Of a stretch of 64,000 bases of DNA, positions 1 to 64,000 are shown one piece after another. Origin of the DNA: Mesorhizobium loti (GTDB lineage Bacteria; Pseudomonadota; Alphaproteobacteria; Rhizobiales; Rhizobiaceae); NCBI RefSeq assembly GCF_013170705.1, contig NZ_CP033334.1:4565501-4629500 (forward strand), in the 5' to 3' direction. A program made the position numbers and the translations under genes. The notes beneath the pieces are model-generated. The model had not been told where the DNA came from and ran no database searches. It saw only the letters and a program-made list of their open reading frames with translations. Position 1 is the stretch's first letter. Each line of letters starts with the position of its first letter.

Positions 1-1026
1 GGAGAAGTCGAAGGCCGGCGAGACGAAGTTGGCGACGACGTTGATGCCGAGCGTCGCCACCGCGAAGGTCAGCGCGGCAAGGGCCGCCAGGAACCAGCTG
101 TCGAACTTGGCCGAGATCTGGTCGGGATGCAGCAGTACTTCGTGATAGACGTCGTAGGCGGCAATGGTGGTGACGCCAGCGACCAGCGAGAACAGGATCA
201 GGTTGACCGGCAGGCCCCAGATGTTGCCCTTGCGCAGCGCGGCCTTATCCGGCGCGTAGCGGGCGAAGTCGCAGAAATTGAGATAAAGCGCCGAGAAATA
301 GGTCACCCAGATCGCGGCAACCCCGAAGAGTGCCGTCCACGATCCGGGGTCGCCCGGAATGCCGGCATCGGCGGTCTTTTCGCGCAGCACATCCATTGGA
401 ATATCGCTGGTGAAGGCGAAGGTCCCTGACTTGACGCAGAGATAGATGGCAAGGAGCAGCATCATCACCCAGACCGCGGGCCCGGCCCAATCCTGGAAGC
501 GGCGTACCGTTTCCATGCCTTTCTGGATGATCAGCAACTGCAGCGCCCAGATGATGACGAAGCAGATCACTTCCAGCGTGGAATGGCCGAGAAGATGCGA
601 AGTCTTGTTGAATTCGTCGAACCATTGCATGCGGGTCAGCAAGGCCACGATCGCGCCGGATGCGGCCGCCGTTTGCGCGCCGTACCAGAAGCAGGCGACG
701 ATGGCGCGCACCAGCGCCGGTATGTTGGCTCCCCACACCCCGAAGGAGGCGCGAGCAAGCACGGGGTAGGGCACGCCGGTCTTCACGCCGGCATAGCCGA
801 CCATGTTCATCAGCGCGTAGATGATCAGAGACCCGATGCCGATGGCTATGATGAAATTGACGAAGCCGCCGCAGAACAGAAACAGGCTGGCGGCGAGATA
901 ATAGCCCCACAGGCTATGGACGTCCGACGTCCAGACGTTGAAGATCGAAAACGCTCCCCAGTTTCGAACTTTGGCGGGAGCGAGGTCCTCATTGTACAGG
1001 CCAGGCGATGCGCCTTGTATCGTCAT
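1..1026 (-). CDS. NCS1 family nucleobase:cation symporter, 3' end cut by window edge
   Basis: An inner-membrane permease of the NCS1 family (cytosine, uracil, hydantoin, allantoin or thiamine uptake with a cation). Translating the minus strand from the ATG at 1026 gives 342 codons open to the window edge. The N-terminus has the family pattern of a Trp-rich stretch followed by hydrophobic helices, then FGVWGANIPALVRAIVACFW (helix 3 signature) and CDFARYAPDK before a further helix, as in CodB/Mhp1-type proteins. GAAGGGG lies about 9 bases upstream of the start. It sits downstream of, and in the same direction as, a LysR regulator with about 200 bases between them, so it probably has its own promoter. 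The substrate cannot be told from sequence; roughly the last quarter of the protein is missing from the window. Confidence 0.85.
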   Translation of the reverse strand, partial: MTIQGASPGLYNEDLAPAKVRNWGAFSIFNVWTSDVHSLWGYYLAASLFLFCGGFVNFIIAIGIGSLIIYALMNMVGYAGVKTGVPYPVLARASFGVWGANIPALVRAIVACFWYGAQTAAASGAIVALLTRMQWFDEFNKTSHLLGHSTLEVICFVIIWALQLLIIQKGMETVRRFQDWAGPAVWVMMLLLAIYLCVKSGTFAFTSDIPMDVLREKTADAGIPGDPGSWTALFGVAAIWVTYFSALYLNFCDFARYAPDKAALRKGNIWGLPVNLILFSLVAGVTTIAAYDVYHEVLLHPDQISAKFDSWFLAALAALTFAVATLGINVVANFVSPAFDFS

Positions 1027-1230
1027 TGCAATATCCCCTTCTTGCAGCACGCGCCCTCACGCGTGGAGCTAAGAGGTTACGCCTGACGCTGGGGAACCGA
1101 CAAGCAATCCATTTGCCGGCTTTGACCTTAAAGATATTCAATATGAACCGCGATTATCGACGGATCGCATTGGTGGGCCGTTGTTGAACAGGGCGGTCCG
1201 GTGATTCGGATTCGGCAACGACGGTTCGGC

Positions 1231-2133
1231 CTAGGTGATGGCCATTACCCGCTTGTGGTCCTCGACTTCGGACAATAGCCAATCCTGAAACAGGCTGGTG
1301 CCTGGCTTGTTGCCGATGCTGCGAGGCCGGTGCAGATAGATGCCTGCCGGGTAGGTGTGGCGGGCACGAAACGGGGCGACAAGCTTGCCTTGCTCAAGAA
1401 AGTCCTGTGCCATCATCGTGTCGGCAAGCGCTATTCCGGCGCCATTGATCGCCTCGCGCATGATCAGCGTGCAATCATCCAGCGTCGTGCTGGATTTGGG
1501 CGTCGTATCCGAAACACCTTCCTGCTCCAGCCACCGCTTCCATCGCATGGTCTCGCATTCATGGATCAGGTGGTGATTGACCAGGTCAGCGGGCGATCGC
1601 AGCGGCACAGGCCCATCGAGCAATGAGGGCGCGCAGACAGGCGTCAGTACCACCGGAATGAGCAACGTCAGAGCCGGGCCGGCCTTGTAGACGAACTCGT
1701 CGACAATGGCCAAATCGAAGTTGGCGGGCTTGCCTGATGTCGAGATCTCCAGCTCCACCGTCGGGTGCAGCCGGCGAAAGTTCGGCAAGCGGTCCGCCAG
1801 CCAAAGGTTCAGAACGACCGGCACGCACAACACCCGGACACGTTGGGTCCTGCCGTGACCCGGACCATCGGTGAGGCTGACATCGTCGGTGGCGCGCCAG
1901 ATGGCCTCGAATGCCTCGGAGAGGCTGCGCGCATAATAAGAGCCCCTGATGGTCGGCGTTATCTGGCGAAATCCGCGCTCGAACAGATCCTGGCCGAGAT
2001 TCCTTTCAAGCGCACGGATGTGGCGGCTTATGGCCGAGGGCGTCAGGTGCAGTTCTTCGGCCGCATCCTTGATGCTGCCGAGACGTGCGGCGGCCTCGAA
2101 AGCGCGCATGCCATTGAGTGACGGTAAGGCCAT
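1231..2133 (-). CDS. LysR family transcriptional regulator, GcvA-like subgroup
   Basis: A DNA-binding regulator of 300 residues. The N-terminus MALPSLNGMRAFEAAARLGS matches the opening typical of GcvA-like LysR proteins, followed by the winged helix-turn-helix (LTPSAISRHIRALE, about residues 32-45) and a C-terminal substrate-binding-type co-inducer domain. The ATG at 2133 is chosen because the family starts there; an upstream in-frame extension to 2256 adds residues unlike the family. It is divergent from the peptidase/peptide-transport operon starting at 2366, with about 230 bases between them, and tandem to the NCS1 permease at 1-1026. By the usual LysR arrangement it should control the divergent operon, the permease, or both. 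The effector is unknown. Confidence 0.88.
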   Translation of the reverse strand: MALPSLNGMRAFEAAARLGSIKDAAEELHLTPSAISRHIRALERNLGQDLFERGFRQITPTIRGSYYARSLSEAFEAIWRATDDVSLTDGPGHGRTQRVRVLCVPVVLNLWLADRLPNFRRLHPTVELEISTSGKPANFDLAIVDEFVYKAGPALTLLIPVVLTPVCAPSLLDGPVPLRSPADLVNHHLIHECETMRWKRWLEQEGVSDTTPKSSTTLDDCTLIMREAINGAGIALADTMMAQDFLEQGKLVAPFRARHTYPAGIYLHRPRSIGNKPGTSLFQDWLLSEVEDHKRVMAIT

Positions 2134-2365
2134 GGGCCAATCATGAATTGTCAGTTGAGTTTTTGTCAATCGACTTGGGCAAAATTGGCGTTTGATCGCC
2201 TGGCCTGTTCGGGGATACCCAAGGACAAGAGCGACTAAGTCGCCGTCCAAAAACAATTATTTGGGGCCTCCGGCACCGTTCCACCAATGGCGGAGGCCGG
2301 CCTGATCGGTTCCACCGCCGCGGTGGAAGCATTGCGCACATCAGCAAATGGGAGAACCACCGCAT

Positions 2366-3880
2366 ATGCCTCAATCGCCAGTGCCGGTCTTCGAAACGGT
2401 GGACGAGATTTCCGCGGAAGCCTCTGTCGTCGTGATCTTGCAAACCGCCCAGACAGGCTTTGGCCCCCGGGCAGCGGCGCTGGATGCTGAAATGGGCGGG
2501 GTTCTGTCCCGCGCCTGCTCCGACCCGGCCGCATTGGCCGAATCCGGGACCTGCATCGATCTCATCGCCCCCCAGGCCGTATCGGTCCGGCGCGTAATCG
2601 TCCTCGCCCTGGGCAAGGCGGAAGCCGTGAGCGCCCTGTCATTGGCGCGCGCCGGCGGTCTGCTTGCCGCTCATTTGGAAAGCAAGGGCGAATGCGCGGC
2701 CACGCTTGTCCTCGACCCTATTGCCGATGTCGGCTTGCCCGGAGCCGAGATCCTGGCGCGCGTCGCGCTTGGCATGCGGCTGCGGCGCTATCGTTTCGAC
2801 ATGCGCAACCGGCGCCAGGGGGCGGGAGCGGATCGAACCCTGCGGGTGCAACTGGTCGGAGCAAGCAGCGCGGAGCTGACCCCGGCGCTGGCCCGGGTCA
2901 ATGCAATCGCCGATGGCGTCGAATACGCGCGCACGCTGGTCAACCTGCCGCCGAACCATCTCCACCCCGACAATTTCCACGATCATCTGGAGCCACTGCG
3001 CGAGGCCGGCATCGACATCGAAATACTCGATGCCGCGCAACTGAAAGAGCTCGGCATGAACGCGCTGCTGGCGGTCGGCTCCGGCTCGGCGCGGCCGCCA
3101 CGGGTGGCCGTGCTGCGTTATCGCGGCAAGGGTGCTCCCTCGCAACCGCTGGCATTCGTCGGCAAGGGCGTCTGTTTCGATTCCGGAGGCCTCTGCATCA
3201 AGCGCGGCGAGCAGATGTTCGACATGAAGGCCGATATGGGCGGGGCGGCGGCGGTGGTCGGCCTGCTGATCGCGCTCGCCCGGCAAGGCAGCCCGGTACA
3301 CGCCGTCGGCGTCCTCGGTATTGCCGAGAACATGCCGTCCGGCACCGCTCTCAAACCGCGCGACATCATCACGACAGCCTCGGGACAGACCGTGGAAGTG
3401 TTCGACACCGACGCCGAAGGGCGCCTGCTTCTGGCCGATTGTCTCCACTACGCGGCAACACGCTTCAATCCGTCGGTGATCGTCGATCTGGCGACGCTGA
3501 CCTATTCGGTGACGCGCGGCCTGGGATCGATATTCGCCGGCCTGTTCAGCACCGACGATGCCATCGCCGCGCAGATGATCGCGGCCGGCGAAACCGTCGG
3601 CGAGCGGTTCTGGCGGCTGCCTCTCGACCGTGCCTATGACGAGGGACTGCAATCGCCATTCGCCGACCTCCGCCACCATGCCAAGGACATGGAGGATGGC
3701 GATGCTCCCTATGCGGCTGCTTTCCTGCGCCATTTCACGGAAGACCGCCCGTGGGTGCATCTCGACATCGCCAGCAAGGAATTGACCGACACCGATCGGC
3801 CCTTGGGCAGGCAAGGTGCCACCGCCTTCGGCGTGCAGATGCTGGAAGAGTGGGTGCAGGCCGGCCGCAAGGTAAACTAG
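2366..3880 (+). CDS. leucyl aminopeptidase family protein (peptidase M17)
   Basis: A cytosolic metallo-aminopeptidase that removes N-terminal residues from peptides with two divalent metals. The protein is 504 residues with the M17 catalytic domain in the C-terminal half: GKGVCFDSGG near residue 270, FDMKADMGGAA just after it, and DTDAEGRLLLAD near residue 346. The family signature is usually NTDAEGRL; Asp replaces Asn here, a substitution that keeps the metal-binding Asp and Glu. The ATG at 2366 is preferred over 2348 because GGGAGAA lies about 10 bases upstream of it. It opens an operon with an S33 hydrolase and a peptide ABC importer, so it most likely degrades imported peptides. The N-terminal domain is divergent, so it may not be the housekeeping PepA. 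Confidence 0.9.
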   Translation: MPQSPVPVFETVDEISAEASVVVILQTAQTGFGPRAAALDAEMGGVLSRACSDPAALAESGTCIDLIAPQAVSVRRVIVLALGKAEAVSALSLARAGGLLAAHLESKGECAATLVLDPIADVGLPGAEILARVALGMRLRRYRFDMRNRRQGAGADRTLRVQLVGASSAELTPALARVNAIADGVEYARTLVNLPPNHLHPDNFHDHLEPLREAGIDIEILDAAQLKELGMNALLAVGSGSARPPRVAVLRYRGKGAPSQPLAFVGKGVCFDSGGLCIKRGEQMFDMKADMGGAAAVVGLLIALARQGSPVHAVGVLGIAENMPSGTALKPRDIITTASGQTVEVFDTDAEGRLLLADCLHYAATRFNPSVIVDLATLTYSVTRGLGSIFAGLFSTDDAIAAQMIAAGETVGERFWRLPLDRAYDEGLQSPFADLRHHAKDMEDGDAPYAAAFLRHFTEDRPWVHLDIASKELTDTDRPLGRQGATAFGVQMLEEWVQAGRKVN

Positions 3881-3907
3881 GCGCCTGCCGTCAGGGACAG
3901 GAGCGAG

Positions 3908-4840
3908 ATGCGTTCGAACGTGATGGGAAACGGAATGTCGTCTGGGATCATTGGCAGGGAAGGGCGGGCCGCCTTCCGCAACTACGAAACCTGGTATCGG
4001 ATCTCCGGCGACATCGACGCCGCCAAGGCCCCGGTGGTGATCCTGCATGGTGGACCAGGCGCCGCCCACAACTATGTCGATGCCTACAAGCTTCTTGCCC
4101 GAAGAGATCGCGCCGTCATCCACTATGACCAGTTGGGCTGCGGCAATTCCACATTGCTGCCCGAGAAAGGCGCCGACTTCTGGACACCTCGGCTTTTCAT
4201 CGACGAGCTTGAAAACCTGGTCGACCGTCTTGGCATTCGCGCGGGCTTCCATGTGCTTGGCCAGAGCTGGGGTGGCATGCTGGGCGCCGAATATGCGGTC
4301 ACGCGGCCGAAAGGTCTGAAGTCGCTGACCATCGCCAACTCGCCGGCTTCGATGAAGCTGTGGGTCGAAGAGGCCAACCGGTTGCGCGCCGATCTGCCCG
4401 AGGACGTGCAGGAGACACTGACCCGGCACGAGCAGGCCGGCACGACGGACGATCCGGCCTACCAGGCGGCGACGATGGCTTTCTACGAGCGGCATGTCTG
4501 CCGGGTCGTGCCGTTTCCGCCAGAGGTGACGGAGACCTTCGCCCAGGTTGTGCGCAATCCCACCGTCTATAATTTGATGAATGGGCCGAACGAGTTCCAC
4601 GTCATCGGAACCCTGAAGAATTGGAGCATCATCGACCGCCTGCCGGCCATCGATGTTCCCACGCTGATCATCTCCGGACGTCACGACGAGGCCACGCCCG
4701 CGACCGTGCAGCCCTTCAAGGACGGCATCCGAGGATCGCGCTGGGAGATATTCGAGCACTCCAGCCACATGCCGCATGTCGAAGAACAGGATGCGTGCAT
4801 GCGGGCGGTGGGAGACTTCCTGGACCACAACGACAACTGA
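3908..4840 (+). CDS. proline iminopeptidase-type alpha/beta hydrolase (peptidase S33)
   Basis: A serine hydrolase of 310 residues that probably removes N-terminal proline or another amino acid from peptides or amides. Visible elements are the oxyanion motif HGGPG (47-51), DQLGCGNS, the nucleophile elbow GQSWGG with Ser120, Asp260 in SGRHDEA and His287 in SSHMPH, together a full catalytic triad. There is no signal peptide, so it acts in the cytoplasm. AGGAG sits 4 bases before the ATG. It lies 27 bases after the M17 peptidase and 18 bases before the peptide-binding protein, clearly in one operon. Relatives also include L-amino-acid amidases, and the sequence cannot separate these. Confidence 0.88.
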
Positions 4841-4858
4841 GAAAAGGGGAATCAAGAC

Positions 4859-6520
4859 ATGAAGAAACTGCTCCTGGCGGCATCAGCAGCCGCATTGCTG
4901 GCCGGCACCTGGTTGGCCCCGGCACAGGCTGAATATCTCAAGGAGCACCGAGGCGGCACCATCCGCCTTCTGGCCCGCTCCGCGGCGGGAACGCTCGACC
5001 CGCACATCAATTACACCGACCAGGGCTGGCAGGTGTACCAGCCGATCTATGACGGGCTCGTGGCCTTCCGCAAGGCCGAGGGCATGGACGGCTTCACCAT
5101 CGTTCCCGACCTGGCCGAGGCACTGCCCGAGGTTACCAATGACGGCAAGACCTTCACCTTCAGGTTACGCAAGGGCATCAAGTTTTCCAGCGGCCAGGAT
5201 CTTGGCGTGAAGGATGTCGTCGCCTCGTTCCAGCGCATCTTCAAGGTTTCAGGGCCGACCTCCGGCACGTTCTATGCCGGCATCGTCGGCGCCGACAAAT
5301 GCCTGGCCGATACCAAGGGCTGCACGCTGGAAGGCGGCGTTGTCGGCGATGAAGCGGCCGGCACCATCACCGTCAACCTCACCAAGCCCGACGCCGAAAT
5401 CCTCTACAAGCTTGCCCTGCCGCATGCCGTGGTCCTGCCGGCGGACACGCCAGCCGAAGACATGGGCTCCAAACCCATCCCCAGCACCGGTCCATACATG
5501 ATCTCCGCCTTCGACCCCAACAAAGGCATGACGGTTTCGCGCAATCCCAATTTCAAGCAGTGGAGCGAGGAAGCGCAGCCGGACGGCTATCCGGACGTTG
5601 TCCAATATGATTTCGGCCTGTCCGAGGAAGCGGCCGTCACCGCGATCCAGAACGGCGAAGCGGACTGGATGTTCGACGCATTGCCGAGCGACCGCCTGGG
5701 CGAACTTGGCAGCAAATCCATGGACCAGTTGCACATCTCGCCGCTTTCAGCCTGGTGGTATGCCCCGCTTAACAACCGCCTCGCTCCATTCGACAATGAA
5801 AAGGCGCGCCAGGCCGTTGCCTATGCGATCGACCGCAACACACTGGTCAAGCTTTTCGGCGGCAAGGTGCTGGCCTCGCCGGTCTGCCAGGTCCTGCCGC
5901 CGGACTTCCCCGGCCATGAAGACTATTGCCCCTTCACCAAGGACCCCGGCGCCAAATGGTCGGCGCCTGATCTCGACAAGGCCAAGCAGCTCGTCGAGGA
6001 ATCGGGAACCAAGGGCCAGAAGGTGACCATCATCGTCGAGGATACCGCCATTTCCCGGTCGATCGGCGTCTATCTGCAGAGCGTGCTGACGACCATCGGC
6101 TATGTGGCCGACGTCAAGCCGATCTCGTCCAATATCCAGTTCACCTACATCCAGAACACCAACAACAAAGTGCAGATGTCCGTCACCCAATGGTACAAGG
6201 ACTATCCGGCGGCTTCGGACTTCCTGAACATCCTGTTCAGCTGCGCCTCCTTCCGTGAAGGTTCGGATGCCTCGATCAACATCGCCGGCTTCTGCGACAA
6301 GGACATCGATGCCAAGATGCAAAAGGCGCTGGACCTTGGCGTGACGGACCAGAAAGCCGCCGACAAATTGTGGGCCGAAATCGACAAGCAAGTCACCGAC
6401 AAGGCACCGGCCGTCGGCCTCTTCACGCCGAAGCGGCTTGACTTCGTCAGCAAACGGGTCGGCAATTTCAAGTTCAACCGGCAGTTCAACTGGATGATCA
6501 CCCAGTCCTGGGTGCAGTAA
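4859..6520 (+). CDS. peptide ABC transporter substrate-binding protein (SBP family 5)
   Basis: The periplasmic receptor of a Dpp/Opp-type importer. It has 553 residues and a typical Sec signal peptide (MKKLLLAASAAALLAG, cleavage after AQA near residue 24). The mature part opens with GGTIRLLARSAAGTLDPH and contains the SBP_bac_5 features: the Leu-Asp-Pro strand, the VYQPIYDGL segment, TFTFRLRKGIKFSSG and STGPYMI. GGGGAATC lies upstream of the ATG. It is directly followed by two permeases and two ATPases, making a complete transporter. Small peptides are the likely ligand because two peptidases precede it in the operon, but the binding pocket cannot be read from sequence alone. Confidence 0.93.
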   Translation: MKKLLLAASAAALLAGTWLAPAQAEYLKEHRGGTIRLLARSAAGTLDPHINYTDQGWQVYQPIYDGLVAFRKAEGMDGFTIVPDLAEALPEVTNDGKTFTFRLRKGIKFSSGQDLGVKDVVASFQRIFKVSGPTSGTFYAGIVGADKCLADTKGCTLEGGVVGDEAAGTITVNLTKPDAEILYKLALPHAVVLPADTPAEDMGSKPIPSTGPYMISAFDPNKGMTVSRNPNFKQWSEEAQPDGYPDVVQYDFGLSEEAAVTAIQNGEADWMFDALPSDRLGELGSKSMDQLHISPLSAWWYAPLNNRLAPFDNEKARQAVAYAIDRNTLVKLFGGKVLASPVCQVLPPDFPGHEDYCPFTKDPGAKWSAPDLDKAKQLVEESGTKGQKVTIIVEDTAISRSIGVYLQSVLTTIGYVADVKPISSNIQFTYIQNTNNKVQMSVTQWYKDYPAASDFLNILFSCASFREGSDASINIAGFCDKDIDAKMQKALDLGVTDQKAADKLWAEIDKQVTDKAPAVGLFTPKRLDFVSKRVGNFKFNRQFNWMITQSWVQ

Positions 6521-6542
6521 CGAACTGCGGAGGGACACGTTC

Positions 6543-7559
6543 GTGTCGAACCAAGCTGTCGCCGTGCCGCGCAAGACGCGAGGGCCCTGGGCCGTCGCGT
6601 TCGCGAAGCTGGCAAGGGACAGGGCCGCGATGGCGTCCCTGGCCGTGTTCCTCCTCATCGTCCTTGCCTGCCTCAGTGCGCCTCTCTATGCGCAATGGGC
6701 AGGCGTGGACCCATTCGCCTCGACGCTCGACGCCGTCATCCAGATCGACGGCACCGACGTCCCGGTAATGGAACAATCGACCGAGGGGCTCGGGCTCGGC
6801 TACACGCCCCTCGGTCCGACCTGGCGGCTCGGCAATTATTTCCTCGGCGCCGACAGTCAAGGGCGCGATGTCATGGCCCGGATGCTCTATGGCGGGCTGA
6901 GCTCGCTGCTGATCTCCGGGGCGGCCACCATCTTCACGCTGATCATCGGCACGGCGGCGGGATTGGTAGCCGGCTATTTCGGCGGCGTCACCGACACGGT
7001 GCTGTCGCGCTTGCTGGATGTCCTGTGGGCGTTTCCGATCTACCTGCTGGCGATTTCGCTTTCCATCGTCACCATCGCGCAAGGGATCAGGATCGGGCCG
7101 ATAGATATCGAGTCCGGCAGCCTGTGGCTGCCGGTCATCATCATCGGCATCGTCTACGTGCCCTATGTGGCTCGACCGATACGCGGTCAGGTCCTGTCGC
7201 TGCGGCACAGCGAGTTCGTGCTCGCCGCGATCAATCTGGGCGTGCCGGGATGGCGCATCCTGTGGCGCGATATCCTGCCCAACATTACAACCACGCTCAT
7301 CGTTTTCGTGCCGCTGATGATGGCGTTGAACATGTTGACGGAATCGGCGCTCTCCTTCCTGTCGATCGGCGTGCAGCCGCCGGCTGCGAGCTGGGGCACC
7401 ATCATCCAGGACGGACAGGCGCTGCTTTACACCAGGCCGCTGGTGGCGCTGGTTCCGGGCCTGGCGATCGCGGTTTCGGTCATGGCGCTCAATGTCTTCG
7501 GCGACGGGCTGCGCGACGCGCTCGATCCGCGCTCCAAGGTTCGGCTGGGGCGCGACTGA
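6543..7559 (+). CDS. peptide ABC transporter permease, DppC/OppC type
   Basis: An inner-membrane permease of 338 residues. A cytosolic N-terminus leads into a first helix (MASLAVFLLIVLACLSAPLY), a periplasmic loop with YFLGADSQGRDVMARMLYGG, which is the DppC/OppC hallmark, and five more helices. The EAA loop (LAAINLGVPGWRILWRDILP) contacts the ATPases. The start is GTG at 6543 with GGAGGG about 9 bases upstream. The stop overlaps the start of the next permease by one base (TGATG). In most Dpp operons the B-type permease precedes the C-type; here the order is reversed. Confidence 0.93.
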   Translation: MSNQAVAVPRKTRGPWAVAFAKLARDRAAMASLAVFLLIVLACLSAPLYAQWAGVDPFASTLDAVIQIDGTDVPVMEQSTEGLGLGYTPLGPTWRLGNYFLGADSQGRDVMARMLYGGLSSLLISGAATIFTLIIGTAAGLVAGYFGGVTDTVLSRLLDVLWAFPIYLLAISLSIVTIAQGIRIGPIDIESGSLWLPVIIIGIVYVPYVARPIRGQVLSLRHSEFVLAAINLGVPGWRILWRDILPNITTTLIVFVPLMMALNMLTESALSFLSIGVQPPAASWGTIIQDGQALLYTRPLVALVPGLAIAVSVMALNVFGDGLRDALDPRSKVRLGRD

Positions 7560-8530
7560 TGATCTACGCCATCCTGCGCCGTTTCGGTCAGATGCTGTTC
7601 GTCATGTTCGGCATCTCGGTCATTGTCTTCCTGATCTTTTTCGCGACGCCGGGCGCCGACCCGGCCGCGCGCATCGCCGGCCGCAATGCGTCGCCCGAAG
7701 TGCTGGAGGCGGTGCGCCACAGTTTTGGCTTCGACCGGCCACTCTACGTGCAATATGTGAAAATGATGGAGAAGATCTTCGTCACCGGCGACCTGACCTC
7801 GTTCGTCAACCGTGGCTGGAAGGTGGTGCCGGCGGTCATGGATTCCATTCCGGTCACACTCTCGCTGGTGTTCGGGGCTGCGGTCCTGTGGGTGGTTGTC
7901 TCCATCATCATCGGCATCGTCGCCGCCGCCACCCGCGACAGCTGGCTGGACAAGCTTCTGATGGCGCTGGGGCTGCTCGGCATCTCCATGCCGGTCTACT
8001 GGCTGGGCGAGGTGATGAACCTGATCACCCAGAGCCGCTACCATGACAGTTGGGCGTTCTCCTGGGTGCCGCCGCTCGGCTACAAGAATTTCTCCGACGA
8101 TCCGAAGGGCTGGTTCCTGACGCTGATCATTCCATGGATCACGCTGGCCATCCTCTACATCGGCATCTATGGACGCGTGCTGCGTGCGGCGATCATCGAA
8201 TCCCTGCAGGAAGACTATATCCGCACGGCCCGGGCCAAGGGGCTGTCGGAGACCCGTATCCTGTTGCGCCATGCCTTGCGCACGTCGCTCATTGCCTTCG
8301 TCACCTTGTTCGGTCTCGACTTCGGCGCACTGGTGGGAGGTTCGGCGTTGCTGACCGAGGTGGTGTTCGGGCTGCACGGTATCGGCAAGCTCACCTATGA
8401 CGCGCTGCAGAACCTCGATCTGCCGATGATCATGGCAACGGTGATGTATGCTTCCATGTTCGTGGTGATCGCCAACGCGGTCGTCGATTTCGTCTACATC
8501 CTTCTCGATCCGCGCCTGAGGACATCATGA
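7559..8530 (+). CDS. peptide ABC transporter permease, DppB/OppB type
   Basis: An inner-membrane permease of 323 residues. It begins MIYAILRRFGQMLFVMFGIS, the usual DppB amphipathic and first helix, followed by a periplasmic loop (GFDRPLYVQYVKMMEKIF), four to five further helices and an EAA loop (DYIRTARAKGLSETRILLRHALR). The ATG at 7559 overlaps the stop codon of the preceding gene by one base, indicating translational coupling. Its own end overlaps the next ATPase gene by four bases. It forms the channel heterodimer with the DppC-type permease. Confidence 0.93.
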   Translation: MIYAILRRFGQMLFVMFGISVIVFLIFFATPGADPAARIAGRNASPEVLEAVRHSFGFDRPLYVQYVKMMEKIFVTGDLTSFVNRGWKVVPAVMDSIPVTLSLVFGAAVLWVVVSIIIGIVAAATRDSWLDKLLMALGLLGISMPVYWLGEVMNLITQSRYHDSWAFSWVPPLGYKNFSDDPKGWFLTLIIPWITLAILYIGIYGRVLRAAIIESLQEDYIRTARAKGLSETRILLRHALRTSLIAFVTLFGLDFGALVGGSALLTEVVFGLHGIGKLTYDALQNLDLPMIMATVMYASMFVVIANAVVDFVYILLDPRLRTS

Positions 8531-9486
8531 TACTGTCGGTGCGCGACCTCAAAGTATCCTTCCGCACCAATGACGGCCTGGTGCGGGCGATCGATGGCGT
8601 TTCCTTTGACCTCGCGGAAAGCGAGATCCTCGGTGTCGTCGGCGAGTCCGGGTCCGGCAAGACGGTATCGCTGCTGGCCGTGATGGGCCTCATCACCGAT
8701 CCCAATGCCACCATCGAAGGCTCGATCCGCTACAAGGGACGCGAGTTGGTGGGGCTGCCCGCGCGCGAACTGAGACGCCTGCGCGGCAATGAGATCGCGA
8801 TGATCTTCCAGGATCCAATGACGGCGCTGACGCCTGTCTACACGATTGGCTGGCAGATCGCCGAACAGATCCGCGCGCATCGCACCATCAGCAAGGCCAA
8901 GGCGATGGAGCGCGTGGAAGAACTGCTGGCCGAGGTGAATTTTCCCAACCCGCACGAGGCGATGTCGCGCTACCCGCATCAGCTTTCGGGCGGCATGCGG
9001 CAGCGGGCGGTGATTGCAATGGCCTTGTCCTGCAATCCGGCACTGCTGGTGGCGGACGAGCCGACCACGGCGCTCGACGTCACGGTGCAGGCCGGCATTC
9101 TCGACCTGGTGCGCAAGCTGCGCGCAACCCACAAATCAGCGGTCGTCTTCATCACGCACGACATGGGCGTGGTCTCCGAACTTGCCGACCGGGTGATGGT
9201 CATGTATGCGGGCCGCGTGGTTGAACGCGGCAGTCGGATGGAGCTGTTTTCCGACCCGCGACACCCCTATACGCGGGCGCTGCTCGGTTCGATCCCGCCG
9301 CTGACCGGCGACAAGCCGCGCCGCCTGCCGGCCATCCCCGGCTCGCCGCCATCGCTGCTTCGATTGCCGCAGGGCTGTGCGTTCGGCCCGCGTTGCCCTG
9401 TGCATTACGAGCCCTGCGTGACCGGCAAGCCCGACCTTGGGGCGGGTACCCACGCCGCGGCATGCTTTCGGGTGGCACAGGCATGA
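8527..9486 (+). CDS. peptide ABC transporter ATP-binding protein, DppD/OppD type
   Basis: A cytosolic ATPase subunit of 319 residues. It carries Walker A GESGSGKT near residue 39, a Q-loop (IFQDPMTALTP), the ABC signature LSGGMRQR and Walker B LLVADEPTTALDV. The C-terminal oligopeptide-transporter extension (RLPAIPGSPPSL, then GCAFGPRCP with further cysteines) is typical of DppD/OppD and in relatives can carry an iron-sulfur cluster. The ATGA overlap with the upstream permease gives coupling. It pairs with the DppF-type ATPase that follows. Confidence 0.94.
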   Translation: MILSVRDLKVSFRTNDGLVRAIDGVSFDLAESEILGVVGESGSGKTVSLLAVMGLITDPNATIEGSIRYKGRELVGLPARELRRLRGNEIAMIFQDPMTALTPVYTIGWQIAEQIRAHRTISKAKAMERVEELLAEVNFPNPHEAMSRYPHQLSGGMRQRAVIAMALSCNPALLVADEPTTALDVTVQAGILDLVRKLRATHKSAVVFITHDMGVVSELADRVMVMYAGRVVERGSRMELFSDPRHPYTRALLGSIPPLTGDKPRRLPAIPGSPPSLLRLPQGCAFGPRCPVHYEPCVTGKPDLGAGTHAAACFRVAQA

Positions 9487-10481
9487 GCGGACCCATGACC
9501 GACAAGGATCGCCCGATTCTCGAGACGCGTTCGCTGGGAAAGCGTTTTTCGATCGGCTCCCGCTTTTCCGCCGAAGGCAGGCGAACCGTGCATGCGGTCG
9601 ACAATGTTTCGCTGAGCGTGCGGCGCGGCGAGACGGTCGGGCTGGTCGGCGAGTCCGGGTGCGGCAAGTCCACTCTGGCGCGCTGCCTGGTGAGGCTCTA
9701 CGACATTACGGACGGCAAGCTTCTCTTCGAAGGCGACGACATCACCACAAAATCGCTGTCAGAACTGAGGCCGCTGCGGCGCCGCCTGCAAATGGTCTTC
9801 CAGGATCCGTCTGCCTCGCTCAATCCACGCCGGCGTGTCGGAGACCTGGTGGCCGAGCCTTTGCGCATCCATGGCAAGCTTTCGTCACGCGAGATCACCG
9901 CGCGCGTCGCGGAACTGTTCGAACTCGTCGGGCTGTTGCCGGATCATGTCATGCGGTATCCGCACGAATTCTCGGGCGGGCAGCGCCAGCGCGTCGGTAT
10001 CGCGCGGGCCATCGCGTTGAACCCCGATCTTGTCGTGCTGGACGAGCCGGTCTCCGCGCTCGACGTGTCGGTGCAGGCGCAGATCGTGAACCTGCTCGCC
10101 GACCTGCAGGAGAAGCTCAACCTAACCTACATCTTCATCGCCCACGATCTCTCGGTGGTGCGCCAGGTGTCGACCCGCATTGCCGTGATGTATCTCGGCT
10201 CGATCGTCGAGGAAGGGCCGGCGGAGGAGGTGTTCGCGGCCCCGGCCCACCCTTACAGCCAGGCGCTGATCTCGGCCGTCCCCGTGGTCGAGACAACGCC
10301 GAGTGGGACGCGCAAGCGCATTATCCTCACCGGCGATGTGCCGAGCCCGCTCAAGCCGCCATCCGGCTGCCGTTTCCACCCTCGATGCCCGATCGCGGCC
10401 GAGCGCTGCCGCACGGAGCGGCCGGAGCTGAGGGAGTATCGGCCCGGCCGGAAAGTTGCCTGCCACTTCCCGACGGTGTAG
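9483..10481 (+). CDS. peptide ABC transporter ATP-binding protein, DppF/OppF type
   Basis: The second ATPase, 332 residues. It shows Walker A GESGCGKST, a Q-loop in MVFQDPSASLNPR, the signature FSGGQRQRVGIARA, Walker B LVVLDEPVSALDVS and the C-terminal GDVPSPLKPPSGCRFHPRCP extension of DppF/OppF proteins. The ATG at 9483 overlaps the upstream stop codon (ATGA); a longer in-frame opening from 9393 lies wholly inside the upstream gene and is not favoured. It is the last gene of the operon beginning at 2366; the next gene is preceded by its own ribosome-binding site and an AT-rich gap. Confidence 0.93.
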   Translation: MSGPMTDKDRPILETRSLGKRFSIGSRFSAEGRRTVHAVDNVSLSVRRGETVGLVGESGCGKSTLARCLVRLYDITDGKLLFEGDDITTKSLSELRPLRRRLQMVFQDPSASLNPRRRVGDLVAEPLRIHGKLSSREITARVAELFELVGLLPDHVMRYPHEFSGGQRQRVGIARAIALNPDLVVLDEPVSALDVSVQAQIVNLLADLQEKLNLTYIFIAHDLSVVRQVSTRIAVMYLGSIVEEGPAEEVFAAPAHPYSQALISAVPVVETTPSGTRKRIILTGDVPSPLKPPSGCRFHPRCPIAAERCRTERPELREYRPGRKVACHFPTV

Positions 10482-10620
10482 CCGAGCCGTCATCCTCGTA
10501 TCGGCGATCGCATTCGGCCAAAAGATTTTTAAAGATTCCGTTTTTTGCGTGGAACCGACGGCGAGGCGGCGCGTTACATTTGGTTCGATCGGGCGCATCG
10601 CGATCGACCGGGAGGAAACG

Positions 10621-10923
10621 ATGGACTACCTGCATTTCTTTTCGCCCGTGCGGATCTCGCGCGGGCAGGGGCACCCTGTAGAAGAAGTGGATAGTGTCGC
10701 CGAGGCGATGGTTTTCTTGCGTAAGTGGCCAACGGGACGACGTGGACCTGTGTATCAGTGCGCGCTGAATTGCTGCTCGGCCGCCCTGTCGGGGCAAATG
10801 TCGGCTGAAGAGGCGAGGAAGGCATTCACGGGCTTTGCCCGGATCACGCGGCTTCTAGACGATGACATGGCGTTGCCTGTCGCCGGCGAAACCATGGCAA
10901 GCGTATACGCGCTGCGGCGATAG
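10621..10923 (+). CDS. DUF982 family protein
   Basis: A small cytosolic protein of 100 residues. It matches the DUF982 pattern common in rhizobia: an N-terminal strand, EAMVFLRKWPTGRRGPVYQCAL, then CCSAALSGQMSAEEARKAFTGFAR. The function of this family is not known. GGGAGGAAACG directly before the ATG at 10621 decides the start. It lies 139 bases after the peptide operon across a stretch with AT-rich runs, so it probably has its own promoter. Downstream, between it and the convergent thiolase gene, are small inverted repeats (10959-10973; 10997-11005 with 11035-11043) and nothing else recognisable. Confidence 0.8.
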   Translation: MDYLHFFSPVRISRGQGHPVEEVDSVAEAMVFLRKWPTGRRGPVYQCALNCCSAALSGQMSAEEARKAFTGFARITRLLDDDMALPVAGETMASVYALRR

Positions 10924-11183
10924 ACGCGTCGGACTGCTGGACGTCATTGCTGAACGTCATGGGCCGAGCCCATAGCGGCGGTTTATCTGTATGCTCAAGC
11001 GACGGAATAACGGTCGATCACCCAGAGCCACAAACCGTCGCTTTGCCGCCGTCCAACTTCGCCGGTTAAGTCCCCATCGGGAAGACGGGGGTGGCTGCCG
11101 TTCGTCGGCTCATGAGATTAGTAGGCGGCGAGGCCAGACCATGCCCAGTTCTTCTCAGGCAAAAACTGCGCAGAGGTTCAGCC

Positions 11184-12377
11184 TCATCGTTCGAGGCAGA
11201 TCGCCACGCCCTGGCCGCCGCCGATGCAGAGTGAGGCCAGGCCTTTGCGGGCGTTGCACCTCGTCATCTCGTGGAGCAGCGTCACCACGATGCGGCAGCC
11301 GGATCCGGCCAGCGGATGGCCGAGAGCGATGGCGCCGCCACTGATGTTGATGATCTCCTCGTTCCAGCCCATCTCGCGATTGACCGCGATCGCCTGCGCG
11401 GCGAAGGCTTCGTTGATCTCCATGACGTCGAGGTCGGACGTCCGCCAGCCGGCCTTCTGCAGCGCAAGGCGTGACGCCGCGACGGGGCCCAGCCCCATAT
11501 CCATCGGCTCGACACCCGCCGAGGCATAGGACGCGATGCGGGCGAGGGGCTTTAGCCCGAGTTCGTTCATCCGTGTCTCCGCCATCACCAGCACGGCGGC
11601 GGCACCATCGTTGAGGCCGGAGGAGTTGCCGGCCGTGATTGTCCCCTCTAGCTCGAAGACCGGCTTAAGCCGGCCAAGCCCTTCGAGGGTGGTCGAGGGG
11701 TTTGGATGCTCGTCGCGGTCGACGACGACATCGCCTTGCCTGGTCTTTACGGAGACTGGCACAATCTCATCGTCGAACCTTGCCGAACGGATGGCGGCGT
11801 CGGCTTTCTCCTGTGAACGCAGCGCGAAGCGGTCCTGCTCATCGCGCGTGATCTGGTAGCGCCGCGCCAGCGACTCGACCGTGACGCCCATATGGACCTG
11901 ATGGAAGGCGTCCCACAGCCCGTCGGTTACCATCGAATCCTTGACGACCCGGTCGCCCATGCGCACGCCGCCGCGAACGCCTGGAATGAAGTGCGGCGCC
12001 GATGTCATCGAATCCTGTCCGCCGGCAATCACGCAATCGGCGTCGCCGCAGCGAATTGCCTGCGCGGCGAGATGGATCGACTTCTGGCCGGCGCCACACA
12101 CCTTGTTGACCGTCATGGCGGGGACGTTAACCGGCAGGCCGGCCTTGAGCGATGCCTGTCTTGCCGGGTTCTGCCCGGCGCCGCCGGTCAGCACCTGGCC
12201 CATGATCACTTCGCTGACGGCTCCTGGCGCAAGCCCGGTTCCGGCCAGCATCGCCTGAATGAGCTGCCCGCCCAATTCCGCCGCCGAAAGGCTGGCGAGC
12301 GCGCCGTTGAGCTTGCCGATCGGCGTGCGTTTGGCCGCCACGATATACACCGCATCCTGCAATTTCCTGTCCTCCAT
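11184..12377 (-). CDS. acetyl-CoA acetyltransferase (thiolase)
   Basis: A 397-residue biosynthetic/degradative thiolase that interconverts two acetyl-CoA and acetoacetyl-CoA. The catalytic residues are all present: Cys94 in NKVCGAGQKS, the NEAFA motif, the histidine of GHPLAGSG and the second cysteine in CIGGGQG. The ATG at 12377 fits the family start; upstream in-frame extension would run through the operator at 12413-12430. It is divergent from acetoacetyl-CoA synthetase, and the intergenic region holds a strong palindrome shared with a second operon. Together the two enzymes would turn acetoacetate into two acetyl-CoA. It may equally serve poly-hydroxybutyrate metabolism. Confidence 0.93.
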   Translation of the reverse strand: MEDRKLQDAVYIVAAKRTPIGKLNGALASLSAAELGGQLIQAMLAGTGLAPGAVSEVIMGQVLTGGAGQNPARQASLKAGLPVNVPAMTVNKVCGAGQKSIHLAAQAIRCGDADCVIAGGQDSMTSAPHFIPGVRGGVRMGDRVVKDSMVTDGLWDAFHQVHMGVTVESLARRYQITRDEQDRFALRSQEKADAAIRSARFDDEIVPVSVKTRQGDVVVDRDEHPNPSTTLEGLGRLKPVFELEGTITAGNSSGLNDGAAAVLVMAETRMNELGLKPLARIASYASAGVEPMDMGLGPVAASRLALQKAGWRTSDLDVMEINEAFAAQAIAVNREMGWNEEIINISGGAIALGHPLAGSGCRIVVTLLHEMTRCNARKGLASLCIGGGQGVAICLER

Positions 12378-12406
12378 CTGTACGGCAGTCGGGCTGTGTT
12401 CGCCGC

Positions 12407-12430
12407 TTGACATTCTGGTTATAACCAATA
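12407..12430 (+). promoter_or_regulatory. -35-like box abutting GntR-type palindromic operator
   Basis: A consensus-like TTGACA (12407-12412) is followed at once by TTCTGGTTATAACCA (12413-12427), whose core TGGTTATAACCA (12416-12427) is a perfect 12-bp palindrome. The same 15 bases recur at 18654-18668 before the second operon. The site lies in the 117-bp divergent gap between the thiolase (start 12377) and acetoacetyl-CoA synthetase (start 12495), so a protein bound here would cover the promoter of the rightward operon and sit close upstream of the leftward gene. The GT...AC half-sites are like those of GntR regulators, and a GntR gene ends the rightward operon. Confidence 0.7.
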
Positions 12431-12494
12431 ATCTGAAAACAACATGCAGACAAGATGACGGCTTCGTGCCGGCCTGCATTCCGGGAGGAAATTC

Positions 12495-14441
12495 ATGTCA
12501 TCCGTGCTTTGGGCGCCGGCGCCGGCCGCGTTCGAATCGTCCAATCTTGCGCGCTTTTGCCGGGCCAACGGCTTCGACCCGCGCGACTACGAAACGCTGC
12601 ATCGCTGGTCGGTCAGCGACCCCGGCGCGTTCTGGCGGGCGGTGTGGGACTTTGGCCGCGTGATCGGCGATCCCGGCGCGATCTCTTTCCTGCGCGACGG
12701 TCAGGCGCCGATGACGCAGAGCCGATTCTTCCCCGACGCATCACTCAATCTCGCGGAAAACCTGCTGCGGGGCGACGGTGATCGGGCCGCGATCATCGAG
12801 ACCGACGAGAGCGGCCATTTCCGCACCTTCACCCTTGGCGAGTTGCGCCGGCGCGTCGCCAGGACGGCGCAAGGCCTGCGCGCGGCCGGCGTGGCGAGGG
12901 GCGACAGCGTCGGCGGCATCCTGCCCAACCGTGTCGAAGGTCTCGTGGCGCTGCTGGCGACGCTGTCGATCGGCGCTGTCTGGTCGTCCTGCTCTCCGGA
13001 TTTCGGCGCCGCGGCGATCGTCGACCGCCTCGGCCAGATCGGCGTCAAGGTGCTCTTTGCCGCGCCGCGCTATCATTACGCGGGCAAGGAACACGACATC
13101 TCCGAGCGGTTGGCCGAGATCGTCGTCGCGATGCCGACTGTGACCACGCTGGTGTTGACCGGTGAGCCGGGCGCTAAGCCCGACTGCACGGCGGCCTGTC
13201 TCGACTTCGACGATTTCGGCAGCGACGGTACGCTCGCCTTTGAACGCGTGCCCTTCGACCATCCGGCCTATGTGCTCTACACCTCGGGTACCACGGGTGC
13301 GCCGAAGGCGATCGTCCACCGCACCGGCGGCGTGCTGCTCCAGCATCTGAAGGAGCATCTGCTGCATGGCGATGTCCGCCCCGGCGACGTCATGAGCTGG
13401 TACACCAACACGGCCTGGATGATGTATCACTGGCTGATCTCGGGCCTCGCCTGCGGCGCGACCGTGGTGCTCTATGACGGCGCGCCGATCCTGAAGACCG
13501 CCGAGGGCCTCGACCCCAGTCCGCTGTGGACAATGGCGCAGCGTGCACGCGTCACGCATTTCGGCACCAGCCCGAAATATCTGGCGACGCTGGCCGCCGA
13601 AGGCTACGCGCCGGGACGTCTGCACGACCTGTCCTCGCTACGCTCCTTGCTCTCGGCCGGTGCGCCGGTCTCGCCCGGCCAGTTCGACTGGGTCTACGCG
13701 CATGTGAAGCAGGACATGATCTTTGCCTCGATCTCGGGCGGCACCGAGATCATCGGCTGTTTCCTGCTCGGTTCGCCGATCCATCCGGTTCGCCGTGGCG
13801 AACTGACTGTGAAAGGGCTGGGCCTTGCGGTGGCTGTCATGGACGAGCGCAACGCGCCGGTCATCGGCCGGCAAGGCGATCTGGTCTGCACCGAACCGTT
13901 CCCGTCCATGCCGCTGACCTTCTGGGGCAAGGACGGCGACACGCGCTACCACGCCACGTATTTCGCGGCACGCCCGGAAATCTGGACGCATGGCGATGTC
14001 GCGGAGATGACCGCGCATGGCTCGGGGATCATCCATGGCCGATCGGACACGACGCTGAAGCCCGGCGGCGTGCGCATCGGCACGGCCGAGATCTATGCCG
14101 CCTGCGAGACCTTCGCCGAGATCGAGGATTGCCTGGTGTTCGGCGCGCCGGTCGAAGGCGACGAGGAGATCGTGCTTTGCGTCAAGCTGAATGACGGCTT
14201 TGATCTGACGCCTGAGTTCGCCGCCCAGATCCGCCGCGCCATTCGGGAAGGAGCATCGCCGCGCCACGTGCCACATCGCATCCATGCTGTAAAGGCCGTG
14301 CCCTACACGCTCAACGGCAAGAGGGTGGAAGGCGCGGCGCGAACGACGCTTGAAGGCAAGCCGGTGAAGAATATGGCTTCGCTGGCCAACCCCGCATGCC
14401 TCGAGGAATACCGCGCGCTCGACAGGAGCAGAGCGGCATGA
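12495..14441 (+). CDS. aacS: acetoacetyl-CoA synthetase (acetoacetate-CoA ligase)
   Basis: A 648-residue adenylate-forming enzyme that activates acetoacetate to acetoacetyl-CoA using ATP. The N-terminus has the acetoacetate-CoA ligase cap (RFCRANGFDPRDYETLHRWS). The nucleotide-binding loop is YTSGTTGAPKAIVH near residue 265, followed by WYTNTAWMMYHWLISGLACG, which marks acetyl/acetoacetyl-CoA synthetases, and the C-terminal lysine in PYTLNGKRVE near residue 608. GGGAGGAAATTC precedes the ATG. It opens a tightly overlapped operon and is divergent from a thiolase that can consume its product. An AacS-type assignment is more likely than acetyl-CoA synthetase because of the cap and length. Confidence 0.9.
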   Translation: MSSVLWAPAPAAFESSNLARFCRANGFDPRDYETLHRWSVSDPGAFWRAVWDFGRVIGDPGAISFLRDGQAPMTQSRFFPDASLNLAENLLRGDGDRAAIIETDESGHFRTFTLGELRRRVARTAQGLRAAGVARGDSVGGILPNRVEGLVALLATLSIGAVWSSCSPDFGAAAIVDRLGQIGVKVLFAAPRYHYAGKEHDISERLAEIVVAMPTVTTLVLTGEPGAKPDCTAACLDFDDFGSDGTLAFERVPFDHPAYVLYTSGTTGAPKAIVHRTGGVLLQHLKEHLLHGDVRPGDVMSWYTNTAWMMYHWLISGLACGATVVLYDGAPILKTAEGLDPSPLWTMAQRARVTHFGTSPKYLATLAAEGYAPGRLHDLSSLRSLLSAGAPVSPGQFDWVYAHVKQDMIFASISGGTEIIGCFLLGSPIHPVRRGELTVKGLGLAVAVMDERNAPVIGRQGDLVCTEPFPSMPLTFWGKDGDTRYHATYFAARPEIWTHGDVAEMTAHGSGIIHGRSDTTLKPGGVRIGTAEIYAACETFAEIEDCLVFGAPVEGDEEIVLCVKLNDGFDLTPEFAAQIRRAIREGASPRHVPHRIHAVKAVPYTLNGKRVEGAARTTLEGKPVKNMASLANPACLEEYRALDRSRAA

Positions 14442-15589
14442 GCCGGGCCAAGGGGGCGATCGTCGGCATCGGCGAGTTGAAACCGCAGCGCCTGACCAGC
14501 GGCGTGACGACGCTGGAGATGATCGCCGAGGTCTCGCGCCTGGCAGTGTTCGATGCCGGGCTGGAGCCGGCTGCGATCGATGGGCTGCTGGTCGGGCCGC
14601 AGGTCGGCGAGACGCCGCAGCATGTTCCGGCAACGATCGCCGAATATCTCGGCCTGGCGCCGACCATGGCCAATGTCGTCGACCTGGGCGGCGCTTCGGG
14701 GGCAGGGATGGTCTGGCGCGCGGCTGCGGCGATCGAGGCCGGCATGTGCGAGACAGTGCTGTGCGTGCTCGCCAACAACCGCGAGGCGGCGGCACCCCGC
14801 TCGCCCAACCGCAATCCGATCCGCGAGTTCGACGTGCCGTTCGGCGCCTCGGGCGCCAACATCTCCTATGCGCTGCTGATGCAGGCGCATATGGCAGAGC
14901 ATGGCTCGACCGCCAGGGATTTCGCGCTGATCGCCGCCGCGGCGCGCGCCAATGCGCAGCTCAACCCCGACGCCATCTTCTTCGGCAAGCCGGCGGATGT
15001 GGACGCCGTGCTGGCGTCGCCGATGGTCGCCTCGCCATTGCATCTATACGAGATCGTCATGCCGGTCGCCGGCGGCGAGGCGGTGATCGTCACCTCGGCC
15101 GAACGTGCGCGCACGCTGCCCGGAAGACCCGTGCATCTGCTCGGCGCCGGCGAGAAGGTCACGCATCGCGCGGTCAGCCAGGCGCCCAGTCTCACCTCCG
15201 GTCCGCTGAAGAGCGCCATGGCCCGGGCCTTCGCGCAGTCCGGCACCGACGCCAATCAGATGAATCTTCTCTCGCTCTACGACTGCTACACGATCATGGT
15301 CGCCACGACGATCGAGGATGCCGGCCTCTGCGCCCCCGGCCAGTTCGGCGCGTGGCTGCGCGACCATAATCTTTCGCACCAAGGCGACAAGCCGCTCAAC
15401 ACCCACGGCGGTCAGCTCGGCTTCGGCCAGCCGGATCTTGCCGGCGGCATGACGCATGTCGTCGAGGCGGTGCGCCAATTGCGCGGCAAGGCGGGCGAGC
15501 GCCAGATCGACAAGGCCGAGCTGGCACTGGTCACCGGGAACGGCGCGACGATGAGCGAGGCGACCGCGCTCGCGCTGGGAGCCGCCTGA
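14438..15589 (+). CDS. SCP-x-like thiolase fold protein lacking the catalytic cysteine
   Basis: A 383-residue thiolase-superfamily protein. At the position of the thiolase nucleophile it reads DLGGASGAG, with Ala86 in place of cysteine, and the second catalytic cysteine near the C-terminus is replaced in TGNGAT (366-371). NTHGGQLGFG (321-330) keeps the conserved histidine-glycine loop, and YDCYT (Tyr281, Tyr284) matches the tyrosine region used by Ltp2-type steroid side-chain aldolases. The ATG at 14438 overlaps the aacS stop (ATGA). The next gene is a DUF35 OB-fold protein, the obligate partner of Ltp2-type aldolases, then a MaoC hydratase. I infer a C-C lyase or acyl-binding role rather than true thiolase activity; the substrate is unknown. 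Confidence 0.82.
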   Translation: MSRAKGAIVGIGELKPQRLTSGVTTLEMIAEVSRLAVFDAGLEPAAIDGLLVGPQVGETPQHVPATIAEYLGLAPTMANVVDLGGASGAGMVWRAAAAIEAGMCETVLCVLANNREAAAPRSPNRNPIREFDVPFGASGANISYALLMQAHMAEHGSTARDFALIAAAARANAQLNPDAIFFGKPADVDAVLASPMVASPLHLYEIVMPVAGGEAVIVTSAERARTLPGRPVHLLGAGEKVTHRAVSQAPSLTSGPLKSAMARAFAQSGTDANQMNLLSLYDCYTIMVATTIEDAGLCAPGQFGAWLRDHNLSHQGDKPLNTHGGQLGFGQPDLAGGMTHVVEAVRQLRGKAGERQIDKAELALVTGNGATMSEATALALGAA

Positions 15590-16029
15590 TGTCCGTCGAT
15601 CTCAACACATTGAAAACCCCCGCTCCGACGATCACCGCGCTGACCCAGCCATTCTGGGACGCGGCGGCGCAAGGGCGGCTGAAAATCCAGCACTGCGAGG
15701 ACTGCGGCAAGGCGGTGTTCTACCCGCGCCCGATGTGCCCGCATTGTTGGAGCAAGCGCCTCGTCTGGAAGGAGGCGTCGGGCAGGGGCCAGCTGAAATC
15801 CTTTTCCCTAGTACACAAGCCGGGGCATCCCGGCTGGCTGCCGGTGGCACCTTATGTGGTTGGGCTGGTCGAACTGGCCGAGGGCCCGACCATGCTGAGT
15901 TTCATCTTGCCGGGCATGCGATCGCCTGGGGTTGGGGACGCGCTCTTGCTCGCGCCGACAGCCATAGGCGGCCGTGTCCTGCCGGCCTTCAAACCAGTCG
16001 AAACCGCAACAGAGGAGAAGCCGAAATGA
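15589..16029 (+). CDS. Zn-ribbon OB-fold protein (DUF35 family)
   Basis: A 146-residue protein with an N-terminal helix, a rubredoxin-like zinc ribbon using Cys36, Cys39, Cys50 and Cys53 (HCEDCG ... PMCPHC) and a C-terminal OB fold. DUF35 proteins bind acyl-CoA and stabilise thiolase-like partners, for example ChsH2 with Ltp2 in steroid degradation. The ATG overlaps the stop of the thiolase-like gene by one base (TGATG), consistent with a 1:1 complex. No enzymatic residues of its own are visible. Its role should be read together with genes 14438 and 16026. Confidence 0.88.
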   Translation: MSVDLNTLKTPAPTITALTQPFWDAAAQGRLKIQHCEDCGKAVFYPRPMCPHCWSKRLVWKEASGRGQLKSFSLVHKPGHPGWLPVAPYVVGLVELAEGPTMLSFILPGMRSPGVGDALLLAPTAIGGRVLPAFKPVETATEEKPK

Positions 16030-16478
16030 GCACCGAGACGAAAGACGGCTGGGCAGGCGTGGTGAAGGGCCGTCCGCAGGTCGGCGCCTTTGCCGAACGC
16101 ACGCGCCGCACGCGCATCAGCGACATCGAAGCCTTCACCGACATCACCGGCGACCGCAATCCGCTGCACTATGACCGCGCGCTGGCCGAGAAATCGGTGT
16201 TCGGCAAGCTGATCGTCCAAGGCGGCGTCACCTCGGGCATCCTCAATGCGCTGGTCGCCGAGGATCTGCCGGGACCCGGCACGGTGTTCCTCGAGGTCGC
16301 CTGGAAGTTCGTCAAGGCGGTTGGCGTCGACGAGGAGATCACCGGACGGGTCGAGGTCAAGGAGGTCCGCCCCGACAAGCCGATCTGCAAGATCGAGACC
16401 AGCGTGCGCAACGGCCAGGGCGAGCTTTGTCTCACCGGCACGGCGACGGTGTTCACCGTGCCGCTGCAAGGCGTATGA
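16026..16478 (+). CDS. MaoC-like enoyl-CoA hydratase/dehydratase
   Basis: A 150-residue single hot-dog domain protein. The hydratase-2 motif FTDITGDRNPLHYD is present with the catalytic pair Asp43 and His48, followed by the central hot-dog helix (GKLIVQGGVTSGILNALV). Such enzymes hydrate enoyl-CoA to (R)-3-hydroxyacyl-CoA, or act on related acyl-thioesters. ATGA overlap joins it to the DUF35 gene. In the steroid pathway a MaoC protein supplies the hydroxyacyl-CoA that the DUF35/thiolase-like aldolase then cleaves; the gene order here suggests the same logic on another substrate. Confidence 0.88.
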   Translation: MSTETKDGWAGVVKGRPQVGAFAERTRRTRISDIEAFTDITGDRNPLHYDRALAEKSVFGKLIVQGGVTSGILNALVAEDLPGPGTVFLEVAWKFVKAVGVDEEITGRVEVKEVRPDKPICKIETSVRNGQGELCLTGTATVFTVPLQGV

Positions 16479-17719
16479 ACACGGTGGGCGACAGCCGGCT
16501 TGGCGTGGCGGCCGACCGCGAACGCTGGCGCGTTCTGTCGCTGCTTTGCCTGGCGGTCGTCCTGTCGCTGACCACCTGGTTTTCGGCGACCGCCATCCTG
16601 CCCGAGCTGAAGCAGGAGCTTGCGCTCGGCCCTGGCGCCGAGGCCTGGTTGACCAATGGCGTTCAGGTCGGCTTCGTGATCGGCGCGCTGGCGGCGAGCC
16701 TGGTCAACCTTCCCGACCTGGTGCGGCTCGGTCGTCTCATGGCGGCGGCGGCAATGGTTGCCGCGCTCGCCAACGCCAGCCTGCTGTTCCACCCCGATCC
16801 GGGCGGCGCCATCGCCGCGCGCATCGTTACCGGCGCGGCACTCGCCGGCGTCTATCCCCCGGCCCTGAAGCTTGTCGCGACCTGGTTCACGCGCGACAGG
16901 GGACTGGCGCTCGGCGCGGTCATCGGCGCGCTGACCATCGGCTCGGCGCTGCCGCATCTCTTCCGCGCCGCCTCAAGCGCGCTCGACTGGCGGCCGGTGG
17001 TCGCCGCCGCCAGCCTGGCGACGGCCATCGGCGCGCTGCTGTTCCTGCTGTTTGCCAAGGAAGGGCCCTATCCCTTCGGCAAGGCGGTGTTCGAGCCGGC
17101 GCGCATCGGCCAGGTGTTTCGTGAAAAGCCGCTGCTGCTGGCCAATCTCGGCTATCTCGGCCATATGTGGGAACTCTACGCCATGTGGGCGTGGCTGCTT
17201 GCCTACACGCGCGCCGCTTTCGAAGCGCAGGCGATCGGAACAGCCGCCGCCGCTTCGCTGTCGACCTTCTTCGTCGTCGCCTCCGGCATCCTGGGATGCC
17301 TGCTCGGAGGCTATCTTTCGGACCGCATCGGCCGAACGGCGACCACAGCCGGCATGATGATCGTCTCGGGAAGCTGCGCCCTGCTGATGGGCTTTCTGTT
17401 CACCGGGCCGCTCTGGCTGTTCATGCTGGTGGCCGTTGTCTGGGGCATTTCGGTGATCGGCGATTCCGCGCAGTTCTCCGCCGCCATCACCGAGCTTGCC
17501 GACCGCCGCTTTGTCGGCACGGCGCTCTCGGTGCAACTCGGCGCCGGTTTCGCGCTGACAGTGCTCGCCATCTGGCTGACACCGCACTTTGCCGACCTCA
17601 TCGGCGGCTGGCGCTGGGCCTTCCTGCTGCTCGTTCCCGGGCCGCTTCTCGGGGCCGCGGCCATGCTGTGGTTGCGAAACTTGCCGGAGAGCGTGAATAT
17701 GGCTGGCGGCCTCCGTTAG
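16475..17719 (+). CDS. MFS transporter
   Basis: A 414-residue major facilitator with about twelve hydrophobic segments. The loop between helices 2 and 3 reads LVRLGRLMAAAA rather than the full classic motif A; the second-half equivalent is clearer (GGYLSDRIGRTATTAG). The ATG at 16475 overlaps the MaoC stop by four bases. As part of an acyl-CoA operon it most likely imports the organic acid or ketone metabolised by the neighbours, but export is not excluded. No substrate motif is recognisable. Confidence 0.87.
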   Translation: MNTVGDSRLGVAADRERWRVLSLLCLAVVLSLTTWFSATAILPELKQELALGPGAEAWLTNGVQVGFVIGALAASLVNLPDLVRLGRLMAAAAMVAALANASLLFHPDPGGAIAARIVTGAALAGVYPPALKLVATWFTRDRGLALGAVIGALTIGSALPHLFRAASSALDWRPVVAAASLATAIGALLFLLFAKEGPYPFGKAVFEPARIGQVFREKPLLLANLGYLGHMWELYAMWAWLLAYTRAAFEAQAIGTAAAASLSTFFVVASGILGCLLGGYLSDRIGRTATTAGMMIVSGSCALLMGFLFTGPLWLFMLVAVVWGISVIGDSAQFSAAITELADRRFVGTALSVQLGAGFALTVLAIWLTPHFADLIGGWRWAFLLLVPGPLLGAAAMLWLRNLPESVNMAGGLR

Positions 17720-17772
17720 GGAGGATGCTGCCGCTCCTTGAGTCGCGGCAAATGATTTTGCGGCGGGACCGA

Positions 17773-18627
17773 ATGGAACAAACGACCAGAATGCGTGGGC
17801 GTCCTCGCTACGACCAGGAAGATGCCGGAGCCGCCGAGGCGTTCCGCTCGATCGGCTCCAAGGTCGAGCTCAACCGCGACGAGGCGGCTCCGCTGTGGGT
17901 GCAATTGCGCAACCAGGTCGAGGAAGCCATCAACACCGGCCTGCTGGCGGCCAATTCGCGCATCCCTTCCGAGCAGGCCCTGTGCGATTTCTTCGGCGTC
18001 TCGCGTCCGGTCGTGCGCGCCGCGATCGGCTCGCTATCCAGCGAGGGCCGCATCATCAAGATGCCGCGCAAGGGCATGTTCGTCGCCGCACCGCGCGAGC
18101 ATGTCGACTTCATGACGGCCAATCTCGGCGTGTTCGACGACCTGACGGCGAAAGGCCACAAGGTCTCGACGCGCACGCTCGAAATCTACCGCTGCCCGCC
18201 GAACGAGAAGGAATCCAGCGTCTTCGGCATTCCCGCCAATGGCAGCGTGGTCCGCATCAGCCGCGTCTACATGACCGACGGCGCGCCGATCACCATGACG
18301 CGCATCAGCCTGCCGGGGCACCGGGTGCCCGGTCTCGAAAACATCCTGTCGGAGAACCAGTCGATTTTCGGCACCATCCGCGCGGTGTTCGGCCTGACGG
18401 TGAAGCGCGCCGACCGCTGGCTGCGCGCGGCCTTGCCCACCAAGGAAGAGGCCGAGCAGATGGGCGTTGCCGCCAACACCCCGCTGATCGAGATCGAGTC
18501 GATTGCCTATGACGCGGATGGCGCGGCGCTCGAATATTACGAGGCCTTCTACAACTCTTCCGTCGCCCGCATCCACATGGCGGTCGAGCAGCCGTCGGCG
18601 ACGGTGAACGGTGTCGATCGCACCTGA
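17773..18627 (+). CDS. GntR family transcriptional regulator with UTRA domain (HutC-like)
   Basis: A 284-residue regulator. The winged helix-turn-helix (SRIPSEQALCDFFGVSRPVV through EGRIIKMPRKGMFV) lies in the first 110 residues, followed by a UTRA ligand-binding domain with VVRISRVYMTDGAPITMTRISLPG and a final YYEAFYNSSVARIHM strand. The start is uncertain: ATG at 17773 has weak GGGACC upstream, while ATGs at 17752 and 17725 are in frame and would add 7 or 16 residues. It is the last gene of the aacS operon and lies directly before the promoter of the carbohydrate operon. It probably binds the palindromes at 12413 and 18654 and so governs both operons and itself. Confidence 0.88.
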   Translation: MEQTTRMRGRPRYDQEDAGAAEAFRSIGSKVELNRDEAAPLWVQLRNQVEEAINTGLLAANSRIPSEQALCDFFGVSRPVVRAAIGSLSSEGRIIKMPRKGMFVAAPREHVDFMTANLGVFDDLTAKGHKVSTRTLEIYRCPPNEKESSVFGIPANGSVVRISRVYMTDGAPITMTRISLPGHRVPGLENILSENQSIFGTIRAVFGLTVKRADRWLRAALPTKEEAEQMGVAANTPLIEIESIAYDADGAALEYYEAFYNSSVARIHMAVEQPSATVNGVDRT

Positions 18628-18654
18628 ATCACGTCCATGAAAAAGAATCCGTTT

Positions 18655-18670
18655 TCTGGTTATAACCAGA
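18655..18670 (+). promoter_or_regulatory. GntR-type palindromic operator, second copy
   Basis: TCTGGTTATAACCAGA is a perfect 16-bp palindrome; with the preceding T it shares 15 identical bases with the site at 12413-12427. It is followed at once by TTGACG (18671-18676), a plausible -35 element, and lies about 160 bases before the first gene of the carbohydrate operon (start 18829) and 28 bases after the GntR stop codon. Placement on the edge of the promoter suggests repression by the adjacent GntR regulator. Confidence 0.7.
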
Positions 18671-18828
18671 TTGACGGACCCGGGAAGCTTCTGTAACGTC
18701 CTTGTCGTGGGGCCGGGAGGAGCCTGACCCCGGAGGCATTATCAGGATCGATCGGCTTGCGACGCCGCCTTGGCGGCGAGGGGAAGATTTTGCCCGCGTG
18801 CAAGCCCTTGGTCCGATGGAGGATTTGC

Positions 18829-19605
18829 GTGGATTACCGGTCGCAATTCGACCTGACGGGCGAGGTTGCCGTCGTCACCGGCGGCGCCAGCGGCATCGGC
18901 TTGGAAGCCGCCAAGGCGCTTGGTACTTGCGGCGCGCGCATCGTCCTTCTCGACATGAATACGCAAGGGCTGAAAGCCGCCGCCGACGAACTCATGGCGG
19001 CCGGTGTCGCCAGCGTCGACGGCCGCGTGCTGGACGTCACCGATCCGCAAGCCGTCGAAGCAATGGCCGCTCGAATCGTCAGCGATTTCGGCCAGGTCGA
19101 CATACTGGTCAACAGCGCCGGCATCGCCCGCCTCAACGCCGCGCTCGACACATCGGACGAAGAATGGCGCCTGGTGATGGACGTCAACGTCAACGGCGTC
19201 TACTGGGTCTCGCGCGCCTTCGGCCGCTCGATGGTCGCACGCAACAAGGGCTCGATCGTCAATCTCGGTTCGATGTCGGGCCTGATCATCAACCGTCCGC
19301 AGACCGCGCCCTCCTACATGGTGAGCAAGGGCGCCGTGCACATGATGACCAAGGCGCTGGCCGTCGAATGGGCGAAATCGGGCGTTCGCGTCAACGCCCT
19401 GGCGCCGGGCTATGTCGGCACCGAGATGACGCTGAAAATGCGCGAGCGCCCGGAACTCTTCAACACCTGGATCGACATGACGCCGATGGGCCGGCTCGGC
19501 GAGCCGCACGAGATCGCCTCGGCGATCCTGTTTCTCGCCTCGCCTGCGTCGAGCTACGTCACTGGCGCGATCCTGTCGATCGATGGCGGCTACACGGCCT
19601 GGTGA
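18829..19605 (+). CDS. SDR family oxidoreductase
   Basis: A 258-residue classical short-chain dehydrogenase. It has the Rossmann motif TGGASGIG, NSAGIA, the catalytic serine in NLGSMSGL, YMVSKGAVHMM (Tyr and Lys) and the C-terminal SIDGGYTAW. The start is GTG at 18829, decided by GGAGG about 7 bases upstream; no ATG fits. It leads an operon with an aldolase, a sugar-type ABC importer, a kinase and a second SDR, so it probably oxidises a sugar alcohol or sugar to a keto form. Asp after the first strands (LLDMNT) suggests NAD preference. Confidence 0.9.
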   Translation: MDYRSQFDLTGEVAVVTGGASGIGLEAAKALGTCGARIVLLDMNTQGLKAAADELMAAGVASVDGRVLDVTDPQAVEAMAARIVSDFGQVDILVNSAGIARLNAALDTSDEEWRLVMDVNVNGVYWVSRAFGRSMVARNKGSIVNLGSMSGLIINRPQTAPSYMVSKGAVHMMTKALAVEWAKSGVRVNALAPGYVGTEMTLKMRERPELFNTWIDMTPMGRLGEPHEIASAILFLASPASSYVTGAILSIDGGYTAW

Positions 19606-19632
19606 AGGGCCGAGCAAGGATTGGAATATCGC

Positions 19633-20292
19633 ATGACCGTTTCGGACCTAGAGGCACGCCAGGCAATCATCGATGCCTGCCTCAAGATGAACGCGCTGGG
19701 CATCAACCAGGGCACCTCAGGCAATGTCAGCCGACGCCATGGCGAGGGCATGCTGATCTCGCCGACCAGCACGCCTTACGAGACGCTGGTGCCCGAGGAC
19801 ATCGTCTTCATGGCCTGGGACGGCGAGGTCGACGGGCGCCTGCCGCCGTCGAGCGAATGGCGTTTCCATCTCGACATCATGAAGGCGCGGCCCGAGGTCA
19901 ACGCGGTCGTCCATGCGCATCCAACCTTTTGCACGACCATCGCCATCATGGGCAGGAAGATACCGGCGATCCATTACATGGTGGCGGTCGCCGGCGGCAG
20001 CGACATTCGCTGCGCCCCTTACGCCACCTTCGGCACGGCCGAGCTTTCGGCGCATGCGGTGGAGGCGCTGCGCGACCGCAAGGCCTGCCTGCTCGCACAG
20101 CACGGCATGATCGCGGTCGGTTCCAGCCTCAGCCAGGCGATGTGGCTGGCGGTGGAGGTGGAAACGCTGGCGCGGCAGTATCACGGCGCCCTGCAGATCG
20201 GCGAGCCGCCGATCCTGTCCGAGGAGGAGATCGAAAACGTCATCAAGCGCATGGCCAGCTACGGCCTGCGCGACAAGGAGGCTGCTGCCTGA
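19633..20292 (+). CDS. class II aldolase/adducin family protein (fuculose-phosphate aldolase-like)
   Basis: A 219-residue zinc-dependent aldolase or epimerase-fold enzyme. GTSGNVSRRH at residues 27-36 binds phosphate; Glu75, His94, His96 (HAHPTF) and His157 (QHGMIAVG) are the expected zinc ligands and base. Family members split ketose-1-phosphates into dihydroxyacetone phosphate and an aldehyde. ATG 19633 is taken as start; a TTG at 19621 is in frame but has its Shine-Dalgarno too close. With the PfkB kinase of the same operon it would form a phosphorylation and cleavage pathway for an imported sugar or polyol. Confidence 0.88.
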   Translation: MTVSDLEARQAIIDACLKMNALGINQGTSGNVSRRHGEGMLISPTSTPYETLVPEDIVFMAWDGEVDGRLPPSSEWRFHLDIMKARPEVNAVVHAHPTFCTTIAIMGRKIPAIHYMVAVAGGSDIRCAPYATFGTAELSAHAVEALRDRKACLLAQHGMIAVGSSLSQAMWLAVEVETLARQYHGALQIGEPPILSEEEIENVIKRMASYGLRDKEAAA

Positions 20293-20355
20293 GCGGCGGC
20301 CATCTGGCGCAATCCTCCGGGAAGGCCCGGAGCGATCAACAAGGGAGGAAATGAA

Positions 20356-21357
20356 ATGACCGGATCCATGAAAGGCCTCGTCAAGGCGCTCGCTTTGGGG
20401 TTGGCGGCGGCTTGCAGCCTGGCCGCCATCTCGGGCGCGAGTGCCGAGGAACTGTCGCTCAAGGGCAAGCGCATCGGCGTCTCCGCCATCGGAACGGATC
20501 ACTACTGGGACCTGATGGCGTTCCGCGGCATCCAGGACCGCGTGAAGGAGCTCGGCGGCGAAGTGATCGCGCTCGACGCCGGCCGCAAGGACCAGCAGCA
20601 GATCGCGCAGTTGCAGACGCTCATCGCTCAGAAGCCCGACGCCATCATCGAGCAGCTCGGCAATCTGGAAGTGCTGAACCCGTGGCTGCAGAAGATCCGC
20701 GATGCCGGCATCCCGCTGTTCACGGTCGACACCGCGACGCCGCACGCCATCAACAACACCACGTCCAACAACTACAACATCGGCGCCGAGATCGCGCTGC
20801 AGATGGTCGCCGACATGGGCGGCAAGGGCAATGTGCTGGTCTTCAACGGCTTCTACAGCGTGCCGGTCTGCAAGATCCGCTACGACCAGCTGAAATATGT
20901 GCTGACCTCGTTCCCCGATGTGAAGATCGTCGAGCCGGAACTGCGCGACGTCATCCCGAACACCGTGCAGAGCGCCTATTCCAACGTCACCGATATGCTG
21001 ACCAAGTCGCCCGAGAAGGGCTCGATCGGCGCGGTGTGGGCCTGCTGGGACGTACCGCAGATCGGCGCCACGCAGGCGGTCGAGGCCGCCGGCCGCAACG
21101 AGGTCAAGACCTACGGCATCGACGGCAGCCCGGAAGTCATCAAGATGGTGATGGATCCGAAGTCGTCGGCAGGCGCGGTGGCCGCGCAGCAGCCCTATGA
21201 GATCGGCAAGACATCGGTTGACAATGCCGCCAAATATCTTGCCGGCCAGAAGGTTGCGCCCTTCACCTTCGTACCGGCGGTGCTGATCAACAAGGAAAAT
21301 GCCGCCGAAAAAGGAAAGCCGTTCCTCGACGCCGCCGAAAAAGCAGGCGTTAAATAG
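20356..21357 (+). CDS. sugar ABC transporter substrate-binding protein (RbsB-like)
   Basis: A periplasmic receptor of 333 residues with a signal peptide (KGLVKALALGLAAACSLA, cleavage near ASA-EE at residue 30). The mature part has the Peripla_BP_4 fold: KRIGVSAIGTDHYWDLMAFRG, then DAGRKDQQQIAQLQTLIAQKPDAIIEQ and the hinge-strand sequences. GGGAGGAAATGAA precedes the ATG. It belongs to the pentose/hexose/polyol receptor class that works with RbsA-type double ATPases; its ligand is unknown. Confidence 0.92.
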   Translation: MTGSMKGLVKALALGLAAACSLAAISGASAEELSLKGKRIGVSAIGTDHYWDLMAFRGIQDRVKELGGEVIALDAGRKDQQQIAQLQTLIAQKPDAIIEQLGNLEVLNPWLQKIRDAGIPLFTVDTATPHAINNTTSNNYNIGAEIALQMVADMGGKGNVLVFNGFYSVPVCKIRYDQLKYVLTSFPDVKIVEPELRDVIPNTVQSAYSNVTDMLTKSPEKGSIGAVWACWDVPQIGATQAVEAAGRNEVKTYGIDGSPEVIKMVMDPKSSAGAVAAQQPYEIGKTSVDNAAKYLAGQKVAPFTFVPAVLINKENAAEKGKPFLDAAEKAGVK

Positions 21358-21428
21358 GCGGAACGAAACGGCGGGCAGCCATCTCCAGGGAAATGGCCGC
21401 CCGCCACCATCAACCAGGATTGACGGCC

Positions 21429-22955
21429 ATGCAGACAGCAAAGCGTGAAATTGCTGTATCGATGACGGACATATCGAAGCGGTTCGGTCCAGTGCGGGCG
21501 CTGGAGAACGCGAACCTCGAGATCGCGCGCGGCTCGATCCTCGGCCTTGTCGGCCAGAACGGCGCCGGCAAGTCGACGATCATCAAGGTGCTGGCCGGCA
21601 TCATCCGACCGGACAGCGGCACCATCGTCATCAATGGCGAGACCGTGACCTCGCTGTCGCCGGCAGCGGTGGAAAAGCTCGGCGTGCATTTCATCCATCA
21701 GGACAGGCTGCTGGTGCCGACCGCGACTGTCGGCGAGGCGGTGTTCCTCGGCCATGAAATCGGTCTCGGCCCGTTCGTCAGCCGCCGCGCCATGGAGCGC
21801 AAGGCGGCCGATCTGTTGAAGCGCTTCTTCGGCATGGAATTGCCGGCGGGAACCCTGGTCAAGGACCTGACCACGGCACAGCAGAAAGTGGTGCAGATCA
21901 CGCGGGCGCTGGCGCAGAAAGCGTCCGTGCTGGTGCTTGACGAGCCGACCGCGGCGCTGGTCAAACGCGAGGTCGACAGCCTGTTCGATGTGCTGCGCCG
22001 ACTGCGCGACGACGGCATCGCCGTGGTCTTCATTTCCCACTACATGCAGGAAATCGAAAAGCTGTGTGACCGCGTCACCGTGATGCGCAACGGCACCGAT
22101 GTCGGTACGGTCGATCCGCGTGAGACATCGATCGACGAGATCATATCGATGATGATCGCCCGCGATGTCGGCGAGATGTTTCCCAAGCGTTCGGTCACGC
22201 TGGGCGCGCCGGTGCTCGAAGTCGCCAATCTGCGGCTCGGCGGCAGCTTCGAAAACATCGGCTTCAACGTTCGCGCCGGCGAGATCGTCGGCCTCACGGG
22301 CCTGCTCGGCTCGGGCGCCAAGGAAATCGTGCAGTGTCTGTTCGGCCTCAAGACCGCCGATGGCGGCCAGGTCAAGGTCGAGGGCAAGCAGCTGTCGCTG
22401 TCGACGCCGGTCAAGGCCGTGCGTGACGGCATCGCCATGCTGCCGGAGGATCGTCGCGCGCACGGCGTGGCGCTCGGCCTGTCGGTGCGCGAGAACATTT
22501 CGCTGGCGAGCCTGCGCCGTTATTCCAGAAGCGGACTGGTCAGCCGCAACAGTGAGAACCAGGCGGTCGACGGACTGATCAAGGAATTGTCGATCAAGAC
22601 GCCGCATCGCGACGCGCTGGTGCGCGAACTCTCTGGCGGCAACCAGCAGAAGGTGGCGATCGCCAAATGGTTGAGCTGCCGGTCGCGGGTCTATGTGCTG
22701 GACGAGCCCACGGTGGCCGTCGATGTCGGCGCCAAGGTCGAGATCTACAATCTATTGAACCGGCTGGCGGGCGAGGGGGCGGCGATCCTGCTTCTGTCGT
22801 CGGACCTGCTCGAACTGGTCGGCGTCTGCGACCGGGTGCTGGTCGTCTATCGCGGCCGGCTGGCCGGTACCTTCTCCGGTGCGGCGATGAACAGCGATGC
22901 GTTGCTCGCGGCGTCATCGGGCGCGCGCTCCAACGCTGACGGGGTGGCAGCATGA
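21429..22955 (+). CDS. sugar ABC transporter ATP-binding protein (RbsA/MglA type, double ATPase)
   Basis: A cytosolic ATPase of 508 residues with two fused ABC domains. The first has Walker A GQNGAGKST and Walker B VLVLDEPTAAL. In the second the P-loop is degenerate (GLLGSGAKE) with signature LSGGNQQKVAIAKWL and Walker B YVLDEPTVAVDVG, the usual asymmetry of RbsA proteins. ATG 21429 is preferred over the upstream in-frame 21393 because AGGA lies about 9 bases before it. It energises the two permeases that follow. Confidence 0.92.
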   Translation: MQTAKREIAVSMTDISKRFGPVRALENANLEIARGSILGLVGQNGAGKSTIIKVLAGIIRPDSGTIVINGETVTSLSPAAVEKLGVHFIHQDRLLVPTATVGEAVFLGHEIGLGPFVSRRAMERKAADLLKRFFGMELPAGTLVKDLTTAQQKVVQITRALAQKASVLVLDEPTAALVKREVDSLFDVLRRLRDDGIAVVFISHYMQEIEKLCDRVTVMRNGTDVGTVDPRETSIDEIISMMIARDVGEMFPKRSVTLGAPVLEVANLRLGGSFENIGFNVRAGEIVGLTGLLGSGAKEIVQCLFGLKTADGGQVKVEGKQLSLSTPVKAVRDGIAMLPEDRRAHGVALGLSVRENISLASLRRYSRSGLVSRNSENQAVDGLIKELSIKTPHRDALVRELSGGNQQKVAIAKWLSCRSRVYVLDEPTVAVDVGAKVEIYNLLNRLAGEGAAILLLSSDLLELVGVCDRVLVVYRGRLAGTFSGAAMNSDALLAASSGARSNADGVAA

Positions 22956-23983
22956 GCGCGACAACTGTCCACGCCCAAGCCGACGTGTCCGACCAAACCA
23001 GCGCCACGGGCAAAAGTGCCGGACGGCGCTTCGCCACCCTCGTCGTGCGGCTCGGCGCGATTGCCGCCTTCGCCGCGATCATGGCCTATTTCGTCGTCTT
23101 TGCGCCGGGCTTCACATCGACCTTCAACCTGATCAACGTCGTCGAGCAGTCGGCGATCCTGGGTGTGCTCGCCTATGGCATGACTTCCGTCATCATCGGC
23201 GGCGGCTCCGATGTCACCGAAGGCGGCATCGACCTGTCGATCGCCGCCAATATGGGGCTGTGCGCCGCCGTCTACGCCACGCTGCTGTCGATGGGCTATG
23301 GCGACGTCCTTTCGGCGCTGGCGGCCATCGCCGTCGGCATGGCGGTTGGCGCGCTGAACGCCCTTGCCGTGGTCGGTCTCGGCATCCTGCCGCTGCTGGC
23401 GACACTTGCCGTGCTCAACGTAGCCGCCGGCATGGAACTCACGCTCACCCAGAACACGGTCGTCGGCGCATCCTCCCCGCTGCTCGGCTTCCTGGTTTCC
23501 GGGGCCTTTCTTGGCATCTCGGCGCTGGCCTGGGCGCTGATCCTGTTCTCCGCCCTCGTCATCGCCATCTTTCACTACACCTCGTTCGGGCTCAGGCTTT
23601 ACGCGGTTGGTGGCCATCCGGAAGCAGCGCGCGCGGCCGGTCTCAGCGTGCCCTTCTACGTGTCCTTCACCTATGTGCTGAGCGGCTTCTGCGCGGCGGT
23701 GGCAAGCGTCCTCACCGTTTCGCGGCTCTCGGCCAGCACGCCCGGTTCCGGCGAACTGCTTTTGTCGGTGCTGGCGGCGGCGTTACTCGGCACCGTCTTT
23801 TCCCGCCGCTTCGTTCCGACCATGGGCGGCACGCTGCTCAGCGTGCTGTTCATCGGCCTGCTCGCCAACGGCTTCCAGTTGCTCAACGTCTCCAGCTACT
23901 GGGTCAACGGCGTGCAGGGCGCGCTGATCCTGCTGGTGGTGGCCATCACATCCTTTGCCCGCGGCTCGGAGGGTTCACGATGA
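22952..23983 (+). CDS. sugar ABC transporter permease (RbsC type)
   Basis: A 343-residue inner-membrane permease with a long cytosolic N-terminus and eight or more helices. It contains ILGVLAYGMTSVIIGGGSDVTEGGIDLSIAANMG, the RbsC-type pattern with the GGIDLS signature, and the cytosolic loop (YAVGGHPEAARAAGLSV) that contacts the ATPase. ATGA overlap with the ATPase gene. It forms a heterodimer with the next gene rather than the homodimer of E. coli RbsC. Confidence 0.92.
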   Translation: MSATTVHAQADVSDQTSATGKSAGRRFATLVVRLGAIAAFAAIMAYFVVFAPGFTSTFNLINVVEQSAILGVLAYGMTSVIIGGGSDVTEGGIDLSIAANMGLCAAVYATLLSMGYGDVLSALAAIAVGMAVGALNALAVVGLGILPLLATLAVLNVAAGMELTLTQNTVVGASSPLLGFLVSGAFLGISALAWALILFSALVIAIFHYTSFGLRLYAVGGHPEAARAAGLSVPFYVSFTYVLSGFCAAVASVLTVSRLSASTPGSGELLLSVLAAALLGTVFSRRFVPTMGGTLLSVLFIGLLANGFQLLNVSSYWVNGVQGALILLVVAITSFARGSEGSR

Positions 23984-24963
23984 GCGTCTCGGCAAATGAC
24001 AGTCCCAAGATGAGCCTGCGCGCCTTCCTTGCCAAATACAGCGTGCTCATCGCCTTCGCGGCGATCGTCATCTTCTTCGCTGTGGCGAGCCCGACCTTCC
24101 TGACGCCGGCGAACCTCTTCAACGTGCTGGTCAACAATGTCGTCATGCTGGCGATCGTGGCGCTCGGGCTCACCATCGTCATCTCGTCCGGCGGCATCGA
24201 TCTTTCCGTCGGCGTGTCCGTTGACATGGCCAGCATGGTCTTCGTGATGCTCTTGGCTGCCGGTTACAGCGGCGTGGTCGGCGTCGGTGGCGGCCTGGGT
24301 GCTGCCCTGGTCGTCGGTATCCTCAACGCCATCCTCATCACCAGGCTCAACATCAGCCCGTTCCTGGCAACGCTTGGCGTGCTGTTCATCGGCCAGAGCA
24401 CACAACAGCTCGCCACCAGCGGCGGCCAGCCAATCTACCTCACCAGCGGCTATGCCAGCGACCAGTTCAACGCCATTGCCCGCACCGCTTTGTTCGGCGT
24501 GCCGACGCCGGTGATCGTGCTGGTCGTCTCGGCCATCGCGGTCCACGTCCTGCTGCACCGCTCTGTCTTCGGTCGCTATGTGCAGGCGATGGGCGCGCAG
24601 CCGGGCGTCGCCTGGTATTCCGGCATCCGCGTGCCGCGCGAGTTGTCGATGGTGCATGTGCTGTGCGCGCTGCTGGCGGGCGTCACCGGCATCCTGCTGT
24701 CGGCAACGGTCAAGTCCTACGTGCCGCTGTCCGGCAACGCCTTCCTGCTCGATGCCATCGGCGCCACCTTCATCGGCACGACGCTGAGCCGCGAGCGCAA
24801 GCCTTCGGTGATCGGCACGCTGCTCGGTGTCCTACTGCTTGCCATCGTCAAGAACGGGCTGCTGCTCGTTGGCTGGAACTTCTACTGGCAGCAGGTCGGC
24901 ATCGGCGTGTTGGTCTTCCTGGTGCTGGCCGTGAGCTTCGGCCTTCGCCGCGCCACCCATTGA
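23980..24963 (+). CDS. sugar ABC transporter permease (RbsC type), second subunit
   Basis: A 327-residue permease paralogous to its upstream neighbour. VALGLTIVISSGGIDLSVGVSVDMASM is the signature, and YVQAMGAQPGVAWYSGIRV is the coupling loop. It starts with an ATGA overlap. A perfect 17-bp tandem duplication covers its last codons and stop, so the protein end is unchanged by the second unit. The operon continues into a PfkB kinase after 37 bases. Confidence 0.92.
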   Translation: MSVSANDSPKMSLRAFLAKYSVLIAFAAIVIFFAVASPTFLTPANLFNVLVNNVVMLAIVALGLTIVISSGGIDLSVGVSVDMASMVFVMLLAAGYSGVVGVGGGLGAALVVGILNAILITRLNISPFLATLGVLFIGQSTQQLATSGGQPIYLTSGYASDQFNAIARTALFGVPTPVIVLVVSAIAVHVLLHRSVFGRYVQAMGAQPGVAWYSGIRVPRELSMVHVLCALLAGVTGILLSATVKSYVPLSGNAFLLDAIGATFIGTTLSRERKPSVIGTLLGVLLLAIVKNGLLLVGWNFYWQQVGIGVLVFLVLAVSFGLRRATH

Positions 24964-24986
24964 GTTCGACCACCCATTGAGTTCGA
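24953..24986 (+). repeat. perfect 17-bp tandem duplication across a stop codon
   Basis: CCACCCATTGAGTTCGA occurs at 24953-24969 and again immediately at 24970-24986 with no mismatch. The first copy contains the last two codons and TGA stop of the permease gene; the second lies in the gap before the kinase ribosome-binding site. This looks like a recent slippage duplication that lengthened the intercistronic gap. Confidence 0.9.
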
Positions 24987-25000
24987 AAGGTCAGCCAACC

Positions 25001-25966
25001 ATGCCACAATTCGACGTCAGCTCGATCGGCTTCTACGTCCTGGATATCCTGGGGCGGCCGGTGTCGCGCATCCCCGAGGGCGGCCGCGCCGACTATATCG
25101 AGGAGATCCGCATGACTGTCGCAGGCACGGCCGGCGCGACCGGCATGGACTGCGCCATCCTCGGGTTGAAGACGCGGGCCGTCACCACGCTCGGCACCGA
25201 CGACATGGGCGATTGGTTCCTGGCCAAGCTGAAGAAATATGGCCTGGAGTGCGGCCTGGTGCGCCGCGACGGCAGCGTCCAGACCTCCTCCACCATTCTG
25301 CCGGTACGGCCAAATGGCGAGCGTCCGGCATTGCATGTGCCGGGGACGGCTGCCGTTTTCGAGGTCGCGGACGCCGATCTCGACGCCGCCCTTGACGCCA
25401 CGGTCGTCCATGTCGGCGGCACCGGGCTGTTGAAGCGTTTTGACGGCGTGCCGACGGTCAAGCTGTTGAAGCGCGCCAAGGAACTTGGCCGCATCACGAC
25501 CTTCGATCTGATCCAGGCGACGCCGGAAACCTGGAAGCTGGTTGAGCCGTGCCTGCCCTATATCGACTATTTCGTGCCGAGCATCGACGAGGCGGGCGAG
25601 ATGGCGCACGACCGGGATCCGGCTCGCGTTGCCGCCTTCTTCAAGTCGAGGGGCGTGAAGAACTGCATCCTGACACTCGGCGCCGATGGCGTGCATGTCT
25701 CGCCGCAGCATGGCGAGGATTTCCACCTGCCGGCCTTCGACGTCGAGGTCTTCGACACCACGGGCTGCGGTGACTCCTTCACCGCCGGCATCATCGTCGG
25801 CATCGTCAAGGGCTGGGACCTCAAACAGTCTGCCCGCTTCGCAACTGCCGTCGCCGCCAAGGTGGCGATGGGGCTCGGCTCCGACGGCAAACTCGTTTCA
25901 TTCGACGACACGATCGTGGCGATGAATTCGCTCCCGGTCAGGACATCAAAGGTGCAAGCAGCATGA
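25001..25966 (+). CDS. PfkB family carbohydrate kinase
   Basis: A 321-residue ribokinase-fold kinase. It has the N-terminal substrate region (GGRADY, then TAGATGMDCAILGLKT) and the C-terminal PfkB signature DTTGCGDSFTAGIIVGIVKG, with the catalytic Asp in GCGD; Cys replaces the more usual Ala of GAGD. The ATG at 25001 is chosen with AAAGG about 10 bases upstream. In this operon it should phosphorylate the keto-sugar made by an SDR, giving the substrate of the class II aldolase. The exact sugar is unknown. Confidence 0.9.
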   Translation: MPQFDVSSIGFYVLDILGRPVSRIPEGGRADYIEEIRMTVAGTAGATGMDCAILGLKTRAVTTLGTDDMGDWFLAKLKKYGLECGLVRRDGSVQTSSTILPVRPNGERPALHVPGTAAVFEVADADLDAALDATVVHVGGTGLLKRFDGVPTVKLLKRAKELGRITTFDLIQATPETWKLVEPCLPYIDYFVPSIDEAGEMAHDRDPARVAAFFKSRGVKNCILTLGADGVHVSPQHGEDFHLPAFDVEVFDTTGCGDSFTAGIIVGIVKGWDLKQSARFATAVAAKVAMGLGSDGKLVSFDDTIVAMNSLPVRTSKVQAA

Positions 25967-26730
25967 CCATTCTTCCTGAGGCCAAGGGCAAGACGGCTCT
26001 CGTCACCGGCGCCAGCCGCGGTATCGGCAGGGCGCTCGCCAAGGGGCTGGCCGAGGCGGGCTTCGACGTCGCCGTCACCGACCTGCCGTCACAGGCCGCG
26101 GAGCTTGCCGTCACCAAGGCCGAGATCGAGGCGGCGGGCAGCAAGGCCTATGTCTACACAATGGATGTCAGCAAGAAGCGCGAGATCGAAGCGACGGCGC
26201 AGGCGCTGCTTGCGGAGGCTGGTAGCATCGACGTACTGGTCAACAATGCCGGCATCTTGAAGCCAAGCCTGCTCCAGGATTTGGACGAAGCCAATTGGGA
26301 CGCGCATTTCGATGTCAACGCCAAGGGCGTGCTGATGATGTGCCAGGCCGTGCTGCCGCATATGCGCGCCAGGAAATCGGGCAGGGTGATCAACATAGCC
26401 TCGATCGCCGGCCGCCAGGGGGTGCCGACGCAAGGCCATTACGCGGCGACGAAATCGGTGGTGATCACGCTGACCCGCGTGCTGGCGCAGGAAGTCGGCA
26501 TGGACGGCGTTACCGTCAACGCCATCTGCCCCGGCATCATCCTGACCGAGATGGGCAAGAACAATCTCGGCAGCGAAGCGGCGATCCACCATTGGGAAGA
26601 TGTCGCGGCGCTGAAGCGCCTCGGCGCGCCGGAGGACGTCGTCGGGCCGGTGCTGTTCTTCGCCTCGGACCTGTCGGCTTTCGTCACCGGCCAGTCGCTC
26701 AACGTCGACGGCGGTATCTACTACCATTGA
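25963..26730 (+). CDS. SDR family oxidoreductase, second in operon
   Basis: A 255-residue classical SDR. Visible motifs are TGASRGIG, NNAGIL, NIASIAGRQG with the catalytic Ser, HYAATKSVVITLTR with Tyr and Lys, and the C-terminal LNVDGGIYYH. ATGA overlap with the kinase gene. It is clearly different from the SDR at 18829, so the operon carries two dehydrogenases; one may oxidise the polyol and the other interconvert a later or epimeric intermediate. It is the last gene before the degenerate region at 26.7-27.5 kb. Confidence 0.9.
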   Translation: MTILPEAKGKTALVTGASRGIGRALAKGLAEAGFDVAVTDLPSQAAELAVTKAEIEAAGSKAYVYTMDVSKKREIEATAQALLAEAGSIDVLVNNAGILKPSLLQDLDEANWDAHFDVNAKGVLMMCQAVLPHMRARKSGRVINIASIAGRQGVPTQGHYAATKSVVITLTRVLAQEVGMDGVTVNAICPGIILTEMGKNNLGSEAAIHHWEDVAALKRLGAPEDVVGPVLFFASDLSAFVTGQSLNVDGGIYYH

Positions 26731-27575
26731 CGATCCGCCGCGTGGCTTGCGCAATCGCCATGGCTTGAAGATGTTGATGGAGTGCTGGAGGCATCCGTCC
26801 GCTTCCAGTCCCGGCCACTCCAAAAACGGACAGTCCCCTTCAGGCCCCAAAACGGACGTCAGCCGGTTCTACAGTCGGCCATCGACTGGGGTTCCTGGAA
26901 GCTTTTCGAACTTTCTGGGTCGCGTTCCAGCCCGAATTGCGACTTTCGTAATTTCTCGCGCGCCTTGCAAAATGCTTCCGTTGTCATGTGCTATTTCCGC
27001 CCAGCGCGCCCAGAGCCGCTCGGCCGAGAACGGGCTTTTATCTTGTCCAGTACCCGCCGCGATCTCTTTCGACGAGGCCGAGGCGGCCCGGTCACACCGA
27101 ATCGAATGAGCCGTTCGCGATCGAGAGTCACGATGCTGCATTTGCCGAGATGTCTTTGGAGCATAGCGGGGGCCGCGGTCTTGGAGCGGCGAGGGGACTT
27201 GCCTACATCGCACATGTCGTCGATATGGAGGTCGATGAGTTCGCTGAATGTTTTCAGGCGCGCTATACGGGGCTTGGTCGGCGTCTCACCGCGATCGACT
27301 TGGCGCTCGGTTTCGGTGACCCAGCGCGAGGCGTCGTCTCGGCGCAGGAAGGTCTCGCTGACGTAGCGACTTTGCGACGGACTTGGACGCGCCAGGAACC
27401 GGATGAGAGCTTCGTGTGTGAAGGTGGCCATTTTTTCGTGTGCGCTCTGTGTGCGCTGAGAGATCGAAACGTGGCGAAAAGGGTCGTATTCTGGCGTAAA
27501 TTCGCGTGCACTCGGCAGATACTAACGATTTGATATTAAAGAAAAATGCTGAAAAATCAAAATAATAGAGTGGCC
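26731..27575. mobile_element. remnant of an island or prophage integrated at the 5' end of dusA
   Basis: Between the SDR operon and dusA is an 800-base stretch with no intact gene. It contains an integrase N-terminal fragment (26991-27431, minus). At the dusA side it turns AT-rich (about 27520-27572) and then changes sharply to the high-GC dusA body. 26731-26990 holds short imperfect repeats around AAAACGGAC but no recognisable gene. dusA is an established attachment gene for integrases, with insertion at its 5' end so that the element supplies a new start. I infer that the element has decayed and most of it is gone; a matching second attachment site was not found in the window. Confidence 0.55.
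26991..27431 (-). pseudogene. tyrosine-type integrase, N-terminal fragment
   Basis: The reading frame from the ATG at 27431 encodes 146 residues whose first 110 look like the arm-binding and core-binding region of a phage-type integrase: SQSRYVSETFLRRDDASRWV, TETERQVDRGE, LKTFSELIDLHIDDM, then a short helix and LDRERLIRFG. After that the frame becomes Arg-rich nonsense (PPRPRRKRSRR) and stops. The catalytic domain with its Arg-His-Arg-Tyr residues is absent in every frame, so this is a broken gene. A shift to another frame near 27100 continues open to 26869 but shows no integrase motif. It reads away from dusA. Confidence 0.6.
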
Positions 27576-28544
27576 GTGGCCCCAATGATGGACTGGACAG
27601 ACCGGCATTGCCGGTTCTTCCACCGCCAGCTAACGAAGCGTGCGCTGCTTTACACCGAAATGGTGGTGGCGGACGCGGTCATCCATGGCGCGCGCGATCG
27701 GTTGCTTGGCTTCGATGCGGTGGAACATCCGGTCGCTTTGCAGCTCGGCGGCTCCGATCCGGCGAAACTTGCCGAGGCGGCGCGCATTGGTGAGGCCTTC
27801 GGCTATGACGAAATCAATCTCAATGTCGGCTGCCCATCCGACCGCGTCCAGTCGGGGACGTTCGGTGCCTGCCTGATGAAGGTGCCCAACCTTGTCGCCG
27901 AGTGTGTCGCGGCGATGAAAGCGGCGGTGACGATTCCCGTCACCGTCAAATGCCGCATCGGCGTCGACGAACAGGATCCCGAGCCAGCGCTCGATACGCT
28001 GGCCGACGCGGTTTTCGATGCCGGCGCCGACGCCTTGTGGGTGCATGCGCGCAAGGCATGGCTGGAAGGGCTGAGCCCCAAGGAAAACCGCGACATTCCG
28101 CCGCTCGACTTTGACAGGGTTTATCGGCTGAAGGCTGGAAAACCGAGCAAGTTCATAGGCATTAATGGCGGCATTCAGTCGCTTGAAGAGGCGCGGGCGC
28201 ATCTCGATCAGGTTGACGGCGCCATGCTTGGACGCGCCGCCTACCACACGCCAGGCATTCTGGCCGGCGTCGACGCCGGCTTCTACGGCACAAAGCCCGA
28301 GGCGTTCGACTTCGCAGCGCTTATCGACGCGATGGCCGGTTATGCCGCGCGCCACATCGAACAGGGCGGGCGGCTCGGTCATGTCACCCGGCATATGGTC
28401 GGGCTGTTCCACGGCCTGCCCGGCGCGCGCCGCTACCGCCAGATCCTGTCGACCGACGCAAACCGGCCCGGCGCCGGGCCTGACGTGCTGAAGACGGCTT
28501 TCGCGGCAGTCGGTTTTGGTGGGGCAGCCGCCGAAGCCGCCTGA
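27546..28544 (+). CDS. dusA: tRNA-dihydrouridine synthase A
   Basis: An FMN enzyme of 332 residues that reduces uridines in the tRNA D-loop. The conserved start of the fold is VAPMMDWTDRHCRFFHRQL, the catalytic Cys96 is in NLNVGCPSDRVQ, and GAFG/ACLM, HARKAWLEGLSPKENR and NGGIQS are characteristic of the DusA branch. The first nine codons are AT-rich and read MLKNQNNRV, unlike the GC-rich body; I infer that this start was supplied by an integrated element. The ribosome-binding site is weak (AAAGAAAA). It is convergent with the aspartic protease gene. Confidence 0.93.
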   Translation: MLKNQNNRVAVAPMMDWTDRHCRFFHRQLTKRALLYTEMVVADAVIHGARDRLLGFDAVEHPVALQLGGSDPAKLAEAARIGEAFGYDEINLNVGCPSDRVQSGTFGACLMKVPNLVAECVAAMKAAVTIPVTVKCRIGVDEQDPEPALDTLADAVFDAGADALWVHARKAWLEGLSPKENRDIPPLDFDRVYRLKAGKPSKFIGINGGIQSLEEARAHLDQVDGAMLGRAAYHTPGILAGVDAGFYGTKPEAFDFAALIDAMAGYAARHIEQGGRLGHVTRHMVGLFHGLPGARRYRQILSTDANRPGAGPDVLKTAFAAVGFGGAAAEAA

Positions 28545-28559
28545 CGGGTTGGGTTAACC

Positions 28560-29267
28560 TCAGTCCCTGAGGATCATCCGGTCGCCGCGCACGTCGAAGC
28601 CTGACAGCGAGCCGATGAAGTTCATGCCGAGCAGGCTTTGGCTCAGCATGCCGGGGGCCGCGACCATCACCGACATGTCCTTGCGCACGATGCCGCCGAT
28701 CGCCACCGCGTCGGTTTTGACCGCCGCGGCGCGCGCCATGCCGTTGGCTGTCGAAACCGGTATCGTGTAGTTGAGCGCCGCCGGGTTGAAGCCGGCGGCT
28801 TGCGCGTCTTCCGATGTCAGCACCGTGCTGGTCGCGCCGGTGTCGACAACGGCGCGCACCGGATTGCCGTTGACCAGGATGCGCGCTTCGAAATGGCCAT
28901 TGTCGGCCTTGTCGAGGGTCACGGTGGCGTGGCCGTCTTCGATGCCAAGCGCCAGCGGACTGCCGGGAACGAGGCCCGCCGTCACCCGGCTGGCGACGTC
29001 CTGCAGTTCGTAGCGATACTGGTAGCCGGTGATCAGGGCGAGCACGATTGCCGCCCAGGCGCCAAGGTTGCGGGCCATCGCGCCCAGCGGGCGACCTGAC
29101 CGCAGCAGGCCGGCGCCGATCAGCGCGCCGAAGGCGCCAAGCCAGATCAGCCGGCCGAAATCGTAATTTTCCACGCCAAGCGTGCTGCCAGCGGAATCGT
29201 TGAGCATGAGCAGGACCGCGCCCACGCCAATCACCGCCATCATAATCCAGAACAGCCTGCTGCTCAT
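28560..29267 (-). CDS. TIGR02281-type clan AA aspartic protease (retropepsin-like)
   Basis: A 235-residue membrane-anchored protein. Three hydrophobic helices (about 7-22, 39-55 and 68-82) precede a single retropepsin domain with the catalytic motif VVDTGATST (Asp142) and the terminal LLGMNFIGSLSGFDV, where pepsin-like proteins have their second conserved loop. As with viral proteases it would work as a homodimer, here probably on the periplasmic side. Found widely in alphaproteobacteria; its substrate is not established. It lies next to a DUF1289 gene on the same strand, 10 bases apart. Confidence 0.87.
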   Translation of the reverse strand: MSSRLFWIMMAVIGVGAVLLMLNDSAGSTLGVENYDFGRLIWLGAFGALIGAGLLRSGRPLGAMARNLGAWAAIVLALITGYQYRYELQDVASRVTAGLVPGSPLALGIEDGHATVTLDKADNGHFEARILVNGNPVRAVVDTGATSTVLTSEDAQAAGFNPAALNYTIPVSTANGMARAAAVKTDAVAIGGIVRKDMSVMVAAPGMLSQSLLGMNFIGSLSGFDVRGDRMILRD

Positions 29268-29277
29268 CCGTGCCTCG

Positions 29278-29508
29278 CTAAAGTGCGTCGCGTTCGCGCG
29301 CCATGCGGGTGCGGCGCGTTTCCCGGCGCGGCCGGCGCTCGACCGTTTCCAGCCGGGCCGGCAGTTCGGCCATCACATTGCGGCGCGTTTCGGGCGTCAT
29401 CCCCATCCAGGCGCCGATTTCCTCGCGCGTGCGGCCGCAACCGAAGCAGAAGCCGGTTTTCATGTCGATCGAACAGACAAGGATGCAGGGAGATTCGATG
29501 GCCGTCAT
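29278..29508 (-). CDS. DUF1289 domain protein
   Basis: A 76-residue cytosolic protein with the family cysteine pattern CX3CX8CX2C (Cys8, Cys12, Cys21, Cys24 in SPCILVCSIDMKTGFCFGCG), likely binding zinc or an iron-sulfur cluster. The rest is a short helix (TREEIGAWMGMTPETRRNVM) and a basic, Arg-rich tail. The function of the family is unknown. It is probably cotranscribed with the downstream aspartic protease. Confidence 0.88.
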   Translation of the reverse strand: MTAIESPCILVCSIDMKTGFCFGCGRTREEIGAWMGMTPETRRNVMAELPARLETVERRPRRETRRTRMARERDAL

Positions 29509-29694
29509 GACTTTCTCACGAGCGACCCGTTCGGATTCCGCTCTTCCATCTCCACATGGTGCAACGGCAAAGCCAATGCAAGCCCTCGCGATCGCGTCTT
29601 CTCAGGCCATCTTTGCGGCAATCAAGGCGGATGTTTGGGGGAGGTTGTGCCGATCACCCAACGCGGCTATGCCGCTCACCAACTCTAGGAATGA

Positions 29695-30708
29695 ATGATT
29701 GCTCACGACATGACCAGCGCGCTACCTTTTGACGATTTTCGCAACCTGCTCGACAATTTGCCAGCAGCCGACCTCAAGGCGCAAGCGCGCGTGCACGCGC
29801 TGTTCGCCAAGGCGGACAAGCCAGCGCATTCGCTCGGCCGCATCGAGGAGATCGCCGCGAGGCTTGCTGCCTGGAGCGGTAGGGCTCCGCCCGCCGTGAC
29901 AAGGCCGCTGATGGCCGTCTTTGCCGGCAATCATGGCGTGGTCAGACATGGCATTTCGCCACGCCCGGTGGCGGCGACAGCCAATGCGGTCGAGCTCTGC
30001 GCGGCCGGTGGTGCGGCGATCAACCAGATCTGCATCGCCAACGATCTCGGACTGAAGGTGTTCGATCTTGCCTTGCACATCCCCACAGGCGACATCACAG
30101 ATGATGCCGCGCTTGATGAGCGCGGTTGCGCGGCGACCATGGCCTTCGGCATGGAAGCGATCGCCGGCGGCACCGACCTGCTTTGCCTCGGCGATCTTGG
30201 CGTCGGCAATTCCACTGTCGCCGCGGCGTTGTTTGCGGCACTGTTCGGGGGCAGGGGTGTCGATTGGGTCGGCCCGGGATCCGGCGCGGACGCGGCCATG
30301 CAGGCGCGCAAGGCGGAGGTGGTCGATGCGGCGCTGGCGTTTCACAGCGACCATCTAGAGGACCCGCTGGAGGTGTTGCGCCGGGTCGGCGGCCGCGAGT
30401 TCGCGGCGATAGCCGGCGCCATCCTCGCCGCGCGGATGCAGAAGATTCCCGTGCTGATCGACGGATTTGCGGCAACGGCCGCCGCGGCGGTGCTTTATGC
30501 CGCGAACCCCGCAGCGCTAGAGCATTGTCTTCTCGCCAGCCTGTCGCCCGAGCCCGCGCATGCAAGAGCCGCCGAGTTGCTTGGCTTCCGCCCACTGCTC
30601 GACCTGGGCATAAGCCACGGCGAAGGGGCAGGAGCAGCGCTTGGAGCGGGCCTGGTCAAGGCGGCGGCGCTGACCAGTTCGGGCATGGCGGCAGCTGTTC
30701 GGGGCTAA
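29695..30708 (+). CDS. cobT: nicotinate-nucleotide-dimethylbenzimidazole phosphoribosyltransferase
   Basis: A 337-residue cytosolic enzyme of cobalamin lower-ligand assembly: it makes alpha-ribazole phosphate from nicotinate mononucleotide and dimethylbenzimidazole. Diagnostic segments are FAGNHGVVRHGISP, LGDLGVGNSTVAAAL and the terminal ISHGEGAGAALG with the catalytic Glu. AGGA lies four bases before the ATG at 29695; an in-frame ATG at 29710 is the alternative. No cobalamin riboswitch was seen in the 186 bases upstream. No other cob gene is in the window. It is convergent with the histidine kinase gene. Confidence 0.94.
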   Translation: MIAHDMTSALPFDDFRNLLDNLPAADLKAQARVHALFAKADKPAHSLGRIEEIAARLAAWSGRAPPAVTRPLMAVFAGNHGVVRHGISPRPVAATANAVELCAAGGAAINQICIANDLGLKVFDLALHIPTGDITDDAALDERGCAATMAFGMEAIAGGTDLLCLGDLGVGNSTVAAALFAALFGGRGVDWVGPGSGADAAMQARKAEVVDAALAFHSDHLEDPLEVLRRVGGREFAAIAGAILAARMQKIPVLIDGFAATAAAAVLYAANPAALEHCLLASLSPEPAHARAAELLGFRPLLDLGISHGEGAGAALGAGLVKAAALTSSGMAAAVRG

Positions 30709-30727
30709 GCCGCGAGACGTACGCGGC
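30709..30727. terminator. possible bidirectional hairpin between cobT and the histidine kinase gene
   Basis: GCCGCG (30709-30714) and CGCGGC (30722-30727) form a 6-bp GC stem with a 7-base loop directly after the cobT stop codon, in the 35-base gap between convergent genes. No T-run follows on either strand, so termination is only inferred from position. Confidence 0.35.
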
Positions 30728-30743
30728 GTTGACGAGGTGGCTC

Positions 30744-32264
30744 CTACCGGCGTCGCGCCGCCACTGCCGCGGTCGGCAGTGCCGGCAGCTCTTCCATCAC
30801 CCGGCTCAGCGGGAAGATGGCAATCGCCTCGGTGCCTTCGCGCAGCTTGGAATGGAGCTCGAATTCGCCGCCATGCATGGCAAGCAGCCCTTGCACGATC
30901 GGCAGGCCAAGCCCGGTGCCTTGCTCGGCGCTCTTGATGGCGATCGAGCCCTGGCCGAAGGCTGAAAGCACGATCGGAATCTCATCCTCGGGAATGCCGG
31001 GGCCATTGTCCTTGATCGAAATGTATTGCCCGCCGCCAGCCGTCCAGCCGACGCGGACGCGGATTTCGCCGCCGGTGGCGGTGAATTTTATGGCGTTGGA
31101 CAAGAGGTTGAGCGCGATCTGGCGCACGGCGCGCTCATCGGCGAACAGACGCGGCAATGTCTGTTCGAAATCCTGGATGACGCGGATGTCCTTGTTGCGC
31201 GCCCTCAACTCCATCATATGGCAGCAATCCTCGACGATGTTCAGCAACATCACCGGCTCTTCGTTGAGTTGGTAGCGGCCGGCCTCGATGCGCGACAGGT
31301 CGAGGATCTCGTTGATCAGGTCGAGCAGATGCTGGCCGGAATCGTGCACGTCATGGGCGTAGTCGCGATAGGTGGGGTTGCTCATCGGCCCCAGCACTTC
31401 GTTCGCCATCACCTCGGAAAAGCCGAGAATGGCGTTGAGCGGCGTGCGCAATTCATGGCTCATCGAGGCAAGGAAGCGCGACTTCGCCAGATTGGCATCC
31501 TCGGCCCGCCGCCGCGCCTCGTCCGACATCGATTTGGCCGTCTCGAGTTCGGCGATCAGTGCATCTTTTTCGGAGCGGAACGACAACAGCATCAGGGAGG
31601 AGCGGTTGAGTTGACGGGCGACATAGGCGAAGAAAGGCAGTGACACGACAAGCAGCCCGGTCATGATCACCTCTACCGGCATCCACAATTTGGTGCCGAC
31701 ATAGGCATAGAGCGCGACAGGCACGGCAAAGGTCGCCAGCAGTGCTCCGCTGAGCGACGAGGCCATGAGAGCCGTCCCGGCCATGGCAAGCAGCATCACC
31801 ACCGCCTTGACCACCTGGAACCGGTCGACCTCGCAGGCGGCGCAGCCGAGCAGGACGAACCAGGCCCAGCCGAGGCCGCAAAGGAAGTGGCCGACCAGGA
31901 ATTCGCGTCGCGTTTGCAAGGGGTTGAGCTCGGAAGCTTCCGTGCGCTCAATGCGCCGGGCCATGAAGGCGACGATGGTATAGCAGGTGAGCGTGAACAG
32001 CGCCCAGAGCCCGATCTCGTTGCCGACGCCGGCGAGCCGGCCGGCCGCGGCGATCGCCAGGACCAGCAGCGGGATGGCCACGGCACCGCTTGTCATGGCG
32101 CGGGCGTGGAGATTCAGCAGTTCACGGTCGAAATCGGGATTGCCCGCCTGCTGCGAAAGACGGTCGCGCGTCTTGCGCACCGCGCGCGCCACATCGCTGT
32201 TGCGATGAGGTTTCCTGCGGTCCACAATGAACTTGTCCGCTGTGTTCGAGCGTTGCAAGGGCAT
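30744..32264 (-). CDS. membrane sensor histidine kinase
   Basis: A 506-residue two-component kinase. After a basic N-terminus come about six hydrophobic helices (residues about 57-215), a short coiled linker (EKDALIAELETAKSMSDEAR), the HisKA box SHELRTPLNAILGFSEVM with phospho-acceptor His270, and the HATPase domain with NLLSNAIKFT, DNGPGIP and GTGLGLPIVQGL. No sensory PAS domain or response regulator lies beside it, so it is an orphan. The ATG at 32264 is preferred to an upstream TTG. The PleC/DivJ-like H-box suggests the cell-cycle or development type common in this order, but this is not proven. Confidence 0.9.
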   Translation of the reverse strand: MPLQRSNTADKFIVDRRKPHRNSDVARAVRKTRDRLSQQAGNPDFDRELLNLHARAMTSGAVAIPLLVLAIAAAGRLAGVGNEIGLWALFTLTCYTIVAFMARRIERTEASELNPLQTRREFLVGHFLCGLGWAWFVLLGCAACEVDRFQVVKAVVMLLAMAGTALMASSLSGALLATFAVPVALYAYVGTKLWMPVEVIMTGLLVVSLPFFAYVARQLNRSSLMLLSFRSEKDALIAELETAKSMSDEARRRAEDANLAKSRFLASMSHELRTPLNAILGFSEVMANEVLGPMSNPTYRDYAHDVHDSGQHLLDLINEILDLSRIEAGRYQLNEEPVMLLNIVEDCCHMMELRARNKDIRVIQDFEQTLPRLFADERAVRQIALNLLSNAIKFTATGGEIRVRVGWTAGGGQYISIKDNGPGIPEDEIPIVLSAFGQGSIAIKSAEQGTGLGLPIVQGLLAMHGGEFELHSKLREGTEAIAIFPLSRVMEELPALPTAAVAARRR

Positions 32265-32340
32265 CAAAAACTTCAATTTATGCGTGCAGCGGTTCCAAGG
32301 TGTTAAGCTACGTTCGAATGATTAACCAACCGTTTGCCAT

Positions 32341-32964
32341 ATGAGCCGTTCCTGGTCGCCAAGATCGCGCAGGCGGTACGCGGCGCCGCGACCGAGAAGC
32401 CTGTGGCGCAAGCTCATGGACTACGGGCTGGCCATCATCATTCTGGGGTTGCTGATCCTGCTGGCGGCGCGCCTCGACCGGGTCGAGACGCGCCAGACAA
32501 AAGGCGCGGCCGTCATCAATGACGGCGATTCGATCACGCTCGGCGCCGAGCGCATCCGCATGCGCGGCATCGACGCGCCTGAATACACCCAGACCTGCCG
32601 CAGGAACGGCGCCGACTATGCCTGCGGCACGCTCGCGCGCCAGTCGCTGGTGCGCCTGATCGCCGGCAGGCCGGTCACTTGCAGCGGCTGGCAGCGGGAT
32701 CGTTATGGGCGGCTGCTTGGCGACTGCAAGGCGGGTGACACGGATCTCAACCGCGCCCAGGTCGAGGCTGGCTGGGCGGTTGCCTATGGCGATTTCGAAA
32801 GCGAGGAAGCGATTGCTCGCACGGCAAAGGTCGGTATCTGGGCGGGCACGTTCGATCGGCCGCAGGACTGGCGCGACAGCCATCACGGCGAAGTCGTGGA
32901 ACGAAAACACGGCACGCTGGCGTCGATCGGTGATGCCGTGCGGGAGATTTTTCGCTTCTGGTGA
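32341..32964 (+). CDS. thermonuclease family protein (SNase-like, membrane-anchored)
   Basis: A 207-residue protein with a basic N-terminus and one hydrophobic segment (about 28-44), followed by a staphylococcal-nuclease-type OB domain: DGDSITLGAERIRMRGIDAPE, the Cys-containing loop QTCRRNGADYACG, DRYGRLLGDC and LNRAQVEAGWAVAY. The conserved Arg and Asp/Glu of the active site are present (RMRGIDAPE, RYGR). It is likely exported to the periplasmic face. Divergent from the histidine kinase, with 76 bases between them. Confidence 0.87.
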   Translation: MSRSWSPRSRRRYAAPRPRSLWRKLMDYGLAIIILGLLILLAARLDRVETRQTKGAAVINDGDSITLGAERIRMRGIDAPEYTQTCRRNGADYACGTLARQSLVRLIAGRPVTCSGWQRDRYGRLLGDCKAGDTDLNRAQVEAGWAVAYGDFESEEAIARTAKVGIWAGTFDRPQDWRDSHHGEVVERKHGTLASIGDAVREIFRFW

Positions 32965-32995
32965 AACGCATCTGGCGGAAGGGAAGGAGGATCGA

Positions 32996-33607
32996 ATGAA
33001 GCTGTTCGACGGTGGCCGGGCGCCCAACCCGCGGCGGGTTCGCGTTTTCCTTGCCGAGAAGGGGATCGCGGTTCCAATCGTGTCCGTCGACATGGGCGCG
33101 CTGGAGCACAAGAGCCAAACGGTGAGTTCGCGCAACCCTTTACAACGCCTGCCGGTGCTGGAACTTGACGATGGCACCATCATCACGGAATCCGTCGCAA
33201 TCTGCCGCTATTTCGAGGAGTTGCAGCCCGAGCCGGCCCTGTTCGGACGCGGCGCGCTCGGCAAGGCGCAGGTCGAGATGTGGCAGAGGCGGATGGAGCT
33301 CAATCTGCTGAGCAGCGTCGCGCAGGCCTTTCGCCATATCCATCCAGCCATGAAGGAATGGGAAATCCCACAGATCCCGGAATGGGGCGAGGCCAACAAG
33401 CCGAAGGCGGTCGAGTTCCTGAAGATACTCGACCGCGAGTTGGCGAGCCGCGAGTTCGCCGCCGGCGACAGCTATTCGATTGCCGATATAACCGGCCTGA
33501 TCGCGATCGACTTCATGAAGCCGGCCCGCATCAAGGTGCCGGAGGAATGCACCAATGTGTTGCGCTGGCATCAGGCGATCTCCAGCCGGACGAGTGCCGC
33601 CGCTTGA
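32996..33607 (+). CDS. glutathione S-transferase family protein
   Basis: A 203-residue cytosolic GST. The N-terminal thioredoxin-like domain starts MKLFDGGRAPNPRRVRVFLA and has the glutathione-binding LPVLELDDGTIITESVAICRY (Pro and Glu-Ser); the C-terminal helical domain ends with AGDSYSIADITGLIAIDF. GAAGGAGG before the ATG at 32996 decides the start. The stop overlaps the next gene's TTG start by four bases. The substrate is unknown. Confidence 0.9.
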   Translation: MKLFDGGRAPNPRRVRVFLAEKGIAVPIVSVDMGALEHKSQTVSSRNPLQRLPVLELDDGTIITESVAICRYFEELQPEPALFGRGALGKAQVEMWQRRMELNLLSSVAQAFRHIHPAMKEWEIPQIPEWGEANKPKAVEFLKILDRELASREFAAGDSYSIADITGLIAIDFMKPARIKVPEECTNVLRWHQAISSRTSAAA

Positions 33608-34221
33608 GTGTGGAACTGGATAGCTTTGCCGCGACGGTCCGGGCCTGCCGTATCTGCGTCGAAAATCCCGTCGGCAAACCGCTGCCCCATGAGCCAAGGC
33701 CGGTCCTGCGGCCGTCGTCCAGCGCGCGCATCTTGATCGCGAGCCAGGCGCCGGGAACCAAGGTGCACCTGTCAGGCATGCCGTTCACCGATGCCTCCGG
33801 CGACCGCCTGCGCAACTGGCTTGATGTGACCCGCGACGAATTCTACGACACCGAGAAATTCGCCATCGTGCCGATGGGCTTCTGCTTTCCCGGTCAGGAT
33901 GCCAAGGGCGGCGACTTGCCGCCAAGGCGCGAATGCGCACCGGCATGGCGCACGCCCTTGATGGCGCTGATGCCGCGAATAGACCTCGTGCTGACGATCG
34001 GCATCTATGCGCAGTCCTGGCACATGGGCGCCGCGCGCCGACCCTCGCTGACGGAAACGGTGATGGACTGGCGTGCCATCTGGGAGAATTCGGTCGGTGC
34101 GAAAGTGCTGCCGCTGCCGCACCCGTCATGGCGCAACACCGGCTGGCTGAAGCAGAATCCATGGTTTGAAATGGATTTGCTGCCTTTCCTTCGGTCGGAA
34201 ATCCGCTATCGCATTGGCTAG
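33604..34221 (+). CDS. uracil-DNA glycosylase superfamily protein
   Basis: A protein of about 205 residues with the UDG fold: an N-terminal ACRICVENP cysteine pair, RILIASQAPGTKVHLSGMPF, GDRLRNWLDV and LPLPHPSWRNT, the last matching the HPS-type substrate loop. In related family 4 and 5 enzymes four cysteines bind an iron-sulfur cluster; here only the CxxC pair is plain. The start is TTG at 33604, overlapping the GST stop by four bases; GTG at 33610 is the alternative. Catalytic activity is not certain because the usual acidic motif near GQAPG is SQAPG here. Confidence 0.82.
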   Translation: MSVELDSFAATVRACRICVENPVGKPLPHEPRPVLRPSSSARILIASQAPGTKVHLSGMPFTDASGDRLRNWLDVTRDEFYDTEKFAIVPMGFCFPGQDAKGGDLPPRRECAPAWRTPLMALMPRIDLVLTIGIYAQSWHMGAARRPSLTETVMDWRAIWENSVGAKVLPLPHPSWRNTGWLKQNPWFEMDLLPFLRSEIRYRIG

Positions 34222-34291
34222 GCACTCAGCAAGAAATCACTCGCTTTATTGGCGATTGGCAGAATTTCTTTCTTGTGAAAGCCTCGAATAA

Positions 34292-34318
34292 GAGGGAATA
34301 TAGATAAACTATTCCCTC
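34292..34318 (+). promoter_or_regulatory. dyad before the Lrp-type regulator, likely autoregulatory site
   Basis: GAGGGAATA (34292-34300) and TATTCCCTC (34310-34318) are perfect 9-bp inverted arms with a 9-base AT-rich centre, ending 11 bases before the Lrp/AsnC gene start and touching its Shine-Dalgarno. A further inverted pair AAGAAAT/ATTTCTT lies at 34231-34237 and 34264-34270. Lrp family proteins bind such dyads in phased arrays and usually repress their own gene. Confidence 0.55.
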
Positions 34319-34329
34319 AGGAGCCTCCG

Positions 34330-34821
34330 ATGGACCGCCTTGACCGAAAAATTCTACGCCTCCTGCAGGAGGACGCGACGCTCGCGGTCGCCGATGTCGC
34401 CAAGAAAGTCGGCCTGTCGACCACGCCGTGCTGGCGCCGGATCCAGAAGCTCGAGGAGGAGGGCGTCATCAAACGGCGCGTCGCCATTCTCGACCATGAA
34501 AAGGTCAATGTGCGGGTCACCGTCTTCGTCTCGATCCGCACCAACTCACACAGCCATGAGTGGCTGCGGCGGTTTTCCGAGGTCATCCAGGAATTTCCCG
34601 AGGTGGTCGAGTTCTACCGCATGAGCGGCGACGTCGATTATCTCTTGCGCGTCGTGGTGCCCGACATCGCCGCCTACGACGCCTTCTACAAGCGGCTGAT
34701 CGCCAAGATCGAGATCCGTGACGTGTCGTCGTCCTTCGCCATGGAGCAGATCAAGTACACGACCGAAATCCCGCTCGACTACATGGTGCTGGACAAGGAA
34801 TCGGGTGCCAATGCCGCGTGA
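34330..34821 (+). CDS. Lrp/AsnC family transcriptional regulator
   Basis: A 163-residue regulator. It opens MDRLDRKILRLLQEDATLAV, followed by the helix-turn-helix (VADVAKKVGLSTTPCWRRIQ) and an RAM/AsnC effector domain (VTVFVSIRTNSHSHEWLRRF, FYRMSGDVDYLLRVVVPD). CAGGAGCC precedes the ATG. It stands alone, convergent with a DUF3299 gene, so its targets besides itself are unknown. The length and SGDVDYLLRV segment are typical of amino-acid-responsive family members. Confidence 0.92.
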   Translation: MDRLDRKILRLLQEDATLAVADVAKKVGLSTTPCWRRIQKLEEEGVIKRRVAILDHEKVNVRVTVFVSIRTNSHSHEWLRRFSEVIQEFPEVVEFYRMSGDVDYLLRVVVPDIAAYDAFYKRLIAKIEIRDVSSSFAMEQIKYTTEIPLDYMVLDKESGANAA

Positions 34822-34832
34822 GCGCCAACCCG

Positions 34833-35399
34833 TTAGTTCTTCTTCTTGTTGAGGAAACTCCAGGGCGAGGTCACCGGTAGGGCAATGGCGTCCGGCACGG
34901 TGTCCACGCCGACAACCTCCGCCTTGCGCACGCTATAGCCGGACTGGATGATGCTGACGCCATCCAGAATGAACAGCTGGCTTTTTTCCATGTCCGGCCT
35001 CAGGGCGCCGGTGACGGCTACCGCCTGGTAGGCTTGCGACATCGTGTAGGGGTGGGCTGGCGTGACAAGCACTATCTGGTTGGGCGGTGGCGTCGGCATG
35101 TGGCTGCAAGCGCCCGTCCACGGCACCAGCAGGAACTGATAGACAAGGTCACCGTCGCGATCGACCGGCAATGCATAGCCGGCTAATTGTATCGTCTTGT
35201 CCTGCAGGCCAAGCGACAGCGTCTCGCCATGGTCGGGCAATTTTGCCGCGATCATCGGCAGGCCGGCGTCTTCGGCAACCGCCTGGCTCGCCGGGCGCAG
35301 ATCCTTCCAGAAGATGTGAATGGTCTCGGCCGAGGCGCCGGCGGCGCAGAGAGACAGCGCGGCCGCGAGCGTCAGGATTGATTTGAAATGGATGCTCAT
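34833..35399 (-). CDS. DUF3299 family periplasmic protein
   Basis: A 188-residue exported protein with a signal peptide (FKSILTLAAALSLCAAGASA, cleavage near residue 23). The mature part has TIHIFWKDLRP, GYALPVDRDGDLVYQFLLVP and ACSHMPTPPPNQIV, the pattern of DUF3299 proteins. The ATG at 35399 is chosen because AAGGAAG precedes it and the signal peptide starts there. The family has no known function; the Cys-His-Pro-rich loop suggests possible metal binding. Confidence 0.8.
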   Translation of the reverse strand: MSIHFKSILTLAAALSLCAAGASAETIHIFWKDLRPASQAVAEDAGLPMIAAKLPDHGETLSLGLQDKTIQLAGYALPVDRDGDLVYQFLLVPWTGACSHMPTPPPNQIVLVTPAHPYTMSQAYQAVAVTGALRPDMEKSQLFILDGVSIIQSGYSVRKAEVVGVDTVPDAIALPVTSPWSFLNKKKN

Positions 35400-35443
35400 G
35401 CCGCTTCCTTTGCGGGCGAGTAAAGACGCCGTGCCCAATGACG

Positions 35444-36022
35444 TCAATGCTCGAGCCGCATGACATGTCGGCGAGAACTGGCCATGCCGGTCTCGCGGAA
35501 GCCACGCGACGCAAACATGTCGCGAAAACCCATGAAACGGTAGCTCGGCGACGCCTCGGCCACTGGATAGGCCTCAATGACACGGGCGCCCTTGGCGAAG
35601 GCATGATCAATGGCGGCATCGAGCAACGCCGAAGCAAAGCCACCGCCGCGCAAGACCCTCGGCACATAGAAGCAGACGATCGACCAAACGCCGCTCTCGC
35701 CGTCATCCTGCTGCTTTGAAAGCTTGCGATAGGTCCCGCGTGGCGCGACCGAGCACCAGCCGATCGTCTTGCCGTCGAGCTTGGCGACGATGCCGACCGG
35801 GGTGCTCGCATCGATGAGCGCCATCATCTGCCGCTTCTTCCCGTCGCCCTGGACGTGCTCGCGGCCGGACTGCCGCCAGGCCATGCACCAGCAGTATTTT
35901 GGCGCGCCCGGCCGCTCGAACAAAGTCTCGAAGCTGCCACGGGTCGCCCGCGTCACCTCGGTGAAGCGGATGTTGGCGAGTTCAAACGTTTCTGGCGGCG
36001 ATCCGCGCGAGCGTTTTGGCAT
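35444..36022 (-). CDS. GNAT family N-acetyltransferase
   Basis: A 192-residue acetyltransferase. The central fold reads GIVAKLDGKTIGWCSVAPRG and SGVWSIVCFYVPRVLRGGGFASALLDAAIDHAFAKGARVIEAYPV, which contains the acetyl-CoA pyrophosphate loop (RGGGFA). An upstream CWCMAW segment is shared with a subgroup of uncharacterised GNAT proteins. The start at 36022 lies 41 bases inside the end of the AlkD-like gene, so the two are translationally linked. The acceptor substrate is unknown. Confidence 0.87.
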   Translation of the reverse strand: MPKRSRGSPPETFELANIRFTEVTRATRGSFETLFERPGAPKYCWCMAWRQSGREHVQGDGKKRQMMALIDASTPVGIVAKLDGKTIGWCSVAPRGTYRKLSKQQDDGESGVWSIVCFYVPRVLRGGGFASALLDAAIDHAFAKGARVIEAYPVAEASPSYRFMGFRDMFASRGFRETGMASSRRHVMRLEH

Positions 36023-36686
36023 CGGTCAGTTCCTTCACGGCATTCCTGCCGTTCCAGCGTGCCGTCTTGTCGGTCGACCACGCGAGCCTTTCGGCGACAG
36101 CAAGGGCAGCGCCGTGCATGGCCATCGATCGCTTGCCGATCGAACGAAGCGCCCAGTTGACGGCTTTCTTCACGAAATTGCGGTCGTCGGTGGCATGCGC
36201 CTCGATGATCGGCAGGAAGGTAAGAAAGGTCGCCTCCGGCTCTTTCTTCCGGTGGACGACAGACCAGGCCATCATGGCAAAAGCCGTGCGTCGAACAAAT
36301 TCCCGTTCATCGGCCGCGAACTCGTCGATCAGTTCCCTCCAGGCGTCGGTGTCGACGAAGAGGTCAGAGACACCGTCGACGATATCCCAGGAATCGAAAC
36401 TCGACGCCCATTGCCTTGCGTTCGCGGCAGAAAACCGGTTCGGGTCTGCCGTGACGGAAGCGATGAACTGCGCCTCCATAATGCCTGACTCCCACAGCTC
36501 AAAAGCGCGCTCATGGTTGCGTTTGATCTTCCGAGCAATCTGCCGCTGGACGCCATGCGGAATTCCAAGCGCGCGTTCGATCCTGATACCGTAGCGCAGC
36601 ATGCCGAGGCGATTTTCCTCCGAGCCGACCAAGCGCAGATGCGCGACGATTTCGTCGGCACTGGACTGGGGCGAAAGCTCGGCCAT
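35982..36686 (-). CDS. DNA alkylation repair protein (AlkD-like HEAT-repeat)
   Basis: A 234-residue all-helical protein of the AlkC/AlkD superfamily. Visible segments are LRLVGSEENRLGMLRYGI, ARKIKRNHERAFELWESGIMEAQFIA, SFDSWDIVDGVSDLF and FVKKAVNWALRSIGKRS, matching the helix pairs of AlkD-type glycosylases that remove alkylated bases without base flipping. Many distant members are annotated only by fold, so glycosylase activity is inferred. It overlaps the GNAT gene and lies 9 bases after the dehydrogenase gene on the same strand. Confidence 0.85.
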   Translation of the reverse strand: MAELSPQSSADEIVAHLRLVGSEENRLGMLRYGIRIERALGIPHGVQRQIARKIKRNHERAFELWESGIMEAQFIASVTADPNRFSAANARQWASSFDSWDIVDGVSDLFVDTDAWRELIDEFAADEREFVRRTAFAMMAWSVVHRKKEPEATFLTFLPIIEAHATDDRNFVKKAVNWALRSIGKRSMAMHGAALAVAERLAWSTDKTARWNGRNAVKELTDAKTLARIAARNV

Positions 36687-36695
36687 CGCAAATCC

Positions 36696-37565
36696 CTACT
36701 TCTCCAGCCGCGCCAGCAGCGAGGACGTGTCCCAGCGCTTGCCGCCCATGGCCTGCACGTCCTTGTAGAACTGGTCGACAAGCGCGGTCACCGGCAGCCT
36801 GGCGCCGTTGCGATCAGCCTCCTCCAGGCAAATGCCGAGATCCTTGCGCATCCAGTCGACGGCAAAACCGAAATCATATTTTCCCGCATTCATGGTCTTG
36901 TGCCGGTTTTCCATCTGCCAGGATCCGGCCGCGCCCTTGGAAATCACCTCGATCACCTTCTCGATATCGAGCCCGGCCTTCTTGCCGAAATGGATGCCTT
37001 CCGACAGGCCCTGCACCAGCCCGGCGATGCAGATCTGGTTGATCATCTTGGTCAGTTGGCCGGCGCCCGCCGAGCCCATCAGCCCGACCATGCGGGCATA
37101 GGCGTCGATGACCGGCCTGGCCCTGTCGAACGCGGCCTGGTCGCCGCCCACCATGACGGTCAGCACGCCATTCTCGGCGCCGGCCTGGCCACCGGAGACC
37201 GGCGCGTCGAGAAACGAGAAGCCGCCGGCTTGCGCGGCCTGCGCCAATTCGCGCGCGACCTCGGCCGAGGCCGTGGTGTTGTCGATGAAGACCGAACCTT
37301 TCTTCATCGATTTGAAGGCACCATCCGGGCCTGTCGTAACCGAGCGCAGATCGTCGTCATTGCCGACGCACGAAAAGACAAAGTCCTTGTCCTTGGCTGC
37401 CTCCGCCGGCGTAACCGCAAGGCTGCCGCCATGCTGGCCAACCCATTGCTCGGCCTTGGCCTTGGTACGGTTGTAGACAGTGACGTCGTGGCCACCCTTG
37501 TTCCTGAGGTGCCCGGCCATCGGATAACCCATCACGCCAAGACCGAGAAATGCCACGGATGCCAT
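36696..37565 (-). CDS. NAD(P)-dependent beta-hydroxyacid dehydrogenase (3-hydroxyisobutyrate dehydrogenase family)
   Basis: A 289-residue cytosolic enzyme. The N-terminal Rossmann motif is VAFLGLGVMGYPMAGHL, followed by YNRTKAKAE, the substrate motif DAPVSGGQAGAENG, GQLTKMINQI with the catalytic Lys, and KDLGICLEEA. Members oxidise 3-hydroxyisobutyrate, tartronate semialdehyde, succinic semialdehyde or similar acids; the exact one is not clear. The ATG at 37565 is supported by AAGGA and by the family N-terminus. An interspersed repeat lies in its upstream region. Confidence 0.9.
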   Translation of the reverse strand: MASVAFLGLGVMGYPMAGHLRNKGGHDVTVYNRTKAKAEQWVGQHGGSLAVTPAEAAKDKDFVFSCVGNDDDLRSVTTGPDGAFKSMKKGSVFIDNTTASAEVARELAQAAQAGGFSFLDAPVSGGQAGAENGVLTVMVGGDQAAFDRARPVIDAYARMVGLMGSAGAGQLTKMINQICIAGLVQGLSEGIHFGKKAGLDIEKVIEVISKGAAGSWQMENRHKTMNAGKYDFGFAVDWMRKDLGICLEEADRNGARLPVTALVDQFYKDVQAMGGKRWDTSSLLARLEK

Positions 37566-37605
37566 AAGCTTGTCCTTCAGACTGAAAATGGAATTTGCTG
37601 CGAAA

Positions 37606-37677
37606 GCTCTAGAGCAATTCCTGGAAAAATGTGAAGCGGTTTCCCACAGGAATTGCGTCAAAACAAAGAGATAGAGC
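37606..37677. repeat. rhizobial intergenic palindromic repeat (GCAATTCCTG type)
   Basis: GCTCTAGAGCAATTCCTGG through GATAGAGCGG. GCAATTCCTG (37614-37623) and CAGGAATTGC (37647-37656) are perfect inverted arms around an AAAAATGTGAAGCGGTTTTCC-like loop. I recognise the sequence as a short repeat scattered between genes in Mesorhizobium and relatives; only this copy is in the window. It lies between the dehydrogenase and the amino acid transporter genes. Confidence 0.6.
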
Positions 37678-37780
37678 GGTCCGCCGTTACCGCGAAACGA
37701 TGAACCGTTCTAGACACTGCGTTCAATTCGTCAAGACGCGCGGACCACGATCGACTGGTGCAGCCGAAGCCGAGAACGGC

Positions 37781-38602
37781 TCAGCGTTTCAGGTGAATGG
37801 TGATCCGACGCTCGATCCATTCAACGCCATGGCGCAAGATCTCGACCATCACCAGATAGACGATGGCGACCCAGATATAGGCTTGAATGTCGAAGCTGTT
37901 GGCGAAGGCGAGCTTTGCATTGCCCATCAGATCATAAACCGTGATGATGGCGACGATGGCGGACGCCTTGACCATCAGGATCAGTTCATTGCCATAGGGT
38001 CGCAAGGCGACAATCAAGGCCTGCGGCAAGACGATCTTGCGCAGCGTTTGCAGTTTGTGCAGGCCAAGCGAGGCTGCTCCTTCCCATTGCCCTCTGGGCA
38101 CGCTCTCGATTGCGCCGCGCAGAATCTCGGCCTGATAGGCGGCGGTGTTGAGCGCAAAGGCAAACACGCCGCAATTGAAGGCGTCCTTGAAAAAATCCCA
38201 GAGGCCAACCGACTGGAGTTCGACGCGGAACGAACCCAATCCGTAGTAAACAAGATAGGTTTGGACCAGCAGCGGCGTGCCGCGGAAGAAATAGACGTAG
38301 CAATAGGCGAGGCCGGACAGGATCCGGTTCCTGGACATGCGCCCATAGGCGACAGGCACCGACAGCATCGCGCCCAGCACCATCGATATGGAAACCAGCG
38401 CCAGGGTAACGCCAAGGCCTCTCAAATAGGCTGGCGCATATTTGGCGAAGAAGTCGGCATTCCACGCAAAGAAGAGATAGCTGACGATGCCGACGCCGAA
38501 CAAAATCCACAAGCAGACCAGCGCATAGCCGGCGACACGCTTGCGCGGCCAGCCGCGTGCCCGCGGCGGGGGCCGTTCAACCATGGTGGCCGTGGCGCTC
38601 AT
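37781..38602 (-). CDS. polar amino acid ABC transporter permease (HisM type)
   Basis: A 273-residue inner-membrane permease. A basic N-terminus precedes about five helices; YLRGLGVTLALVSISMV and the RGTPLLVQTYLVYYGL region are the polar amino acid permease hallmark, and the coupling loop is GAIESVPRGQWEGAASLGLHKLQTLRKIVLPQA. Its start overlaps the stop of the HisQ-type gene by four bases. With that gene and the binding protein it forms a histidine/lysine/arginine/ornithine-type importer. Confidence 0.92.
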   Translation of the reverse strand: MSATATMVERPPPRARGWPRKRVAGYALVCLWILFGVGIVSYLFFAWNADFFAKYAPAYLRGLGVTLALVSISMVLGAMLSVPVAYGRMSRNRILSGLAYCYVYFFRGTPLLVQTYLVYYGLGSFRVELQSVGLWDFFKDAFNCGVFAFALNTAAYQAEILRGAIESVPRGQWEGAASLGLHKLQTLRKIVLPQALIVALRPYGNELILMVKASAIVAIITVYDLMGNAKLAFANSFDIQAYIWVAIVYLVMVEILRHGVEWIERRITIHLKR

Positions 38603-39318
38603 CGCTGCGCCTCGCGTCGGCCAAGCGAGCGCAGAATCGCGCTGCTTGCAAAGGACGACACTACGGCCAGAGCAAGAAAAACCAGTGCCGCCACACCATA
38701 GAAAAGGAATGCGTGCTTGGTGACGCGCGCGGCGGTATAGGCATTGCGCAACGTCTCCGCGAGGCCAACGACGGACACGAGCGACGTGTCCTTGAGCAGG
38801 CTGAGCCAGCAGTTTTCCAGTCCGGGAAACGCGATCCGCAACAGTTGCGGCACGATCACCTTGCGCATGGTGAGTCCGTAGGAAAGACCGATGGCATAGC
38901 CACCCTCATACTGGCCTTTCGGAATGGCGCGGAAGGCCGACAGGAAAACCTCGCTGGCATAGGATGAGAAGATCAGGGCAAGCACGATCATGCCGGCGAC
39001 GAAGCTGTTGACGTCGATGGTGGCGTCTGGTCGGAAATACCTGACAAGATGCTGCAGCAGGATCGGCATGCCGAAGAAGAACAGGAAAAGCGTCACCAGC
39101 TCCGGCAAGCCGCGAAAGACCGTGGTGTAGATGTTGGCGGCGAGACGCAGCGAAGGCTCTTCGGATTGCTTGCCCAGCGCAATGAAAAACCCAATTGTCA
39201 AACCAATGGGAAGCGTCGCCAGCGCCAAGAGAACCGTTACTACCGCGCCATAGGCAATATCGTCACTCCAGCCATCGGGTCCCCAACTGAGAAGTGTCCA
39301 TATGCTTTGGGCTGGCAT
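38599..39318 (-). CDS. polar amino acid ABC transporter permease (HisQ type)
   Basis: A 239-residue permease with the family opening GWSDDIAYGAVVTVLLALATLP, the TVFRGLPELVTLFLFFFGMPI motif and the coupling loop FRAIPKGQYEGGYAIGLSYGLTMRKVIVPQLLR. It partners the HisM-type gene downstream. An 80-base gap with a strong hairpin separates it from the binding-protein gene upstream. No ATPase gene of this transporter is present nearby. Confidence 0.92.
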   Translation of the reverse strand: MPAQSIWTLLSWGPDGWSDDIAYGAVVTVLLALATLPIGLTIGFFIALGKQSEEPSLRLAANIYTTVFRGLPELVTLFLFFFGMPILLQHLVRYFRPDATIDVNSFVAGMIVLALIFSSYASEVFLSAFRAIPKGQYEGGYAIGLSYGLTMRKVIVPQLLRIAFPGLENCWLSLLKDTSLVSVVGLAETLRNAYTAARVTKHAFLFYGVAALVFLALAVVSSFASSAILRSLGRREAQR

Positions 39319-39360
39319 TGACGGGTCTTATCTCCACGGCATTTCCAGGACGAATAGAAA

Positions 39361-39385
39361 GACGGCGGGGAAATTCCCCGCCGTC
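39361..39385 (-). terminator. intercistronic hairpin between binding protein and permeases
   Basis: GACGGCGGGG and CCCCGCCGTC are perfect 10-bp arms with a 5-base loop (AAATT). On the minus strand the stem is followed by TTTCTATT. Placed between the abundant binding protein and the permeases, it fits a partial terminator or RNA-stabilising hairpin that sets unequal expression. Confidence 0.7.
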
Positions 39386-39398
39386 TTGATCCAGTCTA

Positions 39399-40184
39399 TC
39401 AGGACTCGGCGCCGTAGACGTCGAACTTGAAGTACTTGTCGTTGATTTCCTTGTATTTTCCGTTGGCGCGGATGGCGTCGATGGCCTCATTGAGCTTGTT
39501 GACCAGGTCGGTCTCGCCCTTGCGCACGGCAATGCCGGCGCCCGGTCCGAAGATCTCGACCGGTTGCGGCGAGGGCTGGCCGAGAATCTTGCAACAGGCG
39601 CCATCGGGCGAGTCCAGCCACTGCTGCAGCACGACGATATCGTCCTCGATCGCGTCGAGACGGCCATTGGCAAGATCCGCCTGCTCCTCGGGGCTGCTCG
39701 GATAGCCCTTCACGGTGCTGTCGGTGTAGGTTTTCGAGGCATAGTTGAAATGCGTGGTCGTGGTGGCGACACCGATGGTCTTGCCGGCGAGATCTTCCTT
39801 GGTCACGCCCTTCAGCGTCGAGTCTTTCGGCACGGCGAGAGCCGAAGGCGTGTTGTAGTATTTGTGGGTGAAGTCGACCTTTTCCTTGCGCTCCGGGGTG
39901 ATCGACATCGACGCGACGATGGCGTCGAACTTGCCGGCCTGAAGCGCGGGGATGATGCCGTCCCAATCCTGGGCGACGAAGGTGCACTTGACCTTCATCT
40001 GGTCGCAAAGCGCCTGGGCGATGTCGATGTCGAAGCCGACGAGCTTGCCGTCGGAGGTGAGATTGTTGAACGGGGGGTAGGCGCCTTCGGTGCCGATCCG
40101 CAGGGTCTTTTCCTGGGCCTGGGCTACGCCGAGCGTCAGCAGCGCGGCCGATGCGGCGAGCGCGATACGCAGTGCAATACGCAT
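39399..40184 (-). CDS. polar amino acid ABC transporter substrate-binding protein (Lys/Arg/Orn type)
   Basis: A 261-residue periplasmic receptor with a signal peptide (MRIALRIALAASAALLTL, cleavage after AQA near residue 23). The mature part begins KTLRIGTEGAYPPFNNLTSDGKLVGFDID, the family 3 signature, followed by AQDWDGIIPALQAGKFDAIVASMSITPERKEKVDFT. The pattern is closest to lysine/arginine/ornithine or octopine/nopaline-type receptors. The ATG at 40184 has GAGAGGAC upstream; a longer in-frame extension upstream is not plausible. Confidence 0.93.
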   Translation of the reverse strand: MRIALRIALAASAALLTLGVAQAQEKTLRIGTEGAYPPFNNLTSDGKLVGFDIDIAQALCDQMKVKCTFVAQDWDGIIPALQAGKFDAIVASMSITPERKEKVDFTHKYYNTPSALAVPKDSTLKGVTKEDLAGKTIGVATTTTHFNYASKTYTDSTVKGYPSSPEEQADLANGRLDAIEDDIVVLQQWLDSPDGACCKILGQPSPQPVEIFGPGAGIAVRKGETDLVNKLNEAIDAIRANGKYKEINDKYFKFDVYGAES

Positions 40185-40312
40185 GATAGTCCTCTCTTTA
40201 GGTCCCGGCCGTCGTTCCGTAACGGCTCTGTGGGGCGGTGCTTTTGACCGCCCGCTGAAGCGATACTCCCACTCTTTCCAAGAAAAAAGCAACTGCAAAA
40301 CCACCAAAATCG

Positions 40313-40333
40313 GTAACGGGGTTCTGCCGTTAC
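40313..40333 (-). terminator. likely terminator of the mobA-mobB operon
   Basis: GTAACGG (40313-40319) and CCGTTAC (40327-40333) form a 7-bp stem with a 7-base loop, beginning 8 bases after the mobB stop on the minus strand and followed there by CGATTTTGG. The short T-run makes it a weak but plausible rho-independent terminator. Confidence 0.5.
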
Positions 40334-40341
40334 GTTACATC

Positions 40342-40845
40342 TCAAGCAACGAGGCCGGTGGTGCGCTCGATGAAGTCGACTATCGATTTTACGTCGTCGA
40401 GGTCGAATACCGGCAGGCTCTTGTCCGTGACGGTGAAATCCGCGGCGACGGCGACAATATTGGGATCGTCGGCCGAAAGCGGCGTCCGGTCCTTTGCCGC
40501 CAGCCGCCGTGTTTCGATCTTGCGGTGGGACTCGCGCTTGTAGCCTTCGATCAGCACGATGTCGCATGGGGCGAGCCGCGAAAGGATGCCCTCCAGCGGT
40601 GGCTCGTCCTCGCCGCGCAATTCGTGCATCAGCGCCCAACGGTTGCCGGACACGATCGCGACCTCCGTGGCGCCGGCCTGCCGGTGGCGAAAGCTGTCGG
40701 CGCCAGGCTTGTCGATGTCGAAGTCATGATGGGCATGTTTGACCGTCGAGACCTTCCAGCCGCGCCGCACAAGCTCGGCGACCAGCTTTTCGGTCAATGT
40801 GGTCTTGCCGGAGTTTTTCCAGCCGGTGATGCCGAAGATGTTCAT
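40342..40845 (-). CDS. mobB: molybdopterin-guanine dinucleotide biosynthesis protein B
   Basis: A 167-residue GTP-binding protein that assists MobA in attaching GMP to molybdopterin. The Walker A motif GWKNSGKT (residues 8-15) follows MNIFGIT, and KHAHHDFDIDKPGADSFRHRQAG and DIVLIEGYKRESHRKIE are diagnostic of MobB. Its ATG overlaps the mobA stop by four bases, so they are coupled. Not essential for the pathway in E. coli. Confidence 0.94.
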   Translation of the reverse strand: MNIFGITGWKNSGKTTLTEKLVAELVRRGWKVSTVKHAHHDFDIDKPGADSFRHRQAGATEVAIVSGNRWALMHELRGEDEPPLEGILSRLAPCDIVLIEGYKRESHRKIETRRLAAKDRTPLSADDPNIVAVAADFTVTDKSLPVFDLDDVKSIVDFIERTTGLVA

Positions 40846-41468
40846 GAAGTCATGCTCTGCAACAGGCGTCCGGCCTCGGCAAGATCGTCGGGCATGTTGA
40901 TGTTGAAGAAAGGATCGAGCCCTGTGGATTGCAGGATCGGGAATTCCACCTCGACATGGCCGTGGCGCTCGATGAAGGCCAGTACCCGCCGGCTATGCTC
41001 ATCGACCAGGAAATGCCGCAAGGCGTCGCGACAATCGGTGGGCCATAGCGCGAAGGTCGGGTGGAGCCTGCCGGCCGAGGACGCGACGGCAATAGAGCCG
41101 GGATGTTCGTCGGCCGCTGACGCCAGGCGATCGACGAGATCAAGCGGCAGGAAGGGTGTGTCGCCGGCAGCGGTGACGACCGCCTTGCAAGGTGTGCTGG
41201 CAGCGGCCCATTCGAGGCCGGTCAGGATTCCGGCAAGCGGGCCGGCAAAGCCTTCGACGGTGTCGGCAAGCACGGCCAGTCCGAAACGGGAAAAGCGTGC
41301 CGGATCGCCATTGGCACTGAGCGCCAGGGTTTCAATCTGCGGGCCAAGGCGCGACAGGACCTGGTCAAGCACGCAGCCGGCACCAAGCGGCAACAGGCTC
41401 TTGTCGCCGCCTCCCATGCGCCGTGACTGGCCGCCGGCCAGAATGATCCCCGCGACATCCCGTTTCAT
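40842..41468 (-). CDS. mobA: molybdenum cofactor guanylyltransferase
   Basis: A 208-residue enzyme that transfers GMP from GTP to molybdopterin. The N-terminal nucleotide-binding motif is GIILAGGQSRRMGGGDKSLLPLG, followed by GPLAGILTGLEWA, TAAGDTPFLPLDLVDRL and PFFNINMPDDL, all typical. It is the first gene of a two-gene operon with mobB. The moaA gene lies 2.2 kb away on the same strand, so the Moco genes are clustered but not contiguous. Confidence 0.94.
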   Translation of the reverse strand: MKRDVAGIILAGGQSRRMGGGDKSLLPLGAGCVLDQVLSRLGPQIETLALSANGDPARFSRFGLAVLADTVEGFAGPLAGILTGLEWAAASTPCKAVVTAAGDTPFLPLDLVDRLASAADEHPGSIAVASSAGRLHPTFALWPTDCRDALRHFLVDEHSRRVLAFIERHGHVEVEFPILQSTGLDPFFNINMPDDLAEAGRLLQSMTS

Positions 41469-41518
41469 GCCGCCCAGCCTCTACGCCAGCCGCCGGAAAT
41501 CGCAAGCAGCTTCAAGGG

Positions 41519-42502
41519 TTAGATTCCGTCCGGCGCCATGGCCGGCCCGGTGCTTTCGGCGACGATCCTTCGCCGGCCGACCAGCCGTTCGCGGTAAAGC
41601 GTATAAAGACCCGAGCCGACGACTATCGCCGCGCCGACGATCATCGGCATGTCCGGGAAATCGCCGAAGACGATCAAGCCAAGCAGTATGGACCAGAGGA
41701 GCGCGGTGTAACGGAATGGCGCGACGAAGGAGATCTCGCCCGAGCGCATCGCCATGATGATGAACTGATAGCCGACAAGCACGAGCACCGCGGCCAGCGC
41801 CAGCAGCGTCGTGCTCTTGACGGTCATCGGCGTCCAGCCACCCATCGGCGACAACAGCGCCGCGCCGACGACGGTCATTGCCAGCGCGGTGGCGGTCGAG
41901 ACCAGCATCGTCGGTATGGCTTGGGGGATACGCTTGGTGGCGAGATCCCGCACGGTGCAACATGCAACGCTGACCAGCGCCACGAGGGAATAGACGCTGA
42001 AGCCGTCGAAGCCCGGCCGCACGATGATCAGCACGCCGGCAAAACCGATGGCGATCGCCATCCAGCGTCGCCAGCCGACTGGTTCGCCGAAAAACAGCGC
42101 GGCACCCATCGTCACCGCCAGCGGCAGCGCCTGAAGAACCGCCGAGACGCTGCCGATCGGCAAATGGGCCAGCGCCACGAGGAACGACACGGTGGCACCC
42201 GCTTCGCCCAAGACTCGGATCGCCACCAATGGCTGCAGCATCAGGCGCGGCTGCAAAAGCGCGCCACGTTGCCAGGCCAGCAAGCCAACGAAGAGTGAGG
42301 CAAAAGCCCCCCTGATCAGCATGACCTGCGCCATGTTCATCGATTGCGAAGAGTATTTGGTGATGGCGTCGTTGAGCGTGAAGCCAACCATCGCCACCAT
42401 CATGAACAACGCGCCGCGAAGATTTGGAGATAAGGGCAAGACATCTACCGATTGCCTGAGCAAGCAAGCCTGTACCAGCCCACCGCGAAACAGCAATGGC
42501 AA
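41519..42502 (-). CDS. DMT family transporter (EamA domains)
   Basis: An inner-membrane protein with ten predicted helices in two EamA repeats: GALFMMVAMVGFTLNDAITK ... and, in the second half, YQFIIMAMRSGEISFVAPFRYTALLWSILLG. The start is unclear: no ATG occurs before the first helix, so TTG at 42502 or a nearby TTG (for example the codon before Pro-Leu-Ser-Pro) must be used. The Arg-rich C-terminus is cytosolic. Family members export amino acids, metabolites or drugs; nothing here tells which. Confidence 0.83.
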   Translation of the reverse strand: MPLLFRGGLVQACLLRQSVDVLPLSPNLRGALFMMVAMVGFTLNDAITKYSSQSMNMAQVMLIRGAFASLFVGLLAWQRGALLQPRLMLQPLVAIRVLGEAGATVSFLVALAHLPIGSVSAVLQALPLAVTMGAALFFGEPVGWRRWMAIAIGFAGVLIIVRPGFDGFSVYSLVALVSVACCTVRDLATKRIPQAIPTMLVSTATALAMTVVGAALLSPMGGWTPMTVKSTTLLALAAVLVLVGYQFIIMAMRSGEISFVAPFRYTALLWSILLGLIVFGDFPDMPMIVGAAIVVGSGLYTLYRERLVGRRRIVAESTGPAMAPDGI

Positions 42503-42573
42503 AGGGCTGTGCCAGAACAGGGAGAATCGCCGTGGCCCGGGTTGAAATCACATTCCGGCTTCGTCACGGATCG

Positions 42574-42601
42574 TTCCGGGAGGCCGCTCCGCCTCCCGGA
42601 A
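42574..42601 (-). terminator. strong hairpin downstream of small secreted protein gene
   Basis: TTCCGGGAGGC and GCCTCCCGGAA are perfect 11-bp arms around a 6-base loop, 20 bases after the stop codon at 42621. No T-run follows, so it may end transcription with Rho or protect the 3' end of the message. Confidence 0.55.
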
Positions 42602-42620
42602 CCAACCAGCCTGGGCGATG

Positions 42621-42980
42621 CTATTTCTTCGGCGTCAGCACTTCGGTGCCGTTGCCTTCCTTGCCCGCGATCGTCCACAGGCCATGCAGCGAGCCGTCCT
42701 CCTCGACCTTGTAGACAACGAGGCCGATATCCTTGTCCATGACATAGCCGGCGGAGAATGCGTCGTCATTGCGCATGCAGATACCGTCCGAGGAGGAGCC
42801 GCCCGTCTCCCAATGGATCGTGCAGGTCGTCCCGCTGGTCAGCGTGATGGTGGCTTCGCCGCCATAGGCCGAGCCATCGAAGTTGGTGCCGGCGACAGTG
42901 TAAGTGCCGCCGATCGACTGCGCTGCCGCGGGCAGGGCGGCAAGCCCAAGCAGAGCCAGCGAAAGCAGAAATTTGTGCAT
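42621..42980 (-). CDS. small secreted protein of unknown function
   Basis: A 119-residue exported protein. The signal peptide MHKFLLSLALLGLAALPAAA is cleaved near residue 21. The mature part is beta-rich: SIGGTYTVAGTNFDGSAYGG, TTCTIHWETG with Cys, DGICMRNDDAFSAGYVMDKD, and YKVEEDGSLHGLWTIAGKEG near the end. Two cysteines could form a disulfide. Similar proteins occur in rhizobia without known function, sometimes named fibronectin-binding without support. Its neighbour at 43117 is another small secreted protein of different sequence. Confidence 0.75.
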   Translation of the reverse strand: MHKFLLSLALLGLAALPAAAQSIGGTYTVAGTNFDGSAYGGEATITLTSGTTCTIHWETGGSSSDGICMRNDDAFSAGYVMDKDIGLVVYKVEEDGSLHGLWTIAGKEGNGTEVLTPKK

Positions 42981-43116
42981 GATGTATTCCCCAAAAAGCG
43001 ACAGCCGCTACGAAACGAACGCTAGGCGGGAAACCGTCACCAGTAAATCAGATGGACATTGCAGGCAGAGATTTGTTCGCGGTGTGGCTAAAATGCTCTT
43101 GGGCGCGCCGCAGTTT

Positions 43117-43608
43117 TCATGGCCCCTTGAGGCTGCCGGCGATGGCGCCGACCAGTGGATCATATTTCGACCTGAGAGCCGGCGGGTAATCGATCCAGAC
43201 CGTGCGGATAACACCATCGCGGCCGAACAGGCGCCGCTCGTAGAAGATCTGCCCATCCTTCGTCCCCGACAGCACCGCCCAGTTCCTGCCGGTCTTGCTA
43301 TAGGTGACGGTATAGCCGGGTTCCTTGCTTGCCTTTTCTTCCGCGACAAAGCCTCTCGGCGTATCGTCGTCGACATTGAGGATGCCGGAGCAGGTCAGGC
43401 CGGCGCCGTCCGCGCTCAACCATACCTGTCCGTCGCCATTTTCGGGCTCGGGCTGACGATCGGTGAAGATCTCGTCGGGAAAGGTGCAGACGGTGCCGAA
43501 GCGCTCATTCACATAGGTGAAGGGTGCCGCGATTGCGCTGCTTGCTGCAATAGTCGCGAAAGCCACAATCACCGAAAAAAGCCGCCGCATCTGCTGCCCC
43601 AAAGCCAA
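43117..43608 (-). CDS. secreted hypothetical protein
   Basis: A 163-residue protein with a signal peptide (MRRLFSVIVAFATIAASSAIA) cleaved near residue 28 of the reading frame shown; ATG at 43587 (second Met, before RRLFS) is an alternative start. The mature part reads YVNERFGTVCTFPDEIFTDR, then GAGLTCSGILN, YTVTYSKTGRNWAVLSGTKDG and FYERRLFGRDG. Two cysteines likely pair in the periplasm. I do not recognise a named domain; similar short proteins are common near other periplasmic genes in rhizobia. Confidence 0.72.
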   Translation of the reverse strand: MALGQQMRRLFSVIVAFATIAASSAIAAPFTYVNERFGTVCTFPDEIFTDRQPEPENGDGQVWLSADGAGLTCSGILNVDDDTPRGFVAEEKASKEPGYTVTYSKTGRNWAVLSGTKDGQIFYERRLFGRDGVIRTVWIDYPPALRSKYDPLVGAIAGSLKGP

Positions 43609-43645
43609 TGACCGGGAGCAATCCTTGCACAGATCGACAGGAAGG

Positions 43646-44641
43646 TCAGCCGCCCGTCACGCTCATATGCCGGGACACCGACGGGCGGCTGGTGCGACGG
43701 TCGATGATGAAATCGTGGCCTTTCGGCTTGCGGCCGATAGCCTCATCGATAGCATCGGCGACAAGTTCGTCACCTTCGGATGCGCGCAAGGGCGCGCGCA
43801 GGTCGGCGGCATCCTCCTGGCCGAGGCACATGTAGAGCGTGCCGGTGCAGGTCAGCCTGACCCGGTTGCAGCTTTCGCAGAAATTATGCGTCATCGGCGT
43901 GATGAAGCCGAGCTTTCCGCCGGTCTCGGCGACGTGGACGTAGCGGGCCGGGCCGCCGGTCTTGAAGGGAATGTCGGTCAGCGTGAACTGGCGCTCCAGC
44001 GAAGCGCGCAGCAGCGACAGCGGCAGGTACTGGTCGGTGCGGTCGGCGTCGATCTCGCCCATCGGCATGGTTTCGATGACGGTCAGGTCCATGCCCCGGC
44101 CGTGCGCCCAGCGCATCATGTCGGGCAGTTCGGCGTCGTTGAAGTCCTTCAGCGCCACGGCGTTGAGCTTGACTTTCAGCCCGGCCGCCTGAGCGGCGTC
44201 GATGCCTTGCATGACCTTGTCGAGATGGCCCCAGCGGGTGATCTGGTGGAATTTGTCGGCGTCGAGCGTGTCGAGCGAGACGTTGATGCGCTTGACGCCG
44301 CAATCGGCGAGTTCGGCGGCGAAGCGCGACAGCTGCGAGCCGTTGGTGGTCAGCGTCAGTTCTTCGAGCGCGCCGCTGTCGAGGTGGCGCGAGAGCTGGC
44401 GCACCAGATGCATGATGTTCTTGCGCACCAGCGGCTCGCCGCCGGTGAGGCGCAGCCGCCTGACGCCCTTTTGGATGAAGACGGTGCAGAGCCGGTCCAG
44501 CTCTTCCAGCGACAACAGGTCCTTCTTCGGCAGGAAGGCCATGTCTTCGGCCATGCAATAGGTGCAACGGAAATCGCAGCGGTCGGTGACCGACACTCTG
44601 AGATAGCTGATCGTGCGACCAAAGGGGTCGATCATGTTCAT
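43646..44641 (-). CDS. moaA: GTP 3',8-cyclase (molybdenum cofactor biosynthesis protein A)
   Basis: A radical SAM enzyme of 331 residues that starts molybdopterin synthesis from GTP. The N-terminal cluster uses Cys22, Cys26 and Cys29 (RCDFRCTYC); the C-terminal cluster uses Cys255, Cys258 and Cys272 (NFCESCNR ... LYMC), and the chain ends in the conserved Gly-Gly (SVTGG). [11 protein letters not shown] is the SAM-binding GGE motif. The partner moaC is not in the window. No clear Moco riboswitch was found in the 195 bases upstream, which contain only short hairpins such as CCGACAC/GTGTCGG near 44752-44768. Confidence 0.95.
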
Positions 44642-44836
44642 GTTCGAGCGTTTCCGTGGCCGTTATCGGCGTCGTTATATACAGCTATGTGATACGATCC
44701 AGCCCGCCATTCAAGATACCGCTTCTCGATCTTTGGTAACATCCCGGAGCCGACACGGTGTGTCGGTCGTCTATCAGGACTTTTCCCCTTTCGCGAAGCG
44801 GCGTAGGGAAGGGCAATCGATACGGGATGAAACTGC

Positions 44837-45190
44837 ATGACCGCGCCAAAAGAACTCAGGGTCTCCAAGGACCGCAAACTGCTGTCGGTCACCTTTCCCA
44901 ATCACCAGCCATTCGAATTGCCGGCGGAGCTGTTGCGGGTTGCCTCGCCATCGGCCGAGGTGCAGGGGCATTCTCCGGAGCAACGGGTGACGGTTCCCGG
45001 CAAGCGCAACGTGGCCATCCTGAAGATCGACCCGGTCGGCAACTACGCGGTGCGTATCACCTTCGATGATTTCCACGACACCGGGATTTTCACCTGGAAC
45101 TACCTCCATACGCTCGGCCATGAGAAGGATGAGCGCTGGAATGCCTACCTTGCCGAGCTTGCGGAAAAGGGGCTGAGCCGTGACCGCTAA
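44837..45190 (+). CDS. DUF971 family protein
   Basis: A 117-residue cytosolic protein. It reads LLSVTFPNHQPFELPAELLR, VPGKRNVAILKIDPVGNYAVRITFDDFHDTGIFTWNYLHTLG, which is the DUF971 pattern also found as the N-terminal domain of gamma-butyrobetaine hydroxylase. In stand-alone form it is often linked to iron-sulfur cluster carrier or Moco genes. It is divergent from moaA with 195 bases between them and precedes an FMN-binding protein. Confidence 0.88.
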   Translation: MTAPKELRVSKDRKLLSVTFPNHQPFELPAELLRVASPSAEVQGHSPEQRVTVPGKRNVAILKIDPVGNYAVRITFDDFHDTGIFTWNYLHTLGHEKDERWNAYLAELAEKGLSRDR

Positions 45191-45253
45191 GCTGGCGTCG
45201 TAAAGGCGTCACACATCTGGAGTAGCGCCGGCAAAGATCCGGAGACGAAAAAG

Positions 45254-45865
45254 ATGTCGCTCATCACCACTGTCGAACAGCTTGAAGCGCTCTATGGCTT
45301 TCCCGGCGAAGCCTCGCTGGTCAAGGAACTCGACCACGTCATTCCCGAATATGCCGCTTTTATCGAGGCCTCGCCCTTTGTTGCACTGGCCACCAGCGGC
45401 CCGGAGGGGCTGGACTGTTCACCGCGCGGCGATCTCGCCGGCTTCGTGCGCATCGTTGATCCGAAGACGTTGATGATGCCGGACCGGCGCGGCAACAACC
45501 GCGCCGATTCGCTGAAAAACATCATCAGGGATCAGCGCGTCGGGCTGCTGTTCCTGGTGCCGGGCTCCGGTACGACGCTGCGCATCAACGGCCGCGCGCA
45601 CCTCACCACGGATGCCGCCCTTTGCGCATCGTTCATGGTCGACGGCAAGGCGGCGCGTTCGGTGACCGTCATCGACGTCGATTCGGTCTATTTCCAATGC
45701 GCTCGCGCCATTGTGCGGTCCGAGTTGTGGAACCCGGCGAAACATGTCGACCCGAAGTCGCTGCCGACGCCCGGAAAAATCCTGGAAATCACCAGCCGCA
45801 AGAACATCGACGGCGAAACCTATGACAAGGAATGGCCGGAGCGGGCGAAGAAAACGATGTGGTGA
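45254..45865 (+). CDS. pyridoxamine 5'-phosphate oxidase family FMN-binding protein
   Basis: A 203-residue split-barrel flavin protein of the MSMEG_1061-like group. Key segments are FVALATSGPEGLDCSPRGDLAGFV, LMMPDRRGNNRADSLKNIIRDQRVGLLFLVPGSGTTLRINGRA and the C-terminal ARAIVRSELWNP. It probably binds FMN or F420 and reduces or detoxifies a small molecule; the substrate is unknown. GGAGACGAAAAAG precedes the ATG. It ends beside a long palindromic element that separates it from the convergent MarR gene. Confidence 0.87.
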   Translation: MSLITTVEQLEALYGFPGEASLVKELDHVIPEYAAFIEASPFVALATSGPEGLDCSPRGDLAGFVRIVDPKTLMMPDRRGNNRADSLKNIIRDQRVGLLFLVPGSGTTLRINGRAHLTTDAALCASFMVDGKAARSVTVIDVDSVYFQCARAIVRSELWNPAKHVDPKSLPTPGKILEITSRKNIDGETYDKEWPERAKKTMW

Positions 45866-45878
45866 CCGGTGCACCGAC

Positions 45879-45995
45879 ATTCAGGTCAGGCTGGCCTGCA
45901 AATGGCGGCCTCCTGCGCTTCCGGTGCTCACGTACTTTGAGTACGCTCCGCTCCGGCTCTCGAAGCCACCATTTTCGGCGCATCCTGACCTGAAT
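45879..45995. repeat. nested inverted repeat element between convergent genes
   Basis: A 117-base stem-loop: outer arms ATTCAGGTCAGG (45879-45890) and CCTGACCTGAAT (45984-45995) are perfect; middle arms AAATGGCGGC and GCCACCATTT differ by one base; an inner CGTACT/AGTACG hairpin with loop TTG is perfect. It fills the gap between the PPOX-type gene and the marR gene, where it could stop transcription from both sides. Its sequence resembles a repeat family found between genes in Mesorhizobium and relatives. Confidence 0.7.
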
Positions 45996-46012
45996 CCCGG
46001 CCCACCTTGGTG

Positions 46013-46465
46013 CTAGGCTTCCTTCAGCACATCGTAAATCTTGCGCATCTGTTCGCCGATCATGTCGCACTGTTCCGGTGTCGACTGGCTCATCGCTTTT
46101 TCGATCAGCGCCATATGCACTTTCAGCGCCTGCATCAGCAGCGCCTCGCCGGCCTCGGTCAGGGCCAGCCGCAGGATGCGCTTGTCCTTCTCGTCGCCCT
46201 CGCGGCGCAGCAGGCCGCGCGTCTCCAGCTGCGGCAACAGCATTGTGATGTTGGAGCGGCCGACGAGCAGCTTGCGTGCAAGGTCGTGCTGCGACATGCC
46301 GGGATGGCGGTAGAGGTTCATCAGCACGTCGAGCTGCGCAGGCTTGAGATCCAGCGGCGCGAGCTTCACCGCCAGCGTGCGCTCCAGCACATGGCAGGCG
46401 CGCGCCACCGCGACCCAGTTGCGAAAACGCGGGTTGTCCCAGGGCAGCTCTTGTTTATTGTTCAT
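46013..46465 (-). CDS. MarR family transcriptional regulator
   Basis: A 150-residue winged-helix regulator. The core is LDVLMNLYRHPGMSQHDLARKLLVGRSNITMLLPQLETRGLLRREGDEKDKRILRLALTEAG, with the recognition helix in the middle and the beta-wing Asp-Lys-Arg motif. It is divergent from an alpha/beta hydrolase, with 47 bases between the starts, and two identical-format palindromes lie in that gap, one over its own ATG. It most likely represses both itself and the hydrolase until a small lipophilic ligand binds. Confidence 0.92.
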   Translation of the reverse strand: MNNKQELPWDNPRFRNWVAVARACHVLERTLAVKLAPLDLKPAQLDVLMNLYRHPGMSQHDLARKLLVGRSNITMLLPQLETRGLLRREGDEKDKRILRLALTEAGEALLMQALKVHMALIEKAMSQSTPEQCDMIGEQMRKIYDVLKEA

Positions 46466-46493
46466 CTTTGAACTATTATGTTCATGCTTGAAC
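46460..46493. promoter_or_regulatory. tandem MarR operators
   Basis: GTTCATCTTTGAAC (46460-46473) and GTTCATGCTTGAAC (46480-46493) share the palindrome GTTCA-N4-TGAAC and are spaced 20 bp centre to centre, about two helical turns, so two dimers would bind the same DNA face. The first site covers the marR start codon and the second the hydrolase promoter region. Confidence 0.75.
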
Positions 46494-46512
46494 GTATGGA
46501 TGGATTCCCACT

Positions 46513-47424
46513 ATGGCATCATTCGGGCTGAAGGTCATCCGAGGTGTGTTTGGTGCGGCCGAACATATTGCGCCGCGCATCACCGGGCGGGCGGCCTTCG
46601 AACTGTTCTGCCGTACGCCGAGCGCCAGGGCGCTGACCGACGCTGAGCGTCGTGCCATCGGCCGTGCCGCTGAATTCATGACCGAGGCGCGCCATCATCG
46701 GCTGAAGACGGCGACCGGCTGCGTGGCGGTGCACGAATTCCGGCCGGAGCCGGGAAGGGCGGCTCCCGGCACCGTGCTCGTCGTCCATGGCTGGCGTTCG
46801 CGCACCGAATACATGCGTGCATTGATCGAAGGCTATCGCGCCGCCGGCTACAGGGTCGTTTCGCTGGACCTGCCGGGCCACGGACATTCGCAGGGCCGGC
46901 ATCTCAACATGGTCAACGCGGTTGACGCGGTGCGGGTCGCCGGCGAATGGTTCGGTCCGTTCGTTGCGGCGGTGGGCCATTCCTTCGGCGGCGCCGTTGC
47001 CGCCAACGCCATCGCAGGTTCGGTCAAGAACATTCCGCCGCTGGCGGCCGGGCGTCTTGTGCTGATCGCGGCGCCAAGTTCCTTGCCGGCGATCTTTGCC
47101 GACTTCAGCCGCATGCTCAATGTCGGTCCCCGCTCGCAGCTTGCCATGGCGGACCGTGTCGAACACTTGTCCGGCCGGCCCCTGCATGAATTCACCGGCG
47201 ACCGCCAGCTCGCACAGGCGCCGGTGCCGACGCTTATCATCCACGCGCCTGATGACCGCGAGGTACCGGCTGAGCATGCGAGACGCTATGCCGGCGCCGG
47301 CGGTCATGTGCGGCTGCACTGGGCCGACGGGCTCGGCCACCGCCGCATTCTTGCGGACAAGGGTGTTGTCGAACGCGCCGTTGCCTTCGTCGCGGGGAAC
47401 CACGAGCCGTCATTGCTGCATTGA
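46513..47424 (+). CDS. alpha/beta hydrolase
   Basis: A 303-residue serine hydrolase. After an N-terminal helical part come TVLVVHGWRSRTEYM (oxyanion loop), SLDLPGHGHSQGRHL, the nucleophile elbow VGHSFGGAVAAN, Asp in IIHAPDDREVP and His in GLGHRRIL. No signal peptide is clear. It is divergent from the MarR gene and shares its two operators, which suggests induction by the regulator's ligand. The substrate could be an ester or lactone; the family is too broad to say more. Confidence 0.87.
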   Translation: MASFGLKVIRGVFGAAEHIAPRITGRAAFELFCRTPSARALTDAERRAIGRAAEFMTEARHHRLKTATGCVAVHEFRPEPGRAAPGTVLVVHGWRSRTEYMRALIEGYRAAGYRVVSLDLPGHGHSQGRHLNMVNAVDAVRVAGEWFGPFVAAVGHSFGGAVAANAIAGSVKNIPPLAAGRLVLIAAPSSLPAIFADFSRMLNVGPRSQLAMADRVEHLSGRPLHEFTGDRQLAQAPVPTLIIHAPDDREVPAEHARRYAGAGGHVRLHWADGLGHRRILADKGVVERAVAFVAGNHEPSLLH

Positions 47425-47441
47425 GCCGCGGTCCTCGTTCC

Positions 47442-47489
47442 ATGCATATCGTTGTCTCAAACCCGGGACCACTTTTGAGCGACATGCAT
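47442..47489. repeat. short rhizobial palindromic repeat (GCGACATGCAT type), copy 1
   Basis: ATGCATATCGTTGTCTCAAA and TTTTGAGCGACATGCAT pair around a CCCGGGACC centre; ATGCAT and CTCAAA/TTTGAG arms are exact. A related copy is at 53661-53704. It sits in the 69-base gap between the convergent hydrolase and rhodanese genes. I recognise this as a family of scattered intergenic palindromes in Mesorhizobium. Confidence 0.65.
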
Positions 47490-47493
47490 TGGG

Positions 47494-47889
47494 CTACTTC
47501 TTCTTCTCGCCGGGCTCGATCGGCAGTCCGGCCGCCTTCCAGGCTGTGTAGCCGCCAAGGATGTGCTTGACCGGCGTCAGTCCCATGTCCTGCGCGGTCT
47601 TGGTGGCGAGCGCCGAGCGCCAGCCGCCGGCACAAAAGAAGACAAAGCTCTTTCCCGAGGCGAAAAACGGCTTGTGATAAGGGCTCTCGGGATCGATCCA
47701 GAATTCCAGCATGCCACGAGTGACATGTTTGGCGCCGGGTATTCTCCCATCACGTTCGACCTCGCGAGGGTCGCGCAAGTCGACGAAGATCGTGCCCTCA
47801 TCTTCGAGCAATCCCGCCGCTTCTTCAGGCGAAACCACTTCGATCTCGGCATTGGCCTCGTCGAGCAGTTCGCGATAACCCTTTTTCAC
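47494..47889 (-). CDS. rhodanese-like domain protein
   Basis: A 131-residue single rhodanese domain. It reads IEVVSPEEAAGLLEDEGTIFVDLRDPREVERDGRIPGAKHV, then the active loop FFCAGGWRSALAT with catalytic Cys, and HILGGYTAWKAAGLPI. The start is GTG at 47889, supported by GGGAGGGG about 7 bases upstream. It could transfer sulfur from thiosulfate or a persulfide to an acceptor; the loop CAGGWRS is typical of a bacterial single-domain subgroup. Confidence 0.88.
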   Translation of the reverse strand: MKKGYRELLDEANAEIEVVSPEEAAGLLEDEGTIFVDLRDPREVERDGRIPGAKHVTRGMLEFWIDPESPYHKPFFASGKSFVFFCAGGWRSALATKTAQDMGLTPVKHILGGYTAWKAAGLPIEPGEKKK

Positions 47890-47950
47890 CGTCGTCCCCT
47901 CCCGGCCCTTGGTGGCAGGTCCGAATTTCGAGCACACCAGCTTGCGTTTG

Positions 47951-48565
47951 TCACGCCGCCTCGGTTGCGGCCATCGTCTTCCACGCCGCCATCGCCCCGG
48001 CCACGGTCGCCAGCAGGGCGGCGCGCGAGGCACCATCCCGCGCCTGGATCGACATGCCATGCTGAACCGTGGCGAAGAAGGTCGCCACGGCACGACAATC
48101 GAATTTCGCCGGCAATTCGCCCTCGGCCACGCCGCGCTCGAGGCGCTTGCGCAGGGCTGTGAGGTTTCCGGCGCGACGCCGGCGCAAATCCGCGCAGATG
48201 GCGCCGCTGCTTGAGTCCTCGTGCAGTGCACCCAGTGCAATCAGGCAGCCCTGCGGGCGATCGGTCCGCGAATAAGCCTTGGCTGTCTGCCGCAGGAAGT
48301 TCTCGATCGCCTTGCATGCCGTCGATGCCTGGTCCAATGCGGCCCAGATTTCCGTTCCTTCGGCTTGCGTGTAATATTCGGTCGCTTCGAGGAACAGCGC
48401 CTCCTTGCTGCCAAAGGCGGCATAGAGGCTGGGCGAATTGATGCCCATCGTCGCGGTCAGCTCGGCAATCGAAGTGCCCTCGTAGCCTTTGGCCCAAAAG
48501 AGTTCCATCGCGCGCCGCAGGGCCGCGGTTCGATCGAATGTACGGGGACGGCCTCTTTCCGGCAT
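47951..48565 (-). CDS. TetR/AcrR family transcriptional regulator
   Basis: A 204-residue regulator. The N-terminal helix-turn-helix reads GRPRTFDRTAALRRAMELFW, AKGYEGTSIAELTATMGINSPSLYAAFGSKEALF; the C-terminal domain has RPQGCLIALGALH, typical of the YxaF/LmrA-like group that senses small aromatic compounds. It is divergent from an SDR gene, and palindromes in the 99-base gap are likely its operators. Repression of itself and the SDR is inferred. Confidence 0.92.
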   Translation of the reverse strand: MPERGRPRTFDRTAALRRAMELFWAKGYEGTSIAELTATMGINSPSLYAAFGSKEALFLEATEYYTQAEGTEIWAALDQASTACKAIENFLRQTAKAYSRTDRPQGCLIALGALHEDSSSGAICADLRRRRAGNLTALRKRLERGVAEGELPAKFDCRAVATFFATVQHGMSIQARDGASRAALLATVAGAMAAWKTMAATEAA

Positions 48566-48571
48566 GGCGCT

Positions 48572-48655
48572 TTTTCTGTGTTGACCGATACATAAATCAG
48601 TTGACGCAACCGGGCAAGACTGCCAGACATTTATGTATTGATCGATACATAAATG
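48572..48655. promoter_or_regulatory. two TetR-type operators between tetR and SDR gene
   Basis: Site 2 is CATTTATGTAT-TGATCG-ATACATAAATG (48628-48655), with perfect 11-bp arms. Site 1 is TTTTCTGTGT-TGACCG-ATACATAAAT (48572-48597), where the left arm matches 7 of 10 positions and the right 12 bases (CGATACATAAAT) are identical to site 2. The centres are 57 bp apart. Site 1 lies 7 bases before the tetR start and site 2 covers the SDR ribosome-binding region. Confidence 0.75.
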
Positions 48656-48664
48656 GAGAAACGC

Positions 48665-49411
48665 ATGTCTTCCAGCAATTTGAACGACAAGGCCGCCCTC
48701 GTCACGGGTGGCAGCCGCGGCATCGGGGCGGCGATTGCACGGCGCCTGGCCACCGATGGCGCGGCCGTCGCACTGACTTATGTGAACGGCGAGGAGCAGG
48801 CTCTCTCCGTTGTTGCCGATATAGAGGCCAAGGGCGGCCGTGCCATTGCGATCAGGGCCGACAACCGGGATGCCGTGGCGATAGACAGAGCCGTCGATCA
48901 GGCCGTTGGTGCCTTCGGCCGGCTCGACATCCTGGTCAACAGTGCCGGCATCTGGCGCGCGGCACCCATCGATACGCTGTCGCTTGCCGATTTCGATGAG
49001 ACCATGTCGGTCAACCTGAGAGCTCCGTTCATCGCCTCGAAGGCCGCGGCGGCTCATATGGGCGAGGGCGGCCGGATCATCTCGATCGGCAGCAATCTCG
49101 CCGAACGCGTCACCGACACCAGCCTCGGCGCCTATTCCGCCAGCAAGGCGGCGCTGGTCGGGTTGACCAAGGCCCTGGCGCGCGACCTCGGTCCGCGCGG
49201 CATCACCGCCAATGTCGTCCACCCTGGCTCGACCGACACCGACATGAACCCGGCGGACGGACCGCATGCCGAGCACCAGCGCCAGAAGATGGCCATGCCG
49301 CGATTCGGCAAGGCCGACGACATCGCCGGCATGGTCGCGTGGCTTGCCGGCCCTGAAGGACGTTTCGTGACCGGCGCCGCATTGACCATCGATGGCGGCG
49401 CCAACGCCTGA
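48665..49411 (+). CDS. SDR family oxidoreductase (TetR-linked)
   Basis: A 248-residue classical SDR with TGGSRGIG, NSAGIW, SIGSNLAERV with catalytic Ser, AYSASKAALVGLTKAL with Tyr and Lys, and LTIDGGANA at the end. The ATG at 48665 is chosen because GGAGAAACGC precedes it; ATG 48653 is in frame but lies inside the operator and lacks a ribosome-binding site. Such TetR-controlled SDRs usually reduce reactive carbonyls or quinones. The substrate is not known. Confidence 0.9.
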   Translation: MSSSNLNDKAALVTGGSRGIGAAIARRLATDGAAVALTYVNGEEQALSVVADIEAKGGRAIAIRADNRDAVAIDRAVDQAVGAFGRLDILVNSAGIWRAAPIDTLSLADFDETMSVNLRAPFIASKAAAAHMGEGGRIISIGSNLAERVTDTSLGAYSASKAALVGLTKALARDLGPRGITANVVHPGSTDTDMNPADGPHAEHQRQKMAMPRFGKADDIAGMVAWLAGPEGRFVTGAALTIDGGANA

Positions 49412-49428
49412 GTTTTGCGGAGTTCCCA

Positions 49429-49458
49429 GGCGGGAGCTGAAACACCCTCGCTCCCGCC
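49429..49458 (+). terminator. hairpin after the SDR gene
   Basis: GGCGGGAGC (49429-49437) and GCTCCCGCC (49450-49458) are perfect 9-bp arms with a 12-base loop, 18 bases after the stop codon. No T-run follows, so it is a probable rather than certain terminator. The rest of the gap to 49622 is AT-richer and probably carries the promoter of the transpeptidase gene. Confidence 0.55.
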
Positions 49459-49621
49459 GTCACGATGTTGTGAAACCGTTCTGCAACAGGCTTTCCGAAA
49501 TTTATGAAAGCTTAACGAAATCGGTATGAATCAGTATAGTCGCGCCTTACATCCGCCATGCGGTGAGCGAGACGGTCTAGCGTGCGGAACGGGAACCGGT
49601 TGCGACCGGAGCGGGTGATTG

Positions 49622-51502
49622 ATGAAATTCCTCGGAAACAAAGCAACCGCGATGCCGCTGATGGCGATCGCGGCAACGCTCGCCCTGGGCGCGCCTCAAG
49701 CCGGTGCGCAAGGGCTTTTCGACATGCTGTTCGGCGGTGGTGTCAAGCATGAGCCGCAAGGGGAATTTCCGCCTCCGCCCAAGCACAAACCCAAGCCCAA
49801 AGTTCCTGCTGGCGGCGGCGTAAAGATCAGCAGCCCGTCCTATTACACCTACAAGGCCGATAGACTGGTGCGCGTCGACTTCTCGACGCTGTCGGCGGCA
49901 CCCCAGCCCGCAACGCCGCAGGACGCGGCGTTCGTTCCGTCAGCCACTGGAGCTGCTTTCCACGATGCCATTGCAGGTCTCAGCGACTACGAACTCTATG
50001 CCGAGCCCGATATCGCCAAGGCGCTGATCGCATACTATTCGGCCAATCCGGACTTCATCTGGGTGAGCGGAACCAGCCTCAACAACCGAGCCCAGGATGC
50101 GGTTCGGGTGCTCGGCGAGGCCGCGAGCTATGGCTTGACGCCAGCCGACTATACGGTCGACGTACCGGCCGTGAATTCGGCTTCCGTGGACGACGCAGCC
50201 AAGCTGAAGGAACTGGTGCGCTTCGAAATGGCGCTTTCGGCGCGCGTCTTGCGCTACGCCCATGATGCCCAGAGCGGCCGTGTCGAGCCCAACCGGATGA
50301 CCGGCTATTATGATTTCCCGGCCAAGCCGCTCGACATGGTCGGCGTACTGAAGACCTTGGCGCATACGCAGGAAGTGCGCACTTACCTCGAATCGCGGCA
50401 TCCGCAGAATGCGGAATATCAGGCGCTGCGCGTCGAGCTGGAATCCCTGCAGGCAAGTGCCGAGAACGAGATCGTCGTCGACCCCAAGCTGCTGCTGAAG
50501 CCGGGGCAGACCAGCCCCGAACTGCCGAAGCTGCTGTCGCTGATCGCGCGCAATCTCGATGACGACATGGGCGGCACCTATGGCGAGCTCCTGTCGCGGC
50601 TGGCGACCAGCGAGGTCTACGTCCCCGAACTGGTGCCGCTGATCAAGGCGGTGCAGGTCAAGGAAGGCATGAAGGGCGACGGCGTCATCGGTCCGCGCAC
50701 CGTCGCCTTGCTGGCCGGTACCTCGAAGGCCGACAGGCTGCTCAAGGTACAGGTGGCGCTGGAGGAGCTGCGCTGGCTGCCTTCCGATCTCGGCAGCCCG
50801 CGTGTCTTCATCAACCAGCCCGCGTTCACCGCCAGCTACATCGACAATGGCGAGGAAAAGCTGAAGACGCGCGCCGTCGTCGGCCGGGTCACCAACCAGA
50901 CGGCGTTCTTCTACGACCAGATCAAGCAGGTCGATTTCCATCCCTATTGGGGCGTGCCGCAGTCGATCATCGTCAACGAGATGCTGCCCAGATTGCGCAG
51001 TGACCCCGGCTATCTCGACCGGGCGGGCTACGAGGTGACGGACTCGCGCGGGAAGCGCATTCCGTCGTCCGCGGTCAATTGGGGCGCCTATGGCGCCAAC
51101 ATTCCCTACAGCGTGCGCCAGCAGCCGAGCGAGGCCAATGCCCTGGGCGAACTGAAGATCCTGTTCCCCAACAAGCACGCGATCTACATGCACGACACGC
51201 CGCAGAAATCATTCTTCAAGCAGGACATGCGCGCGCTCAGCCATGGCTGCGTGCGCCTGCAGGACCCGCGCGGCATGGCAGCCGCTGTGCTAGGCACCTC
51301 GGTCGACTATGTCGCCGAGAAGCTTAAGCACGGACATTCGACCGAGGATGTCACGCGCAAGATCCCGGTCTACGTCGCCTATTTCACCGCGTGGCCCGAC
51401 ATGTCCGGCAAGGTCGAGTATTTCGACGATGTCTACGATCGCGACTCGCGGCTGAAACAGGCCCTGGACGCGACCGAGGCGGTGCGTTCGCCGTCCAGCT
51501 GA
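49622..51502 (+). CDS. murein L,D-transpeptidase (YkuD domain, YcbB-like)
   Basis: A 626-residue periplasmic enzyme with a signal peptide (KATAMPLMAIAATLALGA, cleavage near AQA at residue 30) and a Pro/Lys-rich linker. The central part carries the scaffold domain and a peptidoglycan-binding domain (VKEGMKGDGVIGPRTVALLA), followed by YkuD with VDFHPYWGVPQSIIVNEMLP and the catalytic SHGCVRLQDP (His541, Cys543). It makes 3-3 crosslinks or attaches lipoprotein to peptidoglycan. The order of domains matches YcbB/LdtD. The downstream gene is convergent with a 4-base gap. Confidence 0.93.
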   Translation: MKFLGNKATAMPLMAIAATLALGAPQAGAQGLFDMLFGGGVKHEPQGEFPPPPKHKPKPKVPAGGGVKISSPSYYTYKADRLVRVDFSTLSAAPQPATPQDAAFVPSATGAAFHDAIAGLSDYELYAEPDIAKALIAYYSANPDFIWVSGTSLNNRAQDAVRVLGEAASYGLTPADYTVDVPAVNSASVDDAAKLKELVRFEMALSARVLRYAHDAQSGRVEPNRMTGYYDFPAKPLDMVGVLKTLAHTQEVRTYLESRHPQNAEYQALRVELESLQASAENEIVVDPKLLLKPGQTSPELPKLLSLIARNLDDDMGGTYGELLSRLATSEVYVPELVPLIKAVQVKEGMKGDGVIGPRTVALLAGTSKADRLLKVQVALEELRWLPSDLGSPRVFINQPAFTASYIDNGEEKLKTRAVVGRVTNQTAFFYDQIKQVDFHPYWGVPQSIIVNEMLPRLRSDPGYLDRAGYEVTDSRGKRIPSSAVNWGAYGANIPYSVRQQPSEANALGELKILFPNKHAIYMHDTPQKSFFKQDMRALSHGCVRLQDPRGMAAAVLGTSVDYVAEKLKHGHSTEDVTRKIPVYVAYFTAWPDMSGKVEYFDDVYDRDSRLKQALDATEAVRSPSS

Positions 51503-51506
51503 TCGT

Positions 51507-51989
51507 TCAGAGTTGCGACAATGGGCGGCGGAAGCCCGCTTCCCGCCCGGCGATCAGCCAGTAGATCAGGCCAGCGACAAGGCCGGCGGCGGCGATGATG
51601 CCGATGTCGGCCCATCGCTCCGGGTCCATGTCCTCCGCCGAACTCGGCCAGATCAGGAAGAAGCCGCCCGCGGCGGCAGCGGCGCCGAAGACCATGTGCA
51701 TCAGGACATTGCGCAACGAGAAGAACTCCGCGATCAGCGCGAAGATCAGCGTCTGCAGCGCGGTCACGACAATCGTCAGGAAATAGATGAACATGCCAAG
51801 CGGCGGCACCACCAGGGCGGCGATCGGTGTAACCCCCATGACGTCGAAATACGCCGGCGCGTTGGGCAAGGAACTGAGCGCGGCATAGATAGCCACCACG
51901 GCGACGAGGCCGACCAGTATCGCGACGAGATAGCCGGCCAGCATCATCAGGATGCGCTTCATCACGTGCTTCGCCGTCGCCATGCCCAT
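51507..51989 (-). CDS. hypothetical inner-membrane protein, four helices
   Basis: A 160-residue protein with hydrophobic segments near residues 12-35, 50-78, 95-115 and 128-147; the acidic loop SSAEDMDPERW lies between helices 3 and 4. Start at 51989; ATG at 51983 or 51962 would also fit. I do not recognise the family. It has no close operon partner, being convergent with the transpeptidase gene and 223 bases from the PepSY gene upstream. Confidence 0.75.
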   Translation of the reverse strand: MGMATAKHVMKRILMMLAGYLVAILVGLVAVVAIYAALSSLPNAPAYFDVMGVTPIAALVVPPLGMFIYFLTIVVTALQTLIFALIAEFFSLRNVLMHMVFGAAAAAGGFFLIWPSSAEDMDPERWADIGIIAAAGLVAGLIYWLIAGREAGFRRPLSQL

Positions 51990-52212
51990 CCCCCTAAGGC
52001 GCAGTCAACCGGTTCAGTCAGCCATCAAAGACGATCCGGCGCAAGGGCAGGCGCCCTTGCCGGCATGCAAGGCTTTCCTCAAACACCAAGCACGACGATC
52101 AGGCGCCGCCACACGCACTCCAAGGATAGACAATTTGCGGCACTCCGATCGTCGATCAAGGCGCGTGGAGAAAACGGCAGGCCCGTCGAATGGAGAGTGT
52201 CCGGCGCGACTC

Positions 52213-52470
52213 CTACTTAGGCTCGGCCGACACCGGATCGTAGGTGATTTCGACCTTCGCCTTATCCGACGTGTAGTAGGTGACGGTGTAGGCGCCATTG
52301 TCCCAATCGACTTCCTTCACATAGCGGAAGCCGTCGCGTTGCTCGACCTTGGCGATGATCTCCGAAAGCTTCTTGGCATTGGGTGGCGGCAGCGGCTTGT
52401 CATCCGCGGCCAGAGCCGGACCGGCAGCAAGAAGAACGGCAACGCTGGTTGCCACGATAAATCTGGACAT
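52213..52470 (-). CDS. small periplasmic PepSY-domain protein
   Basis: An 85-residue exported protein. The signal peptide MSRFIVATSVAVLLAAGPALA is cleaved after residue 21. The mature part is one PepSY repeat: LSEIIAKVEQRDGFRYVKEVDWDNGAYTVTYYTSDKAKVEITYDP. PepSY proteins often modulate peptidases or bind metal; this short form is common in rhizobia. A perfect hairpin (GCAAGGGC at 52041-52048 with GCCCTTGC at 52053-52060) lies downstream in the gap to the membrane-protein gene. Confidence 0.83.
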   Translation of the reverse strand: MSRFIVATSVAVLLAAGPALAADDKPLPPPNAKKLSEIIAKVEQRDGFRYVKEVDWDNGAYTVTYYTSDKAKVEITYDPVSAEPK

Positions 52471-52620
52471 GGTTTTCCCTCAAGTTTCGACGCAAGGAAA
52501 CTCGCTGGCGTGGTGGTTGGTTCCAGATGGCCGCGATGCTTGGCAGGTCGCGCTTGCGGACTGCAATTCGCCGGAGCGTCGAAGCAGGGGGCTGAGACTG
52601 AAAAACCATTCCGGGGAAAA

Positions 52621-52695
52621 TGGTGGGCGATGCAGGGATTGAACCTGCGACCCCACCCGTGTGAAGGGTGTGCTCTCCCGCTGAGCTAATCGCCC
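52621..52695 (-). tRNA. tRNA-Val (CAC anticodon)
   Basis: Read on the minus strand: the acceptor stem GGGCGAT pairs with ATCGCCC, the D-arm is AGCTCAGCGGGAGAGC, the anticodon stem CACCC/GGGTG encloses the loop TTCACAC with anticodon CAC, and the T-arm GCAGG-TTCAATC-CCTGC is standard. The CCA end is encoded (TGG at 52621-52623 on the plus strand). It is 75 bases with CCA and decodes GUG. Confidence 0.95.
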
Positions 52696-52834
52696 GCTCG
52701 TTGCCCGAAGGCCAAGCGAGCCGCGATATAAGGGAGGCCAACCGGTTAAGTCAAGGCGGTGTCTGGCATTCTCACAGCGATCGGATTCTTCACTCTTTCT
52801 GGTCTGTTCCGACAGGATGCCGGTCGCTGCCCGC

Positions 52835-53518
52835 TCAATGTCCAGCGGCGCTGATCAGCCTTTCCGCCAGATCCGCGGTCAGCGCATCGAAATGCGAAAT
52901 TATCGCCGAGGGCTCGAATTCGCGGACGTGGCGGTCGGTGTAGCCGAAATCGACAGCCACCACAGGAATGCCGGCGGCCTTGGCGGTGTCGATGTCGGTC
53001 TGCGAATCGCCGACCATCAAGGCGCGGTGGGGATCGCCGCCGGCCAGCCGGATGGTTTCGGTCAGGTGGCGCGGATCGGGCTTGCGGAAGGCGAACGTGT
53101 CCTGCCCGGCGATGGCCGCGAAATGCCTGGTCAGGCCGAGCGCTTCGATCAACGCCAGCGAGTTGGCCTGGTATTTGTTGGTGCAGATAGCCAGGAGGTA
53201 GCCCGCCTTCTCGAAGCGTGCGATCGCCTCGATGACACCAGGGTAGGGGCGGGACTTGCCGGGAATGTTGTCGGTATAATGATCGAGGAACAGTTTTAGC
53301 AGCCGGTCATGCTCGGTGACATCGAGCGAGCGGTGCTGCGCGGCGTGCGCCCGCTCTATCATCACGCGACCGCCATGGCCGACGAAGCGCTTGAAGCCGG
53401 CTTCGTCGACGGCCGCGAGCTCACTGGCGGCCAGGCTGTGGTTGAGGCTGTCGAGCAGGTCCGGTGCTGTATCGATCAGCGTGCCGTCGAGGTCGAACAC
53501 GATTGTCGGGCGAATCAT
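52835..53518 (-). CDS. gph: phosphoglycolate phosphatase (HAD superfamily)
   Basis: A 227-residue haloacid dehalogenase-type phosphatase that removes phosphate from 2-phosphoglycolate. Motif I is VFDLDGTLIDTAPDL, motif II is ICTNKYQ, the Lys is in FAFRKPDPRHL and motif IV is LMVGDSQTDIDTAKAAG. The helical cap fits the Gph subgroup. It is divergent from rpiA in a 210-base gap that carries a short repeat. Confidence 0.92.
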   Translation of the reverse strand: MIRPTIVFDLDGTLIDTAPDLLDSLNHSLAASELAAVDEAGFKRFVGHGGRVMIERAHAAQHRSLDVTEHDRLLKLFLDHYTDNIPGKSRPYPGVIEAIARFEKAGYLLAICTNKYQANSLALIEALGLTRHFAAIAGQDTFAFRKPDPRHLTETIRLAGGDPHRALMVGDSQTDIDTAKAAGIPVVAVDFGYTDRHVREFEPSAIISHFDALTADLAERLISAAGH

Positions 53519-53660
53519 TGTCTGTCCACGCAGGTTTGTACAACTGGCAGGCGATAAAGGCTGGCGCGCGTCAAGGCAAGCAGGGCGGTGGTGGTATGGC
53601 CACCAGGGGCTTTGACCGGACCGGCAAAAATGCTAGGAGCCCAAAACACTAAAGCGGGTC

Positions 53661-53704
53661 GCATGTGGTTCCCAAAACCACGGTTACTTTTGGGCGACAT
53701 GCAT
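53661..53704. repeat. short rhizobial palindromic repeat (GCGACATGCAT type), copy 2
   Basis: GCATGTGGTTCCCAAAACC and TTTTGGGCGACATGC pair, with CCCAAAA/TTTTGGG exact arms. It shares the ACTTTTG-G/A-GCGACATGCAT end with the copy at 47442-47489. It lies 25 bases before the rpiA start, and an in-frame extension of rpiA would wrongly translate through it. Confidence 0.65.
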
Positions 53705-53728
53705 CACATTTCGGGACGGCAAGGCAGC

Positions 53729-54460
53729 ATGGATGCGAGGCAATTGAAGGTCGAGGCCGCGCGGGCGGCTCTTGCCCATGTCGGCGATGGCATGCGTCTG
53801 GGCATCGGCACCGGCACCACTGCCGAAGAGTTCGTACGATTGCTCGCCGACAAGGTCGCGACGGGCATGACTGTCATCGGTGTCCCGACGTCGGAGCGCA
53901 CCGCTGCATTGTGCCGCGAGCTTGGCGTGCCGCTGTCGACATTGGAGGAAACGCCCGAGCTCGACCTCACCATCGACGGCGCCGACGAGGTCGACCCGGA
54001 GCTGACCCTGATCAAGGGCGGGGGCGGCGCGCTGCTGCGCGAGAAGATCGTGGCCGCGGCCTCGCAGCGCATGATCGTCATCGCCGACCGGTCGAAGATG
54101 GTCGAGACGCTCGGCCGGTTTCCGCTGCCGATCGAAGTCAACCAATTCGGCCTGCGCGCCACCGAGATCGCGGTAGCGGCGGCGGCTGCAAATCTCGGCC
54201 TTTCCGGTCCGATTACATTGAGGATGACGGGAGGCCAGGCTTTTGTTACAGACGGCGGCCATTTTATCCTCGATGCATCTTTTGGCCGCATTCCGGATAC
54301 AAGAGCGCTTTCGAATGCTCTCCACGCCATTCCGGGCGTGGTCGAGCATGGTCTTTTCATCGGGCTGGCGTCAGCGGCCATCATCGCCGGTGGCGACGGC
54401 ATCCAAACCGTCCATGCCGCCCGAAAACCAGGGAGTTCTACCGATCATGATGTTGCATAA
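53729..54460 (+). CDS. rpiA: ribose-5-phosphate isomerase A
   Basis: A 243-residue enzyme of the pentose phosphate pathway interconverting ribose-5- and ribulose-5-phosphate. Hallmarks are [13 protein letters not shown], the catalytic [25 protein letters not shown] and GNFILDA-like [13 protein letters not shown]. The ATG at 53729 is preferred over upstream in-frame starts because AAGG precedes it and the family N-terminus ([13 protein letters not shown]) begins there. Its end overlaps the next gene by 14 bases. Confidence 0.94.
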
Positions 54461-55049
54461 CCGGGTTCGCGGCCTTTGCGTCGTTCTGGCGGCCTCGGCC
54501 GTTTTCGCCTTCTCCTCGCCGGCGTTCTCGCAGGACGTCACGGAATCGCACCTGAAGGCGGCCCGGGCGGCGGTCTCGGCGATCCATGCGACCGATCCGT
54601 TCGACAATATCCTGCCGCAGGCGGCAGCCGCGCTCGAATCGCAGCTCATCCAGAAGAACCCGGACATGCAGGAGCTGATCGGCAAGACCATCAACGAGAA
54701 GGCAGTGGCGATGGCCTCGCGCCGCGCCGATCTCGAGAAGGAAGCGGCCCTTGCCTATGCGAAGGTGTTTTCCGAAAAAGATCTCAACGACATCGCGGCC
54801 TTCTACGGCTCCGAGGCCGGCAAGAAGCTGCTCGACAATGGTCCGGCCGTGACGCGTGATTTGGTCAAGGCAGCCGACATCTGGCAGAACGGCCTGGCCC
54901 GCGATCTCGCCCAGCAGGTCGGCGAAACGCTGGCCGCGGCCGCCAAGGCCAAGGCGCCGGCTGCACCGGCGCCCGCTGATGGGGCTGCTCCGGCGGATGG
55001 CGCCGCACCCGCCGATGGTTCGGCTCCTGCCGACGGCACGCAGAACTGA
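54447..55049 (+). CDS. DUF2059 family exported protein with PADGA repeat tail
   Basis: A 200-residue protein with a signal peptide ([20 protein letters not shown], cleavage after AFS near residue 29). The helical DUF2059 region contains [23 protein letters not shown] and [23 protein letters not shown]. The C-terminus is a low-complexity tail with four PADG units. The function is unknown. It overlaps rpiA by 14 bases and is followed by a clear terminator, so the two genes form a unit separate from gor. Confidence 0.87.
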
Positions 55050-55087
55050 TCCCGCGTTTTCAAATGTGGCCTTGCGGCCATCTGTGA

Positions 55088-55114
55088 AGCCCGGCTTGTC
55101 CGGGCTTTTCTTTT
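55088..55114 (+). terminator. rho-independent terminator after the rpiA-DUF2059 unit
   Basis: AGCCCGG (55088-55094) and CCGGGCT (55100-55106) form a perfect 7-bp stem with the loop CTTGT, followed by TTTCTTTT. A smaller hairpin TGGCC-TTGC-GGCCA lies just before at 55067-55080. This is the clearest intrinsic terminator in the window. Confidence 0.85.
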
Positions 55115-55169
55115 GGCCTTTGGCGGCCTACCTGTCACCCACATTTTCCGACGTTCAAGGAGCTGCCTC

Positions 55170-56558
55170 ATGGCCGGTTATGATTACGATCTCTTCGTCA
55201 TCGGCGGCGGCTCCGGCGGGGTAAGGGCGGCACGCGTTGCGGCGGCACTCGGCAAGCGCGTCGGCATCGCCGAGGAATACCGCTTCGGCGGCACCTGCGT
55301 CATCAGGGGGTGCGTGCCGAAGAAGCTCTATGTCTACGCCTCGCAATTTCCGGAGCATTTCGCCGACGCGGCCGGCTATGGCTGGACGGTGCCAGAGGCC
55401 AGTTTCAACTGGCAGACACTGGTCGCCAACAAGGATCGCGAGATCAGCCGGCTGGAGGCGATCTACAAGAGGAATGTCGAGGGCGCCGGCGGCGAGACCT
55501 TTCATTCGCGGGCGATGATCGTCGATCCGCACGTGGTCCATCTTCTGGGCGAGGACCGCACCGTGACCGCCGACCAGATCCTGATCGCCACCGGTGGCCG
55601 TCCTGCGGCGCATCCGGCGCTGCCCGGCCACGAACACTGCATCTTCTCCAATGAGGCTTTCGATCTCAAGGCGTTGCCGAAGGCGATCATGATCGAAGGC
55701 GGCGGCTACATCGCTGTCGAATTCGCCAACATCTTCCACGGCCTCGGCGTCGACACAACCCTGGTCTATCGCGGCAAGGAGATACTCAGCCGCTTCGACA
55801 TGGATCTGCGTCACACCCTGCACGAGACGATGGAAAAGAAGGGGATAAAGATACTCTGCCATTCGGTGACCGAACAGGTGCGCAAGCGGCCGGATGGCCG
55901 GCTCGACGCCCTCCTGACCAGTGGCAAGACACTGACGGTGGACCAGGTCATGCTGGCTATCGGGCGCATCCCCAACACCGAGAACATGGGCCTGGAAGGC
56001 GTCGGCATCGAGATGACCTCGACCGGCGCGATCAAGGTCGACGATTATTCCCGCACCAATGTCGACAATATCTGGGCGATCGGCGACGTCACTAACCGCG
56101 TGCAGCTGACGCCGGTGGCGATCCACGAAGCGATGTGCTTCGTGGAGACGGCGTTCAAGAACAACCCGACCGCGCCCGACCACGAAACGATCGCGACCGC
56201 CGTCTTCTCACAACCGGAAATCGGTACGGTGGGCTTGTCGGAAGACGAGGCGGTCAAGCGTTTCGCGGATATCGAGATCTACCGCGCCAGCTTCCGCCCG
56301 ATGCGGCATACGCTGTCGGGCCGCGACGAAAAGATGCTGATGAAGCTGGTGGTCGACGGCACTTCCCGCAAAGTGCTTGGCGCCCACATTCTTGGGCCGG
56401 ATGCGGGCGAGATGGCGCAACTGCTCGGCATCCCGCTGAAGGCCGGTCTGACCAAGGATGATTTCGATCGCACAATGGCCGTGCACCCGACCGCGGCGGA
56501 AGAGCTTGTCACCATGTACAAGCCAACCTACCGCGTGAAGGACGGCCAGCGCGTCTGA
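55170..56558 (+). CDS. gor: glutathione-disulfide reductase
   Basis: A 462-residue FAD and NADPH enzyme that reduces oxidised glutathione. FAD binds at DLFVIGGGSGGVRAARVAA, the redox-active disulfide is Cys43-Cys48 (GGTCVIRGCVPKK), the second Rossmann motif is GGGYIAVEFANIFHGLG, and the C-terminal active site is HPTAAEELVTM. The ATG at 55170 is decided by AAGGAGCTGCC upstream. It stands alone after the terminator and is convergent with mgtE. Confidence 0.95.
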   Translation: MAGYDYDLFVIGGGSGGVRAARVAAALGKRVGIAEEYRFGGTCVIRGCVPKKLYVYASQFPEHFADAAGYGWTVPEASFNWQTLVANKDREISRLEAIYKRNVEGAGGETFHSRAMIVDPHVVHLLGEDRTVTADQILIATGGRPAAHPALPGHEHCIFSNEAFDLKALPKAIMIEGGGYIAVEFANIFHGLGVDTTLVYRGKEILSRFDMDLRHTLHETMEKKGIKILCHSVTEQVRKRPDGRLDALLTSGKTLTVDQVMLAIGRIPNTENMGLEGVGIEMTSTGAIKVDDYSRTNVDNIWAIGDVTNRVQLTPVAIHEAMCFVETAFKNNPTAPDHETIATAVFSQPEIGTVGLSEDEAVKRFADIEIYRASFRPMRHTLSGRDEKMLMKLVVDGTSRKVLGAHILGPDAGEMAQLLGIPLKAGLTKDDFDRTMAVHPTAAEELVTMYKPTYRVKDGQRV

Positions 56559-56596
56559 TTTCGCCCGCCGGAAGCGCGGCCGTCGAGGGAGCAATC

Positions 56597-56637
56597 AACC
56601 CCAGTGACCGCCAGGCATTGGATCTGACGGTGGGGTT
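56597..56637. terminator. inverted repeat between convergent gor and mgtE
   Basis: AACCCCA (56597-56603) and TGGGGTT (56631-56637) are exact 7-bp arms with a 27-base loop, lying between the gor stop (56558) and the mgtE stop (56675). It has no T-run; its position suggests a two-way terminator. Confidence 0.35.
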
Positions 56638-56674
56638 CCGACCAACGCGGCCACGGCCAGCGGCGGAGGGAGTG

Positions 56675-58039
56675 CTAGAGCAGGGTGCCGCGCAGGATGA
56701 CGAGCGCCACCGAGAAGTAGATCACCAGCCCGGTGACATCGACCAGCGTCGCGACAAATGGCGCCGATGCGCTGGCGGGATCAAACCCGATCCGTTTCAG
56801 GGCGAACGGCAGCATCGACCCCGAGAGGGAGCCAAAGGTGACGATGCCGACCAGCGCTGTGCCAACCGTCGCTGCAATCAGCGGCCAGTGCGGGCCGTAA
56901 TCGTAGAAACCGAAATACTGCCACAGCGTGATACGGCAGACACCGACAACGCCAAGGATCGATCCCAGCACGAGGCCGGTCGGCAATTCTCGCAGCGCAA
57001 CCCGCCACCAGTCGCCGAGGCCGATCTCGCGCAGTGCTAGCGCGCGGATAACCAGCGAGGTCGCTTGCGAGCCGGAATTGCCGCCGGAACTCATGATCAG
57101 CGGGATGAAAAGGGTGAGCACGATCGCCTTCTCCAACTCGCTCTCGTAGCTCTGCATGGCGTTGGCGGTGAGCATTTCGCTGAGGAACAAGGCGCAGAGC
57201 CAGCCGGCCCGCTTCTGGATCATGGCGAGGAAGCTCATCTTCATGTAGGGCTCGTCGAGCGCCTCCATGCCGCCGAAGCGGTGCACGTCCTCCGTCGTTT
57301 CCTCGATCATCGTATCGATGATGTCGTCGATGGTGACGATGCCGAGAATCTTGCCATGGTCGACGACCGGGACGGCGAGCAGGTCGTATTTGGAGATCGT
57401 CTGCGCCAGGTTTTCGCGATCGGTCAGCGGTGTGACCGTGACCGGCATGCGGTCCGGCGCCACCGACAGGATCGGATCGTCCGGCTCACCGGTGATGAGC
57501 CGGCGCAAGCCGGTCGACCGCACCAGAAGGTGCGTCTGCGGATCGACGATGTAGATCGCGTAGACGGTTTCGCGCGTCCGCTCGACCTTGCGGATATAGT
57601 CGAGCGTGCGCCCGACGGTCCAGTCCGAGGGAACGCTGACGAACTCCGTCGTCATGATCGATGCGGCGCTGCCTTCGGGATAGCCCAGAATGGAAAGCAA
57701 CGTCGCGCGCAACGGCGGCGCCAGCGCGCCGAGCAGTTCGGAGCGTGCCGGCTCGTCGAGCTCGCGCAGGATGTCGGCCGCCCGGTCGACAGACATGGCG
57801 GTGAGCAGCTTGCTTGCCTTGGAGCGGGGCAGGGCCTCCGCGAGTTCAGGCGCACTCTCGAGTTCGGGCTGATCGAAAATCTCGACCAGCCGCTCGAAGG
57901 GTACGGCGCAAAGCAGTTCCGTCGCGGTTTCACGCGATTCATGGTTGAGAGCCTCGACCACGTCGGCGACATGGTCGTTTGCAAGGATGCGGGCGATGGC
58001 GACGGCCTCGTCGTCCGCTACAGGGAAGAAATCGTTCAT
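56675..58039 (-). CDS. mgtE: magnesium transporter MgtE
   Basis: A 454-residue Mg2+ channel. The N-terminal superhelical domain (DVVEALNHESRETATELLCAVP, then LLTAMSVDRAADILRELDE) is followed by two CBS domains (TEFVSVPSDWTVGRTLDYIRK; LLAVPVVDHGKILGIVTIDDIIDTM) and five membrane helices with SSGGNSGSQATSLVIRALAL, the MgtE pore signature. It closes when cytosolic magnesium is high. AAGGAGTGAGCC precedes the ATG. The 270-base leader upstream may be structured; see findings. Confidence 0.95.
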   Translation of the reverse strand: MNDFFPVADDEAVAIARILANDHVADVVEALNHESRETATELLCAVPFERLVEIFDQPELESAPELAEALPRSKASKLLTAMSVDRAADILRELDEPARSELLGALAPPLRATLLSILGYPEGSAASIMTTEFVSVPSDWTVGRTLDYIRKVERTRETVYAIYIVDPQTHLLVRSTGLRRLITGEPDDPILSVAPDRMPVTVTPLTDRENLAQTISKYDLLAVPVVDHGKILGIVTIDDIIDTMIEETTEDVHRFGGMEALDEPYMKMSFLAMIQKRAGWLCALFLSEMLTANAMQSYESELEKAIVLTLFIPLIMSSGGNSGSQATSLVIRALALREIGLGDWWRVALRELPTGLVLGSILGVVGVCRITLWQYFGFYDYGPHWPLIAATVGTALVGIVTFGSLSGSMLPFALKRIGFDPASASAPFVATLVDVTGLVIYFSVALVILRGTLL

Positions 58040-58310
58040 GGCTCACTCCTTGCCGTCCGGCAGGACATGAACCATTCAGGTCACGTCTAGGCGGACGGCG
58101 GTTGCGTTCGACTAATACTGTCGCCAGGCATGGCGCGGTGACCTTTCTGCTTGCGGGTTCGCGTTTGACTATCAGCAAGCCGGCGCAACATAGGAGCGCG
58201 CCTTGCCGAGTCAATCGCGGTGACGATGGAAAACGGTGCCTGATCGCTCCGATCGCGACACTGTGATCGCCGACTGCCGTTTTGTCCGGCAAGTCGAAGT
58301 GAATGCATCG

Positions 58311-60203
58311 TTATTTCTGTTTCAGCCGACGCGAGAAACGCAACCATTTGTCTTCGACCGCCCGTGGCTGGGCCAGGATCGTGGTGAGTTCGACGGGCAG
58401 GGTCGGAACCAGCGGCTTCTTGGTGGCGACACCGTCGGCGATCATGACGAGCGAGTGGTAGAACTCGGTGCCGGCAGCCGATCTGGGCGCTACCGCCTCA
58501 TGCATGACGCTGATCACCGTGACATCGGGGCAATTGTCCTTGATCGCCTGGTGGAAGGCAATCTTGCCCTCCGGGTCGAGCGCACCGGTCGCCTCGTCGA
58601 GGAACAGGAGGCCCGGCTGCTGCAGGATGATGCGGGCCACCACCAGCTTCTGTTTCTGGCCGCCCGACAGGACCTGATCCCAGCTTTTGCCCTCGCGGTT
58701 TTCATTGGCCATGTGTTCGATGAAGTCACCAAGGCCAGCCTTGTGCAGCGCCGACGCGACTTGAGCATCGCCGTGGTCGTGTTCGGAGCCCGGCAGGCAG
58801 ACCAGCTGTTTCAGCGACACCTGCTGCAGCTTGACCTCCTGGGCGGCATAGAAACTCTTCACTCCGTCGGGGAAGACGATGGTGCCGCGGCCATAGGGCC
58901 AGAGGCCGTTGATCGCCTTTATCAACGAGGTCTTGCCGCAGCCGGATTCACCTTTCAGGAACGTCCACTCGCCGCGCCGGAAGCGCAGGTTCGCGGCGCT
59001 GAGGAACGGCGTCGCATCCTCGCCCTGATGCGCCAATTCGAGTTTCTGGATGGTCAGGCCGAAAACCGGATTCTGGCTGGCATAGTGGAAGTCCGAGCGG
59101 CCGGTCTGGCTGTAGAATTCCTGCGGGTGCTGGACGTTCTCGATGGCTCTCGCCAATTCGGTGACACGCTGGCTGTTGGCACGCAGCGTGGCGATGGCAG
59201 GCATGACATGGATGAACCACGAACACTGGCTGATAAGTTGGGCGACCATTTCCGAGCCCGTGATGTAGCCCTTGTAGTCCAAGCGGCTGTGGATGAAGGG
59301 CACGAGCCCCGGCGCATAGGCCACGATACGGGCGCCGACGAAATTGTAGATCAGTTCGAACGACATATAACTGGTGTTGACGACATTCAGCCGGCCCCAC
59401 GTGCGATCGATATCGATGTAGAGACGGTCGTGCATCATCTTCTGCACGTCCTCACCGTGCGACGCGGCGACATGGAAGCTGCGGCGCAGGAATGTCGTCA
59501 GCTCGCCGCGATAGCTGCCCTCGGCTTTCTGCATGCGGATATTAAGTCGTTCCAGCAGGCTGCCGAGCTTGACGGCGATCCAGGTGTTGAGCGGCACGTA
59601 AGTGGCAACAGCCAGAAGCGCGAGGACAGCGCTGCCATAGCTACCCAGGAACTCCAGGCCTTTGACCTCCACCGACGACTGGATCAGGTTCTGACCGATA
59701 AAATAGAGCGAAGTTGCCAGGCCCAGCACGCCCATAGCGAGACCTATAGCGCCGCCGGTCATGTCCTTGATCGATTCCTGGATGCGCTGGTCGATGTTGT
59801 CGGGCGTGACGGCGCCGCCGGCCACGGACCCATGCTGTGCATGGAAATGGGTATGATTGCCGTCGAGCAAGGCCTGGTTGAACTTGCCGTTCAGCCAGCC
59901 ACGCCATTTGCGGTGCAAGGTCGCGGAGACGAGATTGCGCACGCCGGTAAAGCCGACGTCCTTGAGAACGACCAGCAACACCAATATGCCGGCATTGGTC
60001 AGGATGGTCTCAAGCGGGCGGGTATTGGCGGCATCGTGGAGAAAGGCAATCGAATTGACCAATTCGCCGGAAGCCATGGCAAACCAAACGCTGGCCTTGC
60101 TGGATAGGGCGGTCAACAGCGCGATGACGATGGTCAGCGTCCAGGCTTCTTTCCACCGATCCGACAGCCAGTAGGCCCGCATCAGCCCCCAGAAACTGCG
60201 CAT
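58311..60203 (-). CDS. ABC transporter ATP-binding/permease protein (SbmA/BacA-like or YddA-like)
   Basis: A half-transporter of 630 residues: an ABC_membrane_2-type helical domain (RAYWLSDRWKEAWTLTIVIA, LRRKWRGWLNGKFNQALLDG) followed by a nucleotide-binding domain with Walker A GESGCGKT, signature LSGGQKQKLVVARI and Walker B LLFLDEATGALDP. It should act as a homodimer. The ATG at 60203 is chosen but has no clear Shine-Dalgarno; GTG or TTG at 60296 or 60308 would add about 31-35 residues. The fold group is linked to peptide, vitamin B12 or long-chain acyl transport; the substrate is not known. Confidence 0.82.
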   Translation of the reverse strand: MRSFWGLMRAYWLSDRWKEAWTLTIVIALLTALSSKASVWFAMASGELVNSIAFLHDAANTRPLETILTNAGILVLLVVLKDVGFTGVRNLVSATLHRKWRGWLNGKFNQALLDGNHTHFHAQHGSVAGGAVTPDNIDQRIQESIKDMTGGAIGLAMGVLGLATSLYFIGQNLIQSSVEVKGLEFLGSYGSAVLALLAVATYVPLNTWIAVKLGSLLERLNIRMQKAEGSYRGELTTFLRRSFHVAASHGEDVQKMMHDRLYIDIDRTWGRLNVVNTSYMSFELIYNFVGARIVAYAPGLVPFIHSRLDYKGYITGSEMVAQLISQCSWFIHVMPAIATLRANSQRVTELARAIENVQHPQEFYSQTGRSDFHYASQNPVFGLTIQKLELAHQGEDATPFLSAANLRFRRGEWTFLKGESGCGKTSLIKAINGLWPYGRGTIVFPDGVKSFYAAQEVKLQQVSLKQLVCLPGSEHDHGDAQVASALHKAGLGDFIEHMANENREGKSWDQVLSGGQKQKLVVARIILQQPGLLFLDEATGALDPEGKIAFHQAIKDNCPDVTVISVMHEAVAPRSAAGTEFYHSLVMIADGVATKKPLVPTLPVELTTILAQPRAVEDKWLRFSRRLKQK

Positions 60204-60696
60204 CGAGGATACCGGCGTCAAATGCGACGGCCCTGTGGCGCCGCTGTGTAGTCCATCCGGTACTGACTCCTGCGATCGTCTGCCGATCCGAATCACGATC
60301 CCGCCCAAACCTTTTTTTGTTTTGTTACGGATGGTAACACCAATTGATCATTTTCCATTAATTTTTGTAGAGGGGCGGCCGGATAAAGGGCGCCGGCCGT
60401 GTCGGCAAGGCAACAGAGCGGGTTTCCAGGACGTCGCGCGCAAGCCTGCTGAAAAGCGATTTAATATAATGATATCATTTGTTTACCGGGTGCGATGACG
60501 TGGCACACACACCTTCCCCAGGGGAAGGTATTCACACGATTTCGTGACCTTGTTTTGGCTTGTTGGATTTGCCGATTTTTCATTGCAGGCTAACCAGATT
60601 CCGGAAAACAGCCCGTCACAATGTGTCAACGGCCCTGTCCCAAAGGCCGAACAATGACCTGAAAAAGTCTCCGCGGCAGGCGAAGGGAATGACAGG
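60204..60696. other. AT-rich intergenic region upstream of the ABC transporter
   Basis: About 490 bases with no convincing gene, between the DsbA-like gene (ending at 60697 on the minus strand) and the ABC transporter start. It holds several short dyads: GTTAC-GGATG-GTAAC (60324-60338), the 12-bp palindrome AATGATATCATT (60468-60479) and a MerR-like site at 60511-60529. T-runs near 60311-60322 are notable against the high-GC background. It probably contains the transporter promoter. Confidence 0.6.
60511..60529. promoter_or_regulatory. perfect ACCTTCCCC dyad resembling MerR-family operators
   Basis: ACCTTCCCC-A-GGGGAAGGT is a 19-base perfect inverted repeat. The half-site ACCTTCCCC is like that of CueR/HmrR-type copper-responsive operators, though those usually have a longer centre. 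No MerR gene is in the window. It lies about 310 bases before the ABC transporter start on the minus strand and could alternatively be a hairpin ending the DsbA-like transcript. Confidence 0.4.
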
Positions 60697-61377
60697 TCAG
60701 CCGACTGTGTCCAGCTCGCCGCGGGCCTTGGCCGCCGCCACCTCACGGATGGCATCGGCCAGCGTGTCGACGTCCTGCGCGCCCATCACGGCATATTTGC
60801 CTTCAAGCAGAAAACACGGCACGCCTGATATGCCCATGCGCGAAGCCGTGGCGATCTCGGTGCGCACCTCTTCGACATCGGCGTCGGTCGGCAAGAGCGT
60901 CGCCACCACGGATGCGTCCATGCCGGCCTCGCGGGCGGCTTCGACCAACACGGCATGGTCGCCAATGTTGACGCCCTCCTCGAAATTCAGCTGGAACAGG
61001 CGGCGGACCAGTCTGTTCTGCACCGCTTCACTGGCGGCGCCAGCCCAGCGGATCAGGCGGTGCGCATCCAGCGTGTTGGGCGCCACCTTGATGGCATCGA
61101 AGGCAAAGGAAATGCCCTCGGCGTCGCCAAGCGGTTCGATGCGGGCATGGATCTCGCGAATGCGCTCGTCGCTGCCGAACTTGGCCAGCATATACTCCCG
61201 GCGGTCCTTGCCCTGCGGCGGAATGGTCGGATCGAGCTGGAACGGCCGCCAGCGTATGTGCACATCTACATCACCGGCCGCGGTAACCGCCTTGTCCAGC
61301 CGCTTCTGACCGATGAAGCACCACGGACAGACGACGTCCGACACCACATCAACGGTTATGGCGTTCGCTTCGCTCAT
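60697..61377 (-). CDS. DsbA family oxidoreductase (FrnE-like)
   Basis: A 226-residue thioredoxin-fold protein. The active site is VVCPWCFIGQ with Cys17 and Cys20, followed by RWRPFQLDPTIPPQGKDRREYM and the cis-Pro segment GISGVPCFLLEGKYAVMGAQ. No signal peptide is present, so unlike DsbA it acts in the cytoplasm; FrnE relatives are linked to oxidative stress. The second cysteine next to the cis-Pro (VPCF) is also worth noting. It lies 16 bases after the peptide-binding protein gene, probably in one operon. Confidence 0.9.
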   Translation of the reverse strand: MSEANAITVDVVSDVVCPWCFIGQKRLDKAVTAAGDVDVHIRWRPFQLDPTIPPQGKDRREYMLAKFGSDERIREIHARIEPLGDAEGISFAFDAIKVAPNTLDAHRLIRWAGAASEAVQNRLVRRLFQLNFEEGVNIGDHAVLVEAAREAGMDASVVATLLPTDADVEEVRTEIATASRMGISGVPCFLLEGKYAVMGAQDVDTLADAIREVAAAKARGELDTVG

Positions 61378-61393
61378 CTCGATCTCCGGATTT

Positions 61394-63211
61394 TCAGTTC
61401 GGTTTGCGCCACCATGTCGGCAGCTGATAACCGAATATGGGCGTCTTCCGCGGATGTTCCAGATAATTCCAGTACGCCAGCCACTGCTGCGTGTTGTACT
61501 GCATCGGCACCATATAGTTGCCCGAGATCAGCAACCGGTCGAGAACGCGAACGGCGGCGACATAGTCCTCCTTGGTGTGTGCGTTCAGCATGGCGTCGAT
61601 CGCGGCATCGATTGCCGGGTCGGCGACACCGGCAAGATTGAACGATCCTTCGGTCCTGGCCGCAGTGGACGACCAACGCCCGATCTGCTCGATGCCCGGG
61701 GACAAGGAATTGTTGAAGCCGCTCGAGCCGACCAGCACCTCGAAGTCGAAACGTTGCTTGCGCGACTGGATCTGGTCGCCGTCCAGGCTGCGGATGCTGA
61801 CGTTGATGCCGATCTTTTCCAGTGTGCGCTGGTAGATGCCGGCCAAGCGTTCTTCGTCCTGCGAAGCGGTCAGGATCTCGAATCCGAAAGGTTTGCCGTC
61901 AGAATCGAGCATTATGCCGTCCTGCACGCGGTAACCGATGCTTTTCAGGAGATCGAAAGCGGCCTTAAGCACCTTGCGGTCCTGGCCTGAACCGTCGGTG
62001 ACCGGCGGTTTCCATGTACCGTCCATGATTTCGGCCGGCACGCGGCCGGGGTAGGGGGCCAGCAACGCCCTTTCCCTGTCGTCGGCCGGGTGGCCAAGCG
62101 CGGAGAGCTCGGAATTCTGCCAGTAGCTCATCGTGCGCGTGTATTTGCCGCCGAACAGGTTCTTGTTGGCCCATTCGAAATCGTAAAGCATGCCGAGCGC
62201 GCGCCGAACCACCGGGTTGGAGAATTTCGGCAGCCTGGTGTTGAACAGGAAACCGGTCACGACAGGCGGGATGCCAGTGTCGAAAGTTTCGGAAACCACC
62301 TCACCCCTGTGGAAGGCGGGAAAGTCGAGATCGCGCTCGCGCTTCACCGGATCACCGTCGTCGTCGATGGCGCAAAGGCCCTTCTTGAAGGCTTCGAGCT
62401 TGGCGTTGGCATTGAGGAAATATTCGATGGTGATCTGGTCGTAATTGTCGAAGCCGCGCTTGGCGGGTACGTCCTTGCCCCAGTAGTCCGGATTGCGCTT
62501 GAAGACGATGCGCTGGCCGGGCGTCACCTGCGCGATCGTGTAGGGTCCGCTGCCGATCAACGGCTTCAGCGTCGTCCTGTCGAATGTGTCCATGTCAAAG
62601 GCATGCTTGGGGATGATCGGCGTCAGCGCGATGATCAGGGGAAATTCGCGATCGGCCTTGTCGTTGAAAGTGAAGCGCACGCTGTGGTCGCCGGTCTTTT
62701 CGAGCTTGGCGATCCTTGCCATGCGGTCGCTGTAGGGTGGGCGGCCCTTTTGCGTAAAGGCATCATAGGTGAACAGCACGTCTTCCGGTGTCACCGGCTG
62801 TCCGTCCGACCATTTGGCCTTTGGGTTGAGATGGAATTCGATGCTCTTGCGCTCCGGGTCCATGTCGGCGGTATCGGCGAGCAGCCCATAGAGCGTGAAA
62901 GCCTCATCCGCGCTGCGCTGCATCAGCGGCTCGAAGACCAGATTGCCGAAGATCGTGTCCATCATGCCGCGCGCGGTCGTACGCAGGCTTTTCAGAATGA
63001 AAGGGTTGAGGTTGTCGAAGCTGCCGACGACGCAATAGGTGATGCTGCCGCCCTTCGGCGCGTCGGGATTGACGTAGCTGAAATGCGCGTAGTCCGGCGG
63101 CAGGGCCGGTTCGCCCTGCATGGCAATCGCGTATCTTGGCTCCGACAGCGCCGGCAGCGACAGGGTGAGAAACGATATCGCGGTGATCAGCCAAACAAGA
63201 ACGCGGCCCAT
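61394..63211 (-). CDS. peptide ABC transporter substrate-binding protein (SBP family 5, YejA-like)
   Basis: A 605-residue periplasmic receptor with a signal peptide (MGRVLVWLITAISFLTLSL, cleavage near ALS-EPRYA at residue 23). The mature part reads HFSYVNPDAPKGGSITYCVVGSFDNLNPF, the YejA-type opening, with KAKWSDGQPVTPEDVLFTYDAF and IGSGPYTI. YejA-like proteins feed the YejBEF importer for peptides and microcin C. AAGGAGACGGTC precedes the ATG at 63211. No permease or ATPase of this type follows in the window. Confidence 0.92.
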   Translation of the reverse strand: MGRVLVWLITAISFLTLSLPALSEPRYAIAMQGEPALPPDYAHFSYVNPDAPKGGSITYCVVGSFDNLNPFILKSLRTTARGMMDTIFGNLVFEPLMQRSADEAFTLYGLLADTADMDPERKSIEFHLNPKAKWSDGQPVTPEDVLFTYDAFTQKGRPPYSDRMARIAKLEKTGDHSVRFTFNDKADREFPLIIALTPIIPKHAFDMDTFDRTTLKPLIGSGPYTIAQVTPGQRIVFKRNPDYWGKDVPAKRGFDNYDQITIEYFLNANAKLEAFKKGLCAIDDDGDPVKRERDLDFPAFHRGEVVSETFDTGIPPVVTGFLFNTRLPKFSNPVVRRALGMLYDFEWANKNLFGGKYTRTMSYWQNSELSALGHPADDRERALLAPYPGRVPAEIMDGTWKPPVTDGSGQDRKVLKAAFDLLKSIGYRVQDGIMLDSDGKPFGFEILTASQDEERLAGIYQRTLEKIGINVSIRSLDGDQIQSRKQRFDFEVLVGSSGFNNSLSPGIEQIGRWSSTAARTEGSFNLAGVADPAIDAAIDAMLNAHTKEDYVAAVRVLDRLLISGNYMVPMQYNTQQWLAYWNYLEHPRKTPIFGYQLPTWWRKPN

Positions 63212-63444
63212 GACCGTCTCCTTAACAGGTCGGCTTGATGATTCGGTGAGCACCCTAGCATGAGGCAGCTGCGTGCCGGCCAATGGTGTCATCAAGAATT
63301 ACAAGTGAGCGGGCTGGATTCGGCACCGCTTGCAGTGTAACACGCCGTCCGAAGTCATTCTGTTGCCTCATTTCGGCAACAGGTAGCTGGACCACGCGGC
63401 GCAGAGAAGCCGGTTCCGGGATCATTTGAGAGGAAATGCACGAC

Positions 63445-64000
63445 ATGACGAGCCTGAACAGCAACGCGTACCGCCTGTCGGTCATGGCCGCTGGCGTGAT
63501 CGGCTTTCTGGGCGCAGGACTTCCCGCGGCTTCCGCGCAGCAACAGCAGCAGATACCTCAGGGCTGGTTCAAGGCCTGCACCAAGCAGGAAGACGTCGAT
63601 ATCTGCAACGTCCAGAACATCGTCACCGCCGGCAACGGCCAGCTCGTCACCGGTGTCAGCCTGATCGAACTCAAGGGCAAGGTTAACCGCAAGGTATTCC
63701 AGGTCACGGTGCCGACCGGCCGCCTCGTGCCTCCCGGCATCGGCCTGCAGATCGACACCGGCAAGACGCAGAAGCTCGACTATGTCATCTGCTTCCCGGA
63801 TCGTTGCGTGGCGGAAGTGCCGCTGACCGACCAGCTCGTCGCCTCGTTCAAGAAAGGCCAGGGTATCACGCTGACCTCGATCAATTTCCAGAACCAGGCC
63901 AACCCGATCAAGATCGCGCTGCAGGGCTTCAGCGGTGCCTATGACGGCCCGCCGCTGCAGCAGTCGGACATCGAGGACCGGCAGAAGAAGCTCCAGGACT
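63445..64000 (+). CDS. invasion associated locus B (IalB) family protein, 3' end cut by window edge
   Basis: A secreted protein of which 185 codons are visible. The signal peptide spans about residues 1-31 (LSVMAAGVIGFLGAGLPAASA), followed by a Gln-rich stretch and the IalB domain: GWFKACTKQEDVDICNV with two cysteines, then KLDYVICFPDRCVAEVPLTD with two more, a pattern likely to give two disulfides. ATG 63445 is preferred because AGAGGA lies about 10 bases upstream; 63436 is in frame but too close to it. The family was named from Bartonella but is widespread in non-pathogenic rhizobia, where its role is unclear. Confidence 0.88.
   Translation, partial: MTSLNSNAYRLSVMAAGVIGFLGAGLPAASAQQQQQIPQGWFKACTKQEDVDICNVQNIVTAGNGQLVTGVSLIELKGKVNRKVFQVTVPTGRLVPPGIGLQIDTGKTQKLDYVICFPDRCVAEVPLTDQLVASFKKGQGITLTSINFQNQANPIKIALQGFSGAYDGPPLQQSDIEDRQKKLQD

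Follow-up and report, generated by a model that had tools for sequence, protein, structure and literature searches.

What reaction does a thiolase-fold protein carry out once it has lost its nucleophilic cysteine, and on what substrate? The question is raised by the window analysed here, a stretch of 64,000 nucleotides of the soil bacterium Mesorhizobium loti (contig NZ_CP033334.1, positions 4,565,501 to 4,629,500), which contains five overlapping genes on the forward strand (12495-17719) in the order LIG, ALD, DUF35, MaoC and MFS, joined by ATGA or TGATG overlaps (Table 1). The initial annotation had read a thiolase-like/DUF35/MaoC trio of overlapping genes at 14438-16478 as a non-steroid retro-aldolase module modelled on Ltp2. 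The trio itself is borne out by the coordinates and the Pfam assignments.

Table 1. Features of the locus in window coordinates, with the matches that support them.
Feature	Position	Strand	Evidence and remarks
THL, true thiolase (acetyl-CoA C-acyltransferase type)	11184..12377	-	divergent from operon; start codon inferred; NCBIfam TIGR01930, 465 bits (cut-off 240.55)
LIG, acetoacetate-CoA-ligase-like acyl-CoA synthetase	12495..14441	+	first gene of overlapping set; TIGR01217, 704.8 bits (cut-off 520.9); PDB 4wd1, 481 bits
ALD, thiolase-fold protein with Gly85 for the nucleophile Cys, proposed retro-aldolase	14438..15589	+	closest PDB, tree, residue map
DUF35 partner (zinc ribbon plus OB fold), four Cys	15589..16029	+	zf-ChsH2 (PF12172) plus OB_ChsH2_C (PF01796)
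MaoC, R-specific enoyl-CoA hydratase type	16026..16478	+	MaoC_dehydratas (PF01575), 64.5 bits; PDB 1iq6, (R)-specific enoyl-CoA hydratase, 72.7 bits
MFS transporter	16475..17719	+	last gene of overlapping set; PF07690, 87.9 bits
GntR/UTRA regulator of joined polyol block	17770..18627 (start approximate)	+	PF00392, PF07702; cluster profile 502 bits
SDRa, short-chain dehydrogenase	18829..19605 (start approximate)	+	PF13561; cluster profile 499 bits
AldII, L-fuculose-1-phosphate-aldolase-type class II aldolase	19621..20292	+	NF005984, 269 bits (cut-off 264); PDB 1fua, 239 bits
SBP, sugar/polyol ABC solute-binding protein	20356..21357	+	PDB 3l49, 509 bits; PDB 4wt7, 389 bits
Sugar ABC ATPase	21393..22955	+	cluster profile 972 bits
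Two ABC permeases	22952..24963 (about 22952-23983, 24001-24963)	+	cluster profile 562, 125 bits
PfkB sugar kinase	24977..25966	+	cluster profile 534 bits; PDB PfkB/ribokinase-type matches
SDRb, second short-chain dehydrogenase	25963..26730	+	cluster profile 432 bits; last recognised cluster gene

We compared 81 loci, namely the window and the best 80 among 159 relatives retrieved with two peptide patterns; many are from Mesorhizobium and hence non-independent, and several end at contig ends, which makes counts of missing genes upper bounds on real absence. They come from Pseudomonadota, Bacillota and one Verrucomicrobiota MAG. In the alignment, tree and residue map the clade is represented by 25 chosen rows, ALD and 24 orthologues; it occurs in Rhizobiales, other Proteobacteria, Bacilli and Rhodococcus. 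At E 1e-100, a survey of 385 genomes of the class detected ALD only in that of the window, and 3 of 398 genomes of the phylum were positive. Its relatives are named acetyl-CoA acetyltransferase or thiolase family protein by several sources (at least 120 matches listed, 8000 candidates scored).

ALD matched Pfam Thiolase_C_1 with 138 bits, and Thiolase_N stayed under its cut-off. The missing nucleophile reported by the initial annotation was confirmed, but not its position: alignment with Cys thiolases placed Gly85, not Ala86, in the nucleophile column, which is Gly in 25/25 clade rows. CtSal, the bile-acid side-chain aldolase Sal of Comamonas testosteroni, likewise carries Gly there (PMC12329534). 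The protein had also been called cysteine-less and said to lack the second thiolase cysteine; both descriptions have to be corrected, as Cys104, Cys109, Cys283 and Cys298 are present and the SCP2-type second Cys of the HDCF motif is retained as Cys283 of YDCY, with the motif His changed to Tyr. The column of the thiolase His (GHP) is occupied by Gln331. Each of Gly85, YDCY, NTHGGQ and Gln331 recurs in at least 80 of the 81 loci, which makes the pattern more than chance.

The closest PDB match of ALD was CtSal (9myr, 328 bits), compared to 151 bits for Ltp2 (6ok1). In the tree, which was computed without TbSLP, ALD and its orthologues formed one clade (99/97) that was sister to Sal (100/98); the Sal clade itself was supported at 100/99, so that ALD belongs to a separate sister clade outside Sal proper. 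Five Cys-thiolase rows fell outside the ALD plus Sal grouping at 100/98, and the placement within true SCP2 thiolases that had been envisaged as the contrary outcome was not observed. Tyr281 and Cys283 of ALD occupy the position of the Tyr302/Cys304 dyad of CtSal, demonstrated by mutation (PMC12329534), in 25/25 clade rows and at least 80 of the 81 loci. Tyr302, Cys304, Tyr305, Gln347, Gln352, Gly89 and Tyr165 of CtSal all have identical counterparts in the 25 rows, Gln347 and Gln352 corresponding to Gln326 and Gln331 of ALD, and the alignment recovered the published pairing of CtSal Gln352 with Ltp2 Tyr344. The idea of a non-steroid retro-aldolase thus gained from the tree and the dyad, but Sal has to replace Ltp2 as its model, since neither the YDHF motif nor Tyr344 of Ltp2 is found in ALD.

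Other positions differ between the two sister clades. The proposed oxyanion residue Gln161 of CtSal is Ala140 in 25/25 ALD-clade rows and Gln in 4/4 Sal-clade rows; Gly391 is Ala370 in the same 25 rows and Gly in the same four, a change that may be harmless because Gly391 acts through its backbone amide. The CoA-contacting Arg216 is replaced by Pro or Ala in the ALD clade and reads R, K, P, P within the Sal clade. Between residues 110 and 131 lies a loop that appears to be the counterpart of the steroid-contacting beta4-alpha4 loop of CtSal; it has 22-24 residues in the 25 rows versus 36-42 in the four Sal-clade rows, and terminates in NRNP(I/A)REF in every ALD-clade row.

The partner genes proved to be regular companions of ALD. 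DUF35 was found in all 81 loci and counted directly downstream of ALD in 72; among the nine missed by this count, the five with printed positions are directly downstream, and the other four were counted as present only. Its four cysteines (Cys36, 39, 50 and 53) occur in 81, 79, 81 and 81 of the 81 loci, and the Asp and His of the MaoC DxNPxH motif in at least 57 of the 58 loci with a MaoC gene, in line with the four-Cys DUF35 and the MaoC hydratase described in the initial annotation. The flanking genes it had named, an acetoacetyl-CoA-synthetase-like gene and a true thiolase, were equally confirmed: LIG scored above the TIGR01217 cut-off and lies directly upstream of ALD in 79/81 loci, while THL, present within the flank in 71/81, keeps its Cys/His/Cys triad (C87, H347 and C377, numbered on the matched stretch) in 70 or more of these. 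Rhodococcus loci have a ligase from another subfamily. In a quick ligase tree the second acetoacetate-ligase-like gene of the genome (L103) fell on a long branch among the module ligases, and we therefore do not claim the module ligase as a clade of its own. A suspected LIG-ALD fusion in locus L058 was dropped, as the ligase domain was not found there. The MFS transporter is present in 57/81 loci. MHS-type transporters occur in 16/81, with weaker NCBIfam matches that include a tricarballylate symporter; transporters of this type are able to carry di- and tricarboxylates.

The surroundings point to polyol- or sugar-linked chemistry. Genes of the polyol block are found in 38-42 of the 81 loci, about half, and SBP is present in 7/8 relatives with ALD versus 0/53 without it. 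The 4wt7 structure matched by SBP contains allitol (PMC10318746). In some loci an aldehyde dehydrogenase and alcohol oxidases are among the neighbours; we abandoned the aldehyde dehydrogenase as a replacement for the polyol block, since Sulfitobacter and Rhizobium bangladeshense each have a cluster that contains both. The flavoenzyme of 666/678 residues in L052/L100 matched best FadH/OYE-type models (under cut-off), and not trimethylamine dehydrogenase. A scan of ten proteins from the 11.2-21.4 kb part of the window gave no family indicative of a steroid gene, and TIGR03213 (HsaC-type dioxygenase), the only steroid-ring marker searched, had no match in the genome and stayed below cut-off in 14 control genomes as well, in agreement with the earlier remark that no steroid gene is near. 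The branched substrate suggested at the same time received no specific support from this context.

Taking the observed gene order, residue conservation, tree placement and co-occurrence with the polyol block together, we infer that ALD and DUF35 probably form a CoA-dependent, Sal-type retro-aldolase acting on a small, polar, non-steroid 3-hydroxyacyl-CoA. The non-steroid part of this proposal is based on the short loop, the acetoacetate-family ligase, the polyol-block genes and the co-occurrence of SBP. The acid would be taken up by the transporter or produced by the polyol block with alcohol and aldehyde oxidases, LIG would convert it to its CoA thioester, and MaoC, where present, would hydrate an enoyl-CoA form. 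Tyr281 would then remove the proton of the 3-hydroxyl with cleavage of the C2-C3 bond, and Cys283, backed by Gln326 and Gln331, would protonate the acetyl-CoA enolate to give acetyl-CoA and an aldehyde or ketone; THL would act on a 3-oxoacyl-CoA of the same pathway. As to the substrate, we tentatively guess at a short polar 3-hydroxy acid, polyhydroxylated or not, for instance a 2-deoxyaldonate. We also weighed HMG-CoA, carnitine and 3-hydroxybutyrate, but the evidence does not single out any of them; carnitine had been suggested by a match of the aldehyde dehydrogenase to betaine aldehyde dehydrogenase that was under cut-off.

Several observations speak against the retro-aldolase proposal, namely the changes at the positions of Gln161, Gly391 and Arg216, the 23/81 loci in which MaoC was not found (an upper bound), the 2/81 in which the ligase is not directly upstream, and the different ligase of Rhodococcus. 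Moreover, retro-aldol cleavage alone does not account for the near-constant THL and acetoacetate-type ligase. These two neighbours and the Ala at the oxyanion position would suit a sister of Sal that uses the same Tyr/Cys pair for decarboxylation of a 3-oxoacyl-CoA or of malonyl-CoA, or for another enolate reaction. TbSLP, a nucleophile-less thiolase-like protein with YDCF for which an aldolase function has been suggested as possible, does decarboxylate malonyl-CoA, very slowly, but CtSal has no malonyl-CoA decarboxylase activity (PMC12329534). As the ALD clade retains the dyad and both Gln partners, and the MaoC of 58/81 loci makes or removes 3-hydroxyacyl-CoA, we regard such a change of chemistry as unlikely. 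The ligase and the thiolase would also find a role, as would each core gene, if ALD were specific for 3-hydroxy-3-methylglutaryl-CoA and cleaved it to acetyl-CoA and acetoacetate, which the two enzymes would turn into two acetyl-CoA; ALD would then amount to a second, unrelated type of HMG-CoA lyase. The MHS-type transporters, with their capacity for di- and tricarboxylates, would fit, and the conserved Arg/Asn segment might serve as a carboxylate-binding site. However, this leaves the polyol block, the aldehyde dehydrogenase and the alcohol oxidases unexplained, and the annotation of the neighbourhoods, made without a family-specific search, revealed no HMG-linked gene. We consider it improbable.

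That ALD is a true thiolase whose nucleophile has moved elsewhere could be argued from its kinship with thiolases and from Cys104 and Cys109, kept in at least 80/81 loci. The Gly of the nucleophile column, the Gln331 in place of the GHP His and the exclusion of the Cys thiolases from the grouping make it very improbable. A bile-acid or steroid side-chain aldolase has the sister relation to CtSal in its favour, but ALD lies outside the Sal clade, has no long loop, has a partner with a four-Cys instead of a C3H1 zinc site and stands in a polyol context in a genome unmatched by TIGR03213, the one steroid marker searched; we give this reading hardly any credit.

The retro-aldolase proposal matters because the thiolase-like retro-aldolases described in the literature covered here, Sal and Ltp2, have steroid substrates. 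A distinct, strongly conserved sister clade that retains the dyad but not the long loop would reveal the chemistry as a more general way of removing acetyl-CoA from 3-hydroxyacyl-CoAs, and the ALD clade offers a test case for the aldolase suggestion made for TbSLP (PMC12329534). With the nucleophile lost, the cutting residues kept and sugar-alcohol genes in place of steroid genes, this kind of enzyme, familiar from steroid degradation, probably cleaves small sugar-like acids as well. That it was recruited to carbohydrate catabolism, cutting acetyl-CoA from a sugar-derived 3-hydroxyacyl-CoA such as 2-deoxyaldonyl-CoA, linking a polyol or sugar pathway to acetyl-CoA while bypassing the dehydrogenase of beta-oxidation, and spreading as a module between phyla, is a conceivable but doubtful extension. 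If the proposal is true, proteins now carrying thiolase names need renaming. A literature search at the level of listings, covering few subscription journals, found no published description of the module or its logic.

Known systems share parts of this arrangement. The deoxyribonate CoA-pathway cluster of Klebsiella michiganensis, which handles a sugar-derived 3-hydroxy acid, likewise combines a CoA synthetase, a thiolase and MFS transporters, but operates with a hydroxyacyl-CoA dehydrogenase plus thiolase, and the parts of that report covered here do not mention a retro-aldolase (PMC6365646); deoxyribonate is thus not fixed as the substrate. The Desulfotomaculum acetone cluster contains a DUF35, with no visible link to the module in the part of the source covered (PMC8084838). 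BbsAB, the benzoylsuccinyl-CoA thiolase (PDB 7pxp), also pairs a thiolase-like protein with a DUF35 partner, but BbsB retains the nucleophile Cys and lies outside the ALD clade. SCP2-type thiolases and SLPs have in common with ALD the Cys of HDCF/YDCF, whereas the nucleophile Cys and GHP His of SCP2 thiolases are both absent from it. Ltp2-ChsH2(DUF35), the steroid C3 side-chain aldolase, resembles the module in its thiolase-like subunit without nucleophile Cys, its DUF35 partner and its Tyr base, but has YDHF and Tyr344 as acid where ALD has Cys283 and Gln331. Sal-Shy (PMC12329534, PMC11321319) differs by a C3H1 zinc site in Sal's DUF35, where the module has separate DUF35 and MaoC genes and a four-Cys site, and by its long loop and oxyanion Gln161, where the module has a short loop, Ala, an acetoacetate-type ligase and polyol genes with no steroid gene recognised. 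It nevertheless shares with the module the thiolase-like sequence, the Gly in place of the nucleophile Cys, the Tyr-Asp-Cys-Tyr dyad, the two Gln partners, the DUF35 partner and a MaoC hydratase in the pathway.

The genome that holds the window is a single contig of 6.87 Mb. Five genes of the window, encoding an acetoacetate-CoA-ligase-like protein (LIG), the thiolase-like protein proposed as a retro-aldolase (ALD), its zinc-ribbon partner DUF35, a MaoC hydratase and an MFS transporter, are joined by end-to-start overlaps, with a true thiolase (THL) and a block of polyol-type genes around them. Upstream of THL lies what looks by eye like an Opp-type ABC transporter (permeases and two ATPase genes), and its ATPase cluster (c20) was present in 7 of the 81 loci compared below. 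The genome carries a second ligase-like gene (44% identity to LIG).

Positions of the module genes, of other genes of the same genome and of redox genes at related loci (gene annotation in the window covers about 11.2-26.7 kb)
Feature	Position	Strand or orientation
Opp-type-looking ABC transporter	6695-10481	
THL, true thiolase	11184 to about 12377	divergent from the five-gene set
LIG, acetoacetate-CoA-ligase-like	12495-14441	+
ALD, thiolase-like	14438-15589	+
DUF35	15589-16029	+
MaoC	16026-16478	+
MFS transporter	16475-17719	+
GntR regulator, short-chain dehydrogenase SDRa, fuculose-phosphate-type class II aldolase, sugar ABC system with two permeases, PfkB kinase, short-chain dehydrogenase SDRb	downstream, to 26730	same strand as the operon
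Second acetoacetate-CoA-ligase-like gene (L103)	G000 C1:2674713-2676650	
Second PF22691 protein (L002)	C1:5556342	
Redox genes near the module	L108 26219-29093; L110 1-1028; L074 205-6023 and 11313-12737; L052; L100	

Among the matches listed, the nearest named relatives of ALD were from Mesorhizobium. Every NCBIfam match was under its cut-off, while Thiolase_C_1 of Pfam exceeded its own. The best solved relative was CtSal, the bile-acid aldolase of Comamonas testosteroni (9myr_A, 328 bits), and the steroid aldolase Ltp2 (6ok1) scored 151 bits. In an alignment of 47 proteins, Gly85 of ALD occupies the thiolase nucleophile column, where five rows have Cys (three SCP2-like proteins, 7yvy and BbsB); the only other PF22691 protein of the genome has the nucleophile Cys and HDCF. 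A tree of these 47 rows (387 columns, IQ-TREE) united the 25 ALD rows (support 99/97) and placed them as sisters (100/98) of a Sal group (100/99) composed of CtSal, two proteins from Rhodococcus plasmids and one from a Vibrio plasmid, whose gene adjoins a gene of 936 bp with an OB-fold annotation. The five nucleophile-Cys rows fell outside both groups (100/98). Ltp2 and several further rows are on long branches, and their exact placement is unsure, in line with a warning from the program. The two Rhodococcus proteins (L111, L116) each adjoin two MaoC-type genes, one also with acyl-CoA dehydrogenase genes and a Rieske protein, the other with an AMP-binding protein, and are possibly further aldolases. 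Ten other thiolase-like proteins (L010-L018 and L117; 33-40% identity to ALD) lack the nucleophile Cys and carry YDSF, YDAF or YDDY where ALD has YDCY; eight of L010-L018 have a DUF35 gene nearby and L117 has an OB-fold gene nearby, and these proteins may be other aldolases or perform other chemistry.

The alignment recovered the correspondences published for CtSal, in which Tyr302 matches the Tyr of Ltp2 YDHF and Gln352 faces Ltp2 Tyr344 (PMC12329534). Counterparts of CtSal Tyr302, Cys304, Tyr305, Gly89, Tyr165, Gln347 and Gln352 were identical in all 25 clade rows, and Gln161 and Gly391 were replaced in all of them by Ala140 and Ala370. The first replacement weighs more, because the proposed CtSal oxyanion hole uses the side chain of Gln161 and the backbone amide of Gly391 (PMC12329534); loss of this Gln is a genuine cause for caution on a Sal-like mechanism. 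The position of Arg216, Pro or Ala in the ALD clade, is also variable inside the Sal clade. The segment delimited by residues 110 and 131 comprises 22-24 residues in the ALD clade versus 36-42 in the four Sal-clade rows, and from sequence we take it for the counterpart of the CtSal β4-α4 loop, which was modelled against the steroid A ring (PMC12329534). This short loop, ending in NRNP(I/A)REF, suggests an acyl group that would be small and polar.

We then compared, using cluster profiles built for this analysis, the neighbourhoods of 81 loci (the window and the best 80 of 159 relatives). DUF35 was present in all 81, LIG lay directly upstream of ALD on the same strand in 79, and THL was inside the flank examined in 71. 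MaoC was found in 58 loci, transporters of the MFS, MHS and SSS types in 57, 16 and 8, and, from the polyol block, the class II aldolase in 42, GntR in 39 and the solute-binding protein (SBP) in 38. Most Bacillota loci consist of LIG-ALD-DUF35-THL with an MHS or SSS transporter; MaoC and MFS are additionally present in L077, L082 and L084, and the profile search of L089 did not find THL. On plasmid pRHL1 of Rhodococcus jostii RHA1, a ligase of another subfamily (acetate-CoA-ligase model 474 bits, acetoacetate-CoA ligase 408 bits, both under cut-off) is followed by ALD, DUF35, MHS, MFS, MaoC and THL. The ligase gene is absent from an otherwise similar cluster of a Geminicoccaceae MAG (L058), so the ligase may be supplied from elsewhere or not always be needed. 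Devosia loci L067 and L070 (L061 in part) have a different sugar-type ABC system close by. Some lineages add redox genes: FMO, aldehyde dehydrogenase, GMC oxidoreductase with ETF and 4Fe-4S proteins, a FadH/OYE-like reductase or a GlcD-like oxidase. In Sulfitobacter dubius, the longest version seen, SDRb is followed by FMO and aldehyde dehydrogenase, and a gene of the TIGR00366 family separates a TetR gene from LIG; Vibrio penaeicida (L074) has GMC oxidoreductase, ETF subunits and a 4Fe-4S protein before LIG and aldehyde dehydrogenase after. Such genes may feed acids into the module or process its aldehyde.

The link to the polyol block was examined in 61 genomes, 37 from the genus, counting the one that holds the window, and 24 others. 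ALD orthologues (at least 91% identity) occurred in 8 of the 37. The 24 others had none, their best match reaching 40%. SBP (E 1e-90) accompanied ALD in 7 of these 8 genomes versus 0 of the 53 without ALD, and PfkB in 7 of 8 versus 1 of 53 (that one at 51% identity); the exception, G007, is an 86% complete genome. Inside one genus, this association may reflect a single island inherited as a unit. It recurs in Marinomonas, Paraburkholderia and Rhodobacteraceae with differing gene orders, which argues for a functional link. The second-closest solved relative of SBP, 4wt7, was solved with allitol (PMC10318746); together with the fuculose-phosphate-type aldolase and the PfkB kinase, this suggests a route from polyol to ketose, ketose-phosphate, and DHAP plus aldehyde.

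By homology to CtSal, Tyr281 would be the base for the 3-hydroxyl and Cys283 the acid that protonates the acetyl-CoA enolate, and DUF35 would shape the acyl pocket. THL and the acetoacetate-type ligase may have a 3-oxo acid from this pathway as their substrate; conjecturally, thiolysis of a 5-hydroxy-3-oxoacyl-CoA would yield the 3-hydroxyacyl-CoA cleaved by ALD, a scheme that, if true, uses every core enzyme once. TIGR03213, the sole steroid-ring marker searched, had no match in the genome; five of 14 control genomes had weak matches to it, none over the cut-off. Searches of the open-access literature brought up steroid aldolase papers, none describing this module. ALD probably works like Sal, but its short loop, the Ala at the oxyanion Gln position, its zinc site, its separate clade and its gene context place it outside Sal.
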